From Streptomyces graminofaciens (GTDB lineage: Bacteria; Actinomycetota; Actinomycetes; Streptomycetales; Streptomycetaceae), in the NCBI RefSeq assembly GCF_030294945.1, contig NZ_AP018448.1, positions 4,866,001 to 4,930,000 on the forward strand: a DNA stretch of 64,000 nt, written 5' to 3'. Of the stretch, positions 1-64,000 are shown piece after piece (the stretch's first letter is position 1; every line of letters begins with the position of its first letter). A model generated the notes under the pieces. That model searched no databases. It saw only the letters and a list, made by a program, of their open reading frames with translations, and had not been told where the DNA came from. The position numbers and the translations under genes are program-made.

Positions 1-9
1 GGCGGGGTG

Positions 10-2568
10 TCAGGCCGTCGACTCGCCGGGGGCGGCGGAGTCGGCCGGGCTGGACACGGGCGCGCTCATGGTGTTGGTGTCGTCCGGCGGCGGGTCCGCG
101 GACTCCGTCGCGGTGGGGGTGGGGGTCGGCGTGGGGGTGGGCGTCGGGGTCGGGGTGGGAGTCGGCTCGGTTTCCGACTCCGTGTCGGACGGCGTCGGCT
201 TGTCCGACTTCGAAGGCGTCGGGGACGCCGACTTCGTCGGCCCCTTCGTCCCGGTCGGGTCCTTTGAGGGCTCCGCCTCGTCGGTCGGCGTCGGATCGTC
301 CGACGTGCCGTACGTTCCGTCGGGGCCCGGGTCCGTCGGCTCCGGCACCGAATCGGAGCCGTCGTCCTCGCCGCCGTGCTTGGCGCGGTCCGCGCCGAGG
401 CCCTCGTCGTCCACACCCGCGCTGGCGGACGGTTCGACGCCGACCTTCTCGGCGGGCGTGTTGTCGTTCTTGTCGGAGTTCGCGCCGAGCGTCACCATCG
501 TGCTGAGTACGGCGACGAGGAGCGCGCCCGCGCCGACCGCGACCAGGTTGCGCCGGGCGGTGCCGACGAGGCCCTTGACGCCGCCGCCCTTGTGCGCGGG
601 CGGGTGTCCCGGCTGGTGCGTGACCAGAGTCGTCGAGGAGTCACCAGGACCGGACGCCGGGCCCGGTCCCGTACCCGTCGACGGCGCCGCCCCGAGACCC
701 AGCGGGAGGTACCCCGAGGGCACCCCGCCGGGCGGTGAGGCCGACTCCTCGTGCCGGGCGTCCTGCACCTCCTCCCCCGCCGCCGTGCGCCCGCCGGGCG
801 GGGTCGCGCCGGAGCGGTCGGCGACCAGGGCGAGGGCCCTGCGGCCCGCGACCGCGCCGCGCTTGTCGGCGAGGGCGCCGCGCAGCCCGATGGAGGACTC
901 CAGCTCGAGGCGGGCCCGGTCGAGCTGCCCGGAGCAGAGGGCGAGGACGCCGAGTTCGTGGTGGAAGTAGGCCTGGTCGCCGACCTCACCGGCGAGCCTC
1001 GCCGCCTCGGCGCCGGCCCGGAGCGCGCGGTCCCAGGCGCTCCAGTGCAGTCCGGCGGCGAACGCGGGCCCCGCCTGCCGGGCCAGTCGCACGGCGAGGC
1101 TCTCCTCGTCCTCGTCCTGGTCCTCGCCGGGAGCCGTGGTCACCGGCACGATCGCGGTCAACGCGGCCAGTACCGCGTCCGCCTCCGCCGAGACCCGCTC
1201 GGGGGTCACCGAGGGGTGTCCGGCCCACCAGGCGTAGTGCCGGGCGGCCGTGGCGGCGCGGTTCTCGGCGTCGTCGGCGTATCCGGCGTTCTCCAGCTGG
1301 GTCAGCACGCCGGCCGCGAGCCGGTAGCGGGCGCCTACAGGTGTCACCAGCGCGCAGCCGACCAGTTCGCCGAGGGCCGCGTCGGCGTGGGTGTCGCCCA
1401 CCAGGGCGGGCAGATGCGCCTGGTGCGGGATCTCGCCGCCGAGTGCGACCGCGAACCTGAGGGTCTCGCGCGCGGAGGCGCTCAGCCGGGACGCGAGCAG
1501 CGCGGCGGGCGCGGCCCCCTCGGCGAGCGAGGGCAGCGGGGTCTCATGGGTGTCGTCGGTGTCGAGCGGTGTGTCCACGGCGTCGACGGGGGTGTCCTGG
1601 AAGACGCCGAACTCGTCGACGGCGGCCGCCCCGGCCCGCAACCGGTCCCGCTGCCGAAGCAGGGCCCCGGCCTGGGTGAACCGCAGGGGCAGCCCCTCGG
1701 ACTCGAACCACAGGTCACCGGCCCAGTTCGACTCGTCCTCGGTGAGCACGCGCCCGACAGCGCGTTCGAGAAGGGCCTCGCTGCCGGCCCGGTCGAAGCC
1801 GCCGAGGACGATCTCCTCCAGCGGCGCGTCGGCCGACGGCAGAGGAGTGTCGGGGGTGGCGGCGACCAGGAAGGCGCACTCGGGGGTCGCGTCGAGCAGT
1901 TCGTCGAGCGCGCCGCCGCCGAATTCCAGGTCGTCCAGGACGACGACCGCGCCGATGTCCCGCACGAGGTCGAGGACCTGCGCGTAAGCGGGCCGGAACA
2001 GGGGCGCGTCGTACACGGCCGCGAACAGGTCGTACAGCAGGTCGTTCGCCGTACGGCGGTGGCCGCTGAGCCGTACGACGCCGTCGGGGGCCAGGTTCGC
2101 GCAGTCCTCGGCGACGGCGTCGAGGAGGGTGGTGCGGCCGGAGCCGGGGGCGCCGGTGAGGCGCACGGAGCGGCCGCGGGCCAGGAGCCGGACGAGCCGT
2201 TCTCTCTCGTCGTCGCGCTGGAGCAGGGGCAGCCGGGGCAGCGAGGGCCCCGGCGGGACGGGCGGCCGGGCGGCGCGGTCGAGCTCGGCGCGCTCGGCCG
2301 GCGCGTGCTTCTCAGGCCTGCCGGGCAATCCCCCACGCTCGGCTTCGCTCGCGTGGGCGGTGCCTCCGGGCGGGCAGTTCTCTATCTCGCTGCCGTCGAC
2401 GGGGTTGACGGTGAGCAGGAAGTCACCCGAGACGAGCTGGACGGTACGGGCGAGGGCCGGCGTGTGCTGGCCGAAGTCCTGCGCGAGGGAATCACGCGAG
2501 GGACGCTTGTTCTGCGCCTGTCCGTCGTCATGGCCGTACTCTGCGGGTCCCCGGTTGATCGGGTCCAT
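10..2568 (-). CDS. Membrane-anchored ATP-binding protein with Pro-Thr-rich tail
   Basis: I do not recognise a named family. The 852-residue product has a P-loop near residues 139-146 (GAPGSGRT) and a Walker B strand near 205-213 (VVVLDD), so it should bind a nucleotide in an AAA/NACHT-like fold. A helical, possibly TPR-like region follows. One membrane segment lies at about residues 670-695. The last ~155 residues are acidic and Ser/Pro/Thr-rich with a Pro-Thr dipeptide run. The lack of an N-terminal signal suggests the ATPase faces the cytoplasm and the tail is outside. I chose the ATG at 2568; the open frame reaches 2940, but that extension reads as low-complexity. The role is unknown. Confidence 0.75.
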   Translation of the reverse strand: MDPINRGPAEYGHDDGQAQNKRPSRDSLAQDFGQHTPALARTVQLVSGDFLLTVNPVDGSEIENCPPGGTAHASEAERGGLPGRPEKHAPAERAELDRAARPPVPPGPSLPRLPLLQRDDERERLVRLLARGRSVRLTGAPGSGRTTLLDAVAEDCANLAPDGVVRLSGHRRTANDLLYDLFAAVYDAPLFRPAYAQVLDLVRDIGAVVVLDDLEFGGGALDELLDATPECAFLVAATPDTPLPSADAPLEEIVLGGFDRAGSEALLERAVGRVLTEDESNWAGDLWFESEGLPLRFTQAGALLRQRDRLRAGAAAVDEFGVFQDTPVDAVDTPLDTDDTHETPLPSLAEGAAPAALLASRLSASARETLRFAVALGGEIPHQAHLPALVGDTHADAALGELVGCALVTPVGARYRLAAGVLTQLENAGYADDAENRAATAARHYAWWAGHPSVTPERVSAEADAVLAALTAIVPVTTAPGEDQDEDEESLAVRLARQAGPAFAAGLHWSAWDRALRAGAEAARLAGEVGDQAYFHHELGVLALCSGQLDRARLELESSIGLRGALADKRGAVAGRRALALVADRSGATPPGGRTAAGEEVQDARHEESASPPGGVPSGYLPLGLGAAPSTGTGPGPASGPGDSSTTLVTHQPGHPPAHKGGGVKGLVGTARRNLVAVGAGALLVAVLSTMVTLGANSDKNDNTPAEKVGVEPSASAGVDDEGLGADRAKHGGEDDGSDSVPEPTDPGPDGTYGTSDDPTPTDEAEPSKDPTGTKGPTKSASPTPSKSDKPTPSDTESETEPTPTPTPTPTPTPTPTPTATESADPPPDDTNTMSAPVSSPADSAAPGESTA
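110..175. repeat. Low-complexity GT/GC-rich run encoding (Pro-Thr)n
   Basis: Near-tandem hexamers of the type GGGGGT/CGGGGT on the plus strand encode about ten Pro-Thr pairs on the minus strand, in the tail of the ATPase gene. Slippage here could change tail length between strains. Confidence 0.7.
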
Positions 2569-2839
2569 AAGTCCTAGCCCCCCAAAAGCGTCTTGTGTGT
2601 GGAGCCCCTCCCGGCCTTGCCGCACACCGCGCTGTCGCTTCTGGTCCGGAACCCGCTCAAGGGTTGCTGGCAGCGGGCAGCCGAACCCTAAACCTTCGCA
2701 CAGTATTACCGACAGCCCGGGGTCCCGCGCCGTACGAGACATCACAGTCTCGTGAGGATTGCGCACGTAGTGCGTTTCGTCCCCCATGGCATACGGGGGC
2801 CTGCACCCACGAGCAATACGCACACCCTCGCATGCCCGT

Positions 2840-3163
2840 TCACACCCGGGGCAGCGACTCCAGTCCGATGCCGCCCTCGATCGCGAGGATGCGGTGCAGT
2901 CTGGTCGCCACGAGCAGCCGCTGCATCTGTGGCGGCACACCGCGCAGCACCAGCCGACGCCCGCACCGTCCAGCCCGCCGGTGGGCCCCCATGATCACGC
3001 CGAGTCCGGTGGCGTCCCAGGAGTCCAGCTCTGACAGGTCGAGCACCAGGTCGCCGGCTCCGTCGTCGACGGCCGAGTGCAGGACCGTACGGGCGTCCGC
3101 CGCGCTGCGTACGTCGAGGCGGCCCCCGACGACCAGCTCGGCGTGGTCGCCCCTGATGTACAT
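2840..3163 (-). CDS. STAS-domain anti-sigma factor antagonist
   Basis: A 107-residue single-domain STAS protein of the SpoIIAA/RsbV type. Such proteins bind anti-sigma kinases and release a sigma factor when unphosphorylated. The signature Asp-Ser segment is visible in LDLSELDSWDATGLGV, where S in DSWD or T in DATG is the likely phosphorylatable position. The ATG at 3163 is chosen over an upstream in-frame start because GGGGAG lies just ahead of it. No anti-sigma kinase gene is adjacent; the nearest RsbW-like ATPase is far away inside the mobile element at 48.1 kb. The partner is therefore unknown. Confidence 0.85.
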   Translation of the reverse strand: MYIRGDHAELVVGGRLDVRSAADARTVLHSAVDDGAGDLVLDLSELDSWDATGLGVIMGAHRRAGRCGRRLVLRGVPPQMQRLLVATRLHRILAIEGGIGLESLPRV

Positions 3164-3330
3164 AAGCGCTCCCCGTGAGTGCGTCTCGTACTCCGTGATG
3201 TGGGTGATGCAACGTCTGACGGCGTTCGACACGATCAGGTTGCCGTCTGTAAGCGAACCGATACCCAATTCACCTCAACGGGTGACACCCGAGAGGCTCA
3301 TTCGTTTGATGCGACGTCAGTGCTGTACAC

Positions 3331-3353
3331 AGCGCCCGGAGTACCCGGGCGCT
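3331..3353 (-). terminator. Hairpin terminator after the 3-hydroxybutyryl-CoA dehydrogenase gene
   Basis: A perfect 9-bp stem (3331-3339 with 3345-3353) and 5-base loop lie 10 bases beyond the stop codon of the dehydrogenase gene. There is no T-run, as is common in Streptomyces. Confidence 0.6.
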
Positions 3354-3362
3354 GCTCGAACC

Positions 3363-4211
3363 TCAGTACTTGTAGAAGCCCTGCCCGCTCTTGCGGCCGA
3401 TGTCACCGGCGTCAACCATCCGGCGCATCAACTCCGGCGCGGCGAACTTCTCGTCCTGGGACTCGGTGTAGATGTTGCTCGTGGCGTGCAGCAGGATGTC
3501 GACGCCGGTGAGGTCGGCCGTGGCCAGCGGGCCCATGGCGTGACCGAAGCCCAGCTTGCAGGCGAGGTCGATGTCCTCGGCGGTGGCGACACCCGACTCG
3601 TAGAGTTTCGCGGCCTCGACGACGAGGGCGGAGATGAGACGGGTCGTCACGAAGCCGGCGACGTCGCGGTTGACGACGATGCAGGTCTTGCCGACGGACT
3701 CGGCGAACTCCCGGGCGGTGGCGAGCGTCTCGTCGCTCGTCTTGTAGCCGCGGACGAGTTCGACGAGCTGCATCATCGGCACCGGAGAGAAGAAGTGCAC
3801 GCCGACGACACGCTCGGGCCGCTCGGTGACCGCCGCGATCTTGGTGATCGGGATGGCGGAGGTGTTCGAGGCGAGCACGGCGTCGTCCCGCACGATCTTG
3901 TCGAGCGTACGGAAGATCTCGTGCTTGACCTCGAGCTTCTCGAACACGGCCTCGACGACGATGTCCGCGTCGGCGGCCGCGTCGAGGTCGGTGGTGGTGG
4001 TGATCCGTCCGAGGGCGGCCTCCGCGTCCTCGGCGGCAAGCTTGCCCTTGCTGACGAACTTGTCGTACGACGCCTGAATGCCGCCGATGCCACGGTTCAG
4101 CGCCTCGTCGGTGACATCGCGCAGGACGACGTCCCAGCCCGCCTGCGCGGACACCTGGGCGATACCGGACCCCATGAGCCCGGCTCCGATCACGGCGAGC
4201 TTCCGTGCCAC
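3363..4211 (-). CDS. 3-hydroxybutyryl-CoA dehydrogenase
   Basis: This 282-residue cytoplasmic enzyme is expected to oxidise 3-hydroxybutyryl-CoA to acetoacetyl-CoA with NAD(P)+, in butyrate/fatty-acid or ethylmalonyl-CoA metabolism. An N-terminal Rossmann motif GAGLMGSG binds the dinucleotide. HFFSPVPMMQLVE carries the family's catalytic His, and the C-terminal domain ends GRKSGQGFYKY, the usual terminus. The GTG at 4211 gives the standard N-terminus (V/M-ARKLAVIG) with AAGGGGAG upstream; the longer frame to 4283 would add an atypical leader. It is divergent from the cobalamin adenosyltransferase gene, whose product could supply coenzyme B12 to the same carbon pathway. Confidence 0.93.
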   Translation of the reverse strand: MARKLAVIGAGLMGSGIAQVSAQAGWDVVLRDVTDEALNRGIGGIQASYDKFVSKGKLAAEDAEAALGRITTTTDLDAAADADIVVEAVFEKLEVKHEIFRTLDKIVRDDAVLASNTSAIPITKIAAVTERPERVVGVHFFSPVPMMQLVELVRGYKTSDETLATAREFAESVGKTCIVVNRDVAGFVTTRLISALVVEAAKLYESGVATAEDIDLACKLGFGHAMGPLATADLTGVDILLHATSNIYTESQDEKFAAPELMRRMVDAGDIGRKSGQGFYKY

Positions 4212-4512
4212 TGTGCGACTCCCCTTGTACGCGCTGTTTACGTATGCCTCTCGGGCGGACGATAGCGGTCGTGAGGGGGCCATGTGACCGTGAAGTAATG
4301 CGTGTCACTGTCTCACCGCGTGAGACGGTCGTCACGTCGCGACCGACGGACCTGGCGATACTCCGCGCAGCCTGAGCCACAGGGATTCCGACCCTGTCGG
4401 ATGGAGCGCCGATACCCTGCGGTTCACGCCGGTTGGCGCCGCACAGACCGGCGAGATGTCTGGGGTCAGGGAGCCGGAATGGTGGCTGCAACGAACCGTC
4501 TACATTGGCCGC
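4212..4512. promoter_or_regulatory. Divergent intergenic region
   Basis: About 300 bases separate the divergent dehydrogenase and adenosyltransferase starts, so promoters for both must lie here. A TACATT hexamer (4501-4506) lies six bases before the adenosyltransferase ATG and no ribosome site is visible there, so that mRNA may be leaderless. I see no B12 riboswitch. Confidence 0.4.
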
Positions 4513-5085
4513 ATGGTCAACCTCACGCGCATCTACACCAGGACCGGCGACAAGGGCACCACCAACCTCGGCGACATGAGCCGGGTACCCAAGACCGATC
4601 TGCGGATCTCGGCGTACGCGGACGCCAACGAGGCCAACGCGGTGCTCGGCACGGCGATCGCGCTGGGCGGGCTGGCGGAGGAGGTCGTGAGGGTCCTCAC
4701 CCGTGTGCAGAACGACCTCTTCGATGTCGGGGCCGACCTCTCCACCCCGGTAGTCGAGAAGCCGGAGTTCCCGCCCCTGCGCGTCGAGCAGTTCTACATC
4801 GACAAGCTGGAGGCGGACTGCGACCACTTCAACGAGCAGTTGGAGAAGCTCCGCTCCTTCATCCTGCCGGGCGGTACGGCGGGCGCGGCACTCCTCCACC
4901 AGGCCTGCACGGTGGTCCGGCGCGCCGAACGCTCGACGTGGGCGGCCCTGGAGGCGTACGGCGAGGCCATGAATCCGCTGACCGCCACGTACCTCAACCG
5001 CCTCTCCGACCTCCTGTTCATCCTGGCGAGGACGGCGAACAAGGAGGTCGGGGACGTGTTGTGGGTGCCGGGCGGGGAGCGCTGA
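4513..5085 (+). CDS. Cob(I)yrinic acid a,c-diamide adenosyltransferase (PduO type)
   Basis: The 190-residue product transfers the 5'-deoxyadenosyl group of ATP to cob(I)alamin, making coenzyme B12. The family's ATP-binding N-terminus is clear: TRIYTRTGDKGTTNLG, with the downstream helical-bundle motifs FILPGG and RAERSTW and the C-terminal NRLSDLLFILAR. Length fits the ~190-residue trimeric PduO/MMAB enzymes. The ATG at 4513 is the conserved start; the upstream frame from 4456 reads as non-protein. No Shine-Dalgarno is seen. It converges on the following membrane-protein gene. Confidence 0.93.
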   Translation: MVNLTRIYTRTGDKGTTNLGDMSRVPKTDLRISAYADANEANAVLGTAIALGGLAEEVVRVLTRVQNDLFDVGADLSTPVVEKPEFPPLRVEQFYIDKLEADCDHFNEQLEKLRSFILPGGTAGAALLHQACTVVRRAERSTWAALEAYGEAMNPLTATYLNRLSDLLFILARTANKEVGDVLWVPGGER

Positions 5086-5098
5086 GCGTCCCTTCGGG

Positions 5099-5803
5099 TT
5101 ACCGGGATGCCTTCTCCTGGGCCGGGGCCCGCTCCGGCTCGGGCTTCGGCCCCGGAACCGACTCCGACTCCGGCCCCGGATCCGAGTCCGACTCCGCCCC
5201 CGGAACCGACTCCGACTCCGGCCCCGGATCCGAGTCCGACTCCGCCCCCGGAACCGACTTCGGCCCCGGCCCCGGCTCCTTCTTCGGCCAGATCAGATAC
5301 GCCAGTGCCACCAGCCCATGAATCCCCGCGGCCCTGATCGCCGTCCACTGGAACGCCCTCAGCGACTCCGCGTTCCCGTCGTCGCCCACGTACCAGACCG
5401 CCCCCTGGAGCAGCACCAGCGCGACGCCCGCCGCCACCAGCGTCCGTACCCACAGTTCGCCTTCGTGGCGGGCCCTGGCCAGGCCGTACTTCGGTGGCCC
5501 CGCCGGCTTGGGCGCGCCGCCCAGGCGATGGGCCGCGTGGCCGTCGAGCCAGCGGATCGTGTAGTGGCCGTAGCCGACCGTGAAGCCGATGTAGAGCGCG
5601 GCCAGGCCGTGCTCCCAGCCGGGCTCGGCGCCGTTCTTCAGGTCGACGGCCGTCACCGCGAACAGCACCAGCTCCAGCACCGGCTCGCACAGCAGCAGCA
5701 CCACACTCGTCCGGCGCCACTTCAGCAGGTAGCGGACGGCCAGGGCCAGCGCCAGCAGCACCCAGAAGCCGACCTCACAGGCGATGATCAACGCGACGAT
5801 CAC
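5099..5803 (-). CDS. Small integral membrane protein with repetitive acidic tail
   Basis: A 234-residue protein of unknown function. Residues 1-~180 hold about five hydrophobic segments (for example IVALIIACEVGFWVLLALAL, then VVLLLCEPVLELVLFAV). The tail is an almost pure Pro-Gly-Glu-Ser-Asp repeat, caused by a 48-bp DNA tandem repeat. I take the GTG at 5803 because GGGAG precedes it at the usual distance; the open frame runs far upstream without a plausible membrane N-terminus. Streptomycetes carry similar unnamed membrane proteins here, from memory. Confidence 0.75.
   Translation of the reverse strand: MIVALIIACEVGFWVLLALALAVRYLLKWRRTSVVLLLCEPVLELVLFAVTAVDLKNGAEPGWEHGLAALYIGFTVGYGHYTIRWLDGHAAHRLGGAPKPAGPPKYGLARARHEGELWVRTLVAAGVALVLLQGAVWYVGDDGNAESLRAFQWTAIRAAGIHGLVALAYLIWPKKEPGPGPKSVPGAESDSDPGPESESVPGAESDSDPGPESESVPGPKPEPERAPAQEKASR
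5154..5258. repeat. 48-bp tandem repeat in coding tail
   Basis: Two complete 48-bp units start at 5154 and 5202, and a partial third at 5250, each opening GGAACCGACT. As 48 is a multiple of three, copy changes would keep the frame and only lengthen or shorten the acidic tail. Confidence 0.9.
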
Positions 5804-5956
5804 GACGCACTCCCTTCGTTCACCCTTCCAGGCTCCCGGCGGGATCAGCGGGATTCGTCGTCGGCGGTGACGAAGTCGGGGTACATCGAAAGATGCAGTC
5901 CAGGACCGTTCCCCGGCATCAGGCGCCGAGCGCCCGCCCCCTGTTGGATGTGAGAC

Positions 5957-7225
5957 ATGGCCGTACGACTCCCCCGCCCCCACCGCTTCGACGTGTGTGT
6001 CGCGCTCGGCGGGCTGCTCGGTGGGCTGCTGCTCTGGGGCCTGGGCATCGGCACCCGCCCGGCCGACGAACCGATCGTGCTGTGGGACGGCCGATGGGCG
6101 GTGCTGGTCCCGCTCGCCGTGATGGCCGGCTGCGAGGTGCTGCGCCGCACGAGCCCGCGCACGGCCCTGCTGGTCGCCACGGTCGCGCTGACGGCCGACA
6201 CCGTCACCCAGGGCAGCATCGCCACCCTGCTGATGTTCACGGACATCGTGTACGCGGCCGTCCTGTACGGCCCGCCCGCCTCGGCCCGCCGCATCCCCTG
6301 GATCACCGGACTGCTCTCCCTGGCCGGGTCCATCGTGCCGTTCGCCGTCTGGCGGGTGCCGAAAGCCCTGCTGATCGGCGTCGTCATCGGGGCCGTGGCC
6401 TTCGGCCCGGCGGCCACCGGCTGGATCGTCCGCAACCACCGCGACGCCGCCGAGGCCGCCCGGCTGCGCGCCGAACAGACCGCGCTGCTCGCGGAGATGG
6501 ACCGCGCCCAGGCCATCGCCTCCGAACGGGCGCGTATGGCGAGGGAGTTGCACGACATGGTCGCCAACCACCTCTCGGCGATCGCGATCCACTCCACGGC
6601 CGCGCTCTCCCTCGACGACCCGGACACCTCGCGGCAGGCCCTCGGCGTCATCAGGGAGAACAGCGTCGAGGGGCTCGCGGAGATGCGCCGGCTGATCGGC
6701 ATCCTGCGCGATTCGAGCGACGACACCGAGCCCGCCCCCGCGCCCACCCTCGACGGCCTCGGCGCGCTCGTCGGGGGCGCCCGCACCAACGGCCTCGACG
6801 TCAAGCTCGACGCCGAGCACGGCGAAAGGCTCCCCGCGCCGGTCGAGCTGGCGGCCTACCGCATCGTCCAGGAGTCCCTCACCAACGCCCTCAAGCACGC
6901 CTGCCCCGGCCGCGTCACGGTGACCCTGCGACAGACGGACGGCGCCCTCGCCATCGCCGTGACCAGCCCGTACGGTGACCGGGACGGCCCGAGCGCGCCC
7001 GGCTCCGGCGCCGGTCTGGTCGGGATGCGGGAGCGGACCGCGCTCCTGGGCGGCACCTTCGAGTCCGGCCCCGAGAGTTCCGCGAGCGGCGGGATCTGGG
7101 CCGTACGCGTCAGCCTGCCCACAACCGTCGCGGCCCCCACACCCGCCTCTACCTCTACCTCCGCCTCCGCCTCCGCCTCCGCCTCCGCCTCCGCCTCCGC
7201 CTCCGACGAAGGAGACCCCGCGTGA
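5957..7225 (+). CDS. Two-component sensor histidine kinase (NarL/DesK type)
   Basis: A 422-residue membrane kinase. About five membrane segments occupy residues ~10-160, followed by a HisKA_3 dimerisation helix with H199 in ARELHDMVANHLSAI. A HATPase domain ends around residue 385 (GAGLVGMRERTALLGG). The tail is a Ser-Ala repeat. It should autophosphorylate and pass phosphate to the response regulator encoded next, whose GTG start overlaps this stop by four bases (GTGA), implying translational coupling. No extracellular sensor domain is present, so the signal is likely sensed in or at the membrane. The signal is unknown. Confidence 0.92.
   Translation: MAVRLPRPHRFDVCVALGGLLGGLLLWGLGIGTRPADEPIVLWDGRWAVLVPLAVMAGCEVLRRTSPRTALLVATVALTADTVTQGSIATLLMFTDIVYAAVLYGPPASARRIPWITGLLSLAGSIVPFAVWRVPKALLIGVVIGAVAFGPAATGWIVRNHRDAAEAARLRAEQTALLAEMDRAQAIASERARMARELHDMVANHLSAIAIHSTAALSLDDPDTSRQALGVIRENSVEGLAEMRRLIGILRDSSDDTEPAPAPTLDGLGALVGGARTNGLDVKLDAEHGERLPAPVELAAYRIVQESLTNALKHACPGRVTVTLRQTDGALAIAVTSPYGDRDGPSAPGSGAGLVGMRERTALLGGTFESGPESSASGGIWAVRVSLPTTVAAPTPASTSTSASASASASASASASDEGDPA
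7150..7205. repeat. CCGCCT hexanucleotide repeat
   Basis: Roughly seven CCGCCT units encode the Ser-Ala tail of the kinase. It is a simple in-frame microsatellite just before the coupled start of the response regulator. Confidence 0.85.
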
Positions 7226-7863
7226 TCCGCGTGCTCGTCGCCGAGGACCAGTCCGCCGTACGGGCCGGGCTCGTCCTCATCCTGCGCAGCGCGCCCGACA
7301 TCGAGGTGGTCGGTGAGGCGCCCGACGGCGAGCGGGCGGTGGCGCTGGCCCGGAAGCTTCGGCCGGACGTCGTGCTGATGGACATCCAGATGCCGCGCCT
7401 GGACGGGGTGTCGGCGACCCGGCAGGTGGTGTCGGAAGGTCTCGCCGATGTCCTCGTGCTCACCACCTTCGACCTCGACGAGTATGTGTTCGGGGCGCTG
7501 CGGGCCGGTGCCGCCGGGTTCATGCTCAAGCACACGGAGGCGATCGACCTCATCGAGGCCGTCCGGGCCGTCGGGCGCGGCGAAGGTCTGATCGCCCCGG
7601 CCGTCACCCGGCGGCTGATCGCCGAGTTCGCCGCCAAGCCGGTGCGCGAACCGACGGCCGACCCCGGCGTCCTCGACACCCTCACCCGCCGTGAGCGCGA
7701 GGTGCTGTCCTGTCTCGGGGAAGGGCTGTCGAACGCCGAGATCGCGGGCCGTCTGAACATGGCGGAGGCCACGGTGAAGACGCACGTCAGCCGCCTCCTC
7801 GGCAAGCTCGATCTGCGGAGTCGGGTCCAAGCTGCGGTACTGGCCCAGGAGTTGGGGATCTGA
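7222..7863 (+). CDS. NarL/FixJ-family response regulator
   Basis: The 213-residue product is a DNA-binding regulator. The receiver domain has the acidic pair E8-D9, the phosphoacceptor D54 in VVLMDIQMP, and the Lys in FMLKH. A LuxR-type HTH covers about residues 145-205 (LTRREREVLSCLGEGLSNAEIA). Phosphotransfer from the kinase that overlaps its start by 4 bases is expected. The gene ends ~130 bases before the chitinase gene on the same strand. A link to chitin use is possible, but the chitinase has its own promoter with operator repeats, so I regard the pair as separate. Confidence 0.93.
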   Translation: MIRVLVAEDQSAVRAGLVLILRSAPDIEVVGEAPDGERAVALARKLRPDVVLMDIQMPRLDGVSATRQVVSEGLADVLVLTTFDLDEYVFGALRAGAAGFMLKHTEAIDLIEAVRAVGRGEGLIAPAVTRRLIAEFAAKPVREPTADPGVLDTLTRREREVLSCLGEGLSNAEIAGRLNMAEATVKTHVSRLLGKLDLRSRVQAAVLAQELGI

Positions 7864-7878
7864 CCCCTCAGCGGGGTC
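7862..7878 (+). terminator. Short hairpin after the response regulator gene
   Basis: GACCCC and GGGGTC form a 6-bp stem around a 5-base loop directly at the stop codon of the response regulator gene. It is a weak candidate terminator separating it from the chitinase promoter. Confidence 0.4.
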
Positions 7879-7890
7879 CCGCATGAGCGC

Positions 7891-7934
7891 ACTGGTCCAG
7901 ACCCATTGACCTCTGGTCCAGACCTTTCTATTCT
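7891..7934 (+). promoter_or_regulatory. Chitinase promoter with paired DasR-like operator repeats
   Basis: TGGTCCAGACC occurs twice, at 7893-7903 and 7914-7924, 21 bases apart. Between them is TTGACC (7906-7911), 17 bases before TATTCT (7929-7934), a good sigma-70-type promoter. The two repeats flank and overlap the -35 box. This layout is that known for Streptomyces chitinase promoters, where the repeats mediate chitin induction, glucose repression and binding of the GlcNAc regulator DasR (consensus close to TGGTCTAGACCA). Confidence 0.85.
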
Positions 7935-7990
7935 CGCGGCACTGCGCCACGTCATGCTCATGCTCACGACACCCCACAAGGAGGCGCGTC

Positions 7991-9811
<1,821 letters not shown>

Positions 9812-9824
9812 CCGAAAGGAAAGA

Positions 9825-10280
9825 TCAGGCGACGTTGACGCGCTGACCGGGCGGGGCTGCCTCCAGCCACGCGAGGAAACCGGTCAGCGCGTCCTCGCTC
9901 ATCGCCAGTTCCAGCCGGGTCCCGCGGTGCAGACACGCGAGGATCACGGCGTCGGAGAGCAGGGCCAGCTCCTCCTCGCCGTCAGGGGTGCGGCGCCCGG
10001 CCACCTCGATCGCCGAGCGCTCGAGGACACGGCGGGGGCGGGGGGAGTACGAGAAGACGCGGTACCACTCGATGCGGTCGCCGTTGTAGCGGGCGACGCC
10101 GTAGCCCCAGCCCTTGCCGTTCTCCTCGCCCTTCTCGGGTTTCTCCGGGGCGTCCCAGCGCAGGCTGCAGTCGAAGGTGCCGCCGGAGCGCTGGATGAGT
10201 CTGCGGCGCAGGCCGAAGACGAAGAGTCCCACCACCACGAGCAGGACCACCAGCCCGCACACAGTCAGAGCGAGGACCAT
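9825..10280 (-). CDS. DUF2550 membrane-anchored protein
   Basis: A 151-residue protein of a family conserved next to the ATP synthase operon in actinobacteria. One N-terminal membrane segment (residues ~2-24, MVLALTVCGLVVLLVVVGLF) is followed by Arg-rich residues and a soluble domain with GWGYGVARYNGDRIEWYRVFS. The function is unknown. I use the ATG at 10280, nine bases after AGGAGG; a GTG two codons earlier is too close to that site. It lies downstream of atpC but is cut off from it by a strong hairpin. Confidence 0.85.
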   Translation of the reverse strand: MVLALTVCGLVVLLVVVGLFVFGLRRRLIQRSGGTFDCSLRWDAPEKPEKGEENGKGWGYGVARYNGDRIEWYRVFSYSPRPRRVLERSAIEVAGRRTPDGEEELALLSDAVILACLHRGTRLELAMSEDALTGFLAWLEAAPPGQRVNVA

Positions 10281-10349
10281 CGACACCGACCTCCTCGTCT
10301 CCTAGGCAATGAAACTTGGTAATGGAACGTAAAAAACACCCACATTTGC

Positions 10350-10401
10350 CTCAGCCGCGGCTGGGTCCGGATGGATATATCCGGACCCAGCCGCGGCTGA
10401 G
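10350..10401 (-). terminator. ATP synthase operon terminator
   Basis: A perfect 23-bp stem (10350-10372 with 10379-10401) and 6-base loop. On the minus strand it is followed about ten bases later by TTTTTT. It begins 25 bases past the atpC stop. This is the strongest intrinsic terminator in the core region. Confidence 0.92.
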
Positions 10402-10426
10402 ATACAGCATCACACGGCGCGCGGGC

Positions 10427-10801
10427 CTAGCGCGCCGCCACCGTACGCAGTCGGACGTCGGCGCGACGCTCGGCGGCGGCATCGCCCTCCGCCTTCGCGA
10501 GCTCGAGCTCGCGCTCGACGCGCTTGACGTCGATCTCGTCGGCCAGCTCGGCGACCTCCGCCAGCAGGGACAGCTTGTTGTCCGCGAACGAGATGAAACC
10601 GCCGTGCACGGCGACGACGACCGTGCCGCCCTCGCTCGTACGGATGGTCACCGGGCCCGACTCCAGCACACCGAGCAGCGGCTGGTGACCGGGCATGACG
10701 CCGATGTCGCCGGACGTGGTGCGCGCGACGACCAAGGCGGCCTGGCCCGACCAGACCTCTCGGTCGGCCGCGACCAGCGCGACGTGCAGCTCAGCAGCCA
10801 A
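10427..10801 (-). CDS. atpC: F1Fo ATP synthase epsilon subunit
   Basis: A 124-residue central-stalk subunit that couples rotation to catalysis and can inhibit ATP hydrolysis. The beta-sandwich domain (AELHVALVAADREVWSG... GDIGVMPGHQPLLGVL) and C-terminal helices (IDVKRVERELELAKAEGD) are complete. The start is TTG at 10801, six bases after GAGGAG; this gives the usual actinobacterial N-terminus (M/L-AAELHVALVAADREVW). It is the last gene of the operon, 214 bases after atpD, a gap holding inverted repeats. Confidence 0.95.
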   Translation of the reverse strand: MAAELHVALVAADREVWSGQAALVVARTTSGDIGVMPGHQPLLGVLESGPVTIRTSEGGTVVVAVHGGFISFADNKLSLLAEVAELADEIDVKRVERELELAKAEGDAAAERRADVRLRTVAAR

Positions 10802-10936
10802 GGTGGCTCCTCGGGTCACCACCCGGCGGTTCCGCCGGGTGTTGGGTACAAGTCTAGTAGGGCGCCGAGAATCGAATCGTCGGGGCCCGCCCCGGGTCTT
10901 TCGGCCGGGGATCCGGGGGTAGTCCCCCGGGGGGAT

Positions 10937-11003
10937 GTGGCAGAGGGAGTACGGAGAAGGGCGGGACGCACCCCTGAGGTGCGGCCCCGCCCCCCTCTGC
11001 CAC
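10937..11003 (-). promoter_or_regulatory. Nested inverted repeats between atpD and atpC
   Basis: An 11-bp perfect inverted repeat (10937-10947 with 10993-11003) encloses a second GC-rich repeat (GGGCGGG...CCCGCCC). The whole folds into one long hairpin just 13 bases beyond the atpD stop. It may act as an attenuator or RNA-stability element that sets atpC expression relative to atpD. Confidence 0.6.
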
Positions 11004-11015
11004 GAGTGCCTGACG

Positions 11016-13369
<2,354 letters not shown>

Positions 13370-13390
13370 GAGTCAGGTCCCTTCCTTACG

Positions 13391-14980
13391 TCACTTGGCC
13401 GCGGCCGGGGCGTCCTCGCCGAGAAGCTTGCCGTCCGAGGTCTCGAACTGCTTCTTGAAGTCGGCGATCGCGTCGGCAACAGCGGTGAGGGTGTCGTCCG
13501 ACATCTTGCCGCCCTCCTTGATGGAGGTCATGAGGCCCTGCTCCTTGCGGTGCAGGTACTCCAGGAGCTCCTTCTCGAAGCGGCGGACGTCGGTGACCGG
13601 GACGTCGTCCATCTTGCCGGTGGTACCGGCCCACACGGAGACGACCTGGTCCTCGGTCGGCATCGGCTGGTACTGAGGCTGCTTGAGCAGCTCGACCAGA
13701 CGCTGACCGCGCTCCAGCTGGGCCTTCGACGCGGCGTCCAGGTCGGAACCGAAGGCGGCGAACGCCTCCAGCTCACGGTACTGGGCGAGGTCGAGGCGGA
13801 GGCGGCCGGAGACCTGCTTCATCGCCTTGTGCTGCGCGGAACCACCGACTCGGGAGACGGAGATACCGACGTTCAGCGCGGGGCGCTGACCGGCGTTGAA
13901 GAGGTCCGACTCCAGGAAGCACTGGCCGTCGGTGATGGAGATGACGTTGGTCGGGATGAACGCCGAGACGTCGTTGGCCTTCGTCTCGACGATCGGCAGA
14001 CCGGTCATCGAGCCGGCACCCAGGTCGTCGGAGAGCTTCGCGCAGCGCTCGAGCAGACGGGAGTGCAGGTAGAAGACGTCACCCGGGTAGGCCTCGCGGC
14101 CCGGCGGGCGGCGCAGCAGCAGCGACACGGCGCGGTAGGCGTCGGCCTGCTTCGAGAGGTCGTCGAAGATGATGAGGACGTGCTTGCCCTCGTACATCCA
14201 CTGCTGACCGATGGCCGAACCGGTGTACGGCGCCAGGTACTTGAAGCCGGCCGGGTCGGACGCCGGGGCGGCGACGATGGTCGTGTACTCCAGCGCGCCG
14301 GCCTCTTCGAGGGCGCCACGCACGGAGGCGATGGTCGAGCCCTTCTGGCCGATGGCGACGTAGACGCAGCGGACCTGCTTGTTCACGTCACCGGAGCGCC
14401 AGTTGTCGCGCTGGTTGATGATCGTGTCGACGGCCAGGGCGGTCTTGCCGGTCTGGCGGTCACCGATGATCAGCTGACGCTGGCCACGGCCGACCGGGGT
14501 CATCGCGTCGACGGCCTTGTAGCCGGTCTCCATCGGCTCGTGCACCGACTTACGGGCCATGACACCCGGAGCCTGCAGCTCCAGGGCACGGCGGCCGGTC
14601 GTCTCGATCTCGCCGAGGCCGTCGATCGGGTTGCCGAGCGGGTCGACGACGCGGCCGAGGTAGCCCTCGCCCACGGCGACCGACAGGACCTCGCCGGTAC
14701 GGGAGACCGGCTGGCCCTCCTCGATGCCGCTGAACTCACCGAGGACGATGGCGCCGATCTCGCGCTCTTCCAGGTTGAGCGCGAGGCCGAGGGTGCCGTC
14801 CTCGAACTTCAGCAGTTCGTTGGCCATGGCCGAGGGCAGACCCTCGACCTTCGCGATGCCGTCGCCGGCAAGGGTGACCGTACCGACCTCCTCGCGCGAG
14901 GCCGCGTCCGGCTTGTACGACTGGACGAAGTTCTCCAGCGCGTCCCGGATCTCCTCCGGCCGGATCGTGAGCTCCGCCAT
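13391..14980 (-). CDS. atpA: F1Fo ATP synthase alpha subunit
   Basis: The 529-residue non-catalytic nucleotide-binding subunit of F1. The P-loop at residues 173-180 (GDRQTGKT) and the arginine-finger region [24 protein letters not shown] are intact. The start is the ATG at 14980 ([11 protein letters not shown]), the conserved N-terminus; the frame is open to 15019. A 131-base gap separates it from atpH and contains a short G6/C6 hairpin (15022-15042). Confidence 0.98.
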
Positions 14981-15111
14981 CTGGGTTCCCTGCTCTCCTT
15001 GTTGGGCCCGAAGTTTCACTTGGGGGGATGGGGACTCCCCCCTGAACGAGGTGAATCCTCTGCACGGCCCAACCGGGCCGCAGACATACGTACGTACTGC
15101 TATGAAGTTTG

Positions 15112-15927
15112 CTAGCTCGCCAGGCGGCGGCCGGCGTCCTCGAGTCGGTCCGCGATCGAGCCGTTGATGACCTCGTCACCGACCTGCACCCGGATCCCGC
15201 CGAGGACCTCGGGGTCCACGTCGAGGTTGAGGTGCATCTGACGGCCGTAGAGCTTCGCGAGGGCGGCGCCGAGGCGCTGCTTCTGCGGGTCGCTCAGCGG
15301 GACCGCCGAGGTGACGACTGCGACCATGCGGTTACGACGCTCGGCGGCGAGCTTGGACAGGGACTCGAGTCCCGACTCCAGGCTACGTCCACGGGGCGCG
15401 GTCACCAGGCGCGTCACCAGACGCTCGGTGGTGGGCTTGGCACGGCCGCCGAGCAGGCTGCGCAGCAGCTCGCCCTTGGCCGGGTTGCCCGCCTTGCGGT
15501 CGGTCAGCGCGGACCGCAGCTCCGTGTTGGAGGAGACGATCCGGCCGAACCGGAAGAGCTCGTCCTCCACGTCGTCGAGGTCGCCCGACTTCTGCGCGGC
15601 GGTGAGCTCGGCGAGGCTCGCCAGCTCCTCCAGCGCGTCCACCAGGTCACGCGACTGCGACCAGCGGGAGCGCACCAGACCGGACACCAGGTCGGCGGTC
15701 GTCCCGCTGACCTGGCCGCCGAGGATGCGTCCGGCCAGGTCGGCCTTGGCCTCACCGGCCTGCGCCGGGTCGGTGAGGACCCGACGCAGCGACACCTCGC
15801 GGTCGAGCAGCGCGGTGACGGCGGCCAGCTCGTCGGAGAGCGACGCCGCGGTCACGGACGTGGAGTCCGTCAGCGCGTCGAGACGCTCACGTGCGGCAGC
15901 CAGGGCCTCGCGGCTCGCTCCGTTCAT
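15112..15927 (-). CDS. atpH: F1Fo ATP synthase delta subunit
   Basis: The 271-residue peripheral-stalk protein that ties F1 to the b subunits. It has the long actinobacterial form (about 270 residues against ~180 in E. coli), with the conserved C-terminal motif [21 protein letters not shown]. Its ATG overlaps the atpF stop by four bases (ATGA), so translation is coupled. Confidence 0.96.
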
Positions 15928-16466
15928 CGCGCGGCCTCGGCCTTCTCCTCGAGGTCGTCGAGGAAGCGGTCGATGACGCGGCTCTGCCGGGCGTGGTCCT
16001 CGAGGGACTCACCGACGAGCTTGCCGGCCAGGTCGGTGGCGAGCTTGCCGACGTCCTGGCGCAGCGCCTGCGAGGCGGCCTTGCGGTCGGCGTCGAGCTG
16101 CGCGTGACCGGCGGCGATGATCTCCTCACGCTGCCGCTGGCCTTCGGCGCGCATCTCGGCGATGAGCGTGGCGCCCTGCTCCTGCGCCTCCTGGCGCAGC
16201 CGCGCGGCCTCGTGCCGGGCCTCGGCGAGCTGAGCCTTGTACTGCTCAAGCACGCTCTGGGCCTCGGTCTGAGCGATCTCGGCCTTCTCGATACCGCCCT
16301 CGATGGCCTCGCGGCGCTCTTCCAGAACCTTGTTGATGTTCGGGAGGAGCTTCTTGGCGAGGAGGCCGAAGACGATGACGAAGGCGAGCAGGCCGATGAC
16401 GAGCTCAGGAATCGGCGGGATGAGAGGGTTCTCTCCATCCCCGGCTGCGATAAGCAGCTGGCTCAT
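15924..16466 (-). CDS. atpF: F1Fo ATP synthase b subunit
   Basis: The 180-residue peripheral-stalk subunit. One N-terminal membrane helix (ELVIGLLAFVIVFGLLAKKLLP, about residues 21-42) is followed by a long charged coiled coil (EERREAIEGGIEKAEIAQTEAQ). It ends with a four-base overlap with atpH and follows atpE by 41 bases. Confidence 0.97.
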   Translation of the reverse strand: MSQLLIAAGDGENPLIPPIPELVIGLLAFVIVFGLLAKKLLPNINKVLEERREAIEGGIEKAEIAQTEAQSVLEQYKAQLAEARHEAARLRQEAQEQGATLIAEMRAEGQRQREEIIAAGHAQLDADRKAASQALRQDVGKLATDLAGKLVGESLEDHARQSRVIDRFLDDLEEKAEAAR

Positions 16467-16507
16467 GTGTGTGCCTTTCGTCTAGTCGGCTGGACTGGTG
16501 TCGGTGA

Positions 16508-16756
<249 letters not shown>

Positions 16757-16811
16757 TTACGGACCGGTGGCGGTTGGCCACCGGACGAATTGGGGTCGGT
16801 GAGGTGCCTGA

Positions 16812-17639
16812 TCAGTGGTGCTCGGCGAGAGCGCCCTGAATGTAGGTGCAGGTCAACAGGACGAACACATAGGCCTGCAGGGCCTGGACGAACAACTCGA
16901 AGGCGGTCATGACGAGGACCATCACGAACGAGACACCCGCGTAGGCGATGCCGAAGCTGTTCAGCAGGTACCAGCTGGCGATCGTGAAGAGCAGCAGCAG
17001 CGTGTGACCGGCGAACATGTTCGCGAAGAGTCGTACGGCGTGGGTGAAGGGCCGGATCAGGATGTTCGAGAAGAACTCGATCGTCATCGACAGCGGCAGC
17101 ACCGCACCGAGCGACTTGTCGTAGCCCGTGACGTTCTTGAAGAAGCCGACGAAGCCCTGTCGCTTGAAGGTCAGGACCACCCACGTGACGTACACGATCA
17201 GCGCGAGGACTGCGGGGTAGGAGATGATCGCCGTGACCGGGAACTGCGCGACCGGAACGATCGACCAGAGGTTCATCATCCAGATGAAGAAGAACAGGGA
17301 GACGACGAGCGGGACGTACTTCTCGCCTTCCTTCCTGCCGATGGTCTCGTAGACGACACCGCGCCGGATGAAGTCGTATCCCGCCTCGGCGACCATCTGG
17401 AGCTTGCCGGGGACGACCTGCGGCTTGCGGAAGGCGGCCCAGAAGAAGCCGACGATGATGATCGAGCCGAGCAGCGCCAGAAGCATCGTCTTGTTGAAGT
17501 ACAGATTGCTGTCGCCGTCGCCCCAGAGAGGCTGGAACAAGAACGAGTGCAGGCCGGGGGAAACCTCGGCGAAGCCACAGTCGGCGAAGATGTGGCAGTC
17601 GGTCTCGAAGGCGAGCACCTGCGTCGGATCAGCACTCAC
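16812..17639 (-). CDS. atpB: F1Fo ATP synthase a subunit
   Basis: A 275-residue membrane subunit that forms the proton half-channels. Five to six membrane helices are visible. The essential Arg lies in HAVRLFANMFAGH, and the C-terminal helix includes QAYVFVLLTCTYI. The start is GTG at 17639 (V/M-SADPTQVLAFETD), six bases after AAGGAG; the frame is open to 17675. The atpI gene lies 225 bases upstream, with GC-rich sequence but no clear hairpin between. Confidence 0.97.
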   Translation of the reverse strand: MSADPTQVLAFETDCHIFADCGFAEVSPGLHSFLFQPLWGDGDSNLYFNKTMLLALLGSIIIVGFFWAAFRKPQVVPGKLQMVAEAGYDFIRRGVVYETIGRKEGEKYVPLVVSLFFFIWMMNLWSIVPVAQFPVTAIISYPAVLALIVYVTWVVLTFKRQGFVGFFKNVTGYDKSLGAVLPLSMTIEFFSNILIRPFTHAVRLFANMFAGHTLLLLFTIASWYLLNSFGIAYAGVSFVMVLVMTAFELFVQALQAYVFVLLTCTYIQGALAEHH

Positions 17640-17864
17640 CGCGGGCTCCTTCAGCGTGGCGCATGGGTACGGCAACCTCGTTGTGTCGGCGCGGCGGACA
17701 GCCGCGGGTCGGCACTGGACTGGTGTTACGGATGTGAGGGCGGCTGTGGGGCATGGAGCCTCGCACTAGGGCAGGCGTCAGCTCGATTGCCCGCGCCCGC
17801 GATGCCGCAGTTGGCACCGGACGATAGCAGGATCTCCTGCGGACGCTTATCCCGGCCCTACTCC

Positions 17865-18302
17865 TCACGACGAGTGCCCTGATTTTTCGGGCTTGTTGCC
17901 CGTCGAGGAATCAGGTTCGACGTAAAGAATCTTGGCCTTCATGTGGGCACGCGTCTGGAAGACGATCCACACGAGCGTGGTACCGACGAGCGTGAACGCG
18001 AAGGACCTGGGGTGGAACAGCGTGGTGTTCTTGAACGCGGCCATGAAGATGAACAGCAGCAGAATTTGTGCCGCGTAGAGCATCAGGCCCATCGCCTGGA
18101 ACAGGTGAGGAAGCGATTTGGCAGTGCGCTGCAGAACGTAGAGCCCGATTCCCATGAAGAGGATCGTGATCACCGCCGCCACGACGGCGCCGACAGCCCC
18201 CTTGCCTCCGACGACCACACCGCTGATGACAGCGGCGATGGCGCCGGCGGCAGCCGTGGGTACGGCGGCCTGAAGGAGGATCCGGGCGTCATTGGACGGC
18301 AT
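17865..18302 (-). CDS. atpI: ATP synthase protein I
   Basis: A 145-residue protein with four membrane helices (for example VGAVVAAVITILFMGIGLYV and LMLYAAQILLLFIFMAAF). It leads the ATP synthase operon in many bacteria, where it helps c-ring assembly or ion supply. The short hydrophilic C-terminus (EPDSSTGNKPEKSGHSS) is typical of streptomycetes. It is the first gene of the operon, and the 300 bases upstream should carry the operon promoter. Confidence 0.9.
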   Translation of the reverse strand: MPSNDARILLQAAVPTAAAGAIAAVISGVVVGGKGAVGAVVAAVITILFMGIGLYVLQRTAKSLPHLFQAMGLMLYAAQILLLFIFMAAFKNTTLFHPRSFAFTLVGTTLVWIVFQTRAHMKAKILYVEPDSSTGNKPEKSGHSS

Positions 18303-18606
18303 GGCGGCAACTCCGCTTGCTTAAGGGGGCAGGTGTCGTCATGGACGAGCGTAGACCCCGGGGGCGAGCGGAAATCTCGCGCCGGTGGACCGTCGCACTG
18401 CGGCCCCGCGGCTCTGTCCCGGGTTCTCGTGAACCGTATCACAAACTATTTGATGAGGTCTTTACCTAGTTGGCGTGCTCGATGTCACACATGAGAGTGA
18501 CAGTGCGCGTCTGTGCAAAAACAGTGCCGACCTGTCTGGTATTAGGGCGCTTTGTTCCCCCACGACTTGGCAATGCTCTAGTCAGATTCTTACCTTGTGG
18601 CAAAGA
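18303..18606 (-). promoter_or_regulatory. Upstream region of the ATP synthase operon
   Basis: About 300 bases without a gene lie between atpI and the wecA-like gene's terminator. The segment is unusually AT-rich for the region (around 18,430-18,560), as expected for the main operon promoter. GTGATACGGT on the minus strand near 18,438 is a candidate -10 region, but I cannot assign a -35 with confidence. Confidence 0.4.
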
Positions 18607-18632
18607 GGAAGGGGGCCCGCAGGCCCCCCTTC
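18607..18632 (-). terminator. Terminator of the wecA-like gene
   Basis: A GC-rich hairpin (GAAGGGGGCC paired with GGCCCCCCTTC) begins 18 bases past the stop of the phosphotransferase gene. CTCTTTG follows on the minus strand. Confidence 0.75.
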
Positions 18633-18649
18633 GACTGTTTCTTACGGTC

Positions 18650-19933
18650 TCAGTGCCGCGCCCCCGCAGGCTTGCGCTCCTCGTCCAGCGGGCGCTCGCC
18701 GAGGGCCGTCGCGCCGTTCAGGGACGGCTGCCACTCGGCCACCGCGCCGGCGGCCTCCGTACCCGGCTTGCGGCGGCGGTAGCGGGGCGGGACGAAGCGC
18801 TCGGCCCAACGGGGAGCGCGCGGGGTGAACCGGGGCAGCAGGAGCAGGAAGAGGCCGACCGCGTTGAGCGCGGCGATGCCGAGCACGATCCACATGGACG
18901 CGGCGTTCACGGTGTACGCGAGGGTGCCGAAGGCGATGACCGCCGAGAAGAAGTACATGATCAGCACCGCGCGGCTGTGCGAGTGCCCGATCTCCAGCAG
19001 CCGGTGGTGCAGATGGCCGCGGTCGGCGGCGAACGGCGACTGGCCGCGCCAGGTGCGGCGCACGATGGCGAGGATCAGGTCGGCCGCCGGGATCGCGATG
19101 ATGGTGAGCGGCATCAGCAGCGGGATGTAGACCGGCACCATCGAGTAGACCGTGCTGCGCTCCGAGATGTACAAGCCCATCACGTCCGGGTCGACCTGCC
19201 CCGTGACGGAGATCGCGCCGGCCGCCAGCACCAGGCCGATCAGCATCGAGCCGGAGTCGCCCATGAAGATCCGCGCGGGGTGCATGTTGTGCGGCAGGAA
19301 GCCCAGGCACATGCCCATCAGGACCGCCGCGAACAGCGTGGCCGGGGCGGCCGCCTCGATGCCGTAGCTGTACCAGAGGCGGTAGGCGTACATGAAGAAC
19401 GCGCCGGAGGCGATGCAGACCATGCCGGCCGCGAGCCCGTCCAGGCCGTCGACGAAGTTGACCGCGTTGATGGTGATGACGACCAGGGCGACCGTGAGCA
19501 GCGTGCCCTGCCACTGGGTCAGGGCGACGATGCCGACGCTCGGGATGGGCAGCCACAGGATCGTCAGACCCTGCATGACCATCACGCCGGCGGCGATCAT
19601 CTGCCCGCCCAGCTTGATCAGCGCGTCGATCTCGAACTTGTCGTCGAGAACGCCGATGAGCCAGATCAGGGCGGCCCCGGAGAGCAGCGCGCGCGGTTCG
19701 TTGGACTCGGCGAAGACCTCGCCGAGGTTGGTCAGATGGTCGGCGACCAGCAGACCGGCACACAGGCCGAAGAACATCGCGATGCCGCCGAGGCGGGGTG
19801 TGGGCTCTCGGTGGACGTCGCGCGCACGGATCTCCGGCATGGCTCCGGCCACGATCGCGAATTTCCGTACCGGTCCTGTCAACAGGTACGTCACCGCGGC
19901 CGTGATGCAGAGCGTCAGCAGGTATTCACGCAC
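18650..19933 (-). CDS. Undecaprenyl/decaprenyl-phosphate GlcNAc-1-phosphate transferase (WecA/TagO family)
   Basis: A 427-residue polytopic membrane enzyme of the MraY/WecA family. It should move a sugar-1-phosphate from a UDP-sugar to the polyprenyl-phosphate carrier, the first step of a wall glycopolymer. About eleven helices are visible, with the Mg-binding motifs DDKFEID and NFVDGLDGLAAG and the HAxMPHN-type loop (PHNMHPARIFMGDSGS). GTG at 19933 is chosen (GGGGAAG upstream). Its neighbours in many actinobacteria are glyA, the phosphatase and sua5, as here. Confidence 0.9.
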   Translation of the reverse strand: MREYLLTLCITAAVTYLLTGPVRKFAIVAGAMPEIRARDVHREPTPRLGGIAMFFGLCAGLLVADHLTNLGEVFAESNEPRALLSGAALIWLIGVLDDKFEIDALIKLGGQMIAAGVMVMQGLTILWLPIPSVGIVALTQWQGTLLTVALVVITINAVNFVDGLDGLAAGMVCIASGAFFMYAYRLWYSYGIEAAAPATLFAAVLMGMCLGFLPHNMHPARIFMGDSGSMLIGLVLAAGAISVTGQVDPDVMGLYISERSTVYSMVPVYIPLLMPLTIIAIPAADLILAIVRRTWRGQSPFAADRGHLHHRLLEIGHSHSRAVLIMYFFSAVIAFGTLAYTVNAASMWIVLGIAALNAVGLFLLLLPRFTPRAPRWAERFVPPRYRRRKPGTEAAGAVAEWQPSLNGATALGERPLDEERKPAGARH

Positions 19934-20062
19934 GGGCTTCCCCACAGGTCTCGCTGGCCATCTCAGCCCCACACCCTAGCGATGCGCGCATATGGTTGGG
20001 GACTTCCGGGTAGCGACGATGGTTGCACGTGATGCTGTGTCGTGTGGTCCGTCCACCCCACC

Positions 20063-21301
20063 TCAGCGCGGATACGGCGGAAATCTTCCGGCCAGGTCCC
20101 GCACTTCTTCACGCGCCCGCCTGCCGTCCCCGCCGTCCCGCAGGACCTGCGCGAACAGTACGGCGACCCGCGCCATCTCGGCCTCGCCCATGCCCTGCGT
20201 GGTCATTGCGGCCGTGCCCAGACGCAGCCCGCGGGCGTGCCCGTGCGGCAGGGCACAGCAGTCCAGGATCATCCCGGCGGCCGTGAGGCGCCCCCGTGCC
20301 GTGCGTCCGTCGACGCCGAGTGGCGCGGGATCGACGGTGAGGAGGTGGGTGTCGGTGCCCCCGGTGACGACGGCGAGCCCTTCCCGGGCCAGCCCCTCCG
20401 CCAGCACCCGCGCGTTGGCGACCACCTGATGGGCGTACGCGGTGAACGCCGGTGTTGCCGCCTCCCCGAACGCGACGGCCTTCGCGGCGATGGTGTGCAT
20501 CTGCGCGCCGCCCTGGGTGAACGGGAACACGGCCCGGTCGACGCGCTCGGCCAGCCCGCTCCCGCAGAGCAGCATGCCGCCGCGCGGGCCGCGCAGCACC
20601 TTGTGGGTGGTGGCGCAGACGATGTCGGCGTACGGCACCGGACTGGGCGCCGCTCCCCCGGCGACGAGCCCGATCGGGTGGGCGGCGTCGGCGATCAGAT
20701 ACGCGCCCACCTCGTCGGCGACCTCGCGGAAGAACGCGTAGTCGATGTGCCGGGGGTAGGAGATGGAACCGCACACGATGGCCTTCGGGCGGTGCGTACG
20801 GGCGAGGGCGCGGACCTGTTCGTGGTCGATGAGCCCGGAGTCCGCGTCGACGCCGTACCCGACGAAGTCGAACCAGCGGCCGGAGAAGTTGGCGGGCGAC
20901 CCGTGCGTGAGGTGGCCGCCGAAGGGCAGGCCCATCGCCAGGACGGTGTCACCGGGGCGCAGCAGGGCGGCGTACGCGGCCAGAACGGCCGACGACCCGG
21001 AGTGGGACTGGACGTTGGCGTGGTCGGCGCCGAAAAGGGCCTTGGCGCGCTCCACGGCGAGCCGCTCGGCGACGTCGACGATCTCGCAGCCGCCGTGGTG
21101 CCGGGCACCCGGATAGCCCTCCGCGTACTTGTTGGCGAGCGCCGAGCCCAGCGTGGCCAGCACCGCGGGCGAGGTGAAGTTCTCGGCGGCGACGAGCTGG
21201 AGCGTCGTCGACTGCCGGTCCAGCTCACCGAGGAGGATGTCGGCCAGCTCGGGGTCCTGCCGCCGCAGGACATCGGTCTCTAGGACAGGGATGACCGACA
21301 T
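20063..21301 (-). CDS. Serine hydroxymethyltransferase paralogue (GlyA-like)
   Basis: A 412-residue PLP enzyme of the SHMT family, which normally splits serine to glycine and methylene-tetrahydrofolate. The PLP Lys is K234 in CATTHKVLRGPRGG, with D205 and H208 holding the cofactor. The usual active-site string YAEGYPGKRYYGG reads YAEGYPGARHHGG here. The Lys and both Tyr are replaced, including the position equivalent to the E. coli active-site Tyr65. This suggests altered substrate or folate use. It is shorter and more divergent than housekeeping GlyA, so a second true glyA is likely elsewhere. Confidence 0.85.
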   Translation of the reverse strand: MSVIPVLETDVLRRQDPELADILLGELDRQSTTLQLVAAENFTSPAVLATLGSALANKYAEGYPGARHHGGCEIVDVAERLAVERAKALFGADHANVQSHSGSSAVLAAYAALLRPGDTVLAMGLPFGGHLTHGSPANFSGRWFDFVGYGVDADSGLIDHEQVRALARTHRPKAIVCGSISYPRHIDYAFFREVADEVGAYLIADAAHPIGLVAGGAAPSPVPYADIVCATTHKVLRGPRGGMLLCGSGLAERVDRAVFPFTQGGAQMHTIAAKAVAFGEAATPAFTAYAHQVVANARVLAEGLAREGLAVVTGGTDTHLLTVDPAPLGVDGRTARGRLTAAGMILDCCALPHGHARGLRLGTAAMTTQGMGEAEMARVAVLFAQVLRDGGDGRRAREEVRDLAGRFPPYPR

Positions 21302-21413
21302 GATGGGCTCCGGGGCGTCGACGGTGACGTACGTCCAATGTAGGCCGCGGACGCGCGGGGCGCGCTGCTGATGCCGCCGATCGGTGTCGTGCGACCAGGG
21401 TCGGCCGGGCCGG

Positions 21414-22082
21414 CTACGCCCTCGCCGCCACCCCCGTCAGCGCCGTCACCACCGGATCCAGCGCCTGATGTATCTCGTCCCCCACCGAGCGGAAAAACGG
21501 CAGCGGCGCCCCGTACGGGTCGTACACCTCGTCCGCCTCCGCCGTCGGGGCCAGTAGCCACCCGCGTAGAGCGGCCGCCGCGCGCACCAGTGCGCGCGCC
21601 CGCGCGACCATGCCCTCGTCCAGCGGCGGCAGCGTGGCCGGATCTATCGCCCGCACCAGGCGGGTGAACTCCTTCAGAGTGAAGGTCCGCAGCCCCGCCG
21701 AGTGCCCCATGGAGATGACCTGGGCCCGGTGGTCGCGCGTGGCCGTCAGGACGAGGTCGGCCCGGATGACGTGCTCGTCCAGCAGCTCACGCCCCGTGAA
21801 GCCGGAGGCGTCCGCGCCGAAGTCCGCGAGGACCGCCTCCGCGTTCGCCTCCATGGGCGCGCCCTCGTGCCCCCAGGTCCCCGCGCTCTCGACGATCAGC
21901 CCGCCCCACAGCGGGTCCCCGAGCCGGTCCGCCAGGGCATGGCGGGTCAGCCGCTCGGTGATCGGCGAGCGGCAGACGTTCCCGGTGCTGACGTGGAGGA
22001 TCCGGAAAGTGTCACGCGGGAGGCCGAAGGTCCCCGTCTCTTCCCCGTTCCATATGCCACGCCCCGCGTCAGGGGCTGTCAA
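21414..22082 (-). CDS. Low-molecular-weight protein-tyrosine phosphatase-like protein lacking the nucleophilic Cys
   Basis: A 222-residue member of the LMW phosphatase/arsenate reductase fold. The P-loop reads HVSTGNVCRSP, where active enzymes have VCxGNxCRS; the nucleophile Cys is Ser32, while C37, R38 and the DPYG general-acid loop remain. It may be inactive or a phosphate-binding regulator. I infer a TTG start at 22082, overlapping the sua5 stop by four bases (TTGA); no ATG or GTG is available in a sensible place. It follows sua5 and precedes the glyA-like gene, an order common in actinobacteria. Confidence 0.85.
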   Translation of the reverse strand: MTAPDAGRGIWNGEETGTFGLPRDTFRILHVSTGNVCRSPITERLTRHALADRLGDPLWGGLIVESAGTWGHEGAPMEANAEAVLADFGADASGFTGRELLDEHVIRADLVLTATRDHRAQVISMGHSAGLRTFTLKEFTRLVRAIDPATLPPLDEGMVARARALVRAAAALRGWLLAPTAEADEVYDPYGAPLPFFRSVGDEIHQALDPVVTALTGVAARA

Positions 22083-22726
22083 TTCGCCACCTCGAGGTCG
22101 GGTACGACCTTGCGCAGCTCCTCCGCCGACAGGGCGCCCGCACGCAGCAGCACCGGCACCTTGCCCGTGACGTCGACGATCGACGACGGCACGATGCCGG
22201 GGGTCGGGCCGCCGTCGAGGTAGACGGAGACGGAGTCGCCGAGCATCGCCTCGGCGGCGTCGCAGTTCTCCGGCGCCGGCTCGCCCGTCAGGTTGGCGGA
22301 GGAGACCGCCATGGGGCCGACCTCGGTGAGCAGCTCGATGGCGACCGGGTGCAGCGGCATGCGCACGGCGACCGTGCCACGGGTGTCGCCGAGGTCCCAC
22401 TGCAGCGACGGCTGGTGCTTGGCGACGAGGGTGAGCGCGCCCGGCCAGAAGGCGTCGACCAGCTCCCAGGCCATCTCGGAGAAGTCGGTGACGAGCCCGT
22501 GCAGGGTGTTCGGGGAGCCGATGAGGACGGGCGTGGGCATGGCACGGCCCCGGCCCTTGGCCTGGAGCAGATCGGCCACGGCCTCCGAGGAGAACGCGTC
22601 GGCGCCGATGCCGTAGACGGTGTCCGTCGGCAGCACCACGAGCTCGCCCCGGCGGACGGCGGACGCGGCCTCGCGCAGACCGGTCGCGCGGTCGGTGGCG
22701 TCGTTGGTGTCGTATCGCCGTGCCAT
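22079..22726 (-). CDS. L-threonylcarbamoyladenylate synthase (Sua5/YciO/YrdC)
   Basis: A 215-residue enzyme that makes threonylcarbamoyl-AMP from threonine, bicarbonate and ATP for the t6A37 modification of ANN-decoding tRNAs. The YrdC domain is complete: PTDTVYGIGADAF, KGRGRAMPTPVLIGS and SSANLTGEPAPENC. The C-terminal Sua5 extension is absent, so it is the short type. It is co-directional with prmC (62 bases upstream) and coupled to the phosphatase-like gene downstream. The cluster prfA-prmC-sua5 groups translation accuracy functions. Confidence 0.93.
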   Translation of the reverse strand: MARRYDTNDATDRATGLREAASAVRRGELVVLPTDTVYGIGADAFSSEAVADLLQAKGRGRAMPTPVLIGSPNTLHGLVTDFSEMAWELVDAFWPGALTLVAKHQPSLQWDLGDTRGTVAVRMPLHPVAIELLTEVGPMAVSSANLTGEPAPENCDAAEAMLGDSVSVYLDGGPTPGIVPSSIVDVTGKVPVLLRAGALSAEELRKVVPDLEVAN

Positions 22727-22788
22727 CTAGCGGGCCTCCTCGTACACGTAATGCTGGGCTTCCGAAAAAACTGCCGTCGGGCGGGTGC

Positions 22789-23634
22789 TCACGGCAGCGC
22801 CTTGCGGGCGGTCGCGAACCTCGGCCGCTTGTTGAGGTCCGGGTGGTCGGCCGCGTCGGCCCAGCCCCGCTCCTCGGTGAAGATCCACGGCACCTGGCCG
22901 CCCTGGGTGTCGGCGTGCTCGATGACGACGACGCCGCCGGGGCGCAGGAGCCGGTGTGCGGTGCGTTCCAGTCCACGGATCAGTTCGAGCCCGTCCTCCC
23001 CTGAGAACAGGGCGAGTTCGGGATCGTAGTCGCGGGCCTCGGGCGCCACGTACTCCCACTCCGTGAGCGGGATGTACGGCGGGTTGGAGACGACCAGGTC
23101 GACCTGGCCGTCGAGGTCGCGGAAGGCGTCCAGGGCGTTGCCCTGGCGCAGGTCGACGCGTGAGCCCGCCATGTTCTTGCGGGTCCACGTCAGGGCGTCC
23201 TCGGACAGCTCCACGGCGTGCACGCGCGAGCGCGGCACCTCCTGGGCGAGGGCGAGGGCGATGGCGCCGGAGCCGGTGCACAGGTCGACGATGAGCGGCT
23301 CGACGACGTCCATCGCGCGTACGGCGTCTATGGCCCAACCGACCACGGACTCGGTCTCCGGCCGGGGCACGAACACCCCTGGCCCGACCTGCAGTTCGAG
23401 GTAGCGGAAGTACGCGCGCCCGGTGATGTGCTGGAGGGGCTCGCGCTGCTCGCGGCGGGCGATGACCTCCCAGTACCGGGCGTCGAAGTCGGAGTCCTTG
23501 ACCGTGTGCAGCTCGCCCCGCTTGACGCCGTGCACGAACGCGGCGAGCTCCTCCGCGTCGTTGCGCGGCGAGGGCACGCCGGCGTCGGCCAGCCGCTGGG
23601 TGGCCTGGGCCACCTCCGCGAGCAGCAGGTTCAC
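22789..23634 (-). CDS. prmC: Release factor glutamine methyltransferase
   Basis: A 281-residue SAM-dependent enzyme that methylates the Gln of the GGQ motif in release factors. The SAM-binding motif DLCTGSGA is at 117-124 and the catalytic NPPY at 184-187 (NPPYIP). It sits 51 bases after prfA, its substrate's gene, on the same strand, which supports co-transcription. The N-terminal helical domain (residues 1-~80) is the family's substrate-recognition part. Confidence 0.95.
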   Translation of the reverse strand: MNLLLAEVAQATQRLADAGVPSPRNDAEELAAFVHGVKRGELHTVKDSDFDARYWEVIARREQREPLQHITGRAYFRYLELQVGPGVFVPRPETESVVGWAIDAVRAMDVVEPLIVDLCTGSGAIALALAQEVPRSRVHAVELSEDALTWTRKNMAGSRVDLRQGNALDAFRDLDGQVDLVVSNPPYIPLTEWEYVAPEARDYDPELALFSGEDGLELIRGLERTAHRLLRPGGVVVIEHADTQGGQVPWIFTEERGWADAADHPDLNKRPRFATARKALP

Positions 23635-23685
23635 GCAAGTCCTCCGTGTCGTACTCGGTCGTGCGCCGTTGCGTCTGTGCGTCCC

Positions 23686-24762
23686 CTACGCGGCCGCCAG
23701 CTTCGCTGCCGAGTCCGCGTCGACGCAGGCCTGGATCACCGCGTCGAGGTCGCCGTCCAGGACCTGGTCCAGGTTGTACGACTTGAAGCCGACGCGGTGG
23801 TCCGAGATGCGGTTCTCCGGGAAGTTGTACGTGCGGATCTTCTCGGAGCGGTCGACGGTGCGGACCTGGCTGCGGCGGGCGTCGGCGGCTTCCTTCTCCG
23901 CTTCCTCCTGCGCCGCTGCGAGCAGCCTGGAGCGCAGGATACGCATCGCCTGCTCCTTGTTCTGCAGCTGGCTCTTCTCGTTCTGGCAGGAGGCGACGAC
24001 TCCGGTGGGAATGTGCGTGATGCGCACGGCGGAGTCGGTGGTGTTGACGGACTGCCCGCCGGGGCCGGAGGAGCGGTAGACGTCGATGCGGAGGTCGTTC
24101 GCGTTGATCTCGACCTCGACCTCCTCGGCCTCGGGCGTGACGAGCACGCCGGCCGCGGAGGTGTGGATACGGCCCTGGGACTCGGTCGCGGGCACGCGCT
24201 GGACGCGGTGCACCCCGCCCTCGTACTTCAACCGGGCCCAGACGCCCTGGCCGGGCTCGGTGGCGCCCTGGCCGCCCTTGGTCTTCACGGCGACCTGGAC
24301 GTCCTTGTAGCCGCCCAGCTCGGACTCGGTGGAGTCGATGATCTCGGTCTTCCAGCCGACGCGCTCGGCGTAGCGGAGGTACATGCGCAGGAGGTCGCCG
24401 GCGAAGAGGGCGGACTCGTCGCCGCCGGCGCCCGCCTTGATCTCCAGGATCACGTCCTTGTCGTCGCTGGGGTCGCGCGGGACGAGCAGCAGCCGCAGCT
24501 TCTCCGTCAGCTCCTCGCGCTGCTTCTCCAGCTCCTTGACCTCGGCGGCGAAGTCCGGGTCGTCCGCGACGAATTCGCGGGCCGTCTCGATGTCGTCGCC
24601 GGTCTGCTTCCAGGAGCGGTACGTGCCGACGATCGGGGTCAGCTCCGCGTAGCGCTTGTTGAGCTTGCGCGCGTTGGCCTGGTCCGCGTGGACCGACGGG
24701 TCGGCGAGCTTCTTCTCCAGGTCGGCGTGTTCCCCGACCAGTTCCTCGACCGCCTCGAACAT
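23686..24762 (-). CDS. prfA: Peptide chain release factor 1
   Basis: A 358-residue class I release factor that ends translation at UAA and UAG. The GGQ loop is at 235-237 ([11 protein letters not shown]) and the codon-reading tripeptide at 191-193 (PAT). The ATG at 24762 is the conserved start; the frame is open for 17 codons more. It follows rpmE, separated by a hairpin terminator. Confidence 0.97.
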
Positions 24763-24814
24763 CTCCGGCTCCCTGTACGACCTGTACGACGTGATAAATG
24801 GGCTGCACCGCAAA

Positions 24815-24860
24815 GCGCCGGTCCCGGAAGCCCCCGAGCGGGGGCACCGAGGACCGGCGC
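24815..24860 (-). terminator. Terminator between rpmE and prfA
   Basis: A 10-bp outer stem (24815-24824 with 24851-24860) encloses a G/C inner hairpin (24830-24845), 61 bases after the rpmE stop. It separates rpmE from prfA, or reduces readthrough. Confidence 0.75.
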
Positions 24861-24921
24861 CAGGGCGTGTCCGCTGGATGTCCGTGCCGCGGAGATCCGG
24901 CGGAAGCGCCCCTGGGGCTCG

Positions 24922-25143
24922 CTACTTCTTGGCAGCGGCAGCCTTGCCGAAGCGGGCCTCGAAGCGGGCCACGCGGCCACCGGTGTCGAGGATCTTCTGC
25001 TTGCCCGTGTAGAACGGGTGGCACTCGGAGCAGACCTCGGCACGGATGGTGCCGCTCTCGATCGTGCTGCGGGTGGTGAACGACGCGCCACAGGTGCAGC
25101 TGACCTGCGTCTCGACGTACTCGGGGTGGATGTCGCGCTTCAA
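24922..25143 (-). CDS. rpmE: Ribosomal protein bL31, zinc form
   Basis: A 73-residue protein of the large ribosomal subunit that bridges to the small subunit. The zinc ligands are present (SCTCGASF near residue 14 and [10 protein letters not shown]), so this is the Cys-containing form replaced by a non-zinc paralogue under zinc limitation. The start is TTG at 25143, with AGGAG a few bases before, which yields the standard N-terminus [18 protein letters not shown] do not see a clear Zur box upstream. Confidence 0.95.
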
Positions 25144-25358
25144 GGTGTCTCCTAGTTTCGGGAGGGCGCCGGGTCGCTGCCGCGGGATGCGGGAGCGTGA
25201 ACCGGAGCCGACGTACCAGTCTGCCAGGACTGGCGCCATCTCCCAAAACCAGGGGGTGCGGTCATGTATTCCCCGGCGCCCCGACTACGGGCAGTCATGC
25301 CGCTGGGGCCTGTCGTCACAGTCCCGTCCGCCGCGCGGAAGCCCCGGGGCGCCCTGGC

Positions 25359-25433
25359 CCTAGGGCGTGTTTCGAACGTCCCGTCTGCCCCGCCCTCCGG
25401 GCGGACGACGCCACTTTCGAAACACGCCCTAGG
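25359..25433. repeat. 18-bp inverted repeat overlapping the LCP stop codon
   Basis: Perfect 18-base arms (25359-25376 and 25416-25433, core GGGCGTGTTTCGAA) flank a 39-base centre that has its own short GC hairpin. The stop codon of the LCP gene (25429-25431) lies in the right arm. It could be an intrinsic terminator or a small palindromic mobile element. I recall GGGCGTGTTTCGAA-type arms as frequent between Streptomyces genes. Confidence 0.85.
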
Positions 25434-26571
25434 AAGAAGCCACGACCCCGTCCGCGTCGCCCTTGGCCGTTCCCTTCGTCGCCGACTTCGGGATCGTTCT
25501 GTCCGCCTTCAGCGCCGCCCAGACCTGCTTCGCCTTCGCCTCGTCCACCAGTACCCGGTTCGGGTCCGCGGGGTCGTACTGGACCGGCATCGTGACCATG
25601 GTCATGTTCTTGGAGCCGATGCCCTTGAGGCCGCCGGCGAAGGAGGCGAGGTCCTTGATGGAGTCCAGGTCGGAGTCGGTGGTGATGGTGTCGGTCGCGG
25701 TGTCGGCCAGGTCGTACAGCTTCGCCGGGCTGGACAGGAGTCCGATCTCCTTGACCTGTTCCAGCAGCGCCTTGATGAACGCCTGCTGGAGCTGGATACG
25801 GCCGAGGTCGGAGCCGTCGCCCACGCCGTGCCGGGTGCGGACCAGGCCCAGGGCCTGCTTGCCGGTGAGGGTGTGCTCGCCGGCCTTCAGGTTCAGATGG
25901 CTGTCGGGGTCCTTGATGTCCTTGGTGGTCGTGATGTCGACCCCGCCGAGGACGTTGATCAGCTTCTCGAAGCCCGCGAAGTCGACCTCGATGTAGTGGT
26001 CCATACGGATGCCGGTCATGGACTCGACGGTCTTGACCGCGCAGGCCGCGCCACCCGTGGAGTAGGCCGAGTTGAACATCGCCATCGTCACGGCCGGGTA
26101 CGTCTTGCCGTTCGTGTCGGTGCACTCGGGCCGGTCGACGAGGGTGTCCCGGGGTATGGAGACCACGCTGGCCTTCTTGTGGCCCTCGTAGACGTGCACG
26201 ATCATCGCGGTGTCGGAGCGGGCGCTGCCGTCGTCGACCCCGCCGCCCAGCTTCTTGTTGCTGCCGGAGCGGGTGTCGGAGCCGAGGACGAGGATGTCCT
26301 GCGAGCCGTTGTCGACGTCGAGGGGCCGGTCCGTGCCGAGGGCCTGGTTGATGTCGACGCTCTTGATGTTGCCGTTGAGCTTGAAGTACAGGTACCCGGC
26401 GCCCGTGCCTCCGAGGACGAGGATGCCCGCGGCGGTCCAGACGGTGACCAGTACCGCCTTGCTTCGTCCGCCGCGTGCCTTGCGGCGGCGGCCCTTGGCG
26501 GCACGATGACGCGGGCCGGTGGTGTCACTCTGCTCCGGGGTGCCGGAATCCGGCGTGCTCTCGGCGGACAT
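25429..26571 (-). CDS. LytR-CpsA-Psr (LCP) family wall-polymer ligase
   Basis: A 380-residue membrane-anchored transferase. LCP enzymes attach teichoic-acid-like or other glycopolymers from a lipid carrier to peptidoglycan. A basic N-terminus and one membrane helix (about residues 40-62) precede the extracellular LCP domain. Visible family motifs are DILVLGSDTRSG, SDTAMIVHV, SIPRDTLVD, GVDITTTKDIKD and the Arg-rich DLGRIQLQQAFI. GAGGGAG precedes the ATG. The lipid-carrier transferase gene at 18.65 kb may supply its substrate pathway. Confidence 0.92.
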   Translation of the reverse strand: MSAESTPDSGTPEQSDTTGPRHRAAKGRRRKARGGRSKAVLVTVWTAAGILVLGGTGAGYLYFKLNGNIKSVDINQALGTDRPLDVDNGSQDILVLGSDTRSGSNKKLGGGVDDGSARSDTAMIVHVYEGHKKASVVSIPRDTLVDRPECTDTNGKTYPAVTMAMFNSAYSTGGAACAVKTVESMTGIRMDHYIEVDFAGFEKLINVLGGVDITTTKDIKDPDSHLNLKAGEHTLTGKQALGLVRTRHGVGDGSDLGRIQLQQAFIKALLEQVKEIGLLSSPAKLYDLADTATDTITTDSDLDSIKDLASFAGGLKGIGSKNMTMVTMPVQYDPADPNRVLVDEAKAKQVWAALKADRTIPKSATKGTAKGDADGVVASS

Positions 26572-26646
26572 CTGCTCCCTCGGTCCTCTTTCGGGTCGGT
26601 TGCCCCCTGGTCAGACGGAGGAACTCGGCAAAGGGTTGCACAACGT

Positions 26647-26681
26647 ACTGTGCCCATCGCGTGAAGTGCGATGGGCACAGT
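26647..26681 (-). terminator. Terminator of the serine protease gene
   Basis: A perfect 14-bp stem (26647-26660 with 26668-26681) with a 7-base loop, 43 bases beyond the protease stop. On the minus strand ACGTTG follows, without a strong T-run. Confidence 0.85.
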
Positions 26682-26723
26682 GCGTGATGAGAGGGCCCGG
26701 GGGTACCGGGTTCACCTGGGGTT

Positions 26724-28475
26724 TCAGCCGAGCAGGTCGTACTGGGCGTAACTGGTGCCGACGGAGATCCTTGTGTCGAAGATCTCGCTGGTGGCCGTCC
26801 ACGTGCCCTTGTAGAGGTAGAGCGTGCCCGCCTTCGTACGGGCCAGCAGGTCCGCCTTGCTGTCGCCGTTCACGTCCCCGGGGGTGATGAGCGTGTCGTA
26901 GGCGCTCCAGTCGGAGCGGACCTTGATCCGGGTGGCGAAGGCGCTCGTGCCGGACTTGCCGGTGCCCTTGTAGAGGTAGATGTTCGAGCCGGTCTTCGTA
27001 CGGGCGATCAGGTCGGTCTTGCCGTCGCCGGTGAAGTCGCCGTGGCCGAGGACCGCGTTGTACTGGTTCCAGCCCGTACCAACCTTCACCCGGGTCGCGA
27101 AGGTGCCGTTGCCCTTGCCGGGGTAGATCCACAGGGCGCCGCCGGAGTCGACCGAGAGCAGGTCGGGCAGGGCGTCGCCGGTGACGTCACCAGGGGTGAC
27201 GATCCGGGTGCGGGTCGTCCAGTTGTCGAAGATCTGCGTGTCGGTCCAGGCCTTGGACGCGGGCACGTAGTGCCGCCAGAAGACGTCGCCGTCGGCGCCG
27301 CGACGGATCACGAAGTCCTGGAAGCCGTCCCGGTCGAGGTCGGTCTGCTGGACGAGGTCGTAGCCGATCCAGCTGCCGACGGCCGCGCCCAGGTTCTCGC
27401 GCGAGTCGAGCGAGGAGCCCTTTGAGGCGCGCATGTAGCCGATGCCGGTGTCCTTGTTGCGCAGGAACACGTCGGCCTTGCCGTCACGGCTGAGGTCGAT
27501 GTCGTTGACGCGCGCCGAGGCCGCGCCGACATACCTGCTGACCTTGGCGAAGACCGGGTACGCGCCCTTGTACACGCAGTCCGTGACACCCCACGAGACG
27601 ACGCCTATGACCTTGTTCTTGTAGACGAGCGGGCCACCGGAGTCGCCGTTGCAGCTGGCCGTGGTGGTCTTGTCGGTGCCGCCTGACGGCTTGCCCGCGC
27701 AGAACATGTGGCCCTTGACGAACAGGTCGCCCCAGAAGTTTCCGCAGGTCGTGTCGGTCACGACGGGCATGTCGGCCGTCTTCAGCGTCTGCGAGACGGC
27801 GTCGCTGGTGGAGCTGGTACGCCCCCAGCCGTAGACCTTGGCCGGTATGTCCTTCGCGTACGAGGCCGTGTCGCCGGACGTCGTCATCTTGATGGGGGCG
27901 GCCTTGACCGGCTCGGCGAGCGTGAGGACGGCGACGTCGTTGTCGATGGCGTCCTCGTCGTACGAGGAGTGGTTCCACTGGCGTGCGACGAGGCTGCGGG
28001 TGCCGCCGTGGTAGTCCACGTCCACGACGGCGCCGTTGGCATCGGTGACCTTGGTGGGCAACTGCTGGGTGCCCGTGACGACGACGCCGTTCGCAGCCCA
28101 GTCGTAGTAGTCCTTGTCGACGCAGTGCGCGGCGGTGAGGATCTTCGTCGGTGAGACGACCGAGCCGCCGCAGAAGAAGCCGATGCCGGTGTTGTCGTCG
28201 TAGTACCAGAGCTGGGCCATGTACGGCGCCGTGCCTATGGTGGTCTCCGAGCCGCCGATGATCTTGGCATCCCGGCCCGGGAGGTCCGAGTCCGCGCTCA
28301 TCGACGACTTCTGGGCGCTCTGCCCGGCGGAGGCGGTGCCGTCCGCCGCCATGGCCGACACGATCCGCTGGTCCAGCTCGTCGAGCGTCGGCGTCGCCTC
28401 GGCACCACTCGCGGAAGCCATCAGCAGCGTCCCGGCCGTCGCGGCGGCGACGGCTCCGGACAAGGATCTACCCAC
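26724..28475 (-). CDS. Secreted S1-family serine protease with FG-GAP repeats
   Basis: A 583-residue exported protease. A signal peptide ends around residue 25-27, a ~45-residue propeptide follows, and the mature chain likely begins at IIGG (about residue 72). The triad is H117 (TAAHC), D180 (DNDVAVL) and S279 (CNGDSGGP). The residue six before the Ser, which sets trypsin specificity, is Ala, so it should not cut after Lys/Arg like trypsin. The C-terminal ~270 residues are FG-GAP/VCBS repeats (DRDGFQDFVIRR, GDVTGDALPDLLSV, GDFTGDGKTDLIAR, GDVNGDSKADLLAR), probably a Ca-binding beta-propeller. GTG start with AGGGGGGA upstream. Confidence 0.92.
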   Translation of the reverse strand: MGRSLSGAVAAATAGTLLMASASGAEATPTLDELDQRIVSAMAADGTASAGQSAQKSSMSADSDLPGRDAKIIGGSETTIGTAPYMAQLWYYDDNTGIGFFCGGSVVSPTKILTAAHCVDKDYYDWAANGVVVTGTQQLPTKVTDANGAVVDVDYHGGTRSLVARQWNHSSYDEDAIDNDVAVLTLAEPVKAAPIKMTTSGDTASYAKDIPAKVYGWGRTSSTSDAVSQTLKTADMPVVTDTTCGNFWGDLFVKGHMFCAGKPSGGTDKTTTASCNGDSGGPLVYKNKVIGVVSWGVTDCVYKGAYPVFAKVSRYVGAASARVNDIDLSRDGKADVFLRNKDTGIGYMRASKGSSLDSRENLGAAVGSWIGYDLVQQTDLDRDGFQDFVIRRGADGDVFWRHYVPASKAWTDTQIFDNWTTRTRIVTPGDVTGDALPDLLSVDSGGALWIYPGKGNGTFATRVKVGTGWNQYNAVLGHGDFTGDGKTDLIARTKTGSNIYLYKGTGKSGTSAFATRIKVRSDWSAYDTLITPGDVNGDSKADLLARTKAGTLYLYKGTWTATSEIFDTRISVGTSYAQYDLLG

Positions 28476-28493
28476 GCAAGTCCCCCCTGGGAG

Positions 28494-28527
28494 TCATGAG
28501 TTGAGAAACGTCATGAGTTGAGAAACG
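28494..28527. repeat. 17-bp tandem direct repeat upstream of the protease gene
   Basis: TCATGAGTTGAGAAACG occurs twice head to tail, starting 18 bases before the protease start codon on its 5' side. It falls in the untranslated leader or promoter, so it could be an operator pair or a recent duplication. Confidence 0.9.
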
Positions 28528-28630
28528 TCGAAGGCCCGCGGAGCAGAGGGCGGAGATCTCTTCGACGCGAGGTGAAGACCGTGATCGTACACGTGTCACA
28601 GGGGGCACTACAGGTGCGTCTCACAAGAAA

Positions 28631-28663
28631 CCGGGGCCACCCTCACGAAGAGGGTGACCCCGG
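28631..28663 (-). terminator. rho terminator
   Basis: A 14-bp stem with one mismatch (28631-28644 with 28650-28663) and a 5-base loop, 33 bases past the rho stop. TTTCTTG follows on the minus strand. Confidence 0.85.
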
Positions 28664-28695
28664 CTCTTTCCGCCTTGACGACTGGTCGCCTACGA

Positions 28696-30768
28696 CTAGT
28701 CGCCGTTGCCCGGCGTCGGCGTCGTCTTCTGGATCTGCATCAGGAACTCGATGTTCGACTTCGTCTGCTTCATCTTGTCGAGGAGCAGCTCGATGGCCTG
28801 CTGCTGGTCGAGCGCGTGCAGCACCCGGCGCAGCTTCCAGACGACCGCGAGCTCCTCGTTGCCGAGCAGGATCTCTTCCTTGCGGGTGCCGGACGCGTCG
28901 ACGTCCACCGCCGGGAAGATGCGCTTGTCGGCGAGCTTCCGGTCGAGCTTGAGCTCCATGTTGCCGGTGCCCTTGAACTCCTCGAAGATCACCTCGTCCA
29001 TGCGGGACCCGGTGTCCACCAGGGCGGTGGCGAGGATGGTCAGCGAGCCGCCGTCCTCGATGTTGCGGGCCGCACCGAAGAAGCGCTTCGGCGGGTACAG
29101 GGCCGTCGAGTCGACACCACCGGACAGGATGCGGCCGGAGGCCGGGGCGGCGAGGTTGTACGCACGGCCCAGACGCGTGATCGAGTCGAGCAGTACGACC
29201 ACGTCGTGGCCCAGCTCCACCAGACGCTTGGCGCGCTCGATGGCGAGCTCGGCGACCGTGGTGTGGTCCTCGGCCGGGCGGTCGAAGGTCGAGGAGATGA
29301 CCTCGCCCTTCACCGACCGCTGCATGTCGGTGACCTCTTCCGGACGCTCGTCGACCAGGACGACCATCAGGTGGCACTCGGGGTTGTTGTGCGTGATGGC
29401 GTTGGCGATCGCCTGCATGATCATGGTCTTGCCGGTCTTCGGCGGGGCCACGATCAGACCGCGCTGGCCCTTACCGATCGGCGACACGAGGTCGATGATG
29501 CGGGTGGTCAGCACGCCCGGGTCCGTCTCCAGGCGGAGGCGGTCCTGCGGGTAGAGCGGGGTCAGCTTGTTGAACTCCGGGCGGCCACGGCCGTGTTCGG
29601 GCGCCATGCCGTTGGTGGAGTCCAGGCGGACCAGCGCGTTGAACTTCTCGCGGCGCTCGCCGTCCTTCGGCTGACGCACGGCACCGGTGACGTGGTCGCC
29701 CTTGCGCAGGCCGTTCTTGCGGACCTGGGCGAGGGAGACGTACACGTCGTTCGGGCCGGGCAGGTAGCCGGAAGTCCGGATGAACGCGTAGTTGTCCAGG
29801 ATGTCCAGGATGCCCGCGACGGGGATCAGGACGTCGTCGTCGGCGAGCTGCGGCTCGTTGGCGCCGAACTCCTCGCGGCCGCGACGGCCACGGCGGTCGC
29901 GGTAACGGCCCCGACGGCCGCGGCGGCCGCCGTCGAAGTCGTCGTCGTCCTGCGGGCCGTTGTCGCGCTGACGGTCCTGGCGGTCCTGACGGCCGCCCTG
30001 CTGCTGGCTCTGCTGCTGGCCGCGGTCGCGCTGCGGCTGACCGCCGCCCTGCTGACCGCCGCCCTGCTGCTCGTCGCCCTTGCCGCGGCGGTCACCGCGG
30101 TCACCGCGGTCGCTGCGGTCGCTGCGGTCACCGCGGTCGCTGCGGTCACCACGCTCGCGACCGCGCTCGCGCCGGTCACGGCGGCCCTGACGGCCGTCGC
30201 CCTCGCCGGCGTCGCCCTTGGCCTCGGCCTGCGGCTGCGCGGTCTGGGCCGGCGTCTCGGCCTTGGGCTCGCTCTTGGCCTCGGCCACGACCGTCTCGGG
30301 GCTGCCCGCCTCGGCGGTGGCACGGCGACGGCGGCGCTCGGTGGGCGCGTCGTCACCGCCGGCCGGCTGGCCGGGGATGTCGATCTGCTGCTGGGCCACG
30401 GCCTTCTCGGCGGGAGCAGCGGCCTTCTTCGCCGCCGGCTTCTCGGCCGGGGCGGCGGCGTCGTCGCCCGTACGCGCCTTGGAGGTGGTGCGGCGCTTCG
30501 GCTTGGTCTCGGTGGCGGCCTCGGCCTTGGGAGCCGCGGCGCCTCCTCCGGCCTGCGCCTCCTTGATGACCTCGATCAGCTGGCTCTTGCGCATGCGCGC
30601 GGTGCCCCTGATGCCCAGGCCCGATGCGACCTGCTGCAGCTCGGCCAGCACCATGCCCTCGAGGCCGGTGCCACGGCGCCGCCTGGCGCCGGCAGGCGCG
30701 GCGTCCGTGGCGGGCGCGGCAGCGGTCTCCTCGACACGTGCGCCCATCAGATCGGTGGTGTCGCTCAC
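28696..30768 (-). CDS. rho: Transcription termination factor Rho
   Basis: A 690-residue RNA-dependent ATPase. The usual Rho parts are present: N-terminal helical domain ([18 protein letters not shown]), cold-shock RNA-binding domain ([17 protein letters not shown]), P-loop APPKTGKT, and the Q/R loops near [18 protein letters not shown]. Between the first two lies a ~230-residue actinobacterial insertion rich in Arg, Gly, Asp and Gln with RGDRSDR repeats, probably an extra RNA-binding or phase-separating segment. GTG at 30768 is chosen (AAGGACCCTTC upstream). It is transcribed from a ~345-base leader. Confidence 0.96.
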
Positions 30769-31126
30769 GAAGGGTCCTTCCCTGGAGCGGACGTCGGCCT
30801 TCTGGCTCGGCGACCGGTTGTGCTGTCCGGCTTCGGTCCTGTTCGGGTGGACCGTGCCGGGGCGGTGGTCCGCCAAAGCGGCGGAGGAAATTTACGGTGA
30901 TTCGGCGCTTACCCCGGGCCGTGGACTTGAGTGTCTGTGTCACGCGGCTCGGTCACGCCTGTTCCGGCGTCTGCTCGGCAGACCGCTCAGCCCCCGCGTA
31001 CGGCGTGATGCCTGACGTACGGAGAACCGTGCGGCTTGGGAGACTCCCGGAAGAATGGTTGTCCCGGACGGGGACGATAAGCACCATGCCATGGCTGGGG
31101 CAGGTGCAGACTTGAGGTTAACACTA
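30769..31126 (-). promoter_or_regulatory. Long rho promoter and leader
   Basis: About 350 bases before rho hold no gene. On the minus strand TAGTGTTAACC (with TAGTGT at 31121-31126) is a likely -10 region. If so, the transcript has a ~345-base untranslated leader. Long leaders upstream of rho often carry autoregulatory termination sites. I recall this stretch as well conserved among streptomycetes. Confidence 0.55.
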
Positions 31127-31175
31127 CCGGATCCAACAAACATTCCCCCTCTCGAAATCCGGCAACCGTGCGCCC

Positions 31176-32129
31176 CTACTCGTCGCCGAGGTCGGCGCCG
31201 GTGTCGGCGACGGTGGTGGTCAGCGGCAGGACGCAGGCCCCTCGGGCGTCGAGGTCCAGCCGGTTGGCGGCCCAGCCCTCCCCCGCGAGGTGGGCCACCT
31301 TGTCGGCGCCGGCGTGGTCGGCCAGCGCGAGGACGGTGGGTCCGGCGCCGGAGATGACCGCGGGGATGCCGTCGGCCCGCAGCCGCTCCACCAGGGCCGC
31401 GCTCTCCGGCATGGCGGGCGCCCGGTACTCCTGGTGCAGCCGGTCCTCTGTGGCGGGGAGCAGCAGCTCGGGTCGCCTGGTCAGGGCTTCGACGAGCAGG
31501 GCCGCCCGGCCCGCGTTGGTGGCAGCGTCGACGTGCGGGACGGTGCGCGGGAGCAGTCCGCGCGCCGTTTCCGTCAGTACGGGCTTTCCTGGGACGAAAA
31601 CCACCGGAACGATGGAATCGGCGGGCTCCATGGTGATGGCGCGCGCTGCGCCGTTCTCCATCCAGGAGAGCGTGAAGCCGCCGAGGAGGCAGGCCGCGAC
31701 GTTGTCGGGGTGGCCCTCGATCTCGGTGGCCAGTTCGAGCAGCGCGGCGTCGTCGAGGCGGTGCTCCCCGCCTATGGTCACGGCGCGGGCGGCGAGAATG
31801 CCGGCGCAGATGGCGGCGGAGGAGGAGCCGAGGCCGCGGCCGTGCGGGATGCGGTTGGCACACACGATCTCAAGGCCCCTGGGCTGCCCGCCGAGCAGGT
31901 CGAAGGCGGTGCGCAGGGAACGTACGAGGAGGTGCTTCTCGTCGCGCGGGAGGGTCTCGCTGCCCTCGCCCGCGATGTCGATGTGCAGCCCGGAGTCGGC
32001 CACCCGGACGACGACGTCGTCGTAGAGCCCCAGCGCGAGGCCGAGGGCGTCGAAGCCCGGGCCGAGGTTGGCACTGGTGGCGGGGACGCGCACCCGGACG
32101 GCGGCGGCGCGGAAGGCTGGACCGGCCAT
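31176..32129 (-). CDS. thrB: Homoserine kinase
   Basis: A 317-residue GHMP kinase that phosphorylates homoserine for threonine synthesis. The motifs are VRVPATSANLGPGFDALGLAL (N-terminal), the ATP loop PHGRGLGSSSAAI, and the third motif ISGAGPTVLAL. The ATG at 32129 gives the normal length; AAGGAG lies upstream. It stands 271 bases after thrC, beyond a hairpin, so it may have its own promoter. Confidence 0.96.
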   Translation of the reverse strand: MAGPAFRAAAVRVRVPATSANLGPGFDALGLALGLYDDVVVRVADSGLHIDIAGEGSETLPRDEKHLLVRSLRTAFDLLGGQPRGLEIVCANRIPHGRGLGSSSAAICAGILAARAVTIGGEHRLDDAALLELATEIEGHPDNVAACLLGGFTLSWMENGAARAITMEPADSIVPVVFVPGKPVLTETARGLLPRTVPHVDAATNAGRAALLVEALTRRPELLLPATEDRLHQEYRAPAMPESAALVERLRADGIPAVISGAGPTVLALADHAGADKVAHLAGEGWAANRLDLDARGACVLPLTTTVADTGADLGDE

Positions 32130-32357
32130 CGCTCGATGACTCTCCTTGAGCTGCGGGATTGACATTGCTTGACGACTGTCGAATGACATTCGATACGTAC
32201 ATGAGAACCCGGTGGCCGCGTACGACACGGCGCGGCGCCGCACCCTTGCGGGGCATATGCAGGGGGCGGGTTCGGTACAGCCTATCGAAGGAAGGTTCTG
32301 TGGCGACATAGGGCGCACAGGAGGCGCACGATGCGTGTCGTAAGCCCCCTGTGCACC

Positions 32358-32380
32358 CCCGGTGGGGTTACCCCTCCGGG
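32358..32380 (-). terminator. thrC terminator
   Basis: A 10-bp stem with one mismatch and a 3-base loop, 21 bases past the thrC stop. It suggests that thrB is mostly transcribed from its own promoter. Confidence 0.6.
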
Positions 32381-32400
32381 GCCCCTGCCGAGAGTCCCGG

Positions 32401-33459
32401 TCAGGCGAGACCGAGGCGCTCGGCCGCCGTCGCCGCGTCGACCGGGACGGTGACGGGCTGCGGGGCGCCCGCGACGGCCCAGTCGGGGTCCTTCAGGCCG
32501 TTCCCGGTGACCGTGCAGACGATGGTCTGGCCCGGGTCGACCTTGCCGCTCTCGGCGGCCTTCAGCAGACCGGCGACGGAGGCGGCGGAGGCGGGCTCGA
32601 CGAAGACGCCCTCCTGCGCGGCCAGCAGCCGGTAGGCGCGCAGGATCTCACGGTCCGTCACCTCGTCGATGAGACCGCCCGATTCGTCCCGCGCGGCCAG
32701 CGCGTACTTCCACGACGCGGGGTTGCCGATACGGATCGCGGTGGCGATGGTCGACGGGTCCTTGACGACCTCGCCGCGCACGATCGGCGCGGAGCCGGAG
32801 GCCTGGTAGCCCCACATGCGGGGGGTCTGGGCGGCGATGCCGTCGGCGGCGTACTCCTTGTAACCCTTCCAGTACGCCGTGATGTTGCCCGCGTTGCCGA
32901 CCGGCAGGACGTGGATGTCGGGGGCGTCGCCGAGCATGTCCACGATCTCGAACGCCGCAGTCTTCTGGCCCTCGATCCGCACCGGGTTGACCGAATTGAC
33001 CAGCGCCACGGGGTAGTTGTCGCTCAGCTCGCGGGCGAGGGTGAGGCAGTCGTCGAAGTTGCCGTCGACCTGGAGGATCTTCGCGCCGTGCACGAGGGCC
33101 TGGCCCATCTTGCCCAGCGCGATCTTGCCGCGCGGGACGAGCACGGCCGAGACCATGCCCGCGCGGACGGCGTAGGCGGCCGCGGAGGCAGAGGTGTTGC
33201 CCGTCGAGGCACAGATGACTGCCTTCGCGCCCTCTTCCTTCGCCCGGGTGATGGCCATGGTCATGCCGCGGTCCTTGAAGGACCCGGTCGGGTTCGCGCC
33301 CTCCACCTTGAGGTGGACCTCGCAGCCCGTGCGCTCGGAGAGCACCTGCGCGGGTACGAGGGGCGTACCGCCCTCGCGGAGCGTCACGACCGGCGTGCTG
33401 TCGGAGACGGGCAGCCGGTCCCGGTACTCCTCGATGATTCCGCGCCACTGGTGGGTCAT
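32401..33459 (-). CDS. thrC: Threonine synthase
   Basis: A 352-residue PLP enzyme that converts O-phosphohomoserine to threonine. The PLP Lys is K62 in [12 protein letters not shown], and the phosphate-binding loop [10 protein letters not shown] is intact. It follows hom by six bases on the same strand, so the two are one transcription unit. The length matches the short fold-type II class. Confidence 0.96.
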
Positions 33460-33465
33460 TGCTGG

Positions 33466-34755
33466 TTACTCTCCTTCAACCCGCATGATGCTGGCGACAC
33501 CCCGCACGGTGTCGAGGTTGCGCAGCGCCTCGACGGTCCCGTTGAGGGAGGCGTCGGAGGCGCGGTGGGTGACGACGACGAGGGAGGCCTCGCCGTCCTT
33601 GCCCTGCTGCCGAACCGTATCGATCGACACTCCGTGCTCCGCGAACACGGTCGCCACCTGGGCGAGAACACCCGGTTTGTCGGCGACGTCGAGGCTGATG
33701 TGGTAGCGCGTGACGACGTCACCCATCGGCGACACGGGCAGGGCCGCGTACGCCGACTCACCGGGCCCGGTCCCGCCCGCGAGGCGGTTGCGGCACACGG
33801 CCACAAGGTCGCCGAGGACCGCGGAGGCGGTGGGGGCGCCACCCGCGCCGGGGCCGTAGAACATCAGCTGGCCGGCGGCGTCGGACTCCACGAACACGGC
33901 GTTGTACGCGCCGCGCACGGAGGCGAGGGGGTGGGTCAGCGGGATCATGGCGGGGTGCACGCGCGCGGTGACGGAGCCGCCGTCCGCGGCCCGCTCGCAG
34001 ATGGCGAGCAGCTTGATGGTGCAGCCCATGTTCTTGGCGGAGGCGAAGTCGGCCGCCGTGACCTCCGTCATGCCCTCGCGGTAGACGTCGTCGAGCCGGA
34101 CGCGCGAGTGGAAGGCGATACCGGCGAGGATCGCGGCCTTGGCGGCGGCGTCGAAGCCCTCGACGTCGGCGGTCGGGTCGGCCTCGGCGTACCCGAGGGC
34201 GGTGGCCTCGTCCAGGGCCTCCTGGTACCCGGCCCCCGTGGAGTCCATCTTGTCCAGGATGAAGTTGGTGGTCCCGTTGACGATGCCCATCACCCGGTTG
34301 ATCTTGTCGCCGGCGAGGGACTCGCGCAGCGGCCGGATCAGCGGGATCGCGCCGGCGACGGCGGCCTCGTAGTAGAGGTCCTTGCCGTGCTCGTCGGCCA
34401 CCGCGTGCAGGGCGGCGCCGTCCTGGGCGAGGAGGGCCTTGTTGGCGGAGACGACGGAGGCGCCGTGCTCGAACGCCGTGGTGATGAGGGAACGGGCGGG
34501 CTCGATACCGCCGATGACCTCGACGACGACGTCGAGGTCGCCGCGTTTGACCAGGGCGGTGGCGTCGGTGGTGACCAGGGCCGGGTCGATGCCTTCACGG
34601 ACCTTGGAGGGTCGGCGGACCGCGACGCCCGCGAGCTCGACCGGCGCACCGATGCGGGCGGCGAGATCGTCGGCGTGCGTCGTCATGATGCGCGCCACCT
34701 CTGAGCCGACAACCCCACAGCCCAGCAGCGCCACCTTCAGCGGACGCGTACGCAT
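33466..34755 (-). CDS. hom: Homoserine dehydrogenase
   Basis: A 429-residue enzyme that reduces aspartate semialdehyde to homoserine with NAD(P)H. An N-terminal Rossmann motif (LGCGVVGS, residues 11-18), the catalytic domain (GIVNGTTNFIL, YAEADPTADVEGFDAAAK) and a C-terminal ACT domain (VADKPGVLAQVATVFAEHGVSI) are visible. The ACT domain should give threonine feedback inhibition. Two ATGs stand side by side at 34758 and 34755; the second has the better distance to GAGG. Confidence 0.96.
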   Translation of the reverse strand: MRTRPLKVALLGCGVVGSEVARIMTTHADDLAARIGAPVELAGVAVRRPSKVREGIDPALVTTDATALVKRGDLDVVVEVIGGIEPARSLITTAFEHGASVVSANKALLAQDGAALHAVADEHGKDLYYEAAVAGAIPLIRPLRESLAGDKINRVMGIVNGTTNFILDKMDSTGAGYQEALDEATALGYAEADPTADVEGFDAAAKAAILAGIAFHSRVRLDDVYREGMTEVTAADFASAKNMGCTIKLLAICERAADGGSVTARVHPAMIPLTHPLASVRGAYNAVFVESDAAGQLMFYGPGAGGAPTASAVLGDLVAVCRNRLAGGTGPGESAYAALPVSPMGDVVTRYHISLDVADKPGVLAQVATVFAEHGVSIDTVRQQGKDGEASLVVVTHRASDASLNGTVEALRNLDTVRGVASIMRVEGE

Positions 34756-34864
34756 CATCCGACCTCGTTTCCTCACATACCGAATACGGTGGGACCAGTC
34801 TCACTCACCGGACGGCAGTTTCTACCCTTCGTCCGGATCGTGAGACATCTATTTCATTTTCACC

Positions 34865-34893
34865 GGGCCGGAAGACAGGAGATCTTCCGGCCC
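34865..34893 (-). terminator. lysA terminator
   Basis: A perfect 11-bp stem (34865-34875 with 34883-34893) and 7-base loop lie 30 bases past the lysA stop. It separates lysA from hom. Confidence 0.85.
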
Positions 34894-34923
34894 TGACGTC
34901 ATCGGGTCATCGCCTGTCCGGTG

Positions 34924-36315
34924 TCACCCGACATCGAGACGGAGAAGGTCCTCTTCCGTCTCCCTGCGTACGACGACCCGGGCCTCACCGTCGTTGACGG
35001 CGACGACCGGCGGGCGCAGCGCGTGGTTGTAGTTGCTGGCCATCGAACGGCAGTACGCGCCGGTGGCCGGGACGGCGATCAGGTCACCGGGCGCCAGGTC
35101 GGCCGGCAGGAACGCGTCCTTGACCACGATGTCGCCGCTCTCGCAGTGCTTGCCGACCACGCGCACGAGCATGGGCTCGGCGTCGGAGGCGCGGGAGACG
35201 AGGGCGACGCTGTACTCGGCGTCGTACAGCGCGGTCCGGATGTTGTCGGACATGCCGCCGTCGACGGAGACGTAGGTGCGCAGGCCGTCGAGCGGCTTGA
35301 TGGTGCCGACCTCGTAGAGCGTGAAGGCGGTCGGGCCGACGATGGCCCGCCCGGGTTCGACGGAGATGCGGGGCGTGCGCAGCTTGGCCCGCTCGCACTC
35401 GCGCGTGACGATCTCGGTGAGCGCCTTGGCGATCTCGTGCGGCTCACGGGGGTCGTCGTCGCTGGTGTACGCGATGCCGAGCCCGCCGCCGAGGTCGATC
35501 TCGGGCAGCTCGACGCCGTGCTCGTCGCGGACTTCCGCGAGAAGTCCGACGACCCGGTGCGCGGCGACCTCGAACCCGGAGGTGTCGAAGATCTGCGACC
35601 CGATGTGGGAGTGGATGCCGATGAGCTCCAGCCCGTCGAGCTTGAGCGCCCGCCGTACGGCCTCGGCGGCCTGCCCCCCGGCAAGCGGAATCCCGAACTT
35701 CTGGTCTTCGTGCGCGGTGGCGATGAACTCGTGCGTGTGCGCCTCGACGCCCACGGTGACGCGGATCTGCACGCGCTGCCGCTTGCCGAGGGACTGGGCG
35801 ATGTGGGCGACGCGCACGATCTCCTGGAAGGAGTCGAGGACGATACGGCCGACTCCGGCCTCGATCGCGGTGTGGATCTCGACGGTGGACTTGTTGTTGC
35901 CGTGGAAGGCGATGCGGTCGGCGGGCATGCCGGCGGAGAGGGCGGTGGTGAGTTCGACGCCGGAGCAGACGTCGAGGTTGAGCCCTTCCTCGTGCAGCCA
36001 GCGCACGACGGCCCGCGAAAGGAAGGCCTTACCGGCGTAGAAGACGTCGGCGTCGTGCCCGAAGGCGGTGCGCCAGGCGCGCGCCCGGGCCCGGAAGTCG
36101 GCCTCGTCGAGGAAGTAGGCCGGGGTGCCGAACTCCTCGGCGAGCGTCTTCACGTCGATCCCGCCGACACTGACGACCCCGTCGTCCGTACGGGTGACGG
36201 TCTGGGCCCACACCTTCGGGTCGAGCGTGTTGAGGTCGGCCGGCGGGGCGGCGTAGTGGCCCTCGGGCAGTACGTCGGCGTGGCGGGGACCGGCGGGGTG
36301 TGCGGATCGGCTCAT
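34924..36315 (-). CDS. lysA: Diaminopimelate decarboxylase
   Basis: A 463-residue fold-type III PLP enzyme, the last step of lysine synthesis. The PLP Lys is K96 in DVFYAGKAFLSR. HSHIGSQI, GGGLGIAY and EPGRAIV mark the alanine-racemase-like barrel, and CESGDIV supplies the Cys-Glu-Ser active-site residues of the partner subunit. The start ATG at 36315 has GAGAGAG upstream. It follows nrtL by about 93 bases. Confidence 0.96.
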   Translation of the reverse strand: MSRSAHPAGPRHADVLPEGHYAAPPADLNTLDPKVWAQTVTRTDDGVVSVGGIDVKTLAEEFGTPAYFLDEADFRARARAWRTAFGHDADVFYAGKAFLSRAVVRWLHEEGLNLDVCSGVELTTALSAGMPADRIAFHGNNKSTVEIHTAIEAGVGRIVLDSFQEIVRVAHIAQSLGKRQRVQIRVTVGVEAHTHEFIATAHEDQKFGIPLAGGQAAEAVRRALKLDGLELIGIHSHIGSQIFDTSGFEVAAHRVVGLLAEVRDEHGVELPEIDLGGGLGIAYTSDDDPREPHEIAKALTEIVTRECERAKLRTPRISVEPGRAIVGPTAFTLYEVGTIKPLDGLRTYVSVDGGMSDNIRTALYDAEYSVALVSRASDAEPMLVRVVGKHCESGDIVVKDAFLPADLAPGDLIAVPATGAYCRSMASNYNHALRPPVVAVNDGEARVVVRRETEEDLLRLDVG

Positions 36316-36408
36316 GATCTGTGTCTGGTCTCTCTCTGGCTGGCTCTCTGGTGCTCGGGGCCGGGGCTCGGTCTGGTTTCAGTTCTTCGAGTTCCTGGCT
36401 CTGGGCTC

Positions 36409-37419
36409 TCAGAGGTATTCGGGTGCGTCGATGCCGAGCAGGGACAGGCCGCCGGCCAGCACCGTCCCGGCGGCTTCGGCGAGCGCGAGCCGGGCGCGGT
36501 GGGCGGCCGAGGGTTTCTCGTCGCCGCGCGGCAGCACCGTGTCCTGGAAGGCGAGCAGGGCGTCGGCGACGACGAGCAGGTGCCGGGCGAGGCGGTCGGG
36601 GGCGTGCTGGGTGGCGGCGAGGGTGAGGACGTGGGGGTATTCGGAGAGGGCGCCGAGGAGGTCGGAGTCGGCCGGGCTGTTCGGGTCGCCAGGGTCACCG
36701 GTGAAGCCGAGGGCGGCGGCGTTGCGGGTGAGCGCGCGGGCTCGGGCGTGGGCGTAACGGACCCGGAAGAGGGGGTTGCTCGCGCGCTGCACGAGGAGGT
36801 CGGCGGTGATCCGGGGCCGGTCGTGGGCGGCGGGGTGCAACAGGGCCCAGCGCAGGGCGTCGGGCCCGAGCGGCGCGGGGTCCTCCGGCGCCGGCACGGG
36901 CCGCAGGTCGACGGGCTCGCCGGGCCGCGCGTGGTCGACCTCGACGCGGCCGCCCTGGGTGGCGACGATCCGCGCGAGCGCCTCGGCGACGACTTCGGCG
37001 CGGATGTCGTAGGGGATGCGGAGGCGGAGGACTTCGCCGGTGAGGGTGGTGGTGTGGCCGTAGGGGGGTTCGGCGGGGGGCTGGTGGTGGCCTTGGCCTT
37101 GGTTCCGTATCCGACGTACGAGGGCGGTGGTGGCCGCGCGGTCGAGACGGATGTTGAGGAAACCCGGCCCGGTGATCTCGACGGCGGCAACGCCTTCCGT
37201 ACGGCTGAGGTGGGGCCGCAGGATCTCGGCGACCTGGCGGGGCGGGCGCCCCGCGGGCCGGGCCAGTTGCAGGGCGATGTTCGTCGCGAAGTCCCCGCTG
37301 CCGCCGGGCCCGGGCGGCGTCACCACGGCCCGTGCGGGCACGACCACGCTCAGCTCCCCCTGATCCACAGCACAACGCACCGCGCGCAGCACGGTGCGGG
37401 AGAGCTCGACGGGGGTCAC
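36409..37419 (-). CDS. nrtL: ArgS-related anticodon-binding protein NrtL
   Basis: A 336-residue protein built from pieces of arginyl-tRNA synthetase. It has an N-terminal Add-1-like domain (LSRTVLRAVRCAVDQGEL... VEITGPGFLNIRL) and a C-terminal DALR anticodon-binding domain (NPLFRVRYAHARARALTRNA... LLALLGIDAPEYL-type end). The catalytic HIGH and KMSKS core is missing. It cannot charge tRNA and may bind tRNA as a regulator. The GTG at 37419 is chosen. It is typically located before lysA in streptomycetes, as here. Confidence 0.88.
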   Translation of the reverse strand: MTPVELSRTVLRAVRCAVDQGELSVVVPARAVVTPPGPGGSGDFATNIALQLARPAGRPPRQVAEILRPHLSRTEGVAAVEITGPGFLNIRLDRAATTALVRRIRNQGQGHHQPPAEPPYGHTTTLTGEVLRLRIPYDIRAEVVAEALARIVATQGGRVEVDHARPGEPVDLRPVPAPEDPAPLGPDALRWALLHPAAHDRPRITADLLVQRASNPLFRVRYAHARARALTRNAAALGFTGDPGDPNSPADSDLLGALSEYPHVLTLAATQHAPDRLARHLLVVADALLAFQDTVLPRGDEKPSAAHRARLALAEAAGTVLAGGLSLLGIDAPEYL

Positions 37420-37432
37420 GGGGACAAGCGTA

Positions 37433-37454
37433 GGGGAGGAGGGGGGTGGGTGGG
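37433..37454 (+). other. G-quadruplex-like G-run
   Basis: Four G-runs (GGGG, GGGGGG, GGG, GGG) with loops of one to four bases lie 14 bases upstream of the nrtL start, on the non-transcribed side. It could fold into a quadruplex and affect nrtL transcription. No gene lies in 37,420-37,653. Confidence 0.5.
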
Positions 37455-37653
37455 CGACTCGGTTTCCCCTGCGGTCCGGGATGTGGACGGGGAGGGGTGG
37501 GCGGGGGTGGGGTGGAGGTCGGGGGTGGAGGTCGGGAGTGGAGGTCAGGGGGAGCCTGGGTCGGGACGTGTGGGGGCCGATACGGCTAAGCGTGGATGAC
37601 CGCGGGGCTGGCGGAGTCCGGACGGGGTGGAGTCCGGACCGGGGTGAGGCGCC

Positions 37654-37785
37654 GGTTTGTTGGGGGTCAGGCACCGGTTCGTCGGGGGTCAGGCACCGGT
37701 TCGTCGGGGGTCAGGCGCCGGTTCGTCGGGGGTCAGGCGCCGGTTTATTGGGGGTCAGGCACCGGTTCGTCGGGGGTCAGGCACC
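37654..37785. repeat. 22-bp tandem repeat array
   Basis: Six copies of a 22-bp unit (typical core GGTTCGTCGGGGGTCAGGC) run from 37654 to 37785, with one to four changes in the outer copies. The stop codon of the response regulator gene lies in the sixth copy. As 22 is not a multiple of three, copy changes inside the gene would alter its C-terminus. Confidence 0.92.
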
Positions 37786-38271
37786 GGTTCGTTCGGCGTG
37801 CTCGCTGCCGGTTCGTTCGGCGTGCTCGGTGCCGCCGGCCGGGCTGCCGGTGGGGGCACCGGCGCCGATGCCGTGCTCGGGGGAGGCGTCGGGACCGCCG
37901 CGCTCGGCCAACTGCCGTACGAGTGTGACGAGTTCGGCGGGCTCGAAGGGCTTGGCCAGGAAGGCATCGACGCCGACGTCGAGCCCGGCCTCGACCTCGT
38001 ACTGCGTACAGGCGCTGACGATGACGAGCGGCAGCCGTTGGGTGAGAGGGTCGCCGCGGAGGTGGGCGGCGGTCCGCAGACCGTCGAGTCGAGGCATGAC
38101 GACATCGAGGGTGATCACGTCGGGCTGCACCTGATGGACGACGTCCAGACACTCGGCACCATCGGCCGCGGTCACCACCTCGAAGCCCTCCAGCTCGAGG
38201 TTGACCCTGATCAGCTGCCGGATGACCTTGTTGTCGTCCACAACAAGCACCCGGCCGGACGCGCCTGGCAC
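37777..38271 (-). CDS. Stand-alone response regulator receiver
   Basis: A 164-residue CheY-like protein. The receiver domain covers residues ~5-125, with the acidic pair in VLVVDDNKVI, phosphoacceptor Asp in VITLDVVMPRLDG, and Lys in FLAKPFEP. There is no output domain; the last 40 residues are a low-complexity Gly/Pro/Ala/Glu tail with a duplicated EHAERTG. It must act through a protein partner or sink phosphate. No kinase is adjacent. GTG at 38271 is chosen, because the upstream extension is Arg-rich noise; a clear ribosome site is absent. Confidence 0.85.
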   Translation of the reverse strand: MPGASGRVLVVDDNKVIRQLIRVNLELEGFEVVTAADGAECLDVVHQVQPDVITLDVVMPRLDGLRTAAHLRGDPLTQRLPLVIVSACTQYEVEAGLDVGVDAFLAKPFEPAELVTLVRQLAERGGPDASPEHGIGAGAPTGSPAGGTEHAERTGSEHAERTGA

Positions 38272-38443
38272 AACTCGAGAGTAGGTCCGTGGCCACCGCC
38301 GCGTCCGGGTTTTCCCCACTTCCACCCCCTGCGGGCGGTCTCCCCCAGGTCAACCCGCCCCCGCACCCCCAAAACCCGTTCATGACCTCCCCCACAGAGC
38401 TGGTAGGGTTCTACCCGTCGCCGCCAAGCAAGGCGCACGACAC

Positions 38444-38515
38444 GCCCCCGTAGCTCAGGGGATAGAGCAACGGCCTCCGGAGCCGTGTGCGCAGGTTCGA
38501 ATCCTGCCGGGGGCA
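38444..38515 (+). tRNA. tRNA-Arg (anticodon CCG)
   Basis: A complete cloverleaf of 72 bases: acceptor GCCCCCG paired with CGGGGGC, D-arm GCTC/GAGC, anticodon stem ACGGC/GCCGT around CTCCGGA (anticodon CCG), T-arm GCAGG-TTCGAAT-CCTGC, discriminator A followed by encoded CC. It reads CGG arginine codons. It also serves as the left attachment site of the integrated element. Confidence 0.97.
38472..38490 (+). other. Left attachment site (attL core)
   Basis: The 19 bases GGCCTCCGGAGCCGTGTGC, from the anticodon stem to the variable loop, recur exactly at 63409-63427. Tyrosine integrases commonly cross over in the anticodon loop of a tRNA gene. The integrase gene lies 1.8 kb inside this end. Confidence 0.85.
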
Positions 38516-38534
38516 CCTTGTACGAGGTGCCCAA

Positions 38535-38572
38535 AGACCCCGCCATCAGCGCTTTCGCTGAGGACGGGGTCT
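38535..38572 (+). terminator. Terminator after tRNA-Arg
   Basis: A 17-bp stem with two mismatches (38535-38551 with 38556-38572) and a 4-base CTTT loop, 20 bases after the tRNA. Confidence 0.8.
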
Positions 38573-38735
38573 TCGCGTCTGCGCAGCCGTATGCCGCTCG
38601 AAGCGGCCGTATGTCGGTGTCCGTGGACGAGGCGTGGACGGGATCTTGAAGCAAAACGCCAGGTGAGCCCCACAAATCGATGTGGCCGCAGGGCAGGGTG
38701 CAAGGGCCAGATCGCGAGTCGGTAGCAGTCCCCTC

Positions 38736-39158
38736 CTAGTCGGCAGTGACCCCCCAGTAACCGATTTGTGCGGGCCTGCCGTCGCGGTAGAGCACTGTGC
38801 AGTTCCCCTGGGCGCGGCCCGGGAAGGCCAACTGCTCGGAATCGAGAGCGGCATCCCACTCCTCGTAGGTGGGGCGGCCGTGAGGAGCCCACGCACGCAC
38901 CTCATCATCGGTCAGCGGCCGCATGAACGGACCGTCGTCGGTGTCCGCGGCCTCGATCATGAGAGGAAAGTCCAGCACGGTGCTCGTGCCTCCGGTGAAG
39001 ATGTACTCCTGCCACTCCGGGTCACGCCACAGTTCCTCGATGGACTGGCCCTCGAAGCCGTGGTTGTCCCGCGCCAGCTCGTCTTCCTGAGCCTGCCGGA
39101 ACGCGGCCGCCAGATCACGCTGATACGGGCCCGTGTGGGTCCATGCGTCGCCGCCCAT
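38736..39158 (-). CDS. Hypothetical protein at the left end of the element
   Basis: I do not recognise this 140-residue soluble, acidic protein. It has no signal peptide or membrane segment. Notable segments are EELWRDPEWQEYIF, PFMRPLTDDEVRAWAPHGRPTYEEWDAALDSE and a C-terminal CTVLYRDGRPAQIGYWGV, which looks like a beta-hairpin end. GAGAGGGGAC precedes the ATG. Its place between the attachment site and the NERD gene suggests cargo carried by the element. Confidence 0.65.
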   Translation of the reverse strand: MGGDAWTHTGPYQRDLAAAFRQAQEDELARDNHGFEGQSIEELWRDPEWQEYIFTGGTSTVLDFPLMIEAADTDDGPFMRPLTDDEVRAWAPHGRPTYEEWDAALDSEQLAFPGRAQGNCTVLYRDGRPAQIGYWGVTAD

Positions 39159-39302
39159 CCGCGTCCCCTCTCCATTCGAACTGTTTACTCAGGAGCAGAG
39201 AGTATGAGACAGCACTGACAGGCCACCCGGGCGACGGTCAACAGCCCCTGGGGGTTCCAACAGCTCCCGCGAGGAAGACCGGCAGCTTCTGAGAGAACTG
39301 GC

Positions 39303-40157
39303 TCAGGCCCGACTCCAAGCCTGACGATGACGAGCGACGCCGTACACCCGCTCAACCTGCTCACCCGTCAGCACACCCGAAAGCGGCGCCAGTGCCGCTA
39401 CCTGACGCTCCTGGTACACGCGCACGCTGAGCTGTGTGGCGACCACTTGTAGATCAGTCACGCCGACGAAGACGAGCACTGGCTCCACCGGTACGGGAAA
39501 GCCGCAATAGTGCTCAAGCACTCGGATTGCTCGCTTGGCCTCTGCCCGGCTCTTGCGTGCGTAGGGCGCCGGTTTTCCGTGATCGACCTTCACCGAATCG
39601 TCGCCGACCCATACGGCCTTGTTGTGGTGGTGCTTCGTATTGATGCTGAACACGCCTCCGGGCCCGATCAACAAGTGATCGACGTCCACGTTGTTGGCCA
39701 GGGGGATGGAATGCAGGACCCGCCATCCGTGACGCGCCAAGCGGTCCAGCTCGGCTCCTACTCGCCTCTCCCCCGCCAGGCCCTGACGCCACGAGTGCCA
39801 CTCCGAGGGACGCCGCAGAAGCCGTGAGACGACTCGCTCGACCAGACCTGGGCCGGATGTGGCGAGCAGGTCACGGAGGGATTCTCCGGGACGGTTGGTG
39901 GACAGGTCGTCTGACGGCGTCAGAGGCGGCAGCATCGGGCGAGCTTCAGTTTCAGGTGCCTCCTGCGGCACAACCAGCTTGAGGACGTCCCGTAAGTGGT
40001 GTGTCAGCACGGCGATCACGTCGTCGCGATACACGTCTACCAAGACAGCGATGTCCCCCGTCCTCAAGTCCGCCCAGCCGACCGCGGTTCCATCCGGCAG
40101 ATTCGCATACAGGCGATCATGTCCGTACCGCTTCCAGCGCGTGACCTTCAGTTCCAC
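39303..40157 (-). CDS. NERD-domain (nuclease-related) protein
   Basis: A 284-residue protein. Residues ~160-275 form a NERD domain of the PD-(D/E)xK nuclease fold: GERRVGAELDRLARHGWRVL, NNVDVDHLLIGPGGVFSINTKHH, then VEPVLVFVGV. The catalytic Asp (VDH) and Lys (NTK) are present; the Glu usually before that Lys position is Asn, a variant I recall from many streptomycete NERD proteins. The N-terminal ~130 residues are unassigned (VTRWKRYGHDRLYANLPDGTAVGWADL). GTG at 40157 follows GAGGGGGG. NERD proteins are often suspected to be nucleases in mobile-element or defence contexts. Confidence 0.82.
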   Translation of the reverse strand: MELKVTRWKRYGHDRLYANLPDGTAVGWADLRTGDIAVLVDVYRDDVIAVLTHHLRDVLKLVVPQEAPETEARPMLPPLTPSDDLSTNRPGESLRDLLATSGPGLVERVVSRLLRRPSEWHSWRQGLAGERRVGAELDRLARHGWRVLHSIPLANNVDVDHLLIGPGGVFSINTKHHHNKAVWVGDDSVKVDHGKPAPYARKSRAEAKRAIRVLEHYCGFPVPVEPVLVFVGVTDLQVVATQLSVRVYQERQVAALAPLSGVLTGEQVERVYGVARHRQAWSRA

Positions 40158-40215
40158 GAGCCCCCCTCGTCCGCTCACGGCCGAAGCATCGCAAGAGGTA
40201 AGGCCTAAAACGAGA

Positions 40216-40244
40216 GAGGCTCCGGACAGAATGCCCGGAGCCTC
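40216..40244 (-). terminator. Integrase terminator
   Basis: A 10-bp stem (40216-40225 with 40235-40244) begins 18 bases past the integrase stop and is followed on the minus strand by CGTTTTAGG. It likely ends the rep-xis-int transcript. Confidence 0.8.
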
Positions 40245-40261
40245 AATGGGATGAGGGAGTC

Positions 40262-41635
40262 TCACTCGTATTCGCGAAGGAGGTCCTCGATGCGCCGGTT
40301 GGCAACGTCCTGCCGTCCGTCTAGGCACTTCGCGTAGCGGGTCAGCAGGACCTCCACGCTGTTGCCGGCGCGCTCGGCGACCTCGGTGGGGTCGACGCCA
40401 GCGTTGAGCCATGTCGACAGCGCCGAGTGGCGGAGGTCGTACGGCCGACTCGCGAGCGGCGAGGCAGCGACGGCCGGCGGGAGCGCGAGGAGCCGAGCCT
40501 CCTGCCACACGCGGTAGTAGGTCGAGGACGGGACGACCGAGCCCTTCTCGCTGAAGAAGAGCCGCCCGTCGTCGGCGGTACCGAAGGTGACCAGGTGTTC
40601 GCGGAGTACAGCGACGAGGTGAGGCGGGATCGGCACGCGCCGCACGTCATCGGTCGGCCGGTTCTTCAGCCCGCGGGCGTCATGGGTCTCCCCCGAATCG
40701 GTCCATTGCTTGCCGACGGAGGGGCGGGTCCGGTGGAGGAGAGCTGATCCCCAGCCCCGTTCGGGGAGGGTCAGGTCCGTCTCGACGAGGCCGACAGCTT
40801 CCGCCGGCCGAAGGCCGCCGAAGTACATAGCGGCGAACAGACCCACGAGGCGACGGCCGCGGGCACGCCGGTATCCGCCCACATAGGAAACGGCCGCCAG
40901 AAGATTGCGAGCCTGCTCCGGGTTGGCGACCACGCGCGAGTCCACCTGGTTGGACACCTTCGGTTTCTGCCAGCGGACCGCCGTGACGGGGTTCTCGCGC
41001 AGCTCCCCCAGGTCGACGGCATAGTTCGCGGCGTTGACCAGCGTCCTGCGCTTACGCTGCACAGTTTCCGCCGCGGCTGCGGTGCCATCGAGCTTCAGTT
41101 TCAGCGAATCGAGGACCGCGCGGGCCGTGGCGGGGTCAGCAAGATCGGCAAGTGGTCGAGAGGCCTTGGACACCCAGTGGAGAACGTTCCGCACGTCGTC
41201 CGGAAGCTCCCGATCAGAGGGCCCCGGCAGTACGAATGCCCAGTTCCGCAGCGCTCTGCGGAGCGCCTCATCAGACGGACGCCCCGCACGCTCGTCCAGG
41301 AGCTCTACGGTCACACTCGTCAGTGACTCATTGATGCCATCGCGCGTGTTCGGAGCAGCGTGCGGCCACTTCATTGCCAGATACCTGAGAGCGAAGTCGT
41401 ACCAGGACACGGTGGCTTTCTGCTGTTCCATGGACGCCGGGAGCCCGGATTCCGTATCGAACTCCTCGCCGTCCCGCATGGCCCGCATCAGCTTCGCGCG
41501 GTAGTGATCAGCGAGTGCTTTGGTCCGGAAGCTGTCAGAGAAGACGTTGCCCGCCACGGACCAGCGGACACCGTACGAGGGCGTCTTGGTGTCGCGCTTC
41601 CGAACACCCCAGACTTTCACGTCGAGAGACTTCAC
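40262..41635 (-). CDS. int: Tyrosine site-specific integrase
   Basis: A 457-residue tyrosine recombinase that integrates the element at tRNA-Arg. An N-terminal arm-binding part (VRKRDTKTPSYGVRWSVAG) leads to a core-binding SAM-like domain. The C-terminal catalytic domain has Arg in FGGLRPAEAVGL, the box YDLRHSALSTWLNAG and the nucleophile Tyr in LTRYAKCLDG. GTG at 41635 overlaps the excisionase stop by four bases (GTGA), with GGAGG upstream, so the two are translated together. It is the usual AICE order rep-xis-int. Confidence 0.95.
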   Translation of the reverse strand: MKSLDVKVWGVRKRDTKTPSYGVRWSVAGNVFSDSFRTKALADHYRAKLMRAMRDGEEFDTESGLPASMEQQKATVSWYDFALRYLAMKWPHAAPNTRDGINESLTSVTVELLDERAGRPSDEALRRALRNWAFVLPGPSDRELPDDVRNVLHWVSKASRPLADLADPATARAVLDSLKLKLDGTAAAAETVQRKRRTLVNAANYAVDLGELRENPVTAVRWQKPKVSNQVDSRVVANPEQARNLLAAVSYVGGYRRARGRRLVGLFAAMYFGGLRPAEAVGLVETDLTLPERGWGSALLHRTRPSVGKQWTDSGETHDARGLKNRPTDDVRRVPIPPHLVAVLREHLVTFGTADDGRLFFSEKGSVVPSSTYYRVWQEARLLALPPAVAASPLASRPYDLRHSALSTWLNAGVDPTEVAERAGNSVEVLLTRYAKCLDGRQDVANRRIEDLLREYE

Positions 41636-41826
41636 GCCGCCGCCTCCAACTGCCGCAGCCACGTCCTGAAATCACTCCGCCACACTCTCAGCTCACCGTT
41701 GGGGAGCTTGAAAGCAGCGGGCCCCAATCCCAGTTCGCGCCAGCGATAGAACGTCCGCCGGGGCACTCCGCCAAGTTCGTCGAGGACCTGCGGGACAGTC
41801 ATGAGTTCGTCGCGGCGGTAGTCCAT
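41632..41826 (-). CDS. xis: Excisionase (MerR-like HTH)
   Basis: A 64-residue winged-HTH protein of the excisionase/AlpA type: LMTVPQVLDELGGVPRRTFYRWRELGLG followed by the wing PNGELRVWRSDFRTWL. It should bend attachment-site DNA and bias the integrase toward excision. AAGGAG precedes the ATG. Its start lies 28 bases inside the 3' end of rep, and its stop overlaps the integrase start, so all three are coupled. Confidence 0.92.
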   Translation of the reverse strand: MDYRRDELMTVPQVLDELGGVPRRTFYRWRELGLGPAAFKLPNGELRVWRSDFRTWLRQLEAAA

Positions 41827-43121
41827 GTCGGCTCTCCTTCCGTTCCAGGGGCGGGTTCGAGGGACGCGGCGAGCCAGGTCTCGCCCGCGCTGAGGCCCGT
41901 ACCGGCGAAGACCCAGTGGGCGAGGACGAGCGTGGTTTCGCCGTCCTGGGGTGTGGGCGGGGCGGCTTGTGCTCGGCGCCATTCGGCGCGGGCGTCGCGG
42001 AGGGCGCCGAGGGTGGTGGAGTAGCGGCGGGACTTGGTGGAGAAGTGGCCGCGGAAGCCGAGCATGTGCGCCCAGGCGCGTAGGCGGAGGTCTGCCAGTT
42101 CGGGGCGTGCGCCGAGGGTCCAGGCGGTGCGGATCATGCGGCGGGCGTGGTCGGTGATCCGGGCCCCGGCCAGCTCGGCGAGGAAGCGGATCGGACGGTC
42201 AAGGGTGCCGGTCGTCGTCTCGGCGCCCTTGGTGGCGTACTTGGCGATGTACGCCGCTACGGCCCGCTCGGTCAGCTCCTGGCCGCCGTCGAAGTCGGCC
42301 GAGCGGATCGGGCGGACGTCGAGCTGACGGCCGAAGGTGAAGGTGTGGGCCCGTCCGTCGACAGTCGGACCGCCGACGCGAGCGGCGGTGGCAGCGGCGT
42401 GGATGGCGTCGCTCAGCAGCTCGGCCGTGGCCCAGGCCGGGGGCGAGGTGTCGCCGCCCTCGGGGCCGTCGAGGCGGATGACCGCGTGGAAGTGGACGGC
42501 TCCGCGCTTCTGGTACTCGGCGACCTTGGCGAAGGAGATGCGGGCGTGGTCGCGGAAGGCGCGTTGCGTGAGGCCGGCCAGCTTGGCGACCTCGCGGCGG
42601 AGGTAGATGGAGAACCGGCGCCACAGGGCCCCGGCGTGGGCGTTCCAGAGCACAGCCGCTTCGTAGTCGTACGTGTCCGGGTCGAGCGGCGTGCCGAGGA
42701 CCGGGGCTGTGTCCTCGTGCCGGACGCCGCAGCGGCAGGGCCGTCCGCTGGAGGGGCGGTTGTGGACCGGTCCGAAGCTCGGGGCGGTGAAGGTGGCGAA
42801 GACGCGGGGGTGCGTGCCGACCTGTTCGGGGGTGCCCTTGCCGCCGCGCAGTCCGGCGGTGATCAGGTGGAAGGTGTCACGGCGGTAGACCTCCGCGCAG
42901 GCCGCGCAGCGGGTGGCACGGCGGTTGTTGCAGCGGACGAGGAGGTTTCCGGCGGGGAGGGTGGTCGAGTCGAGGTGGTGCAGGACGCGCCCGATCTCAC
43001 CGGTCGTCGTGTCGACGGCGTACTCGGTGCGGTGGCCGTCGAGGCGTACGGGGTGGGTGCAGCCGCCCAGGCCGGAGAGTTGGCGGGCCAGTTCGGGCAG
43101 GGTGCCGAGTGAGGCGAGCAT
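41799..43121 (-). CDS. Replication initiator protein (RepSA type)
   Basis: A 440-residue (from the first ATG) rolling-circle-type initiator of AICEs. It shows a zinc-like cluster (RCNNRRATRCAACAEVYRRDTFHL), a second CRCGVRH, and the metal-binding HFHAVIRLDG motif. The C-terminal part reads AYIAKYATKGAE and RRYSTTLGALR. The conserved frame continues upstream of the first ATG for at least 13 codons (ITRQTPPPLAELS) without ATG, GTG or TTG. AAAGGAAG lies four to seven bases before two ATC codons at 43163 and 43160, so initiation at ATC is possible. It would replicate the excised circle. Confidence 0.88.
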   Translation of the reverse strand: MLASLGTLPELARQLSGLGGCTHPVRLDGHRTEYAVDTTTGEIGRVLHHLDSTTLPAGNLLVRCNNRRATRCAACAEVYRRDTFHLITAGLRGGKGTPEQVGTHPRVFATFTAPSFGPVHNRPSSGRPCRCGVRHEDTAPVLGTPLDPDTYDYEAAVLWNAHAGALWRRFSIYLRREVAKLAGLTQRAFRDHARISFAKVAEYQKRGAVHFHAVIRLDGPEGGDTSPPAWATAELLSDAIHAAATAARVGGPTVDGRAHTFTFGRQLDVRPIRSADFDGGQELTERAVAAYIAKYATKGAETTTGTLDRPIRFLAELAGARITDHARRMIRTAWTLGARPELADLRLRAWAHMLGFRGHFSTKSRRYSTTLGALRDARAEWRRAQAAPPTPQDGETTLVLAHWVFAGTGLSAGETWLAASLEPAPGTEGEPTWTTAATNS

Positions 43122-43252
43122 GGAGAGTTCCGCCAGCGGGGGCGGAGTCTGCCGGGTGATGATGGGTCTTCCTTTCGGCTGTTTCGGCGGTTGGGAGGGA
43201 CGGCCCCGGGGCGGCTGGATGCTTGGCGGCTTGTTGCCGCCCCGGCGGCCGG

Positions 43253-43516
43253 TCAGCGCCTGTTGGCGTCGGTGACGAGGGAGCGCAGGACGACGGCGGC
43301 GATGGCCACGGAGATCGCCGAGACGGCGACCGCCGCCAGGAGCGCGGTGAGGACGACACCCACGACCACCACCGCGGCGACCGCGCCGACACCGACGCCC
43401 ACGAACGGAGCAACCGGGCGGCCGGCGGAGTGAGCCGGAACCGGGGCGTGGTTCTGCGGGATGTGCGTGGTGATGCTCGGGACGTGCGGAGTGTCGGGCA
43501 GCTTGGGACGGAACAC
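43253..43516 (-). CDS. spdD: SpdD-type plasmid spread protein
   Basis: An 87-residue membrane protein. A Pro/His-rich N-terminus (VPSITTHIPQNHAPVPAHSAG) is followed by two hydrophobic stretches (VGVGAVAAVVVVGVVLTALL and AVAVSAISVAIAAVVL). Spd proteins help intramycelial spread of conjugative elements. GTG at 43516 follows AAGGAG. The gene lies in the transfer operon between the small membrane-protein gene and rep. Confidence 0.85.
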   Translation of the reverse strand: MFRPKLPDTPHVPSITTHIPQNHAPVPAHSAGRPVAPFVGVGVGAVAAVVVVGVVLTALLAAVAVSAISVAIAAVVLRSLVTDANRR

Positions 43517-43552
43517 GGCAGGTCTCCTTTGCGGTTGTGTGCAGTCGTTGGC

Positions 43553-43747
43553 TCAGTCGCGGGCGCCGTTGACGACGTCGACCCCGGAGCGGGTGCCGGA
43601 CTCGATGGCCGGGGCGAGGACGGTGTGCGAGAGCCAGAAGCCGAACAGCGCGATCACTACGGCGACCCACATGCGGACGCCGAGGAACTTGATCGCGGCC
43701 CAGGCGATGACGCCCAGGACGAAGACGAGCGGCAACGAGACGGTCAC
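43553..43747 (-). CDS. Small membrane protein of the transfer operon
   Basis: A 64-residue protein with two membrane helices (LPLVFVLGVIAWAAIKFLGV and MWVAVVIALFGFWLSHTVLA) and a polar tail. It is a recurrent unnamed component beside spdD in AICEs and likely assists spread. GTG at 43747 follows GAGGAG. Confidence 0.8.
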   Translation of the reverse strand: MTVSLPLVFVLGVIAWAAIKFLGVRMWVAVVIALFGFWLSHTVLAPAIESGTRSGVDVVNGARD

Positions 43748-43775
43748 GGGATCTCCTCGGGGGTGTCGTCTCGGA

Positions 43776-43967
43776 TCAGCGGACGGCGCAGCGGTGGGTG
43801 CGCGCCGCCAGCTCGGCGGCGGCCCGGCTGTCGTAGTCGGTCGAGAAGCCGCAGCGCGGAGCCGTACACGCGGCGGTGTGCTTCTCACGGCCACGGCCGT
43901 CGTAGTACGTGCCGACCTGGACGGGACCGATGCGGACGAGGTTGCGGAAGCGGCGGTTGGCGGGCAT
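43776..43967 (-). CDS. Mobile element transfer protein
   Basis: A 63-residue soluble protein: MPANRRFRNLVRIGPVQVGTY, then CTAPRCGFSTDYDSRAAAELAARTHRC. Two Cys and a C-terminal His-x-Cys could bind zinc. Close relatives in AICEs are annotated as mobile element transfer proteins, from memory. The ATG overlaps the stop of the preceding gene by one base (TGATG). Confidence 0.82.
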   Translation of the reverse strand: MPANRRFRNLVRIGPVQVGTYYDGRGREKHTAACTAPRCGFSTDYDSRAAAELAARTHRCAVR

Positions 43968-44167
43968 CAGGGGTTCTCCTTCTGGTCGTTGGGGGTTTCG
44001 CCCGTGAAGTCGGTGACGTGGTCGGCGAGCCAGCGCAAGATCTCGTCGCCCTCGTAGCTGTCGGCGGCGAGGATCACCGGTTCGGCGATGAGCACGGCTT
44101 CGGTGAGGCGGCTCTGTCGGGTCAGCTCGGCGGCACGCTTGAGCGCGCGGAGCGTGGACGGTCGCAA
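43967..44167 (-). CDS. Hypothetical protein of the transfer operon
   Basis: A 66-residue helical, acidic protein (RALKRAAELTRQSRLTEAVLIAEPVILAADSYEGDEILRWLADHVTDF). The function is unknown. The start is TTG at 44167, with GGAGG about ten bases upstream; I see no better start. It is coupled to the next gene by TGATG. The length and position are typical of AICE transfer operons. Confidence 0.7.
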   Translation of the reverse strand: MRPSTLRALKRAAELTRQSRLTEAVLIAEPVILAADSYEGDEILRWLADHVTDFTGETPNDQKENP

Positions 44168-44186
44168 GATGGAAAGTCCTCCGAGG

Positions 44187-44420
44187 TCAGGTGAGTTGAG
44201 CGGCGATGGCTTCGGCCAGCGGCATCGGGACGCCGAGCCGGGCGCGAAGGGTCGAGGTGTCGATGGGAGTGCCGGTTCGGACGTGGTGCTCGTCGGCGAC
44301 CTTCCGGGCGAGGGCGACGAGGGCAGGAGGTACGGGAGCGGGCGGTACAGGGGCGGGCGAGGGCGGAGCCGATCCGGCTTCGGCGGATGGCAGCTCGGCC
44401 ACCGTCACGGGCGGCTCCAC
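44187..44420 (-). CDS. C-terminal part of the DUF2637 protein in a shifted frame
   Basis: A 77-residue frame with LVALARKVADEHHVRTGTPIDTSTLRARLGVPMPLAEAIAAQL at its end. In other AICEs, from memory, this segment is the C-terminus of the DUF2637 membrane protein. Here it is in a different frame from the membrane part, which stops at 44405. The frames overlap around 44,420-44,460. A GTG at 44420 could start it separately, but the ribosome site is poor. Either the gene is frameshifted or the two parts are made as separate chains. Confidence 0.6.
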   Translation of the reverse strand: MEPPVTVAELPSAEAGSAPPSPAPVPPAPVPPALVALARKVADEHHVRTGTPIDTSTLRARLGVPMPLAEAIAAQLT

Positions 44421-44863
44421 CTCGGTGGCGGGCGGTGTTGGGGTGCCGAGTCCGTGACCGTCGAGGGCGGTTCGGTGTCGGCCATGGCGCGGGGTGTCTT
44501 GGGTGCGCCGTGGGCGAGGAGCGTGCCGCCGAGGAAGGCGACCGCGGGCCAGCCGGCGACGAGAATGCGCAGCCAGGCGGGCACGTCGTCCAGGTCGAGC
44601 AGTCCGGCGGTGGCGACGTTGGCACCGAGAGAGGCCGCCAGCGCGACGAGGAACCAGCACCACCCGGCGGCTTTCGCCTCCCCCGAGCGGAGCCGTCGCC
44701 AGGCCGCGACCATCAGCAGGTCGACGGAGACCGGGTAGGCCCATGCCTTCCAGCCGTCCTGTCCGGCGGCGGAGGCAAGGTCGTGCAGGTGGGCGAAGGA
44801 CAGCGCGGCGGCGATGAGCGCCTGGACGAGTACGGCGTCCACACGGACAGGCAGGGCAGGCAC
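44405..44863 (-). CDS. DUF2637 membrane protein (SpdB-like), N-terminal part
   Basis: A 152-residue protein with four membrane helices, including VQALIAAALSFAHLHDLASAAGQ, WKAWAYPVSVDLLMVAAWRRL, AGWCWFLVALAASLGANVATAGL and LRILVAGWPAVAFLGGTLLAH, the signature of DUF2637. Such proteins work with TraB and Spd proteins in conjugal spread. GTG at 44863 follows AAGGAG; an upstream ATG at 44890 has no such site. The expected C-terminal domain is in another frame just downstream. Confidence 0.82.
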   Translation of the reverse strand: MPALPVRVDAVLVQALIAAALSFAHLHDLASAAGQDGWKAWAYPVSVDLLMVAAWRRLRSGEAKAAGWCWFLVALAASLGANVATAGLLDLDDVPAWLRILVAGWPAVAFLGGTLLAHGAPKTPRAMADTEPPSTVTDSAPQHRPPPRWSRP

Positions 44864-44948
44864 GGCGCGACTCCTTCCGGTTTCAGGCATGGGTGGGGTA
44901 GGGACGTGGCGCGCGGGACGGTCGCGCCGACCGTGGGAATGGGTGCGG

Positions 44949-46325
44949 CTACTCGACGACGGGGCGAGGAGTGGCTACCGGCCCGGACGTCTCCACGGGC
45001 GCGGGCGGGACGTAGGGGCGGAAGGGCGCGAGCGCGGGCACGTCGGGTGCGAGGTGGGCCGTCTCGCGGCAGATGGCCGCCGCTTCGGCGAGGGAGAGGT
45101 GAGGCGTGCGGATGCGGGACCAGCCGCCGGACGTGTCGCCGACGACGGCGAGGCCGGGCAGCTCGGGCGCGATGCCGCAGGCCGCGTAGACCGCCTCCGG
45201 GGCGATGTCACCGAGCGCCATCTTGGCGGAGGCTTCGTCGTTGACCCGGTGGCAGACACGGCCGGTCAGCTGCGCCCGCAGCATGGTGGCGCCCTTGCCC
45301 AGCTCCGCACCGAAGCGCTGCCCGCACACCTCCAGATAGATGCCGGCCGCACGACCGAGCTGGGCAAGGCGGATGAGCTGAGTGACCATCTCGTCCCGCC
45401 GTTCCTCCTCCTTCCTGGTGGCGACGAGGAAGAGTTCCGCCACCTCGTCGATGAACAGCACGACGGGAGACGGGCGCTCGTCGTCCGGCAGGCCCCAGAT
45501 GTCAGAGGTGATCAGCTCATCCGGAGTACCGGGGGCGATACCCTGCCGGGCCTTGATCAGGTCGTAGCGCTCCTCCATTTCCTTCACCAGCACGGGCAGC
45601 AGCTCTGCCGCCTGTACCGGGTCGGTGGCCAGGGCGGAGAGCCGGGCCGCGAACGGGGCCAGCTCGACGCCGCGCTTGCAGTCGATCCCGACGAGGACAA
45701 CCGGCTGAGCGGCCAGCCCGGTGAGCAGGTTGCGCAGGAACATGGACTTGCCCGACAGCGTGGCGCCGAGGACGAGTTCATGCGGAACGGCCCGGTAGTC
45801 CCGTACGAACGCCGTCGCATCCTCGCGCAGAGCCACCGGCACCCGAAGCGGCCCGGCGACGGTCCGACGAGGCATCCGCACCTTCCGCAGGACGTCGAAG
45901 CCGACGAGCCGCAGTTCCACTACCCCGGGTTTGACGTCCCGCACGTACACGGCGTGAACGCCCCAGGCGTGCCGCAGCCGTTCGGCCGAGGCCGCCACAT
46001 CCGCAGGTTCCTGTCCCGGAGCGAGCCGCAGCCGGAGCCGCAGACCGGTCGACGTGGGCCGGATGATGCCCCGCCGAGGCGGTACGGGCCGGATCTCCCG
46101 CCGAGTGGTCGCCTTGACGGCCAGCGCCCGCAACCGGGACGGCGGGACCGTCAGGCCGCACGCGTCCATCGTTGAGGAGTACGAGGCCAGCAGCCGGGCC
46201 ACCGAGACCGGCAGCCCGACCGTGGACCAGTACGCCGCAGGGTGGGCGTGCCGGGTGTAGAGCGCGCCGCCGCCTATCGCAGCGAGCGGCGCACCCCACT
46301 CGGCCAGCGTCACCAGGTCGGTCAC
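44949..46325 (-). CDS. tra: FtsK/SpoIIIE-type conjugal DNA translocase (TraB)
   Basis: A 458-residue motor that moves double-stranded element DNA between hyphae. Residues 1-50 are weakly hydrophobic, with no strong membrane segments. The P-loop is GATLSGKS (187-194), Walker B VVLFIDEVAEL (288-298), followed by QLIRLAQLGRAAGIYLEVCGQR and MLRAQLTGRVCHRVND, the FtsK-type motifs. GTG at 46325 starts five bases after the preceding stop. It is the central transfer gene, whose overexpression is usually lethal, so the GntR repressors nearby are its likely controllers. Confidence 0.92.
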   Translation of the reverse strand: MTDLVTLAEWGAPLAAIGGGALYTRHAHPAAYWSTVGLPVSVARLLASYSSTMDACGLTVPPSRLRALAVKATTRREIRPVPPRRGIIRPTSTGLRLRLRLAPGQEPADVAASAERLRHAWGVHAVYVRDVKPGVVELRLVGFDVLRKVRMPRRTVAGPLRVPVALREDATAFVRDYRAVPHELVLGATLSGKSMFLRNLLTGLAAQPVVLVGIDCKRGVELAPFAARLSALATDPVQAAELLPVLVKEMEERYDLIKARQGIAPGTPDELITSDIWGLPDDERPSPVVLFIDEVAELFLVATRKEEERRDEMVTQLIRLAQLGRAAGIYLEVCGQRFGAELGKGATMLRAQLTGRVCHRVNDEASAKMALGDIAPEAVYAACGIAPELPGLAVVGDTSGGWSRIRTPHLSLAEAAAICRETAHLAPDVPALAPFRPYVPPAPVETSGPVATPRPVVE

Positions 46326-46330
46326 GGCGA

Positions 46331-46681
46331 TCAGCCCGCCTGTGCCATCGGGAAGGCACCCGGAGCCACGGCGGTGGCCCGGTAGGCGATGCCGTGCCGC
46401 TGCTGGCCGTTGAACACGCTCTCCCACGGCCGGGCGATGAGCCCCGGCAGCGAGACGGGAGCACCGACCGTCAGCCCGTCGGTCACCCCGCTCTCGGGGA
46501 TGGTGACCTGGATCAGGGACGACTCGCCTTCGTCGATGAAGACGACGCCGACCGTCATCAGTGCCTCACCGCTCACGGCGTCCTTGGCGATCTCCCCGGT
46601 CTGCCGGTCGCGCACCTTCGGCGCCGGCGCTTCGGTGAGCAGGATCGTGGCGGTCGAGGCGTCAATGCGGATCACACGCAC
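46331..46681 (-). CDS. SCO3933-type regulatory protein
   Basis: A 116-residue soluble beta-rich protein. Visible parts are VRVIRIDASTATILLTEAPAPKVRDRQTGEIAKDAVSGEALMTV and LTVGAPVSLPGLIARPWE. Similar proteins precede tra in AICEs and are annotated as SCO3933-family regulators; the biochemical role is unclear. GTG at 46681 follows AAGGAG by eight bases. It is the first gene after the operator-overlapped promoter at 46.74 kb. Confidence 0.8.
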   Translation of the reverse strand: MRVIRIDASTATILLTEAPAPKVRDRQTGEIAKDAVSGEALMTVGVVFIDEGESSLIQVTIPESGVTDGLTVGAPVSLPGLIARPWESVFNGQQRHGIAYRATAVAPGAFPMAQAG

Positions 46682-46706
46682 AGAGGTTTCTCCTTCGAGT
46701 CGATCA

Positions 46707-46775
46707 ACTCGCCATCTGACAAGTTGACTTAGCAAGTTTGAAGTTAGGGATGCTAAGTTGACTTGTCAAGTGGCT
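46707..46775 (-). promoter_or_regulatory. Transfer operon promoter with GntR operator repeats
   Basis: On the minus strand TTGACA (46764-46769) lies 17 bases before TAACTT (46741-46746). The -35 box sits within the palindrome ACTTGTCAAGT (46761-46771). A second related site, around CAAGTTGACTTAG (46718-46731), lies downstream in inverted orientation. Repression by the GntR protein encoded at 47.3-48.0 kb fits this arrangement, as the same core recurs upstream of that gene. Confidence 0.75.
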
Positions 46776-46848
46776 TAGTGGCGACCAACGAGCGCGATCG
46801 ACAACGCAAGCGCACCATGAACCCAGGCAGCACAGAGGAGGGCGCGCC

Positions 46849-47259
46849 ATGGACGAACAACACCGCGCTCAGGAGCCGCAGTCATGGGGTCCCCGCAACT
46901 CACAGGGGTCCGCGCCACCACCGAACGCATGGTCCGAGCCACCGCATGGCCCTCCGCCAAACAGCCCCTATCACGGCGAGACGACACCCCGGCCGAAGAA
47001 GCGACACCGCGTCTTCCTGTGGCTCTTCCTGGCCGTCCAGATCTTGTTTTTGATTTGGGTGATCACGGGCGCCGCGAGCGGCAGCGGCACACCCGACGAG
47101 TGCCAAGGCCAGACCGGTGACGCCTTGAAGCTGTGCGAGGACGCGAGCGATGTAGGAACCACCATCGGCGTGGGACTCATCATCGGCCTGTGGGCAGCGG
47201 TCGACGTCATTCTTGGCTTCTCGTACGTGGTCTACCGACTCGCCAGCCGACGCACTTGA
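46849..47259 (+). CDS. Small membrane protein divergent from the transfer operon
   Basis: A 136-residue protein. A Pro/Gln-rich N-terminal half (about 50 residues) precedes two membrane helices: VFLWLFLAVQILFLIWVITG and GTTIGVGLIIGLWAAVDVIL. Between them is a short loop with two Cys (DECQGQTGDALKLCEDASD) that may form a disulfide outside the cell. It is a recurring gene at this place in AICEs, possibly a surface or entry-exclusion protein. GAGGAGGG precedes the ATG. Confidence 0.8.
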   Translation: MDEQHRAQEPQSWGPRNSQGSAPPPNAWSEPPHGPPPNSPYHGETTPRPKKRHRVFLWLFLAVQILFLIWVITGAASGSGTPDECQGQTGDALKLCEDASDVGTTIGVGLIIGLWAAVDVILGFSYVVYRLASRRT

Positions 47260-47298
47260 GACAGGCCATCGCAGCCGAGCAGCAGGCGGCCCGCCGGT

Positions 47299-48027
47299 TC
47301 AGGTGAGCCGGTAAGTGTCTTCGAGTTCCTGCCGATCAGCGGGGAGCAGCACATCAGAGACTTGCAGGGCTTGGCCAGAAGCGTCGCACGCGACGACCAG
47401 GACGCTGAGGACGGGCACGCCGTCCGGCAGCTCTAGAAGCTCGACCTCGCCCCGCTCAGGGAGGCGAGCCGAGACACGTTCTGTCACGTGATCGAAGCGG
47501 ATTTTCTTCCGCGTCTCAAGGTGAGCACGGGTGCCGCCGCTCAACGGATTCGCACTCTCCAGCTCGGTGCCTTCGACCAGGCCGGCGGGGAAGTACGACG
47601 AGACCAACTCGACGGGTTCGCCGTCCTCGACGACAAGGAACCGGCGCACGAGCACCTTGGCACGCTTCGACAAGCCGAGGGCAGAGGCTACGCGCGCCGG
47701 AACAGGAACCCGACCGACCTCGACCAGCCGCCCAGGGGTCTGCGCCTCATCACGTGCGAGCGTTTCGCTCCCCCGGCGGTCCTTGCGCTCCACGCCAGCC
47801 GGACGTCCGCGGACGATCGTGCCGTATCCCTGCCGGGACTCAAGCCAGCCGTCACGCTTGAGAAGGTCCAGAGCCCGGACGACGGTTGGTCGGGACATCC
47901 CAAAGGCTTGCACGAGTTGGTTCTCACTGGGCACGCGGGTGCCGGGCGGATATGTGCCGTCCTCGATGCGCTGCTGAATGGTCTGAGCGAGGCGGACGTA
48001 CTTCGGTGCCTCCACTTCATACGCCAT
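47299..48027 (-). CDS. GntR-family transcriptional repressor (HutC/TraR type), first copy
   Basis: A 242-residue regulator. A winged HTH at residues ~10-75 (YVRLAQTIQQRIEDGTYPPGTRVPSENQLVQAFGMSRPTVVRALDLL) is followed by a UTRA ligand-binding domain. KorSA/TraR proteins of this class keep tra and rep genes silent. The sequence upstream of its own start carries AGTTGACTTG, also found in the transfer promoter, so it likely represses itself and the transfer operon. No strong ribosome site is seen before the ATG. Confidence 0.9.
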   Translation of the reverse strand: MAYEVEAPKYVRLAQTIQQRIEDGTYPPGTRVPSENQLVQAFGMSRPTVVRALDLLKRDGWLESRQGYGTIVRGRPAGVERKDRRGSETLARDEAQTPGRLVEVGRVPVPARVASALGLSKRAKVLVRRFLVVEDGEPVELVSSYFPAGLVEGTELESANPLSGGTRAHLETRKKIRFDHVTERVSARLPERGEVELLELPDGVPVLSVLVVACDASGQALQVSDVLLPADRQELEDTYRLT

Positions 48028-48052
48028 GAACGCCGCCGCCTGTCGAGATTGG

Positions 48053-48073
48053 CCAAGTCAACTGGTCAACCAG
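48053..48073. promoter_or_regulatory. Candidate autoregulatory operator of the first GntR repressor
   Basis: CCAAGTCAACTGGTCAACC holds the minus-strand core CAGTTGACTTGG, matching the AGTTGACTTG core at 46.72-46.77 kb. It lies 26 bases before the repressor's start codon. Confidence 0.6.
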
Positions 48074-48092
48074 ACTAGCGACAACTGGGCCG

Positions 48093-48557
48093 TCAGGACA
48101 GAACCGGCCCAACGCCCTCATCGGACGGCCACGCGTCGGCAACATCGAAGGAGACAACTGTCCCACCGAAGCGACTTGGACCGGAGTGCCACGACTCAGC
48201 GATGGAGTCGACGAGGAGCAACCCGCGCCCATGGGCATCGTTGGCCTCCGGTTGCCGCATGCGCACACTCGCCGGAAACCCCGGATTATGCACCTCGATC
48301 CGAAGCGACGTCTCCACGCGGTACCAAGCAACGCGCACCGTCCAGGTCTCGTCAGCCCGTCCGTAGAGAATGGCGTTGGTCACCAGCTCCGAGATCATCA
48401 ACACACAGTCGTCGATCGAGCAGGCCGGGTTGTACGGGGCGATGAACTTCCGGAACCAGCGCCGCGCCCGAGGTACGGACTCCGCGACAGGGTGCAGGGT
48501 CATGGCACCGAGTCGCGGCGAGTCCGCAGAGGGAAAGCGGTCGATCGTGTAGGCCAT
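48093..48557 (-). CDS. RsbW-like ATP-binding protein
   Basis: A 154-residue HATPase-fold protein of the anti-sigma/serine kinase type. The N-box is CVLMISELVTNAILYG, the G1-like segment VHNPGFPASVR and the lid GRGLLLVDSIAESWH. Such proteins are numerous in streptomycetes and may bind a sigma factor or act with STAS proteins. ATG at 48557 is nine bases after AAGGAG. It lies 6 bases from the zinc-motif gene upstream, on the same strand. The target is unknown. Confidence 0.85.
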   Translation of the reverse strand: MAYTIDRFPSADSPRLGAMTLHPVAESVPRARRWFRKFIAPYNPACSIDDCVLMISELVTNAILYGRADETWTVRVAWYRVETSLRIEVHNPGFPASVRMRQPEANDAHGRGLLLVDSIAESWHSGPSRFGGTVVSFDVADAWPSDEGVGPVLS

Positions 48558-48563
48558 CCGCAC

Positions 48564-48737
48564 TCACTCCTTGCCGCTGCCGTCGCAGTCGAGGCAGCGT
48601 CGCTTCGATGTGACACTGAGGCGGTCATTGGCCGTGGAGAGCGCCAGTGCCGTGCGGGAGCCGACGCGCTTCCAACCGCGCCCCCGACATCCCCGGCAAG
48701 TTGCACGCGCGCCCTGGTCCGGCCGCCGACTCGTCAC
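48564..48737 (-). CDS. Small DnaJ-like zinc-motif protein
   Basis: A 57-residue protein with two CxxCxGxG-type knuckles: CRGCRGRGW near the N-terminus and CLDCDGSG at the C-terminus, together enough for one zinc site as in DnaJ. I choose GTG at 48737 (AAGGGGG upstream); an ATG at 48791 lies in the operator region. It begins a short unit with the RsbW-like gene. The function is unknown. Confidence 0.72.
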   Translation of the reverse strand: MTSRRPDQGARATCRGCRGRGWKRVGSRTALALSTANDRLSVTSKRRCLDCDGSGKE

Positions 48738-48758
48738 TCCGTGCCCCCTTCCGAATCC

Positions 48759-48799
48759 AAGTGGCCTTAGCCACTTCCTGGATAGTGGCATTAGCCACT
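48759..48799. promoter_or_regulatory. Paired palindromic operators (second GntR family)
   Basis: Two palindromes stand side by side: AAGTGGCCTTAGCCACTT (48759-48776) and AGTGGCATTAGCCACT (48784-48799), centre to centre 24 bases. They precede the zinc-motif gene and lie 38 bases past the end of the second GntR gene. A related AGTGGCTA/TAGCCACT pair lies upstream of that GntR gene. Confidence 0.8.
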
Positions 48800-48836
48800 T
48801 GGACTGTGCAAGCGGTTCGACACAACTCCCGGGCCA

Positions 48837-49577
48837 TCAGGTGAGCGGGTAGCCCTGCTCGAACGCCCAGCGATGCGGCGGATACGCGGCTTCGGCGAAC
48901 TCCAACGGCCGGTCCTGGAGGTCGAAGACGACGTGATGAACGATCAGGACCGCAGACCCGGCTTGCAGCTGGAGGTCTGCCGCCTCCTCTTCCGTTGCAC
49001 TGCGAGCACACATACGGTCTTCGGCGTAACTCCCCTGGCGCCCGGTCATGTTCTCGACGTACATGAGCGTCCCCTCTTGGATCCGCTCCGGCTCCAGGAG
49101 CTTCGGGGCGCGGTGGCCGACGTCCGGAGCGAACCACGAAGTGGACAGCGTGATCGGCCCGTCCTGATTGTTCGTCACCCGCCGCCGATGCACGGCCCGA
49201 AGGTCTTTGACCAGACCCAAAGCCTCAGCAACGTGGTCCGGCGCATCCATCCAACCGGCTGAGGTGATCACCGCGTACTCACCGGGCGTGTAGATCTTCC
49301 CGGTCTGCCGAGCCCGCCCGTACAACTCGCGCGCCCGCCGGTTGACCTCCAGGCTGCGCACATACGTGCCCGATCCCTGACGCTTCTCGACGAGCCCTTG
49401 ATGGCTCAGCGCCTCCAGCGACCGCGCAGCAGTAGGGCGGGACACCTTCCAGTTCGCCGCCAACTGCCGCTCCGAGGGCACCTCGTCCCCCGGCCGCAGG
49501 TCACCCCGAAGAATCTGATCACGAATGTAGTGCGCGATCTGGAGATACTTCGGCTGAGCCTCTTCGATCTGAGGCAT
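48837..49577 (-). CDS. GntR-family transcriptional repressor, second copy
   Basis: A 246-residue regulator with a winged HTH (KYLQIAHYIRDQILRGDLRPGDEVPSERQLAANWKVSRPTAARSLEAL) and a UTRA domain (residues ~90-240). It is only moderately similar to the first copy. AGGAGGAGAC precedes the ATG. Palindromes with AGTGGCTA/TAGCCACT lie upstream of this gene and before the next gene downstream, so it probably controls itself, the zinc-motif/RsbW pair and perhaps the divergent DUF1152 gene. Confidence 0.9.
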   Translation of the reverse strand: MPQIEEAQPKYLQIAHYIRDQILRGDLRPGDEVPSERQLAANWKVSRPTAARSLEALSHQGLVEKRQGSGTYVRSLEVNRRARELYGRARQTGKIYTPGEYAVITSAGWMDAPDHVAEALGLVKDLRAVHRRRVTNNQDGPITLSTSWFAPDVGHRAPKLLEPERIQEGTLMYVENMTGRQGSYAEDRMCARSATEEEAADLQLQAGSAVLIVHHVVFDLQDRPLEFAEAAYPPHRWAFEQGYPLT

Positions 49578-49602
49578 GTCTCCTCCTCATCTACCCAGCC
49601 CA

Positions 49603-49625
49603 AGTGGCTATGGCCAGTAGCCACT
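49603..49625. promoter_or_regulatory. Operator between the GntR and DUF1152 genes
   Basis: AGTGGCTA (49603-49610) and TAGCCACT (49618-49625) form an inverted repeat with a 7-base spacer, in the divergent promoter region. The half-sites equal those at 48.76-48.80 kb, but the spacing differs. Confidence 0.65.
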
Positions 49626-49667
49626 ATAGAGTGAGTGGTCAACCCTCGACCCCGTAGGCTGAACCGC

Positions 49668-50765
49668 ATGAAGCGGTTGATCGTCGCAGCAGGAGGAGGG
49701 GGCGACGCAGTCGCCGCCGCAATGCTTCACGCCGCCCTCTACGGCGACGAGGACCAGGCGGTGATCCTCACGTACGCGTGGGACCGCCTCCTGATCGATC
49801 CAGTTCCGGGCCCCCGAGGACCGGACAACTTCACCGGCCTCCAACACCTCACCCCAGCAGTCTGGACAGTGCCGGCCGAGGCCCGCCCGATCGCTCCGGC
49901 AGGCTCCACCCTCCCCCGACTCGCAGCAGAGCTCCCACACACCTTCGCGCTGATCGACCCACACCACGGAGTCGAAGGCATTGCCCGCCAGCTCGAAGAG
50001 CTAGTGGACCGCTTGTCACCGGAGTCGATCGATCTCTTGGACGTTGGCGGAGACATCCTCGCCCGAGGCGATGAGCCGACACTGAAGAGCCCGCTCGCCG
50101 ACGCCGTCACGCTCGCCGCGTGCTGCCAGGTGAACGCACCGATCCGCCTCCTAGTGACAGGCCCCGGTCTGGACGGCGAACTGCCTCCCGATGAACTACG
50201 CGGGATCCTCGGCCCTCTCGTCCACACCTTCACGGCCAAGGACGTTGAGCCGATCAGCTCGGTCCTGGAGTGGCACCCATCCGAAGCAACCGGGATGCTC
50301 GCGGCGACAGCCCGAGGGGTACGCGGCACGTGCGAGATGCGAGACGCCGGCCTTCCCGTCCCTCTCACTGACGAAGGGCCGACCGTCCATGAAGTCGACC
50401 TCGACGAAGCCCTGAGCCGCAACCAGTTGGCCCGCGCCATCACAGTGAGCGCAACTCTGGACGAGGTAGAGGCACACAGCCGCGAAATCTGCGGATACTC
50501 AGAGATCGACTACGAGCGCAACAAGGCCGCATGGCTCAAGGACCAGCCACCGTTGAAGCTCGCCCCCCAGGCCGTGCTGTCCCAACTCGACCAGTTCGAA
50601 GCCGAGGCCCGGAACCGCGGAATCACCCACACGACGTTCCGCCGCATCACCGAGGCGATGAACCTCAACGGCTCCCTACGTGAGGACCTGCGCCAACTCC
50701 TGATCAGCAGCACTCCGGAGAAGTACGATGCGCCCCTGTGGCGCATCACATCCACTGCTGAGTAA
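49668..50765 (+). CDS. DUF1152 domain protein
   Basis: A 365-residue soluble protein of the DUF1152 family. The N-terminus LIVAAGGGGDAVAAAMLHAAL is a Gly-rich nucleotide-binding-like loop, and DLLDVGGDILARGDEPTLKSPLADAV is the family's other landmark. The activity is unknown. TAGGCT lies seven bases before the ATG and no ribosome site is seen, so the transcript may be leaderless. It is divergent from the second GntR gene and shares its operator region, so it is probably under that repressor. Confidence 0.85.
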   Translation: MKRLIVAAGGGGDAVAAAMLHAALYGDEDQAVILTYAWDRLLIDPVPGPRGPDNFTGLQHLTPAVWTVPAEARPIAPAGSTLPRLAAELPHTFALIDPHHGVEGIARQLEELVDRLSPESIDLLDVGGDILARGDEPTLKSPLADAVTLAACCQVNAPIRLLVTGPGLDGELPPDELRGILGPLVHTFTAKDVEPISSVLEWHPSEATGMLAATARGVRGTCEMRDAGLPVPLTDEGPTVHEVDLDEALSRNQLARAITVSATLDEVEAHSREICGYSEIDYERNKAAWLKDQPPLKLAPQAVLSQLDQFEAEARNRGITHTTFRRITEAMNLNGSLREDLRQLLISSTPEKYDAPLWRITSTAE

Positions 50766-50810
50766 CAATCTTCTTCACGGGTTCAAGGCGGCTCGCTCCG
50801 CTCCCCGCGC

Positions 50811-50881
50811 GCGGCCCGGCCCCCGGCCGGGCCTGCGCTCCTGCCTACGTCCCGCTCCAGCCCGGCCGGGGGCCGGGCCGC
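50811..50881. repeat. 22-bp perfect GC palindrome
   Basis: Arms 50811-50832 and 50860-50881 are perfectly complementary (built of GGCC/CCGG blocks) with a 27-base loop, 46 bases after the DUF1152 stop. It can be the terminator of that gene, or a single-strand origin of the element's rolling-circle replication. Confidence 0.8.
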
Positions 50882-50954
50882 GCTCATGGCGATCAGCCGC
50901 CTGATGCCAGTAAAGGGTGCATCGTGGCTGGGGCGGTCGGCTCCACGGCTTTAG

Positions 50955-52510
50955 CCCAAGACCGGGAAGTTAGGGCTGTTGTGGCTGGTCGGGTGGGTTG
51001 ACATGGGAACGGAGCCCGGCGCGGACTGTGAGTGTCGAGGTCACGGTCCGAGGGGGCTCCGTTGTCTGTTCAGTGTGCCACCGCAGGGGTGGTTCGGGAC
51101 CGGTCGTGGGTGTGGTTGCCCGGTCATTTAGGGGTGTTGACGCGGTGGGTGCCGCCGTCGCTGGTGGACGAGGTGGTTCGAGCGGCGGGCCGGGGTGAGC
51201 GGCGGGTGCGGCTGCTGCCGGCGCGGGTGGTGGTCTACTTCGTGCTGGCCATGGTGCTGTTCCCGGAGTGTGGATACCGCCGGGTGTGGGCGTCGTTGAC
51301 GGCCAGGTGGCCCGGTTCGGCACTTGCCGATCCATCGGCAGCGGCTCTGCGGCAGGCTCGTCGGCGGTTGGGGGTCGAGCCGCTGGCGTTGCTGTTCGAC
51401 CGGCTTCGCGGCACGGTGGGCACCCCGGCAACGCCGGGGGTGTTCTGGCGGAGTCTGCGGCTGGTGGCCTGGGACGGCACCTGCGTGGAGGTGGCGGACA
51501 GCGAAGCGAACGTGGCCCGGTTCAGGCGGCATGCGGCCCGCACCACACGTCCGGCCGGCTATCCCCAGGTGCGGCTGACCGCGCTGGTGGAGTGCGGGAC
51601 CCGTGCCCTAATCGATGCGGTGTTCGGGCCGCAGCAGTACACCGAGTGGCCGCAGGCCCGTGCTCTGCTGCCCTCTCTGCAGCCTGGCATGCTGCTGCTT
51701 GCCGACCGCGGCTACGACGGCTTCGAGGCCCTGCGGGACGCTGCTGCCACCGGCGCCGATGTGCTGTGGCGGGTGCAGGCAGGGCGTCTGCTGCCCGTCA
51801 TCCGCCCGTTGCCGGACGGCACCCATCTCACCCTGGTCACCGACCGGCGCTCCGGTGACCGGCTCACCCGGTGGATGCGCCACGGCCGCCGCGGTCCGAT
51901 GCCCGCACACCTGACCGCCCTCACGCTGCGTGTGATCAGCTACCGGGTCACCCGGACCGCCGCGGACGGCACCTTTCGCACCAGCACGGTCCGCCTGGTC
52001 ACCACGCTGCTCGACCCGCACGAGCACCCGGCCGCCGAGCTGGCCGTCCTCTACCAGCAGCGCTGGGAGATCGAGACCGCCTACTACGGGCTCAAGGTCA
52101 CCCTGCGCGGAGCCGACCGCGTCCTGCGCTCACGCACCGTCGCGGGAGTTGAACAGGAACTCCTCGCGCTGCTGACCGTCTACCAGGCCGCCCGCATCGC
52201 CATGACCCAGGCGGCCACCACCGCCGGGGTCGACCCCGACCGGCTGTCCTTGACCACGGCCCTGCACACCATCCGGCTCACGCTGATCACCGCCAACACC
52301 ACAGGACCGACCCTCCTTGCGGAAGTCCTGCTGAAAGCACGCAACCTCGCGCCCACACGGCGCCGTTCACGCACCAGCCCGCGGTGCGTCAAACGCACCC
52401 TGTCGCCCTACGCCTACAACAAGACCAAAGGCAGCGTCGGACACAAGACGACCGTGACCACCACCATCACCCTGACCAGCGCCGACAGACCTTAACTTCC
52501 CGGTCTTGGG
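50955..52510 (+). mobile_element. IS4-type insertion sequence
   Basis: A 1,556-bp element bounded by near-perfect terminal inverted repeats (CCCAAGACCGGGAAGTTA at the left, complement at the right). Six-base direct repeats CTTTAG (50949-50954 and 52511-52516) look like the target duplication. The single transposase frame is intact and the ends match well, so the insertion is probably recent. Confidence 0.9.
51062..52495 (+). CDS. IS4-family transposase
   Basis: A 477-residue DDE transposase. The IS4 N-terminal domain (WLPGHLGVLTRWVPPSLVDEVV) is followed by the catalytic core: first Asp in LVAWDGTCVEVAD, second in LLLADRGYDGFEAL, and Glu in YQQRWEIETAYYGLK, the YREK-like signature. I choose the TTG at 51062, a few bases after GAGGGGG; a GTG two codons later is also possible. 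It should be functional. Confidence 0.9.
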   Translation: MSVQCATAGVVRDRSWVWLPGHLGVLTRWVPPSLVDEVVRAAGRGERRVRLLPARVVVYFVLAMVLFPECGYRRVWASLTARWPGSALADPSAAALRQARRRLGVEPLALLFDRLRGTVGTPATPGVFWRSLRLVAWDGTCVEVADSEANVARFRRHAARTTRPAGYPQVRLTALVECGTRALIDAVFGPQQYTEWPQARALLPSLQPGMLLLADRGYDGFEALRDAAATGADVLWRVQAGRLLPVIRPLPDGTHLTLVTDRRSGDRLTRWMRHGRRGPMPAHLTALTLRVISYRVTRTAADGTFRTSTVRLVTTLLDPHEHPAAELAVLYQQRWEIETAYYGLKVTLRGADRVLRSRTVAGVEQELLALLTVYQAARIAMTQAATTAGVDPDRLSLTTALHTIRLTLITANTTGPTLLAEVLLKARNLAPTRRRSRTSPRCVKRTLSPYAYNKTKGSVGHKTTVTTTITLTSADRP

Positions 52511-52516
52511 CTTTAG

Positions 52517-52718
52517 CCACCTCCCCGGTCAGGGTCCCGCGTCGAGCAAGACCAGGGGGCCACTCGTGCTAATTGCGGTCAGGCCCAAAGCCTGCCCGAG
52601 TTGCCAACCAGCGTACGGCCCCCTGATCATGCTCGACCCCAAACCGGGCAGGCCACCGACCAAACCCGCTCCACCGACCTCGCTCCTGTCTGACGCAAGC
52701 GCCACCTGGCGAGCGATG
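52517..52718. other. Intergenic region beyond the IS4 element
   Basis: Two hundred bases with no convincing gene lie between the IS and the end of the receiver-like gene. I see no strong hairpin terminator for the minus-strand operon; the insertion may have removed it. Confidence 0.4.
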
Positions 52719-54674
52719 CTACGCATTGCCCTTATCAATAAGACTCGGGTCGAACGCGTCACGAGAATCGCGTTGCGACATCCTTGAGAGCAGGGCCGAC
52801 CGATACGGCTCTCGAAGGCGCCCAACTCTTTTCACACCATAGAACACGGTTGAGGTCTCGATCGAGATGAGCGACTGCAGGGCCGGCGAAGGTACGGTGC
52901 AAGTCAAGGCGGCGGTAATTTGATCGGCCCCTTTACCTGCAATGCGGTGAGGCTGCATAGCCTTGTATGCCGCCACCTTTTTCACAACCCAGGAACGCAA
53001 GATATTGAAACGCTCCTGCCAATTGGGCAATACGTGATCAGGCATGGCTTGATCCGAAGACAGCCAGCCAGCGCCTTGATCATTGAGGACGCACATATCA
53101 AGCGCCGTCAGGGGCACATACTGCTGCTGACTGAGCCTGACTTCAACACCGCCACCCGATTCCGAGAAGAAGAATGGGAGGTCAAATGACGTCGCAATAC
53201 CCCCACCAGGCTGCGCAATAACTCGTCCATCGACGGGTCGCTTCAACGGCGCGAGCCTGACAAATTCGAGATCATTGGTTCTCTTACCGTTGTGTCGAAT
53301 CGCCAAGTCACACGGCTGCGCCAGCAAGATCATGTAATTTTCTGCACCATCCTGCCTCGGAACTAGAGCCGCAGAGTCGTCCTCTTCCGCAACCCCACCC
53401 TTCCTACCCTTCGCCAGTTCAAAAGAATGAGGCTTGTCAACGAATTTCTGGAAGCAGAAAACATCGCCTACTTCGAGCGGAAAATGCAACTGCGTCAAAT
53501 GATCCGGCGATTCGAAATATTCCAATCGCTCAATCTCGGCAAGCTCTCTCCTGACTCTGTCAGGGTCAGGAGAATTCGGCAATTTAACCCGACTCAGCTT
53601 CGTCACTATGCGGTTCGAATTGTGCACGTTTTCATCGGCCCGCAGTTTGGCACGCACTGAGTCCTGGGTGAAGGCTGTAGCAATCCTGAGCAGTGTTTCA
53701 GGGCCCCAGGTCCCGTCTGTCAGTCTGTCCCCGTTGAGAGCGGCCTCCAAGGTGTACGGGTCGATGTCCCCAACCTTCGATATCGCCTCACCCCATGTGC
53801 CCCTCACTGCACCAGCAAGGCTCTGTTGCATGCGTTCCAACGCCGGTGCGAGCAGAGTAAGTTTCAGCATTCGGGGAAAACCTGCCTGGCTGACTGACAG
53901 GTGCCCTTTGGCGATAACTAGAAATCGGGAGGAGTCCGCATCAAACTTCTTTGCAAGAGCCTTCCATACTTCGATTTCTGCATCAGCATCGGCAACTGTG
54001 TGAGTCAGAAGACCGATACGCCAACTTTCTGGGGCATCGTGCAGGAGGGCAGCAATTTCCTGCTCACCGGCGTCTTCTGAGGCCCCCTCTCTACTGAAAT
54101 CGCGGTCAAAGAGGATCAACGTGCTCTTGCCGTCGGTCAGCAGAGCACTCCGCTGTTTGCGCCAGGAAGAGAGGGAGAGAGTGATGAACTCTCGCGAGTC
54201 GGCAAGCAACTCCCTCAAATTTGCTGCGGCTGGCTCGTCCTCTTCCGGCGAAGGTTCTAGCGGATCAGAATCGAACCCTCCAGCTACCGCGGAACGGATC
54301 TGCGCGCGCTCGACCTGATTTAGGTTTCCCCATACTTTTCTTACCTCGTCGGCGACTAGTTCCAGCGGCGTAGAGGAGTCCTCATCGACTTCCAAGGAAG
54401 GTATGGTTTTAGCGATCTTCTGTAAGTCCGCCATCCTCAGCAGACCATCGACGAGTGCAGCAAAGACGTCTTCACCATCGTCTTCACGCTCGGCGTACCA
54501 GTCATCGACACAGATAATCCGGTCGACTCGCGCAAGAGTCAGCAGCTCCTGCGAAGCCGCTTTGGCGTCGAAAGGCACAACAACCGTAGGGCTCGGCTGT
54601 GCAGGGATAGCTGGCGCGTTGGCGTCGACACCAGTCGCCGCAGCCTCCATGGTGTTCCCATCACGCTTCAACAC
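52719..54674 (-). CDS. Receiver-like protein with split receiver domain and unknown C-terminal domain
   Basis: A 651-residue soluble protein with no family I can name. The N-terminus looks like a response-regulator receiver in pieces: acidic pair D57-D58 after a hydrophobic strand (RIICVDD), candidate phosphoacceptor D190 (STLILFDRD), Thr in GLLTHT (about 222-226) and Lys256 (FLVIAKG). About 130 acidic residues are inserted between the first and third strands. Residues 260-651 include MILLAQPCDLAIRHNGKR and FFFSESGGGVEVRLSQQQY and may be the effector. GTG at 54674 lies 14 bases inside the ATPase gene; ATG at 54650 is the alternative. Last gene of the operon. Confidence 0.75.
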   Translation of the reverse strand: MLKRDGNTMEAAATGVDANAPAIPAQPSPTVVVPFDAKAASQELLTLARVDRIICVDDWYAEREDDGEDVFAALVDGLLRMADLQKIAKTIPSLEVDEDSSTPLELVADEVRKVWGNLNQVERAQIRSAVAGGFDSDPLEPSPEEDEPAAANLRELLADSREFITLSLSSWRKQRSALLTDGKSTLILFDRDFSREGASEDAGEQEIAALLHDAPESWRIGLLTHTVADADAEIEVWKALAKKFDADSSRFLVIAKGHLSVSQAGFPRMLKLTLLAPALERMQQSLAGAVRGTWGEAISKVGDIDPYTLEAALNGDRLTDGTWGPETLLRIATAFTQDSVRAKLRADENVHNSNRIVTKLSRVKLPNSPDPDRVRRELAEIERLEYFESPDHLTQLHFPLEVGDVFCFQKFVDKPHSFELAKGRKGGVAEEDDSAALVPRQDGAENYMILLAQPCDLAIRHNGKRTNDLEFVRLAPLKRPVDGRVIAQPGGGIATSFDLPFFFSESGGGVEVRLSQQQYVPLTALDMCVLNDQGAGWLSSDQAMPDHVLPNWQERFNILRSWVVKKVAAYKAMQPHRIAGKGADQITAALTCTVPSPALQSLISIETSTVFYGVKRVGRLREPYRSALLSRMSQRDSRDAFDPSLIDKGNA

Positions 54675-57186
54675 GCATCCCCCCTAGATCCAAACGGAAT
54701 TTAAACAGTCGCCCGTTTACGTTACGCTCGGACGCTAGCTCGATTGTGCACCCCTCAGAATCGAGCAACTGCGTTACGACATAGAGCCCGAGCCCTCTAC
54801 CCTCTCCCCGTTTCTTGAATGAAATAAACGGTTCGAAGAGTGTCGCTTCAACGCTTTTATCGATTCCACGACCATTATCGCTAACTGTCACCACAGGCGA
54901 GTTCACCCTGATAGAGATCTCGGGTGCCTCTTGCACGCCCATCCGATGATCTTGGAGTAGCCAATACTCGCTATTCAATACGAGATTGTCAATTACCTGG
55001 GTGAGCTTCCCTCGGTTCACTTCAACATCGAAATCGCGTTCAACTGAAACGACGATAGCGATTGGCCCCTTACTCAATCGCTCGCGATGATAGCCAACCA
55101 TTTCCTCGCAGAAACTGGAGACACAAAGCCGCTCGCGACGCTCACGCATGTAGCGCAGCGAGGGATTTAGGTGGCCCAATTGACGCTTCAGTGCGCTCGC
55201 CGCGGACTGAATGTACTGCACGTAGTTGAGGATTCGCCTATCCGCGATTTCAGCTTCGGCGAGATACTTGCGAAGTTGAGTACTTCTGACGGAGATACCC
55301 TCTGCGACATGGGCAACCTCATGGGAAACCGCTTCAGCCGTGAGGCCCAGAGATACTGTTTCCCATGTTTGTGCCAGTTGAGACCGAATTTGCTCCGACT
55401 GGCTTTTCAGTACGTCCAGTACTGCTTGCTCTGAGTCCAGCGAGTCGAAAATTGCCTCGATCCCGGAGACTGACTCTTCAGTTCGCTTTTCACGAGCGCG
55501 CAGATTGGTTAGTTCTTTTTCAATCGCAGGGTCTACGGCGCCAGCGAAGAGTGATCGCTGGCTTGCATCGAGCTCTTTAGCCACTCGCTCGTGGCCTTTA
55601 CTGGCCTCGTCTGCGTCTTTCCGAATGCTTTTAATATGCTGCTTCGCAGTTACAATAGTGCGCTTGTGCGTGTTCTCGACATGTTGGATGAGTACCTCAG
55701 TGCTGGCTTCCGGATCGAGCCCAGCCGCAGAGATACTCGTTTCCTGACGATACTCATTGTATGAACGGCGAATGAACGTCTGGAATTGCTCCGTAAAGGA
55801 ACGCCAGGCCTGCAAAAGAGCCATAAAGTTGCGATAGTGCGGCGTGTCAGCAAAACCTTCGCGGTCCGTTGTCTCGATCAATTGGCCGTTATCGCGAGCG
55901 GAGATATCGATGAAGCCCAGCGTATTCTCAGGCCTAAGCGCGTAAAAAGACGAACCACTCGTCTGAGATTTCCGCAGCCCAACCCAGTCTTCATCCATCC
56001 GAACGCCGAAACCATCACGGTATACGCGGAGTCCGGCCAAGCTCTTCAAATAAGTTCGGAACTCGCTGCGAGAGCCGAACGCGTCGGGTTGACCCTGCCC
56101 CAGAGTCACGTAATCTACTTCACCGTTAAATTTTCCTGGATCCGCAGGAGCACTGTCAGATCCGATCCCGCCCGTCCTGTGTAGCGCCACATTATCGAGA
56201 TCCGCCAACCGGAATGACCGGTGGGCTCGCAACAGGTACGGGGAATCAGCCCGGTGACAGTCAAAGGCTTCCATTTGCCTAGCCCGACTTTGGTGCAGCC
56301 AATCCATAAATGCATTGCCTGCATCGCTGTGCAGCAGCGCCTCAAAAGCTGCTCTATCCTCTGGCTTAGCTCGATCCTGAGGTGCCCAATAGCTCAGGGC
56401 CGCTTCGCCAACAATCTCTAGAGTGCCATCGGCATAGTCTAGGAAATAGCGAAGTTCTGCTGCCCGGCGGACCCGCTTAGGTAGCTCATAGAGGTCGATG
56501 CGCTCCCCATCGACCTTCAAGAGAATCTTTAAACCTCTCTCATCACCGTACGGCGAGATCATGACTGAGAGGTCCTTCTGGAGGGCGGACGCGCCCTCGC
56601 CAGTGCTGCTCATTGCTGCGTTGCGCCACTGTTCTGGCTCACGAAGCTCAGTAATAGTCAGTGTCGTACCATGACGCTTGCTGGTTGGCCGTGACAAGAG
56701 AGTTAGGTCGACTTCACTAAGTGAAGACTTGCTCTGGAATTCGCGCCAGTCGATAGTCAACTCATACTCTACGTTCCCGCCCTTGGGGCGGGTGACGATA
56801 GTGACAACATCGCCCAGCCTCTGAGCACCGAGCCGGCCGAGCCCTTTATCTCCGAGAGGTGTCCTACCGCGATCAGTAGCGATCCCACGAGCTTTCATTT
56901 CCCGTTTGACCGAATTGCTAATCGTGAGCCAACCCCGCCTGATGTCCTCGATCGTCATGCCTGAGCCATTATCACTCAGCTTGATCGAAGGCTGCTCTTG
57001 CTTCCCTGCGGCAGAGAGACCGGTGTCAATTGTAATTTCTGCCCAGGTGCCATCTGCGTCATATGAATTTTTCACAAGCTCGATAAGGGCTTGCATTGAG
57101 TCAGTGATGAGGTCTTCACCTAGCTTGAAGACAACCGAAGGATGGACTTCTAGGTGGAACACCTCGGGTCCATGCGTTTCAGACAT
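54661..57186 (-). CDS. Dual GHKL ATPase: MORC/Hsp90-like N-terminus, histidine-kinase-like C-terminus
   Basis: An 841-residue soluble protein. N-terminal Bergerat ATPase: N-box ELVKNSYDAD (36-45), DNGSGM (72-77), GDKGLGRLG (112-120), as in HATPase_c_3/MORC/Hsp90 proteins. Residues ~510-600 are a charged coiled coil. A second GHKL domain has a DHp-like helix AVSHEVAHVAEG (H622), N-box IDNLVLNSEYW, DNGRGID (770-776) and GEGRGLGLYVV. The C-terminal half is therefore a histidine kinase in layout, and the receiver-like product of the next gene is its natural partner. It follows the methyltransferase gene by 15 bases. Codon use is AT-richer than the chromosome. Confidence 0.85.
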   Translation of the reverse strand: MSETHGPEVFHLEVHPSVVFKLGEDLITDSMQALIELVKNSYDADGTWAEITIDTGLSAAGKQEQPSIKLSDNGSGMTIEDIRRGWLTISNSVKREMKARGIATDRGRTPLGDKGLGRLGAQRLGDVVTIVTRPKGGNVEYELTIDWREFQSKSSLSEVDLTLLSRPTSKRHGTTLTITELREPEQWRNAAMSSTGEGASALQKDLSVMISPYGDERGLKILLKVDGERIDLYELPKRVRRAAELRYFLDYADGTLEIVGEAALSYWAPQDRAKPEDRAAFEALLHSDAGNAFMDWLHQSRARQMEAFDCHRADSPYLLRAHRSFRLADLDNVALHRTGGIGSDSAPADPGKFNGEVDYVTLGQGQPDAFGSRSEFRTYLKSLAGLRVYRDGFGVRMDEDWVGLRKSQTSGSSFYALRPENTLGFIDISARDNGQLIETTDREGFADTPHYRNFMALLQAWRSFTEQFQTFIRRSYNEYRQETSISAAGLDPEASTEVLIQHVENTHKRTIVTAKQHIKSIRKDADEASKGHERVAKELDASQRSLFAGAVDPAIEKELTNLRAREKRTEESVSGIEAIFDSLDSEQAVLDVLKSQSEQIRSQLAQTWETVSLGLTAEAVSHEVAHVAEGISVRSTQLRKYLAEAEIADRRILNYVQYIQSAASALKRQLGHLNPSLRYMRERRERLCVSSFCEEMVGYHRERLSKGPIAIVVSVERDFDVEVNRGKLTQVIDNLVLNSEYWLLQDHRMGVQEAPEISIRVNSPVVTVSDNGRGIDKSVEATLFEPFISFKKRGEGRGLGLYVVTQLLDSEGCTIELASERNVNGRLFKFRLDLGGMRVEA

Positions 57187-57201
57187 TCGTGGCTCCTTCC
57201 T

Positions 57202-58647
57202 TCACGAACGGGAATCGCAATGGGTGTCACAGGGGCCACGCATGACCAAGACGCTTTCACTGTTCATCGTCTCTACGCTGGCGTTCCGCGCTGCCATTCT
57301 CTTCGATCCCCCAGGGATCTTTCTCTCCAGCGTCTCAACATGCCGAGCTCCGCGAGCTGCCAGTAGGTCTCGAACGATGGCTACTGTAGGCACGCGGACA
57401 CCGCTAATCTTTCGCTCACCAAGCGTCCAGAACATCCAGGAATTACTACGCAGACGCGAGACAATCGCGTCAAGCGATTCATCCAGGTCTCGAATAAAAG
57501 CAACCATCCTGGTCTGCGCGTTGCGTGGATGACCATCCAACTGGTCGAGACACTGTGCGAATGCTGCCGACTTGACCCGCAACTCGTCGGCCCAATCCAG
57601 TGATCCTTTTAGTTTTCCACCTAGGCTGATTGAATCAATCGATCGCGTATATTCAAGCAGCTCTTGCCTCATCCCAGGAACGTCAGTCGAGTCGATCCAC
57701 TGCAACGGCAAGTAGCTATGCTGCCCGTAGGTGACTGTTGTAACGTTATCCCCGTAAGGAGGAGACGTCATTAGAATATCCGCGGTCGCGCGATACTTTG
57801 ACCTGGCGGCACTTCGAGCATCAGCGACTGTGCAGGTGATTGAAAGGCTCGGATTCATATCCAATCCCTGCGCAAGGACCACAGCCTGATCCTCAAGTTG
57901 TTCAATTTGGGATGCAGAGATTCGCAGGAAGGTATCGATCGCATTAAGCTGTCGCGCCTGAATCTCTTCGGGCCTGTACGAGTGCAGCTTAACCGTGGAG
58001 GTCCGACTATTGCTCACCAGTCGGATAGTCTCAGCCAGAGCAACCCAGAAGGCCTGGCGAACCACCCTGGGGCGCTCAACCGAGATAGCCCTTTTTAGCT
58101 TTGACAGATCTATGGCCACGTCATCGCGAAACCATTTATCGCGGTTAGTAAAGTTGACGATAATTTCGTGGCTTTCGTCCTCTATTACTCGCACGGCAAT
58201 GCGCTGGCGCACCTTGGCAAGCAGTTCAGGGTCATAGATATGAGACTTGACGGTTGCCAGAAGAACGGCCAGAGGATTGATATCCGTCCCATGAAAAGAC
58301 AAGCCACGCCGCGCCGATTCGAGCATCACGGTGCCAGAGCCCATGAAGGGGTCGAGGACGGTCGAGACGGTTGGATCGACTGCTTGTACATCTTCCAGCA
58401 GGGCTCCCTGTAGCTGCGGAACCATCATTGCCGGGTAAGCGAAAATGCCATGACCGCCCTCACGGCGCGAGCGGCCGGAGAATGACCAAAATTCAGGGCT
58501 TAACGCGGCACGCTCCCGAAGCCGTGCAGCCAGGTCCTCCTCGGCGCCATCGGGTGGCAGGCTCAGGGGCTCTGCCAGGCCCTCCCTCTGCGTGGGAACC
58601 CGCTGCGCATCAGCTCTACTGGCGTTCGGCCCCGATGGGCGACCCAT
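57202..58647 (-). CDS. DNA N4-cytosine/N6-adenine methyltransferase
   Basis: A 481-residue SAM-dependent DNA methylase. Motif I is LDPFMGSGTVMLES followed by GTDINPLA (from about residue 98). Catalytic motif IV is TSPPYGDN (about 294-301). Their order with ~190 residues between, probably the target-recognition part, resembles the alpha amino-methylases. TSPPY is common in N4-cytosine enzymes. I choose ATG at 58647, five bases after GGAGG; an in-frame ATG at 58677 and TTG at 58689 are alternatives. First gene of the operon; it would mark self DNA for the ATPase/receiver partners. No separate restriction nuclease is recognisable. Confidence 0.87.
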   Translation of the reverse strand: MGRPSGPNASRADAQRVPTQREGLAEPLSLPPDGAEEDLAARLRERAALSPEFWSFSGRSRREGGHGIFAYPAMMVPQLQGALLEDVQAVDPTVSTVLDPFMGSGTVMLESARRGLSFHGTDINPLAVLLATVKSHIYDPELLAKVRQRIAVRVIEDESHEIIVNFTNRDKWFRDDVAIDLSKLKRAISVERPRVVRQAFWVALAETIRLVSNSRTSTVKLHSYRPEEIQARQLNAIDTFLRISASQIEQLEDQAVVLAQGLDMNPSLSITCTVADARSAARSKYRATADILMTSPPYGDNVTTVTYGQHSYLPLQWIDSTDVPGMRQELLEYTRSIDSISLGGKLKGSLDWADELRVKSAAFAQCLDQLDGHPRNAQTRMVAFIRDLDESLDAIVSRLRSNSWMFWTLGERKISGVRVPTVAIVRDLLAARGARHVETLERKIPGGSKRMAARNASVETMNSESVLVMRGPCDTHCDSRS

Positions 58648-58979
58648 CTCACCCTCCATCACGGCAGGGTCCGTCATTGAGTTGATCAACCCGGCCCCCC
58701 GCCTGCGCAGTTACTGTAAACAAGTTCATTGATTGAAGCAGATGACATGTCGTCACGTCACGGCTACTGGCGGCCAGAGAGGGTGACGAGGCTGTCCTGT
58801 TGGCTGATTCGGTGGCATGACGTGACCAAACGGTGCCAAGCGCGCAGCTACACGCATGTCAGTTCGCCAGCTTCTGAGGTGTTGTTAGCCCTCTGCCTCG
58901 GCACGAGCCCACTCTTACCGCTTCCCGGGCAGGCCCCGCTGCTCCTTCGGCGGCCGAGCCACCAGCAACACGGGATTGC

Positions 58980-59334
58980 TCGGTTACGGACCGACCAGCG
59001 GATGAGAGGTTTGCCCGCCCCGTGGCGGGGGGATAGCCAGCTCGACAACGAAGGCCTCGCCCTCAATGCCCTCAGCAGGCGCGAAGGGTCCCCCACACGC
59101 CGAGACTGCAGGAAGGCCAGGCCGGTTCGTCGAACCGGTGGATCGCGTCCCGGATGGTGTCCTCGTCGGCCTGGACCATCTGCGCGATCAACAGGACCGG
59201 ATTGACTCCCGACGAGGTCAGCAGCATCATCGCCCATGGAAATCGCACTCAATCGGTGCTTCCCTGCCAACGATCCGCTGCAGCTTCTGTCCCTCCTGCT
59301 TGGTAGGTCGGCGAACCGTCACCAGTGCTGCCAT
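58980..59334 (-). pseudogene. IS630-family transposase remnant
   Basis: Read on the minus strand across frames, pieces of an IS630-type transposase appear: MAALVTVRRPTKQEGQKLQRIVG, then MMLLTSSGVNPVLLIAQMVQADEDTIRDAIHRF, then GKPLIRWSVRN. Stops and frame changes interrupt it and the catalytic domain is missing. The rest of 58,648-59,467 shows no gene; the promoter of the methyltransferase operon should be in its first ~100 bases. Confidence 0.75.
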
Positions 59335-59467
59335 ACCCACTCCGACTGGATGCCCCCGTGCCACCAAACACAATGAGCCACCTGGCAGATTTCCAGTCAC
59401 GGCGCTGGTGACCAATCTCTCCAGAGACGTGCAGTCAGAAGGCGTACCTCAACATCGGCACCAGCAT

Positions 59468-60322
59468 TGAGGTCTTTCAGCGTTGCCGCTCCAGGGTGAG
59501 GATAGCTGCGCCGATTGACGTCATTCGATTCGGGCTGCATCGGGATCGGCGGAAGATGCGCCAGGACTTCAGGCGTGCGATGCCGCGCTCAACTCGGGGC
59601 CCGCGCCCTCGACAGCGCCCGGTTGACGGTCTGTTGGGTGAGCGTCAGTTCGCCTCCCGCAGGCCGTCTGGCCGGTGTGGTCACCCACGCGCCGGCACCG
59701 ATGTAGGCGCGATCGGCGAGGATCGGCACTCCTTGGGGCTCGCAGATCCTGATGATCCAGTGGGCGCGGGCCGCGGTCAGGTCGTGGCAGCGCCCCGGCA
59801 GGGCCGAAGACAGCCACAGCACCTCGCCATGGAGGTCGGTGACCACCTGCACGTTCACCCCGTGCCGTCGGTGCTTGGCCGAGTAGTCGGCCCGGCCGTC
59901 ACCGAGGCGGTCGCACTCGGCCAGGGTGCCATCCAGCAGGACGAACTTGGGGTCCGTCTCCCGCAGAGCGGGCAACAGGCCCGGGGCACGGGCGGCCAGC
60001 AGCTCGATGAGCGCGCTGGTGTAGGCGTGCGCGGTGCCGACCGAGATGCCGAACCCGGCGGCGATCTGTGCGAGGGACTCGTGCTTGCGCAGGTACACCA
60101 GAGTGGGAGCTTGCATCGGCGGTCACCCTCGCGGGTGACGATGAGCATGGTGACCCACTCGATGAGCGCATGGGGCAGGTCGAGTGCGGCAGGATGAGGG
60201 ACCAACAGGGCTCCTGCGCCGATGGGTTGAGACTTCGAACACCTCCCTCAACGGCACGGGAGCCTTGTGCGTTGTGGCTAAGGTCGCTGTCACCCGATCG
60301 GTGCCCTCACTGAAAGACCTCA
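59468..60322 (-). mobile_element. IS5-like insertion sequence, copy A
   Basis: An 855-bp element with 13-bp terminal inverted repeats TGAGGTCTTTCAG at 59468-59480 and its complement at 60310-60322. Its transposase is broken (see the pseudogene entry). A shortened inverted copy lies at 62756-63285. Confidence 0.88.
59477..60205 (-). pseudogene. IS5-like (DDE_Tnp_4) transposase, frameshifted
   Basis: Three frames together give a transposase. The N-terminal piece is ALDLPHALIEWVTMLIVTREGDRR. The main piece runs from VYLRKHESLAQIAAGFGISVGTAHAYTSAL through the catalytic LLDGTLAECDR and ILADRAYIGAG. The C-terminal piece is VERGIARLKSWRIFRRSRCSPNRMTSIGAAILTLERQR. The first junction probably lost several codons, and the second is a one-base shift near 59,590. 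IS5 relatives can use programmed frameshifting, but two breaks argue for decay. Confidence 0.82.
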
Positions 60323-60510
60323 GTGATCGCCTCACGTATGTAGCGGTAAACCGTAGCGATGCCGACCTCGAAGCCGGCGGCGAGTTGGCCGTAGGTATTC
60401 CTCGACCCGCCACTCTCCTCGGGCGCGCGCTTTGGCCAGCCGAGTTCGCCGCGCGACGAGCATCGATCCGTGCGATGCTTTGAGTAGGAACGCGGGATTG
60501 GGAGCGCACA

Positions 60511-60891
60511 ATGTCCCAGACAGCAACCTTGGAATTGCCAGATTTGACGGAACTGGAAGCCCTGGCATTGCGCGAGGAGCTCGGCGAAACTGTGCGCATC
60601 GACAAGGCTGCTGTCGATGCCAAGGAGGATGGATATAAAGACCTAGGCTTGGTCACAGCTATCGTGATCCTCCTAATACCTATCGCTAAGTCGCTTTCCA
60701 GTGCCCTCGCGAAACGCAAGAGCGTCGTAGAGAAGACTTACACCTTGACCCTGCCGGACGGCTCCGTTGAGGAGGGAACGCTGCGGATCACGGCCTCCAC
60801 ACCGGCTCCCCCTGAAGTCACCGCCTCCGGGGCCGAGTTGTCGGCATTCCTTGCAAGCCAAGATCCGCCCACTGGCACCCAAGCGCAATGA
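60511..60891 (+). CDS. Small single-span membrane protein of the IS-flanked cassette
   Basis: A 126-residue protein. An acidic N-terminus (LPDLTELEALALREELGETV) precedes one hydrophobic segment at about residues 45-60 (LGLVTAIVILLIPIAKSL). A basic stop and a beta-rich tail with KTYTLTLPDGSVEEGTLRITAS follow. The layout (short acidic N-terminus, one membrane span, then an LPDG strand) recalls the EACC1-type effector-associated components of actinobacterial conflict systems, but only loosely. GGGAG precedes the ATG. Its stop overlaps the next start by four bases (ATGA). Confidence 0.78.
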   Translation: MSQTATLELPDLTELEALALREELGETVRIDKAAVDAKEDGYKDLGLVTAIVILLIPIAKSLSSALAKRKSVVEKTYTLTLPDGSVEEGTLRITASTPAPPEVTASGAELSAFLASQDPPTGTQAQ

Positions 60892-62747
60892 TCGGGCAGA
60901 CAGGCACGCACCAGTACTGCGGCCTCGGCGACCCCCAAAGCTTCGTCGATCCCGTCAGCAATGTCGCAGTGCTGGGTCCGGTCACTCTTCGAGCTCACGC
61001 CGCAGGTTTGTTGGAAGGGCGCGCCTCACCAAAGTTGCTTGGCACCTTCCTGCACGAGCTGACGCATCACTGGTGCTTTCTGTCTCCTGTCGGTAACGCG
61101 ATTGCTGGTCTGCGTATGCGAGCCGAGCACAAATTGGCGCAGGCTGGCCTGGACTGTGACAGCGAGAGCCTCGAATCTGCTCTCCGTGATCTAACCATTT
61201 CTGACACTGTTGTTTCCTTGCTCCGCCCGTACGCCGAAGGCCTAGCGCTATTTGCCGAGTTCGACGCTACTCCTGGAAAATCCCCGTGCATATCGATACC
61301 CCTTAAGTGGGCGCATCATCATTTCGCTTACGAAAATCCCGAACGCCCTGAAGAGGCGGATCGTACTGCAGTGGGTCTAGGCGGACTGGGAGAGTCGCTG
61401 TTTCGTATACACCGGTACGGCCCGCCAGCGTTGGAATACGGGGGAAGCGAGGCTTCGGCCATGCAGGCAGCGGTGTTGGAGTCACTCGCCCATGCTCGTC
61501 TTGATCAGCGGTCCGTAGATAAGAAGGCGGGCCTGCTTGTTAAGCCACTCCTTGAGGACGGCGGCTATCTAGCTGGCTACCTGACAGTGAAGAATCTATA
61601 TTTCTTGGCACTCGAACACTGCGAGATGTTTAGTCGCGATAGTGACGCCTTCCTGTCCTACCTGCGAAGTTGGATATATAGCGATTATGGACTGGTTGAT
61701 GCTCTTCTCGCTCCTCATGGGGACGGAATTTCAGCGGGGAGCCGGATTTTGCTCTACTTCACTCAACGGCTCAGGAAGTTTGTCAGTTCTGTACGAGAAT
61801 TGTCCGGAGAGTTCAATAAATATGACCGAGCCCGAGCTGTAGAGGTTGCGGAAGCCCCTCGGTTCTACCCCCAGCAGGAGTTTGAGCAATTTCCCGGCCT
61901 CCTGGTTGATGAGGCTGCAAGTATGCGCGGCTGTGCCCTGTTGCACTCACTGATGGAGGGACTTCAGTTCTCCACGCACGAAGATGATGCTGTTTGGGAG
62001 CTCTGCGAAACCGACGTGGCGCGGATGAGTCAGCGGGAGCTGGCCTTTGTCGGAGAGCTTCCCGGGCAGGCACACGCAGTCGGCGCGGGAGTACTATTCA
62101 CCTGCGATGGAGTGCCGATCGCAGTGGGGAGGGCTACCGAGCAAAACCGGGAGGAGCACCATGCGCGCAAGGCAGTCCTCCAATACTTCCTCTCTGTAGT
62201 GCATGAATATCAAGCTTTCGCCATTGTCGGAGCCGGTGGCGAAACAATTGGCTTGATCCACCCGAGTGGAATCTCCGAATCCGAGCGGAAAAGAATTGAT
62301 AACTTCCTTCTAGACCGCAATCAGCTTCTGCGGGAGAAGGCCAAGCGGGACGCCCTTGTCGCTGCTGCCCGGGAGTCCCCAACGCGGGCAGGACAGCAGC
62401 TGCGTTTCTTCGAAGAGCACTTGCTCAAGGAATTGGCAGAGTTCTACTTCTTGTACGCGACTCTCAGGCTGCCCGAGGAAGCCCTAGAGCGTGTTTGCAA
62501 GCCCTTGCTGGACAGTGGCCTGTGGCAGCTTCTTGATCGCGACAAGGAGTTGGTGGAGGCTCTGGCGGCACTCGGCCTAGCCTCCAGTGCGGGGCTCATC
62601 GATAAGCCACAACTGGCCAACTACCTGGGGCTCATTGGCTGGGATCTCCGAGAACTAGCAACTGCTCTAAGCCCTGCCAGCGTCATCTTTGGTACGCCGT
62701 TGGTTCTCGAACCCAGCCATGATGACGTCATGGGCACGTGGATTTGA
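60888..62747 (+). CDS. HExxH metallopeptidase-like protein of the IS-flanked cassette
   Basis: A 619-residue soluble protein without a family I can name. LGTFLHELTHHW places a zinc-binding HExxH at H56-E57-x-x-H60, and E117 in YAEGLALFAEFD, 60 residues on, is a plausible third ligand in the gluzincin manner. A middle part contains GVLFTCDGVPIAVGR and FAIVGAGGETIGLIHPSG, and the C-terminal third is helical (LKELAEFYFLYATLRLPEEALERV). No signal peptide is present, so a cytoplasmic protease activated on signal is likely. It is coupled to the membrane protein gene; both are AT-richer than the chromosome. Confidence 0.8.
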   Translation: MIGQTGTHQYCGLGDPQSFVDPVSNVAVLGPVTLRAHAAGLLEGRASPKLLGTFLHELTHHWCFLSPVGNAIAGLRMRAEHKLAQAGLDCDSESLESALRDLTISDTVVSLLRPYAEGLALFAEFDATPGKSPCISIPLKWAHHHFAYENPERPEEADRTAVGLGGLGESLFRIHRYGPPALEYGGSEASAMQAAVLESLAHARLDQRSVDKKAGLLVKPLLEDGGYLAGYLTVKNLYFLALEHCEMFSRDSDAFLSYLRSWIYSDYGLVDALLAPHGDGISAGSRILLYFTQRLRKFVSSVRELSGEFNKYDRARAVEVAEAPRFYPQQEFEQFPGLLVDEAASMRGCALLHSLMEGLQFSTHEDDAVWELCETDVARMSQRELAFVGELPGQAHAVGAGVLFTCDGVPIAVGRATEQNREEHHARKAVLQYFLSVVHEYQAFAIVGAGGETIGLIHPSGISESERKRIDNFLLDRNQLLREKAKRDALVAAARESPTRAGQQLRFFEEHLLKELAEFYFLYATLRLPEEALERVCKPLLDSGLWQLLDRDKELVEALAALGLASSAGLIDKPQLANYLGLIGWDLRELATALSPASVIFGTPLVLEPSHDDVMGTWI

Positions 62748-62755
62748 ATGCGATA

Positions 62756-63285
62756 CTTTCAGTGAGGGCACCGATCGGGTGACAGCAACCTTGGCCACAA
62801 CGCACAAGACTCCCGTGCCGTTGAGGGAGGTGTTCGAAGTCTCAACCCATCGGCGCAGGAGCCCTGTTGGTCCCTCATCCTGCCGCACTCGACCTGCCCC
62901 ATGCGTTCATCGAGTGGATCACCATGCTCGGTGCTGTGGCTGTCTTCGGCCCTGCCGGGGCACTGCCACGACCTGACCGCGGCCCGCGCCCACTGGATCA
63001 TCAGGATCTGCGAGCCCCAAGGAGTGCCGATCCTCGCCGATCGCGCCTACATCGGTGCCGGCGCGTGGGTGACCACACCGGCCAGACGGCCTGCGGGAGG
63101 CGAACTGACGCTCACCCAACAGACCGTCAACCGGGCGCTGTCGAGGGCGCGGGCCCCGAGTTGAGCGCGGCATCGCACGCCTGAAGTCCTGGCGCATCTT
63201 CCGCCGATCCCGATGCAGCCCGAATCGAATGACGTCAATCGGCGCAGCTATGCTCACCCTGGAGCGGCAACGCCGAAAGACCTCA
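62756..63285 (+). mobile_element. IS5-like insertion sequence, copy B (internally deleted)
   Basis: The inverted counterpart of copy A, 530 bp long. It keeps both ends (the left terminal repeat is trimmed by about six bases, the right carries one change) but lacks about 325 bases of the middle. The transposase is reduced to the first ~20 residues joined to LWLSSALPG... and VERGIARLK..., in broken frames. It starts nine bases after the stop of the metallopeptidase-like gene. Confidence 0.88.
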
Positions 63286-63627
63286 ATGACTCTTACCGCC
63301 ACGGGCGTCCCAGACCCGTACTCAACAGCTGTGGACTATCCGTGGACTCGTCCAGCCCGGACAACCGTGCGCAGGGCGATGACCTGCAGGAGTGCGTAGG
63401 AGCCAAAAGGCCTCCGGAGCCGTGTGCCACTGCGCCTATCCGGCGAAGGACGACACCCGGCAGCGTGGCTGAGGCCGGTGGGGGTGCAGCGAGGCACACG
63501 CGCGCCTGGTCGTTCGGCGCACCCGCCGTCGTGGCTCACTGTCGTCGGCTGAGGTCTAGACGGTCGCGGAAGGGTGCGTCTCTGCATCGGTGCGCGGCAT
63601 GTCAGCAGAGGCCGGCATCACGCGACG
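63286..63627. other. Right-end non-coding region of the element
   Basis: About 340 bases around the right attachment site hold no convincing gene; open frames here are short and of poor composition. The attachment core lies at 63409-63427. Confidence 0.5.
63409..63427 (+). other. Right attachment site (attR core)
   Basis: An exact 19-base copy of the tRNA-Arg anticodon-arm segment GGCCTCCGGAGCCGTGTGC. The identity stops on both sides, so the rest of the tRNA 3' half is not duplicated here. The right limit of the element is placed at this copy. Confidence 0.8.
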
Positions 63628-63665
63628 GGGAGGGGAGCCCAGGTTGGTGATCGGGCTCCCCTCCC
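63628..63665 (-). terminator. Terminator of the right-edge chromosomal gene
   Basis: A perfect 13-bp stem (63628-63640 with 63653-63665) with a 12-base loop, 48 bases past the stop of the minus-strand gene at the right edge. Confidence 0.8.
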
Positions 63666-63712
63666 TACGTGGAAGGGCTGTCATTGGAAGGCGCCGTTTC
63701 GCGACCGCTTCT

Positions 63713-64000
63713 TCAGATGCAGTGCGGTTCGCTCACCGCCAGGAGGTGACCGCGGCTGTTGGCGACGCGGAGGACGTCCCGCAGAGCTCCGGTCAGTTCC
63801 TGCGCCAACCGTTGCACCTCCTCCGGGTCCGTGTCCTGGTCGGTGAGGGTCTCGGAGGCCTGTTCCAGCAGTTCGGCCGCCGTACCGAGTTGGGCCGCTT
63901 CGATGTTGTCCGCGAGGCGGGACATGTAGCCGGCCCGGTCGTCGGTGCTCAGGTAGCAGGGCTTTCCCTCGGGGCCCGACCACGGAAGAAATCGCAGCTC
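63713..64000 (-). CDS. Hypothetical protein, partial (5' end beyond the window)
   Basis: The frame is open from 63713 through the right edge, so at least 95 residues are visible and the start lies outside. The visible part reads LRFLPWSGPEGKPCYLSTDDRAGYMSRLADNIE and then a helical region (TAAELLEQASETLTDQDTDPEEVQRLAQELTGALRDVLRVANSRG). I recall similar short proteins in streptomycetes, of unknown function, often next to regulators. An ATG at 63925 could start a 70-residue form, but the upstream residues look like real protein. Confidence 0.7.
   Translation of the reverse strand, partial: ELRFLPWSGPEGKPCYLSTDDRAGYMSRLADNIEAAQLGTAAELLEQASETLTDQDTDPEEVQRLAQELTGALRDVLRVANSRGHLLAVSEPHCI

Follow-up and report, generated by a model that had tools for sequence, protein, structure and literature searches.

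Detocs is a two-component phage-defence system composed of a kinase and a receiver-linked toxic effector, with a separate receiver-only protein and an effector that cleaves nucleosides. Another kind was described by Bellieny-Rabelo, Pretorius and Moleleki in 2021 (PMC8011034), who reported proteins with HATPase_c_3, HEF_HK and HATPase_c domains paired with Response_reg_2 proteins beside DNA methylases; they proposed a two-component system linked to restriction-modification (R-M), with signalling cascades controlling R-M systems, and the passages of that paper devoted to the family rest on sequence analysis only and leave its output unassigned. Iyer, Abhiman and Aravind (2008; PMC2292703) had placed MORC/paraMORC GHKL ATPases in R-M operons, and the main text of their paper nowhere uses the word "receiver". 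PMC10663231 mentions HEF_HK, PMC8895600 and PMC9953108 carry the title or DOI string of PMC8011034, and a figure legend on predicted systems in PMC13092281 lists HATPase and REC as abbreviations, which may belong to separate systems. A literature search, outside which most subscription papers and all preprints fall, returned no paper recognisable as reporting either a receiver-MazF fusion or a defence test of the family.

The operon and its probable host element

In the window (the whole 64,000-nucleotide stretch of Streptomyces graminofaciens DNA that was analysed), an initial annotation had placed a tight three-gene operon on the minus strand, with a gap of 15 bases and an overlap of 14, and the open reading frames agree with its position and with both figures:

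57202-58689, minus strand: DNA methyltransferase, 495 aa, TTG start, amino-type with GSGT and SPPY motifs; PADLOC MTase_II match
54661-57186, minus strand: dual-GHKL histidine-kinase-like protein, 841 aa
52719-54674, minus strand: receiver-effector (receiver-like) protein, 651 aa, GTG start

The methylase reading frame lies where it was annotated, but the start given at 58647 is the in-frame Met15 of the 495-aa TTG reading frame. Its identity as a DNA methylase is confirmed by PADLOC MTase_II (E 2.5e-93, residues 67-484); a match of this quality, together with its presence at 41/41 close loci, marks it as a dedicated methylase, as in type II R-M. A scan for promoters and terminators gave no excess over shuffled sequence.

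The trio probably rides an element of about 25 kb of the pSAM2 type, delimited as follows:

38444-38517, plus strand: tRNA-Arg gene, probable integration site, a 19-bp piece of which is repeated downstream
40262-41662, minus strand: probable integrase (Phage_integrase 22.3 bits, below the 27.1 cut-off)
41799-43670, minus strand: RepSA replication initiator, pSAM2 type (512.7 bits)
44949-46427, minus strand: FtsK/SpoIIIE family, probable transfer protein (115.4 bits)
63409-63427, plus strand: 19-bp direct repeat of tRNA-Arg bases 38472-38490, probable far end

The direct repeat encloses about 24.9 kb, and as a control, of 400 random 130-bp pieces, 3 shared an exact 19-mer with some other place in the window. 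The earlier view of the operon as cargo of a conjugative element is thus supported by RepSA, the FtsK/SpoIIIE protein, the sub-cut-off integrase match, the tRNA-Arg gene and the repeat.

The kinase-like and receiver-like proteins

Both ATPases that had been assigned to the second protein are present, arranged in the order HATPase_c_3, DHp-like His-Glu helix and HATPase_c:

56698-57099, minus strand: HATPase_c_3 (MORC/Hsp90-like ATPase), residues 30-163 (Pfam PF13589, E 4.9e-17)
55321-55323, minus strand: H622, DHp-like phosphoacceptor candidate, invariant (40/40), within a weak HEF_HK match
54685-55008, minus strand: HATPase_c (kinase catalytic ATPase), residues 727-834 (Pfam PF02518, E 1.4e-19)

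Invariance was counted over 40 sets, that is, the window and 39 loci. The residues singled out initially, D190, H622 and the SPPY motif of the methylase, are each found in 40/40; E623 is found in 36 sets, with Asp in the other 4, N738 of HATPase_c in 40/40, and E36 and N40 of HATPase_c_3 in all 39 sets that are gap-free at that place. The receiver-like character of the third protein also holds up, as a receiver fold is predicted and its active-site residues D57, D190 and K256 are invariant in the 40 sets:

53853-54548, minus strand: predicted receiver fold, residues about 43-274 (D57, D58, D190, K256), from structure prediction
54105-54107, minus strand: D190, candidate phosphorylated Asp (40/40)
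53307-53318, minus strand: QPCD motif, residues 453-456, with invariant C455
52722-53498, minus strand: C-terminal domain, residues 393-651, predicted MazF/CcdB fold (two models)

The last of these features gives concrete form to the initial suggestion that "the C-terminal domain acts": in the models, the domain has the fold of MazF/CcdB toxins, and this predicted fold, with its invariant Cys, is what is new here. Seven residues of the domain (G403, D404, F406, C455, R460, D526 and G534) are present in 40/40 sets; within QPCD, C455 is found in 40, Q453 in 37, D456 in 26 (Asn in 12) and P454 in 24. Sequence searches gave no family match to the 651-aa protein in Pfam, PADLOC, NCBIfam (E up to 1) or PHROGs (E up to 0.001), and no Pfam toxin family of the MazF/CcdB fold matched any of 37 clade members at E 0.1. 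A PDB sequence search with the C-terminal-domain profile returned flagellin as its best match (E 0.084), with MazF and CcdB absent, and the best Foldseek match to the whole protein (E 0.06) was unrelated; no DNA-binding output domain was recognised in the protein by Pfam or in its predicted structure. The domain occurs alone in 18 proteins at E 1 (candidates of 0.55-1.75 times the query length), and the 8 of these that were inspected seem to derive from the trio, as fragments or by deletion. From MazF, CcdB and Kid toxins, which share its predicted fold, the domain differs in lying within a receiver protein and in its large inserts and QPCD/Arg signature.

Conservation of the trio as a unit

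That the genes belong together had been proposed at the outset, and the adjacency of their homologues bears this out. The same methylase family stands by the kinase gene in 41/41 close loci, which come from several phyla, and upstream of it in 35 of the 41; a methylase above 100 bits is found at all 41 as against 0/110 more distant loci, so the pairing exceeds chance. The receiver-like gene follows the kinase gene in 40/40 loci whose contig continues. The trio is therefore a strict three-gene unit in this clade. The 127 flanking ORFs, drawn from 37 loci, include no recurring fourth gene (the top family occurs at 7 loci), no recurring separate nuclease gene (HNH_2 is found in 3/127) and no further R-M gene or antitoxin-like gene that recurs beside the trio, and a C5-type PPCQ ORF is absent from the four nearest neighbours at all 41 loci. 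The flanks of some loci hold defence and mobile-element genes, including integrases, relaxases and resolvases. The trio is rare in the genus (2/295 genomes); two plasmid records match the kinase at E 1e-50, and isolated phage records contain no match to it at E 1e-20.

Comparison with described families

The initial annotation had taken this set of genes to be undescribed, a claim that does not stand, as PMC8011034, in its account of the family, reports this domain order in proteins that neighbour receiver-like proteins and DNA methylases. Because that paper described the kind in 2021, we reject a categorically new system; the trio belongs to this two-component-like kind, sharing with it, as there described, a protein with HATPase_c_3, a DHp-like His and HATPase_c that adjoins a receiver-like protein bearing DD/D/K residues, the pair lying close to a DNA methylase. 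The clade departs from the published description, whose methylases are mostly of the C5 type, in having its own amino-type methylase (41/41) and a receiver C-terminus with a predicted toxin fold, and it misses both Pfam cut-offs. HEF_HK (PF19191) matches the kinase-like protein at 13.5 bits over residues 613-650 around H622, short of the cut-off of 24.1 (a genuine kinase, from locus L162, scores 97.5 bits), and Response_reg_2 (PF19192) matches 0/37 clade members at E 0.1 (the genuine receiver of L162 scores 102.6 bits). Since both cut-offs fail, plain membership of the Pfam-defined family is not claimed.

Full-length receiver profiles of the clade (A4) and outgroup A3 aligned weakly (30 columns, probability 21%). 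Comparisons of the receiver halves link the clade weakly or not at all to its relatives, with P values of 0.0023 against A3, 0.26 against A6 and 0.025 against A5, the last with a reversed control of 0.019. At the C-terminus, genuine Response_reg_2 proteins probably have a segment similar to that of the clade, which reached P 7.8e-4 over 27 columns against them (reversed control 0.27), while sister clade A6 reached P 1.9e-4 over 123 columns against the same proteins; the C-terminal pairs A3-A5 (0.03), A6-A5 (0.013) and A5-genuine (0.04) were weak. At E 1, PF19192 had 5 matches in the genomes of 18 loci, none over the cut-off, among them the receiver ORFs of L048 (20.2 bits) and L036 (13.9 bits); it was absent from the Pfam scan of the L048 protein. 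No match was found in 149 actinobacterial genomes, but PF19192 was also missed in all 14 controls, so this count does not show absence.

DISCUSSION

Like Detocs, the trio combines a kinase with a receiver-linked effector, which is here a predicted one; it differs in always having a methylase, in its predicted MazF/CcdB-like effector fold and in that a further receiver gene recurs in none of the listed flanks. No Detocs-named model was among the PADLOC matches listed for the trio (for the methylase, the best 25 of 32), in a release that may lack Detocs models. Assignment to a named defence system was rejected, with PADLOC giving MTase_II for the methylase and partial matches only for the kinase. 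The MORC/paraMORC operons, as presented in PMC2292703, likewise pair DNA methylases with an adjacent N-terminal GHKL ATPase; in the trio, by contrast, this ATPase is joined to the core of a histidine kinase, and a receiver protein follows.

The best explanation, to which we give about even chances, is a mobile defence system, complete in itself and gated by modification, of the kind described in 2021. We favour defence because the trio is a strict unit (methylase at 41/41 loci, receiver gene at 40/40), because of the clade-specific methylase, the invariant H622, D57, D190 and K256 and the predicted receiver and MazF/CcdB folds, and because no fourth gene recurs, the flanks hold defence and mobile genes, the trio is rare in its genus and the element is probably integrative. 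We infer the trigger, the phosphotransfer, the effector chemistry and the defence function itself in the following form. The methylase, judging by its motifs, would mark host DNA; the MORC-like N-terminal ATPase of the dual-GHKL protein would contact DNA and respond where the mark is missing, switching on the kinase half, so that phosphate would be placed first on H622 and next on the receiver's D190, as their invariance suggests. Phosphorylation may then free the C-terminal domain with its predicted MazF/CcdB fold, which would attack nucleic acid or another vital target, stopping the invader or the infected cell. A more specific and broader version, in which a DNA-engaging MORC-type ATPase fused to a histidine kinase passes on the failure of DNA modification, through His-Asp phosphotransfer, to a receiver-gated MazF/CcdB-fold toxin and the published Response_reg_2 proteins are receiver-toxin fusions too, is offered tentatively, at somewhat less than even confidence.

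The obligate methylase would also suit restriction of a more direct sort, with the phosphorylated receiver protein itself cutting unmodified DNA. No other nuclease gene recurs, the invariant C455, R460, D526 and D404 could form an active site, and the N-terminal ATPase of the kinase resembles PADLOC REase_II models (E 2.6e-7) and, at E 3.1e-19, the N-terminal end of restriction enzymes of the BbrUII/HgiDII type; the BbrUII match, however, accounts for 69 of 550 bits and is confined to the ATPase end, and the predicted fold of the effector is that of MazF/CcdB toxins and no known restriction-nuclease fold, so we think direct cutting rather unlikely. The predicted toxin fold argues in the same way against a purely regulatory pair, in which the kinase and receiver would regulate the methylase or host genes, at the level of expression or of activity, with the C-terminal domain as a binding module. 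Such a pair is what the proposal in PMC8011034, in its text on the family, points to, and the kinase and receiver residues are canonical, but no DNA-binding output domain was recognised and the trio has no additional R-M gene as a recurrent neighbour; we regard such a pair as improbable.

Least probable, and in our view very much so, is an addiction module: after loss of the element, methylation would fade and the toxin-fold receiver would kill cured cells, with defence as a by-product. The probable integrative element, the integrases, relaxases and resolvases adjoining other copies and the predicted toxin fold are in keeping with this, whereas an antitoxin-like fourth gene does not recur. Addiction and defence are mutually compatible.

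If the more specific and broader version is true, a signalling cascade and a toxin would do the work of restriction in place of an endonuclease. With a predicted toxin fold, and with a clade that forms a strict unit with its own methylase across several phyla, what had been a two-component system in the vicinity of R-M genes becomes a three-part machine open to testing. If the modification-gated defence model is right, phosphorelay signalling and the release of a toxin would be tied to epigenetic self-marking, and bacterial MORC-type ATPases would gain a concrete role as sensors.

Organization of the operon and its probable element

The three minus-strand genes of the trio form one operon, for which the initial annotation gave a 15-base gap and a 14-base overlap between genes; both figures are correct. 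Two 2-kb blocks fully within the operon have a G+C content of 0.542 and 0.547, compared with 0.64 to 0.76 across the window's initial 52 kb.

57202-58689, minus strand: methyltransferase, operon gene
54661-57186, minus strand: dual-GHKL protein, operon gene
52719-54674, minus strand: receiver-like protein, operon gene
51032-52495, plus strand: IS4-type transposase gene; 223 bases separate its end from the stop codon of the receiver gene
In the window: tRNA-Arg gene, a 19-bp piece of which is repeated at 63409-63427
In the window: integrase match (below cut-off) and pSAM2-type RepSA
In the window: FtsK/SpoIIIE

An exact second copy of a 19-mer was found in the window for 3 of 400 random 130-bp pieces. 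Because the trio lies within the ~24.9 kb bounded by the two 19-bp copies, it is probably cargo of this element. A short DDE transposase open reading frame (ORF; 175 aa, 59589-60116, minus strand; DDE_Tnp_4 with a helix-turn-helix) lies some 0.9 kb upstream of where the methylase begins. Also near the trio inside the probable element is a gene for a 619-aa protein (60888-62747, plus strand) that has no Pfam or PADLOC match, preceded by a 126-aa ORF (60511-60891).

Domains and relation to HEF_HK and Response_reg_2 systems

In Pfam, HATPase_c_3 covers residues 30-163 and HATPase_c residues 727-834 of the 841-aa protein; the two ATPases are separated by a long linker and by a helix containing SHE (H622-E623). 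At 69 bits, against a cut-off of 550, the N-terminus of this protein aligns with the beginning of the BbrUII/HgiDII restriction-enzyme model, and its C-terminal part matches solved histidine-kinase cores (ZraS, E 5.2e-9). The PADLOC Type II methyltransferase model covers most of the methylase length, and the receiver-like protein had no family match in four libraries (Pfam, PADLOC, NCBIfam, and PHROGs).

PMC8011034 describes soluble kinase-like proteins, 174 of 222 with HATPase_c_3, HEF_HK, and HATPase_c; Response_reg_2 receiver-like proteins linked to them in 91.6% of 644 regions; and adjoining restriction-modification genes, C5 methylases above all. The window trio is of the same kind. Its clade falls short of both Pfam cut-offs: the kinase scores 13.5 bits for HEF_HK (cut-off, 24.1), in the correct position, and the Response_reg_2 cut-off was reached by none of 37 members of the clade and none of 22 members of A3, an outgroup receiver set. 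Of 274 genomes from the Vibrio atypicus class, 3 contain genuine Response_reg_2 members, with receiver proteins of 555, 605, and 617 aa adjoining kinases of 435, 438, and 439 aa; the sole kinase of the three scanned (L162) has HEF_HK (97.5 bits) and HATPase_c, without HATPase_c_3. The C-terminal segment of these receiver proteins contains QQRCD or SPACDL, as well as SRVG or TRVG in terminal position.

How far the trio is conserved

Genome contigs (at least 569 relatives, best 80 kept) and viral contigs (71 loci) were queried with an alignment (A2) of 21 kinase homologues, giving 151 loci, of which 41 formed the close clade (kinase ORF >300 bits against the A2 profile). A window-type methylase homologue was present in all 41, and at >100 bits in 41/41 compared with 0/110 lower-scoring loci, 6 of which had one at >40 bits. 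It lay upstream on the same strand in 35 (34 of them -34 to 12 bases from the kinase, and 337 bases in the frameshifted L032), downstream on the same strand in 4, and downstream and convergent in 2. A C5-type PPCQ ORF was among the four nearest neighbours in 0/41 close loci versus 24/110 lower-scoring loci. A receiver-like ORF directly followed the kinase in 40/40 close loci with a continuing contig (the L083 contig stops within the kinase); the receiver (A1) profile detected 39, the receiver of L032 being split over two ORFs, and the fortieth (L033) was assigned from alignment and motifs.

By record titles, to which phylum names were assigned here and which may mislabel metagenome-assembled genomes (MAGs), trio loci fall in Bacteroidota, deltaproteobacteria, alpha- and gammaproteobacteria, Actinomycetota, and Bacillota, with one MAG each from Anaerolineaceae and Aminicenantes and two labelled Nanoarchaeia; the loci include near-duplicates (e.g., L022/L023). 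The two Candidatus Nanoarchaeia-labelled MAGs (L008 and L024), from one study, hold full trios, reflecting either transfer into archaea or wrong binning. The receiver protein was found at E 1e-10 in 2 of 295 same-genus Streptomyces-level genomes, the window's own among them; the second carries all three genes in the window's order, at 75, 70, and 68% identity.

Across 40 sets (the window plus 39 loci; L032 and L083 excluded), inter-protein distances correlated at 0.84 (methylase-kinase), 0.89 (kinase-receiver), and 0.81 (methylase-receiver), each matched by 0 of 2000 permutations, although organism phylogeny alone can contribute. Invariant in all 40 were receiver D57, D190, and K256, kinase H622 and N738, methylase SPPY, and, in the receiver C-terminal part, G403, D404, F406, C455, R460, D526, and G534; D58 was kept in 37/40, and kinase E36 and N40 in all 39 ungapped sets. 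Against a plain reading, the same alignment has Thr at the receiver Thr226 position in only 17/40, receiver D456 is Asn in 12/40, and the narrow pattern of methylase motif I was seen in 24/40.

With L022, L032, L033, and L083 omitted, the flanks of the other 37 close loci were surveyed for ORFs of ≥170 aa, which numbered 127. Raw counts among the matches listed (25 of 155 families) were Phage_integrase 7, CI-type repressor 3, HNH_2 3, relaxase 2, and resolvase 2. PADLOC matches at E 1e-15, among those listed (25 of 78 families), included BrxL, PglZ, HmaC, Drt2, PD-T7-1, PDC-S, GajB, and ShosA, which match single ORFs, several models sharing one name. Without a matched control, no enrichment is claimed for either set of flank matches.

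The C-terminal domain beyond the clade

C-terminal profiles of the window clade matched those of the sister group A6 (P 1.7e-8, 28 columns), A3 (P 8.5e-5, 31 columns), A5, another receiver group (P 2e-4, 31 columns), and the genuine members (P 7.8e-4, 27 columns), as A6 matched the genuine members (P 1.9e-4, 123 columns); reversed controls for these five gave 0.27-0.94. The remaining C-terminal pairs gave weak matches, and between the window clade and the other groups there was scarcely any match of receiver halves. CD occurred in the second half of 56/77 outgroup next ORFs (≥330 aa) versus 294/1540 shuffles. Given these profile matches and the CD excess over shuffles, we think that the whole kind shares the putative effector domain, the fold model coming from the window's clade only.

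The A6 loci (L117, L121, L124, L130, L135, and L040; five of six on viral-collection contigs) encode a methylase distantly like the window's (>40 bits), a kinase, and a receiver protein that is shorter and bears GD...CD motifs. In nine cyanobacterial loci (L041, L044, L050, L052, L056, L058, L063, L068, and L073), ~230-aa and ~330-aa genes come after a related GHKL protein in place of the single receiver-effector protein, possibly its two halves, split. In three metagenome proteins (P0163, P0164, and P0168), the N-terminus of this same methylase is fused to the C-terminal domain of the receiver, with a different junction in each; they look like loss of the intervening kinase and receiver parts, whether as real deletions or assembly artefacts.

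Proposed mechanism and alternatives

From gene order, neighbours, invariant residues, and predicted folds, we suggest that the methylase would mark self DNA, the MORC-like half of the kinase-like protein would be the sensor, phosphate would pass from H622 to D190, and the MazF/CcdB-like domain would then be released, with defence as the outcome. In its general form, we give this whole chain an even chance.

It is unlikely, though conceivable, that the trio has a restriction-endonuclease role; that kinase and receiver are a regulatory pair seems more doubtful still, and a role in addiction only is very improbable.

The trio is a real and probably mobile system whose three genes are strictly conserved as a unit. 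It represents a new form of a kind already predicted in 2021, and the effector assignment proposed for the receiver protein is likewise new and open to test.
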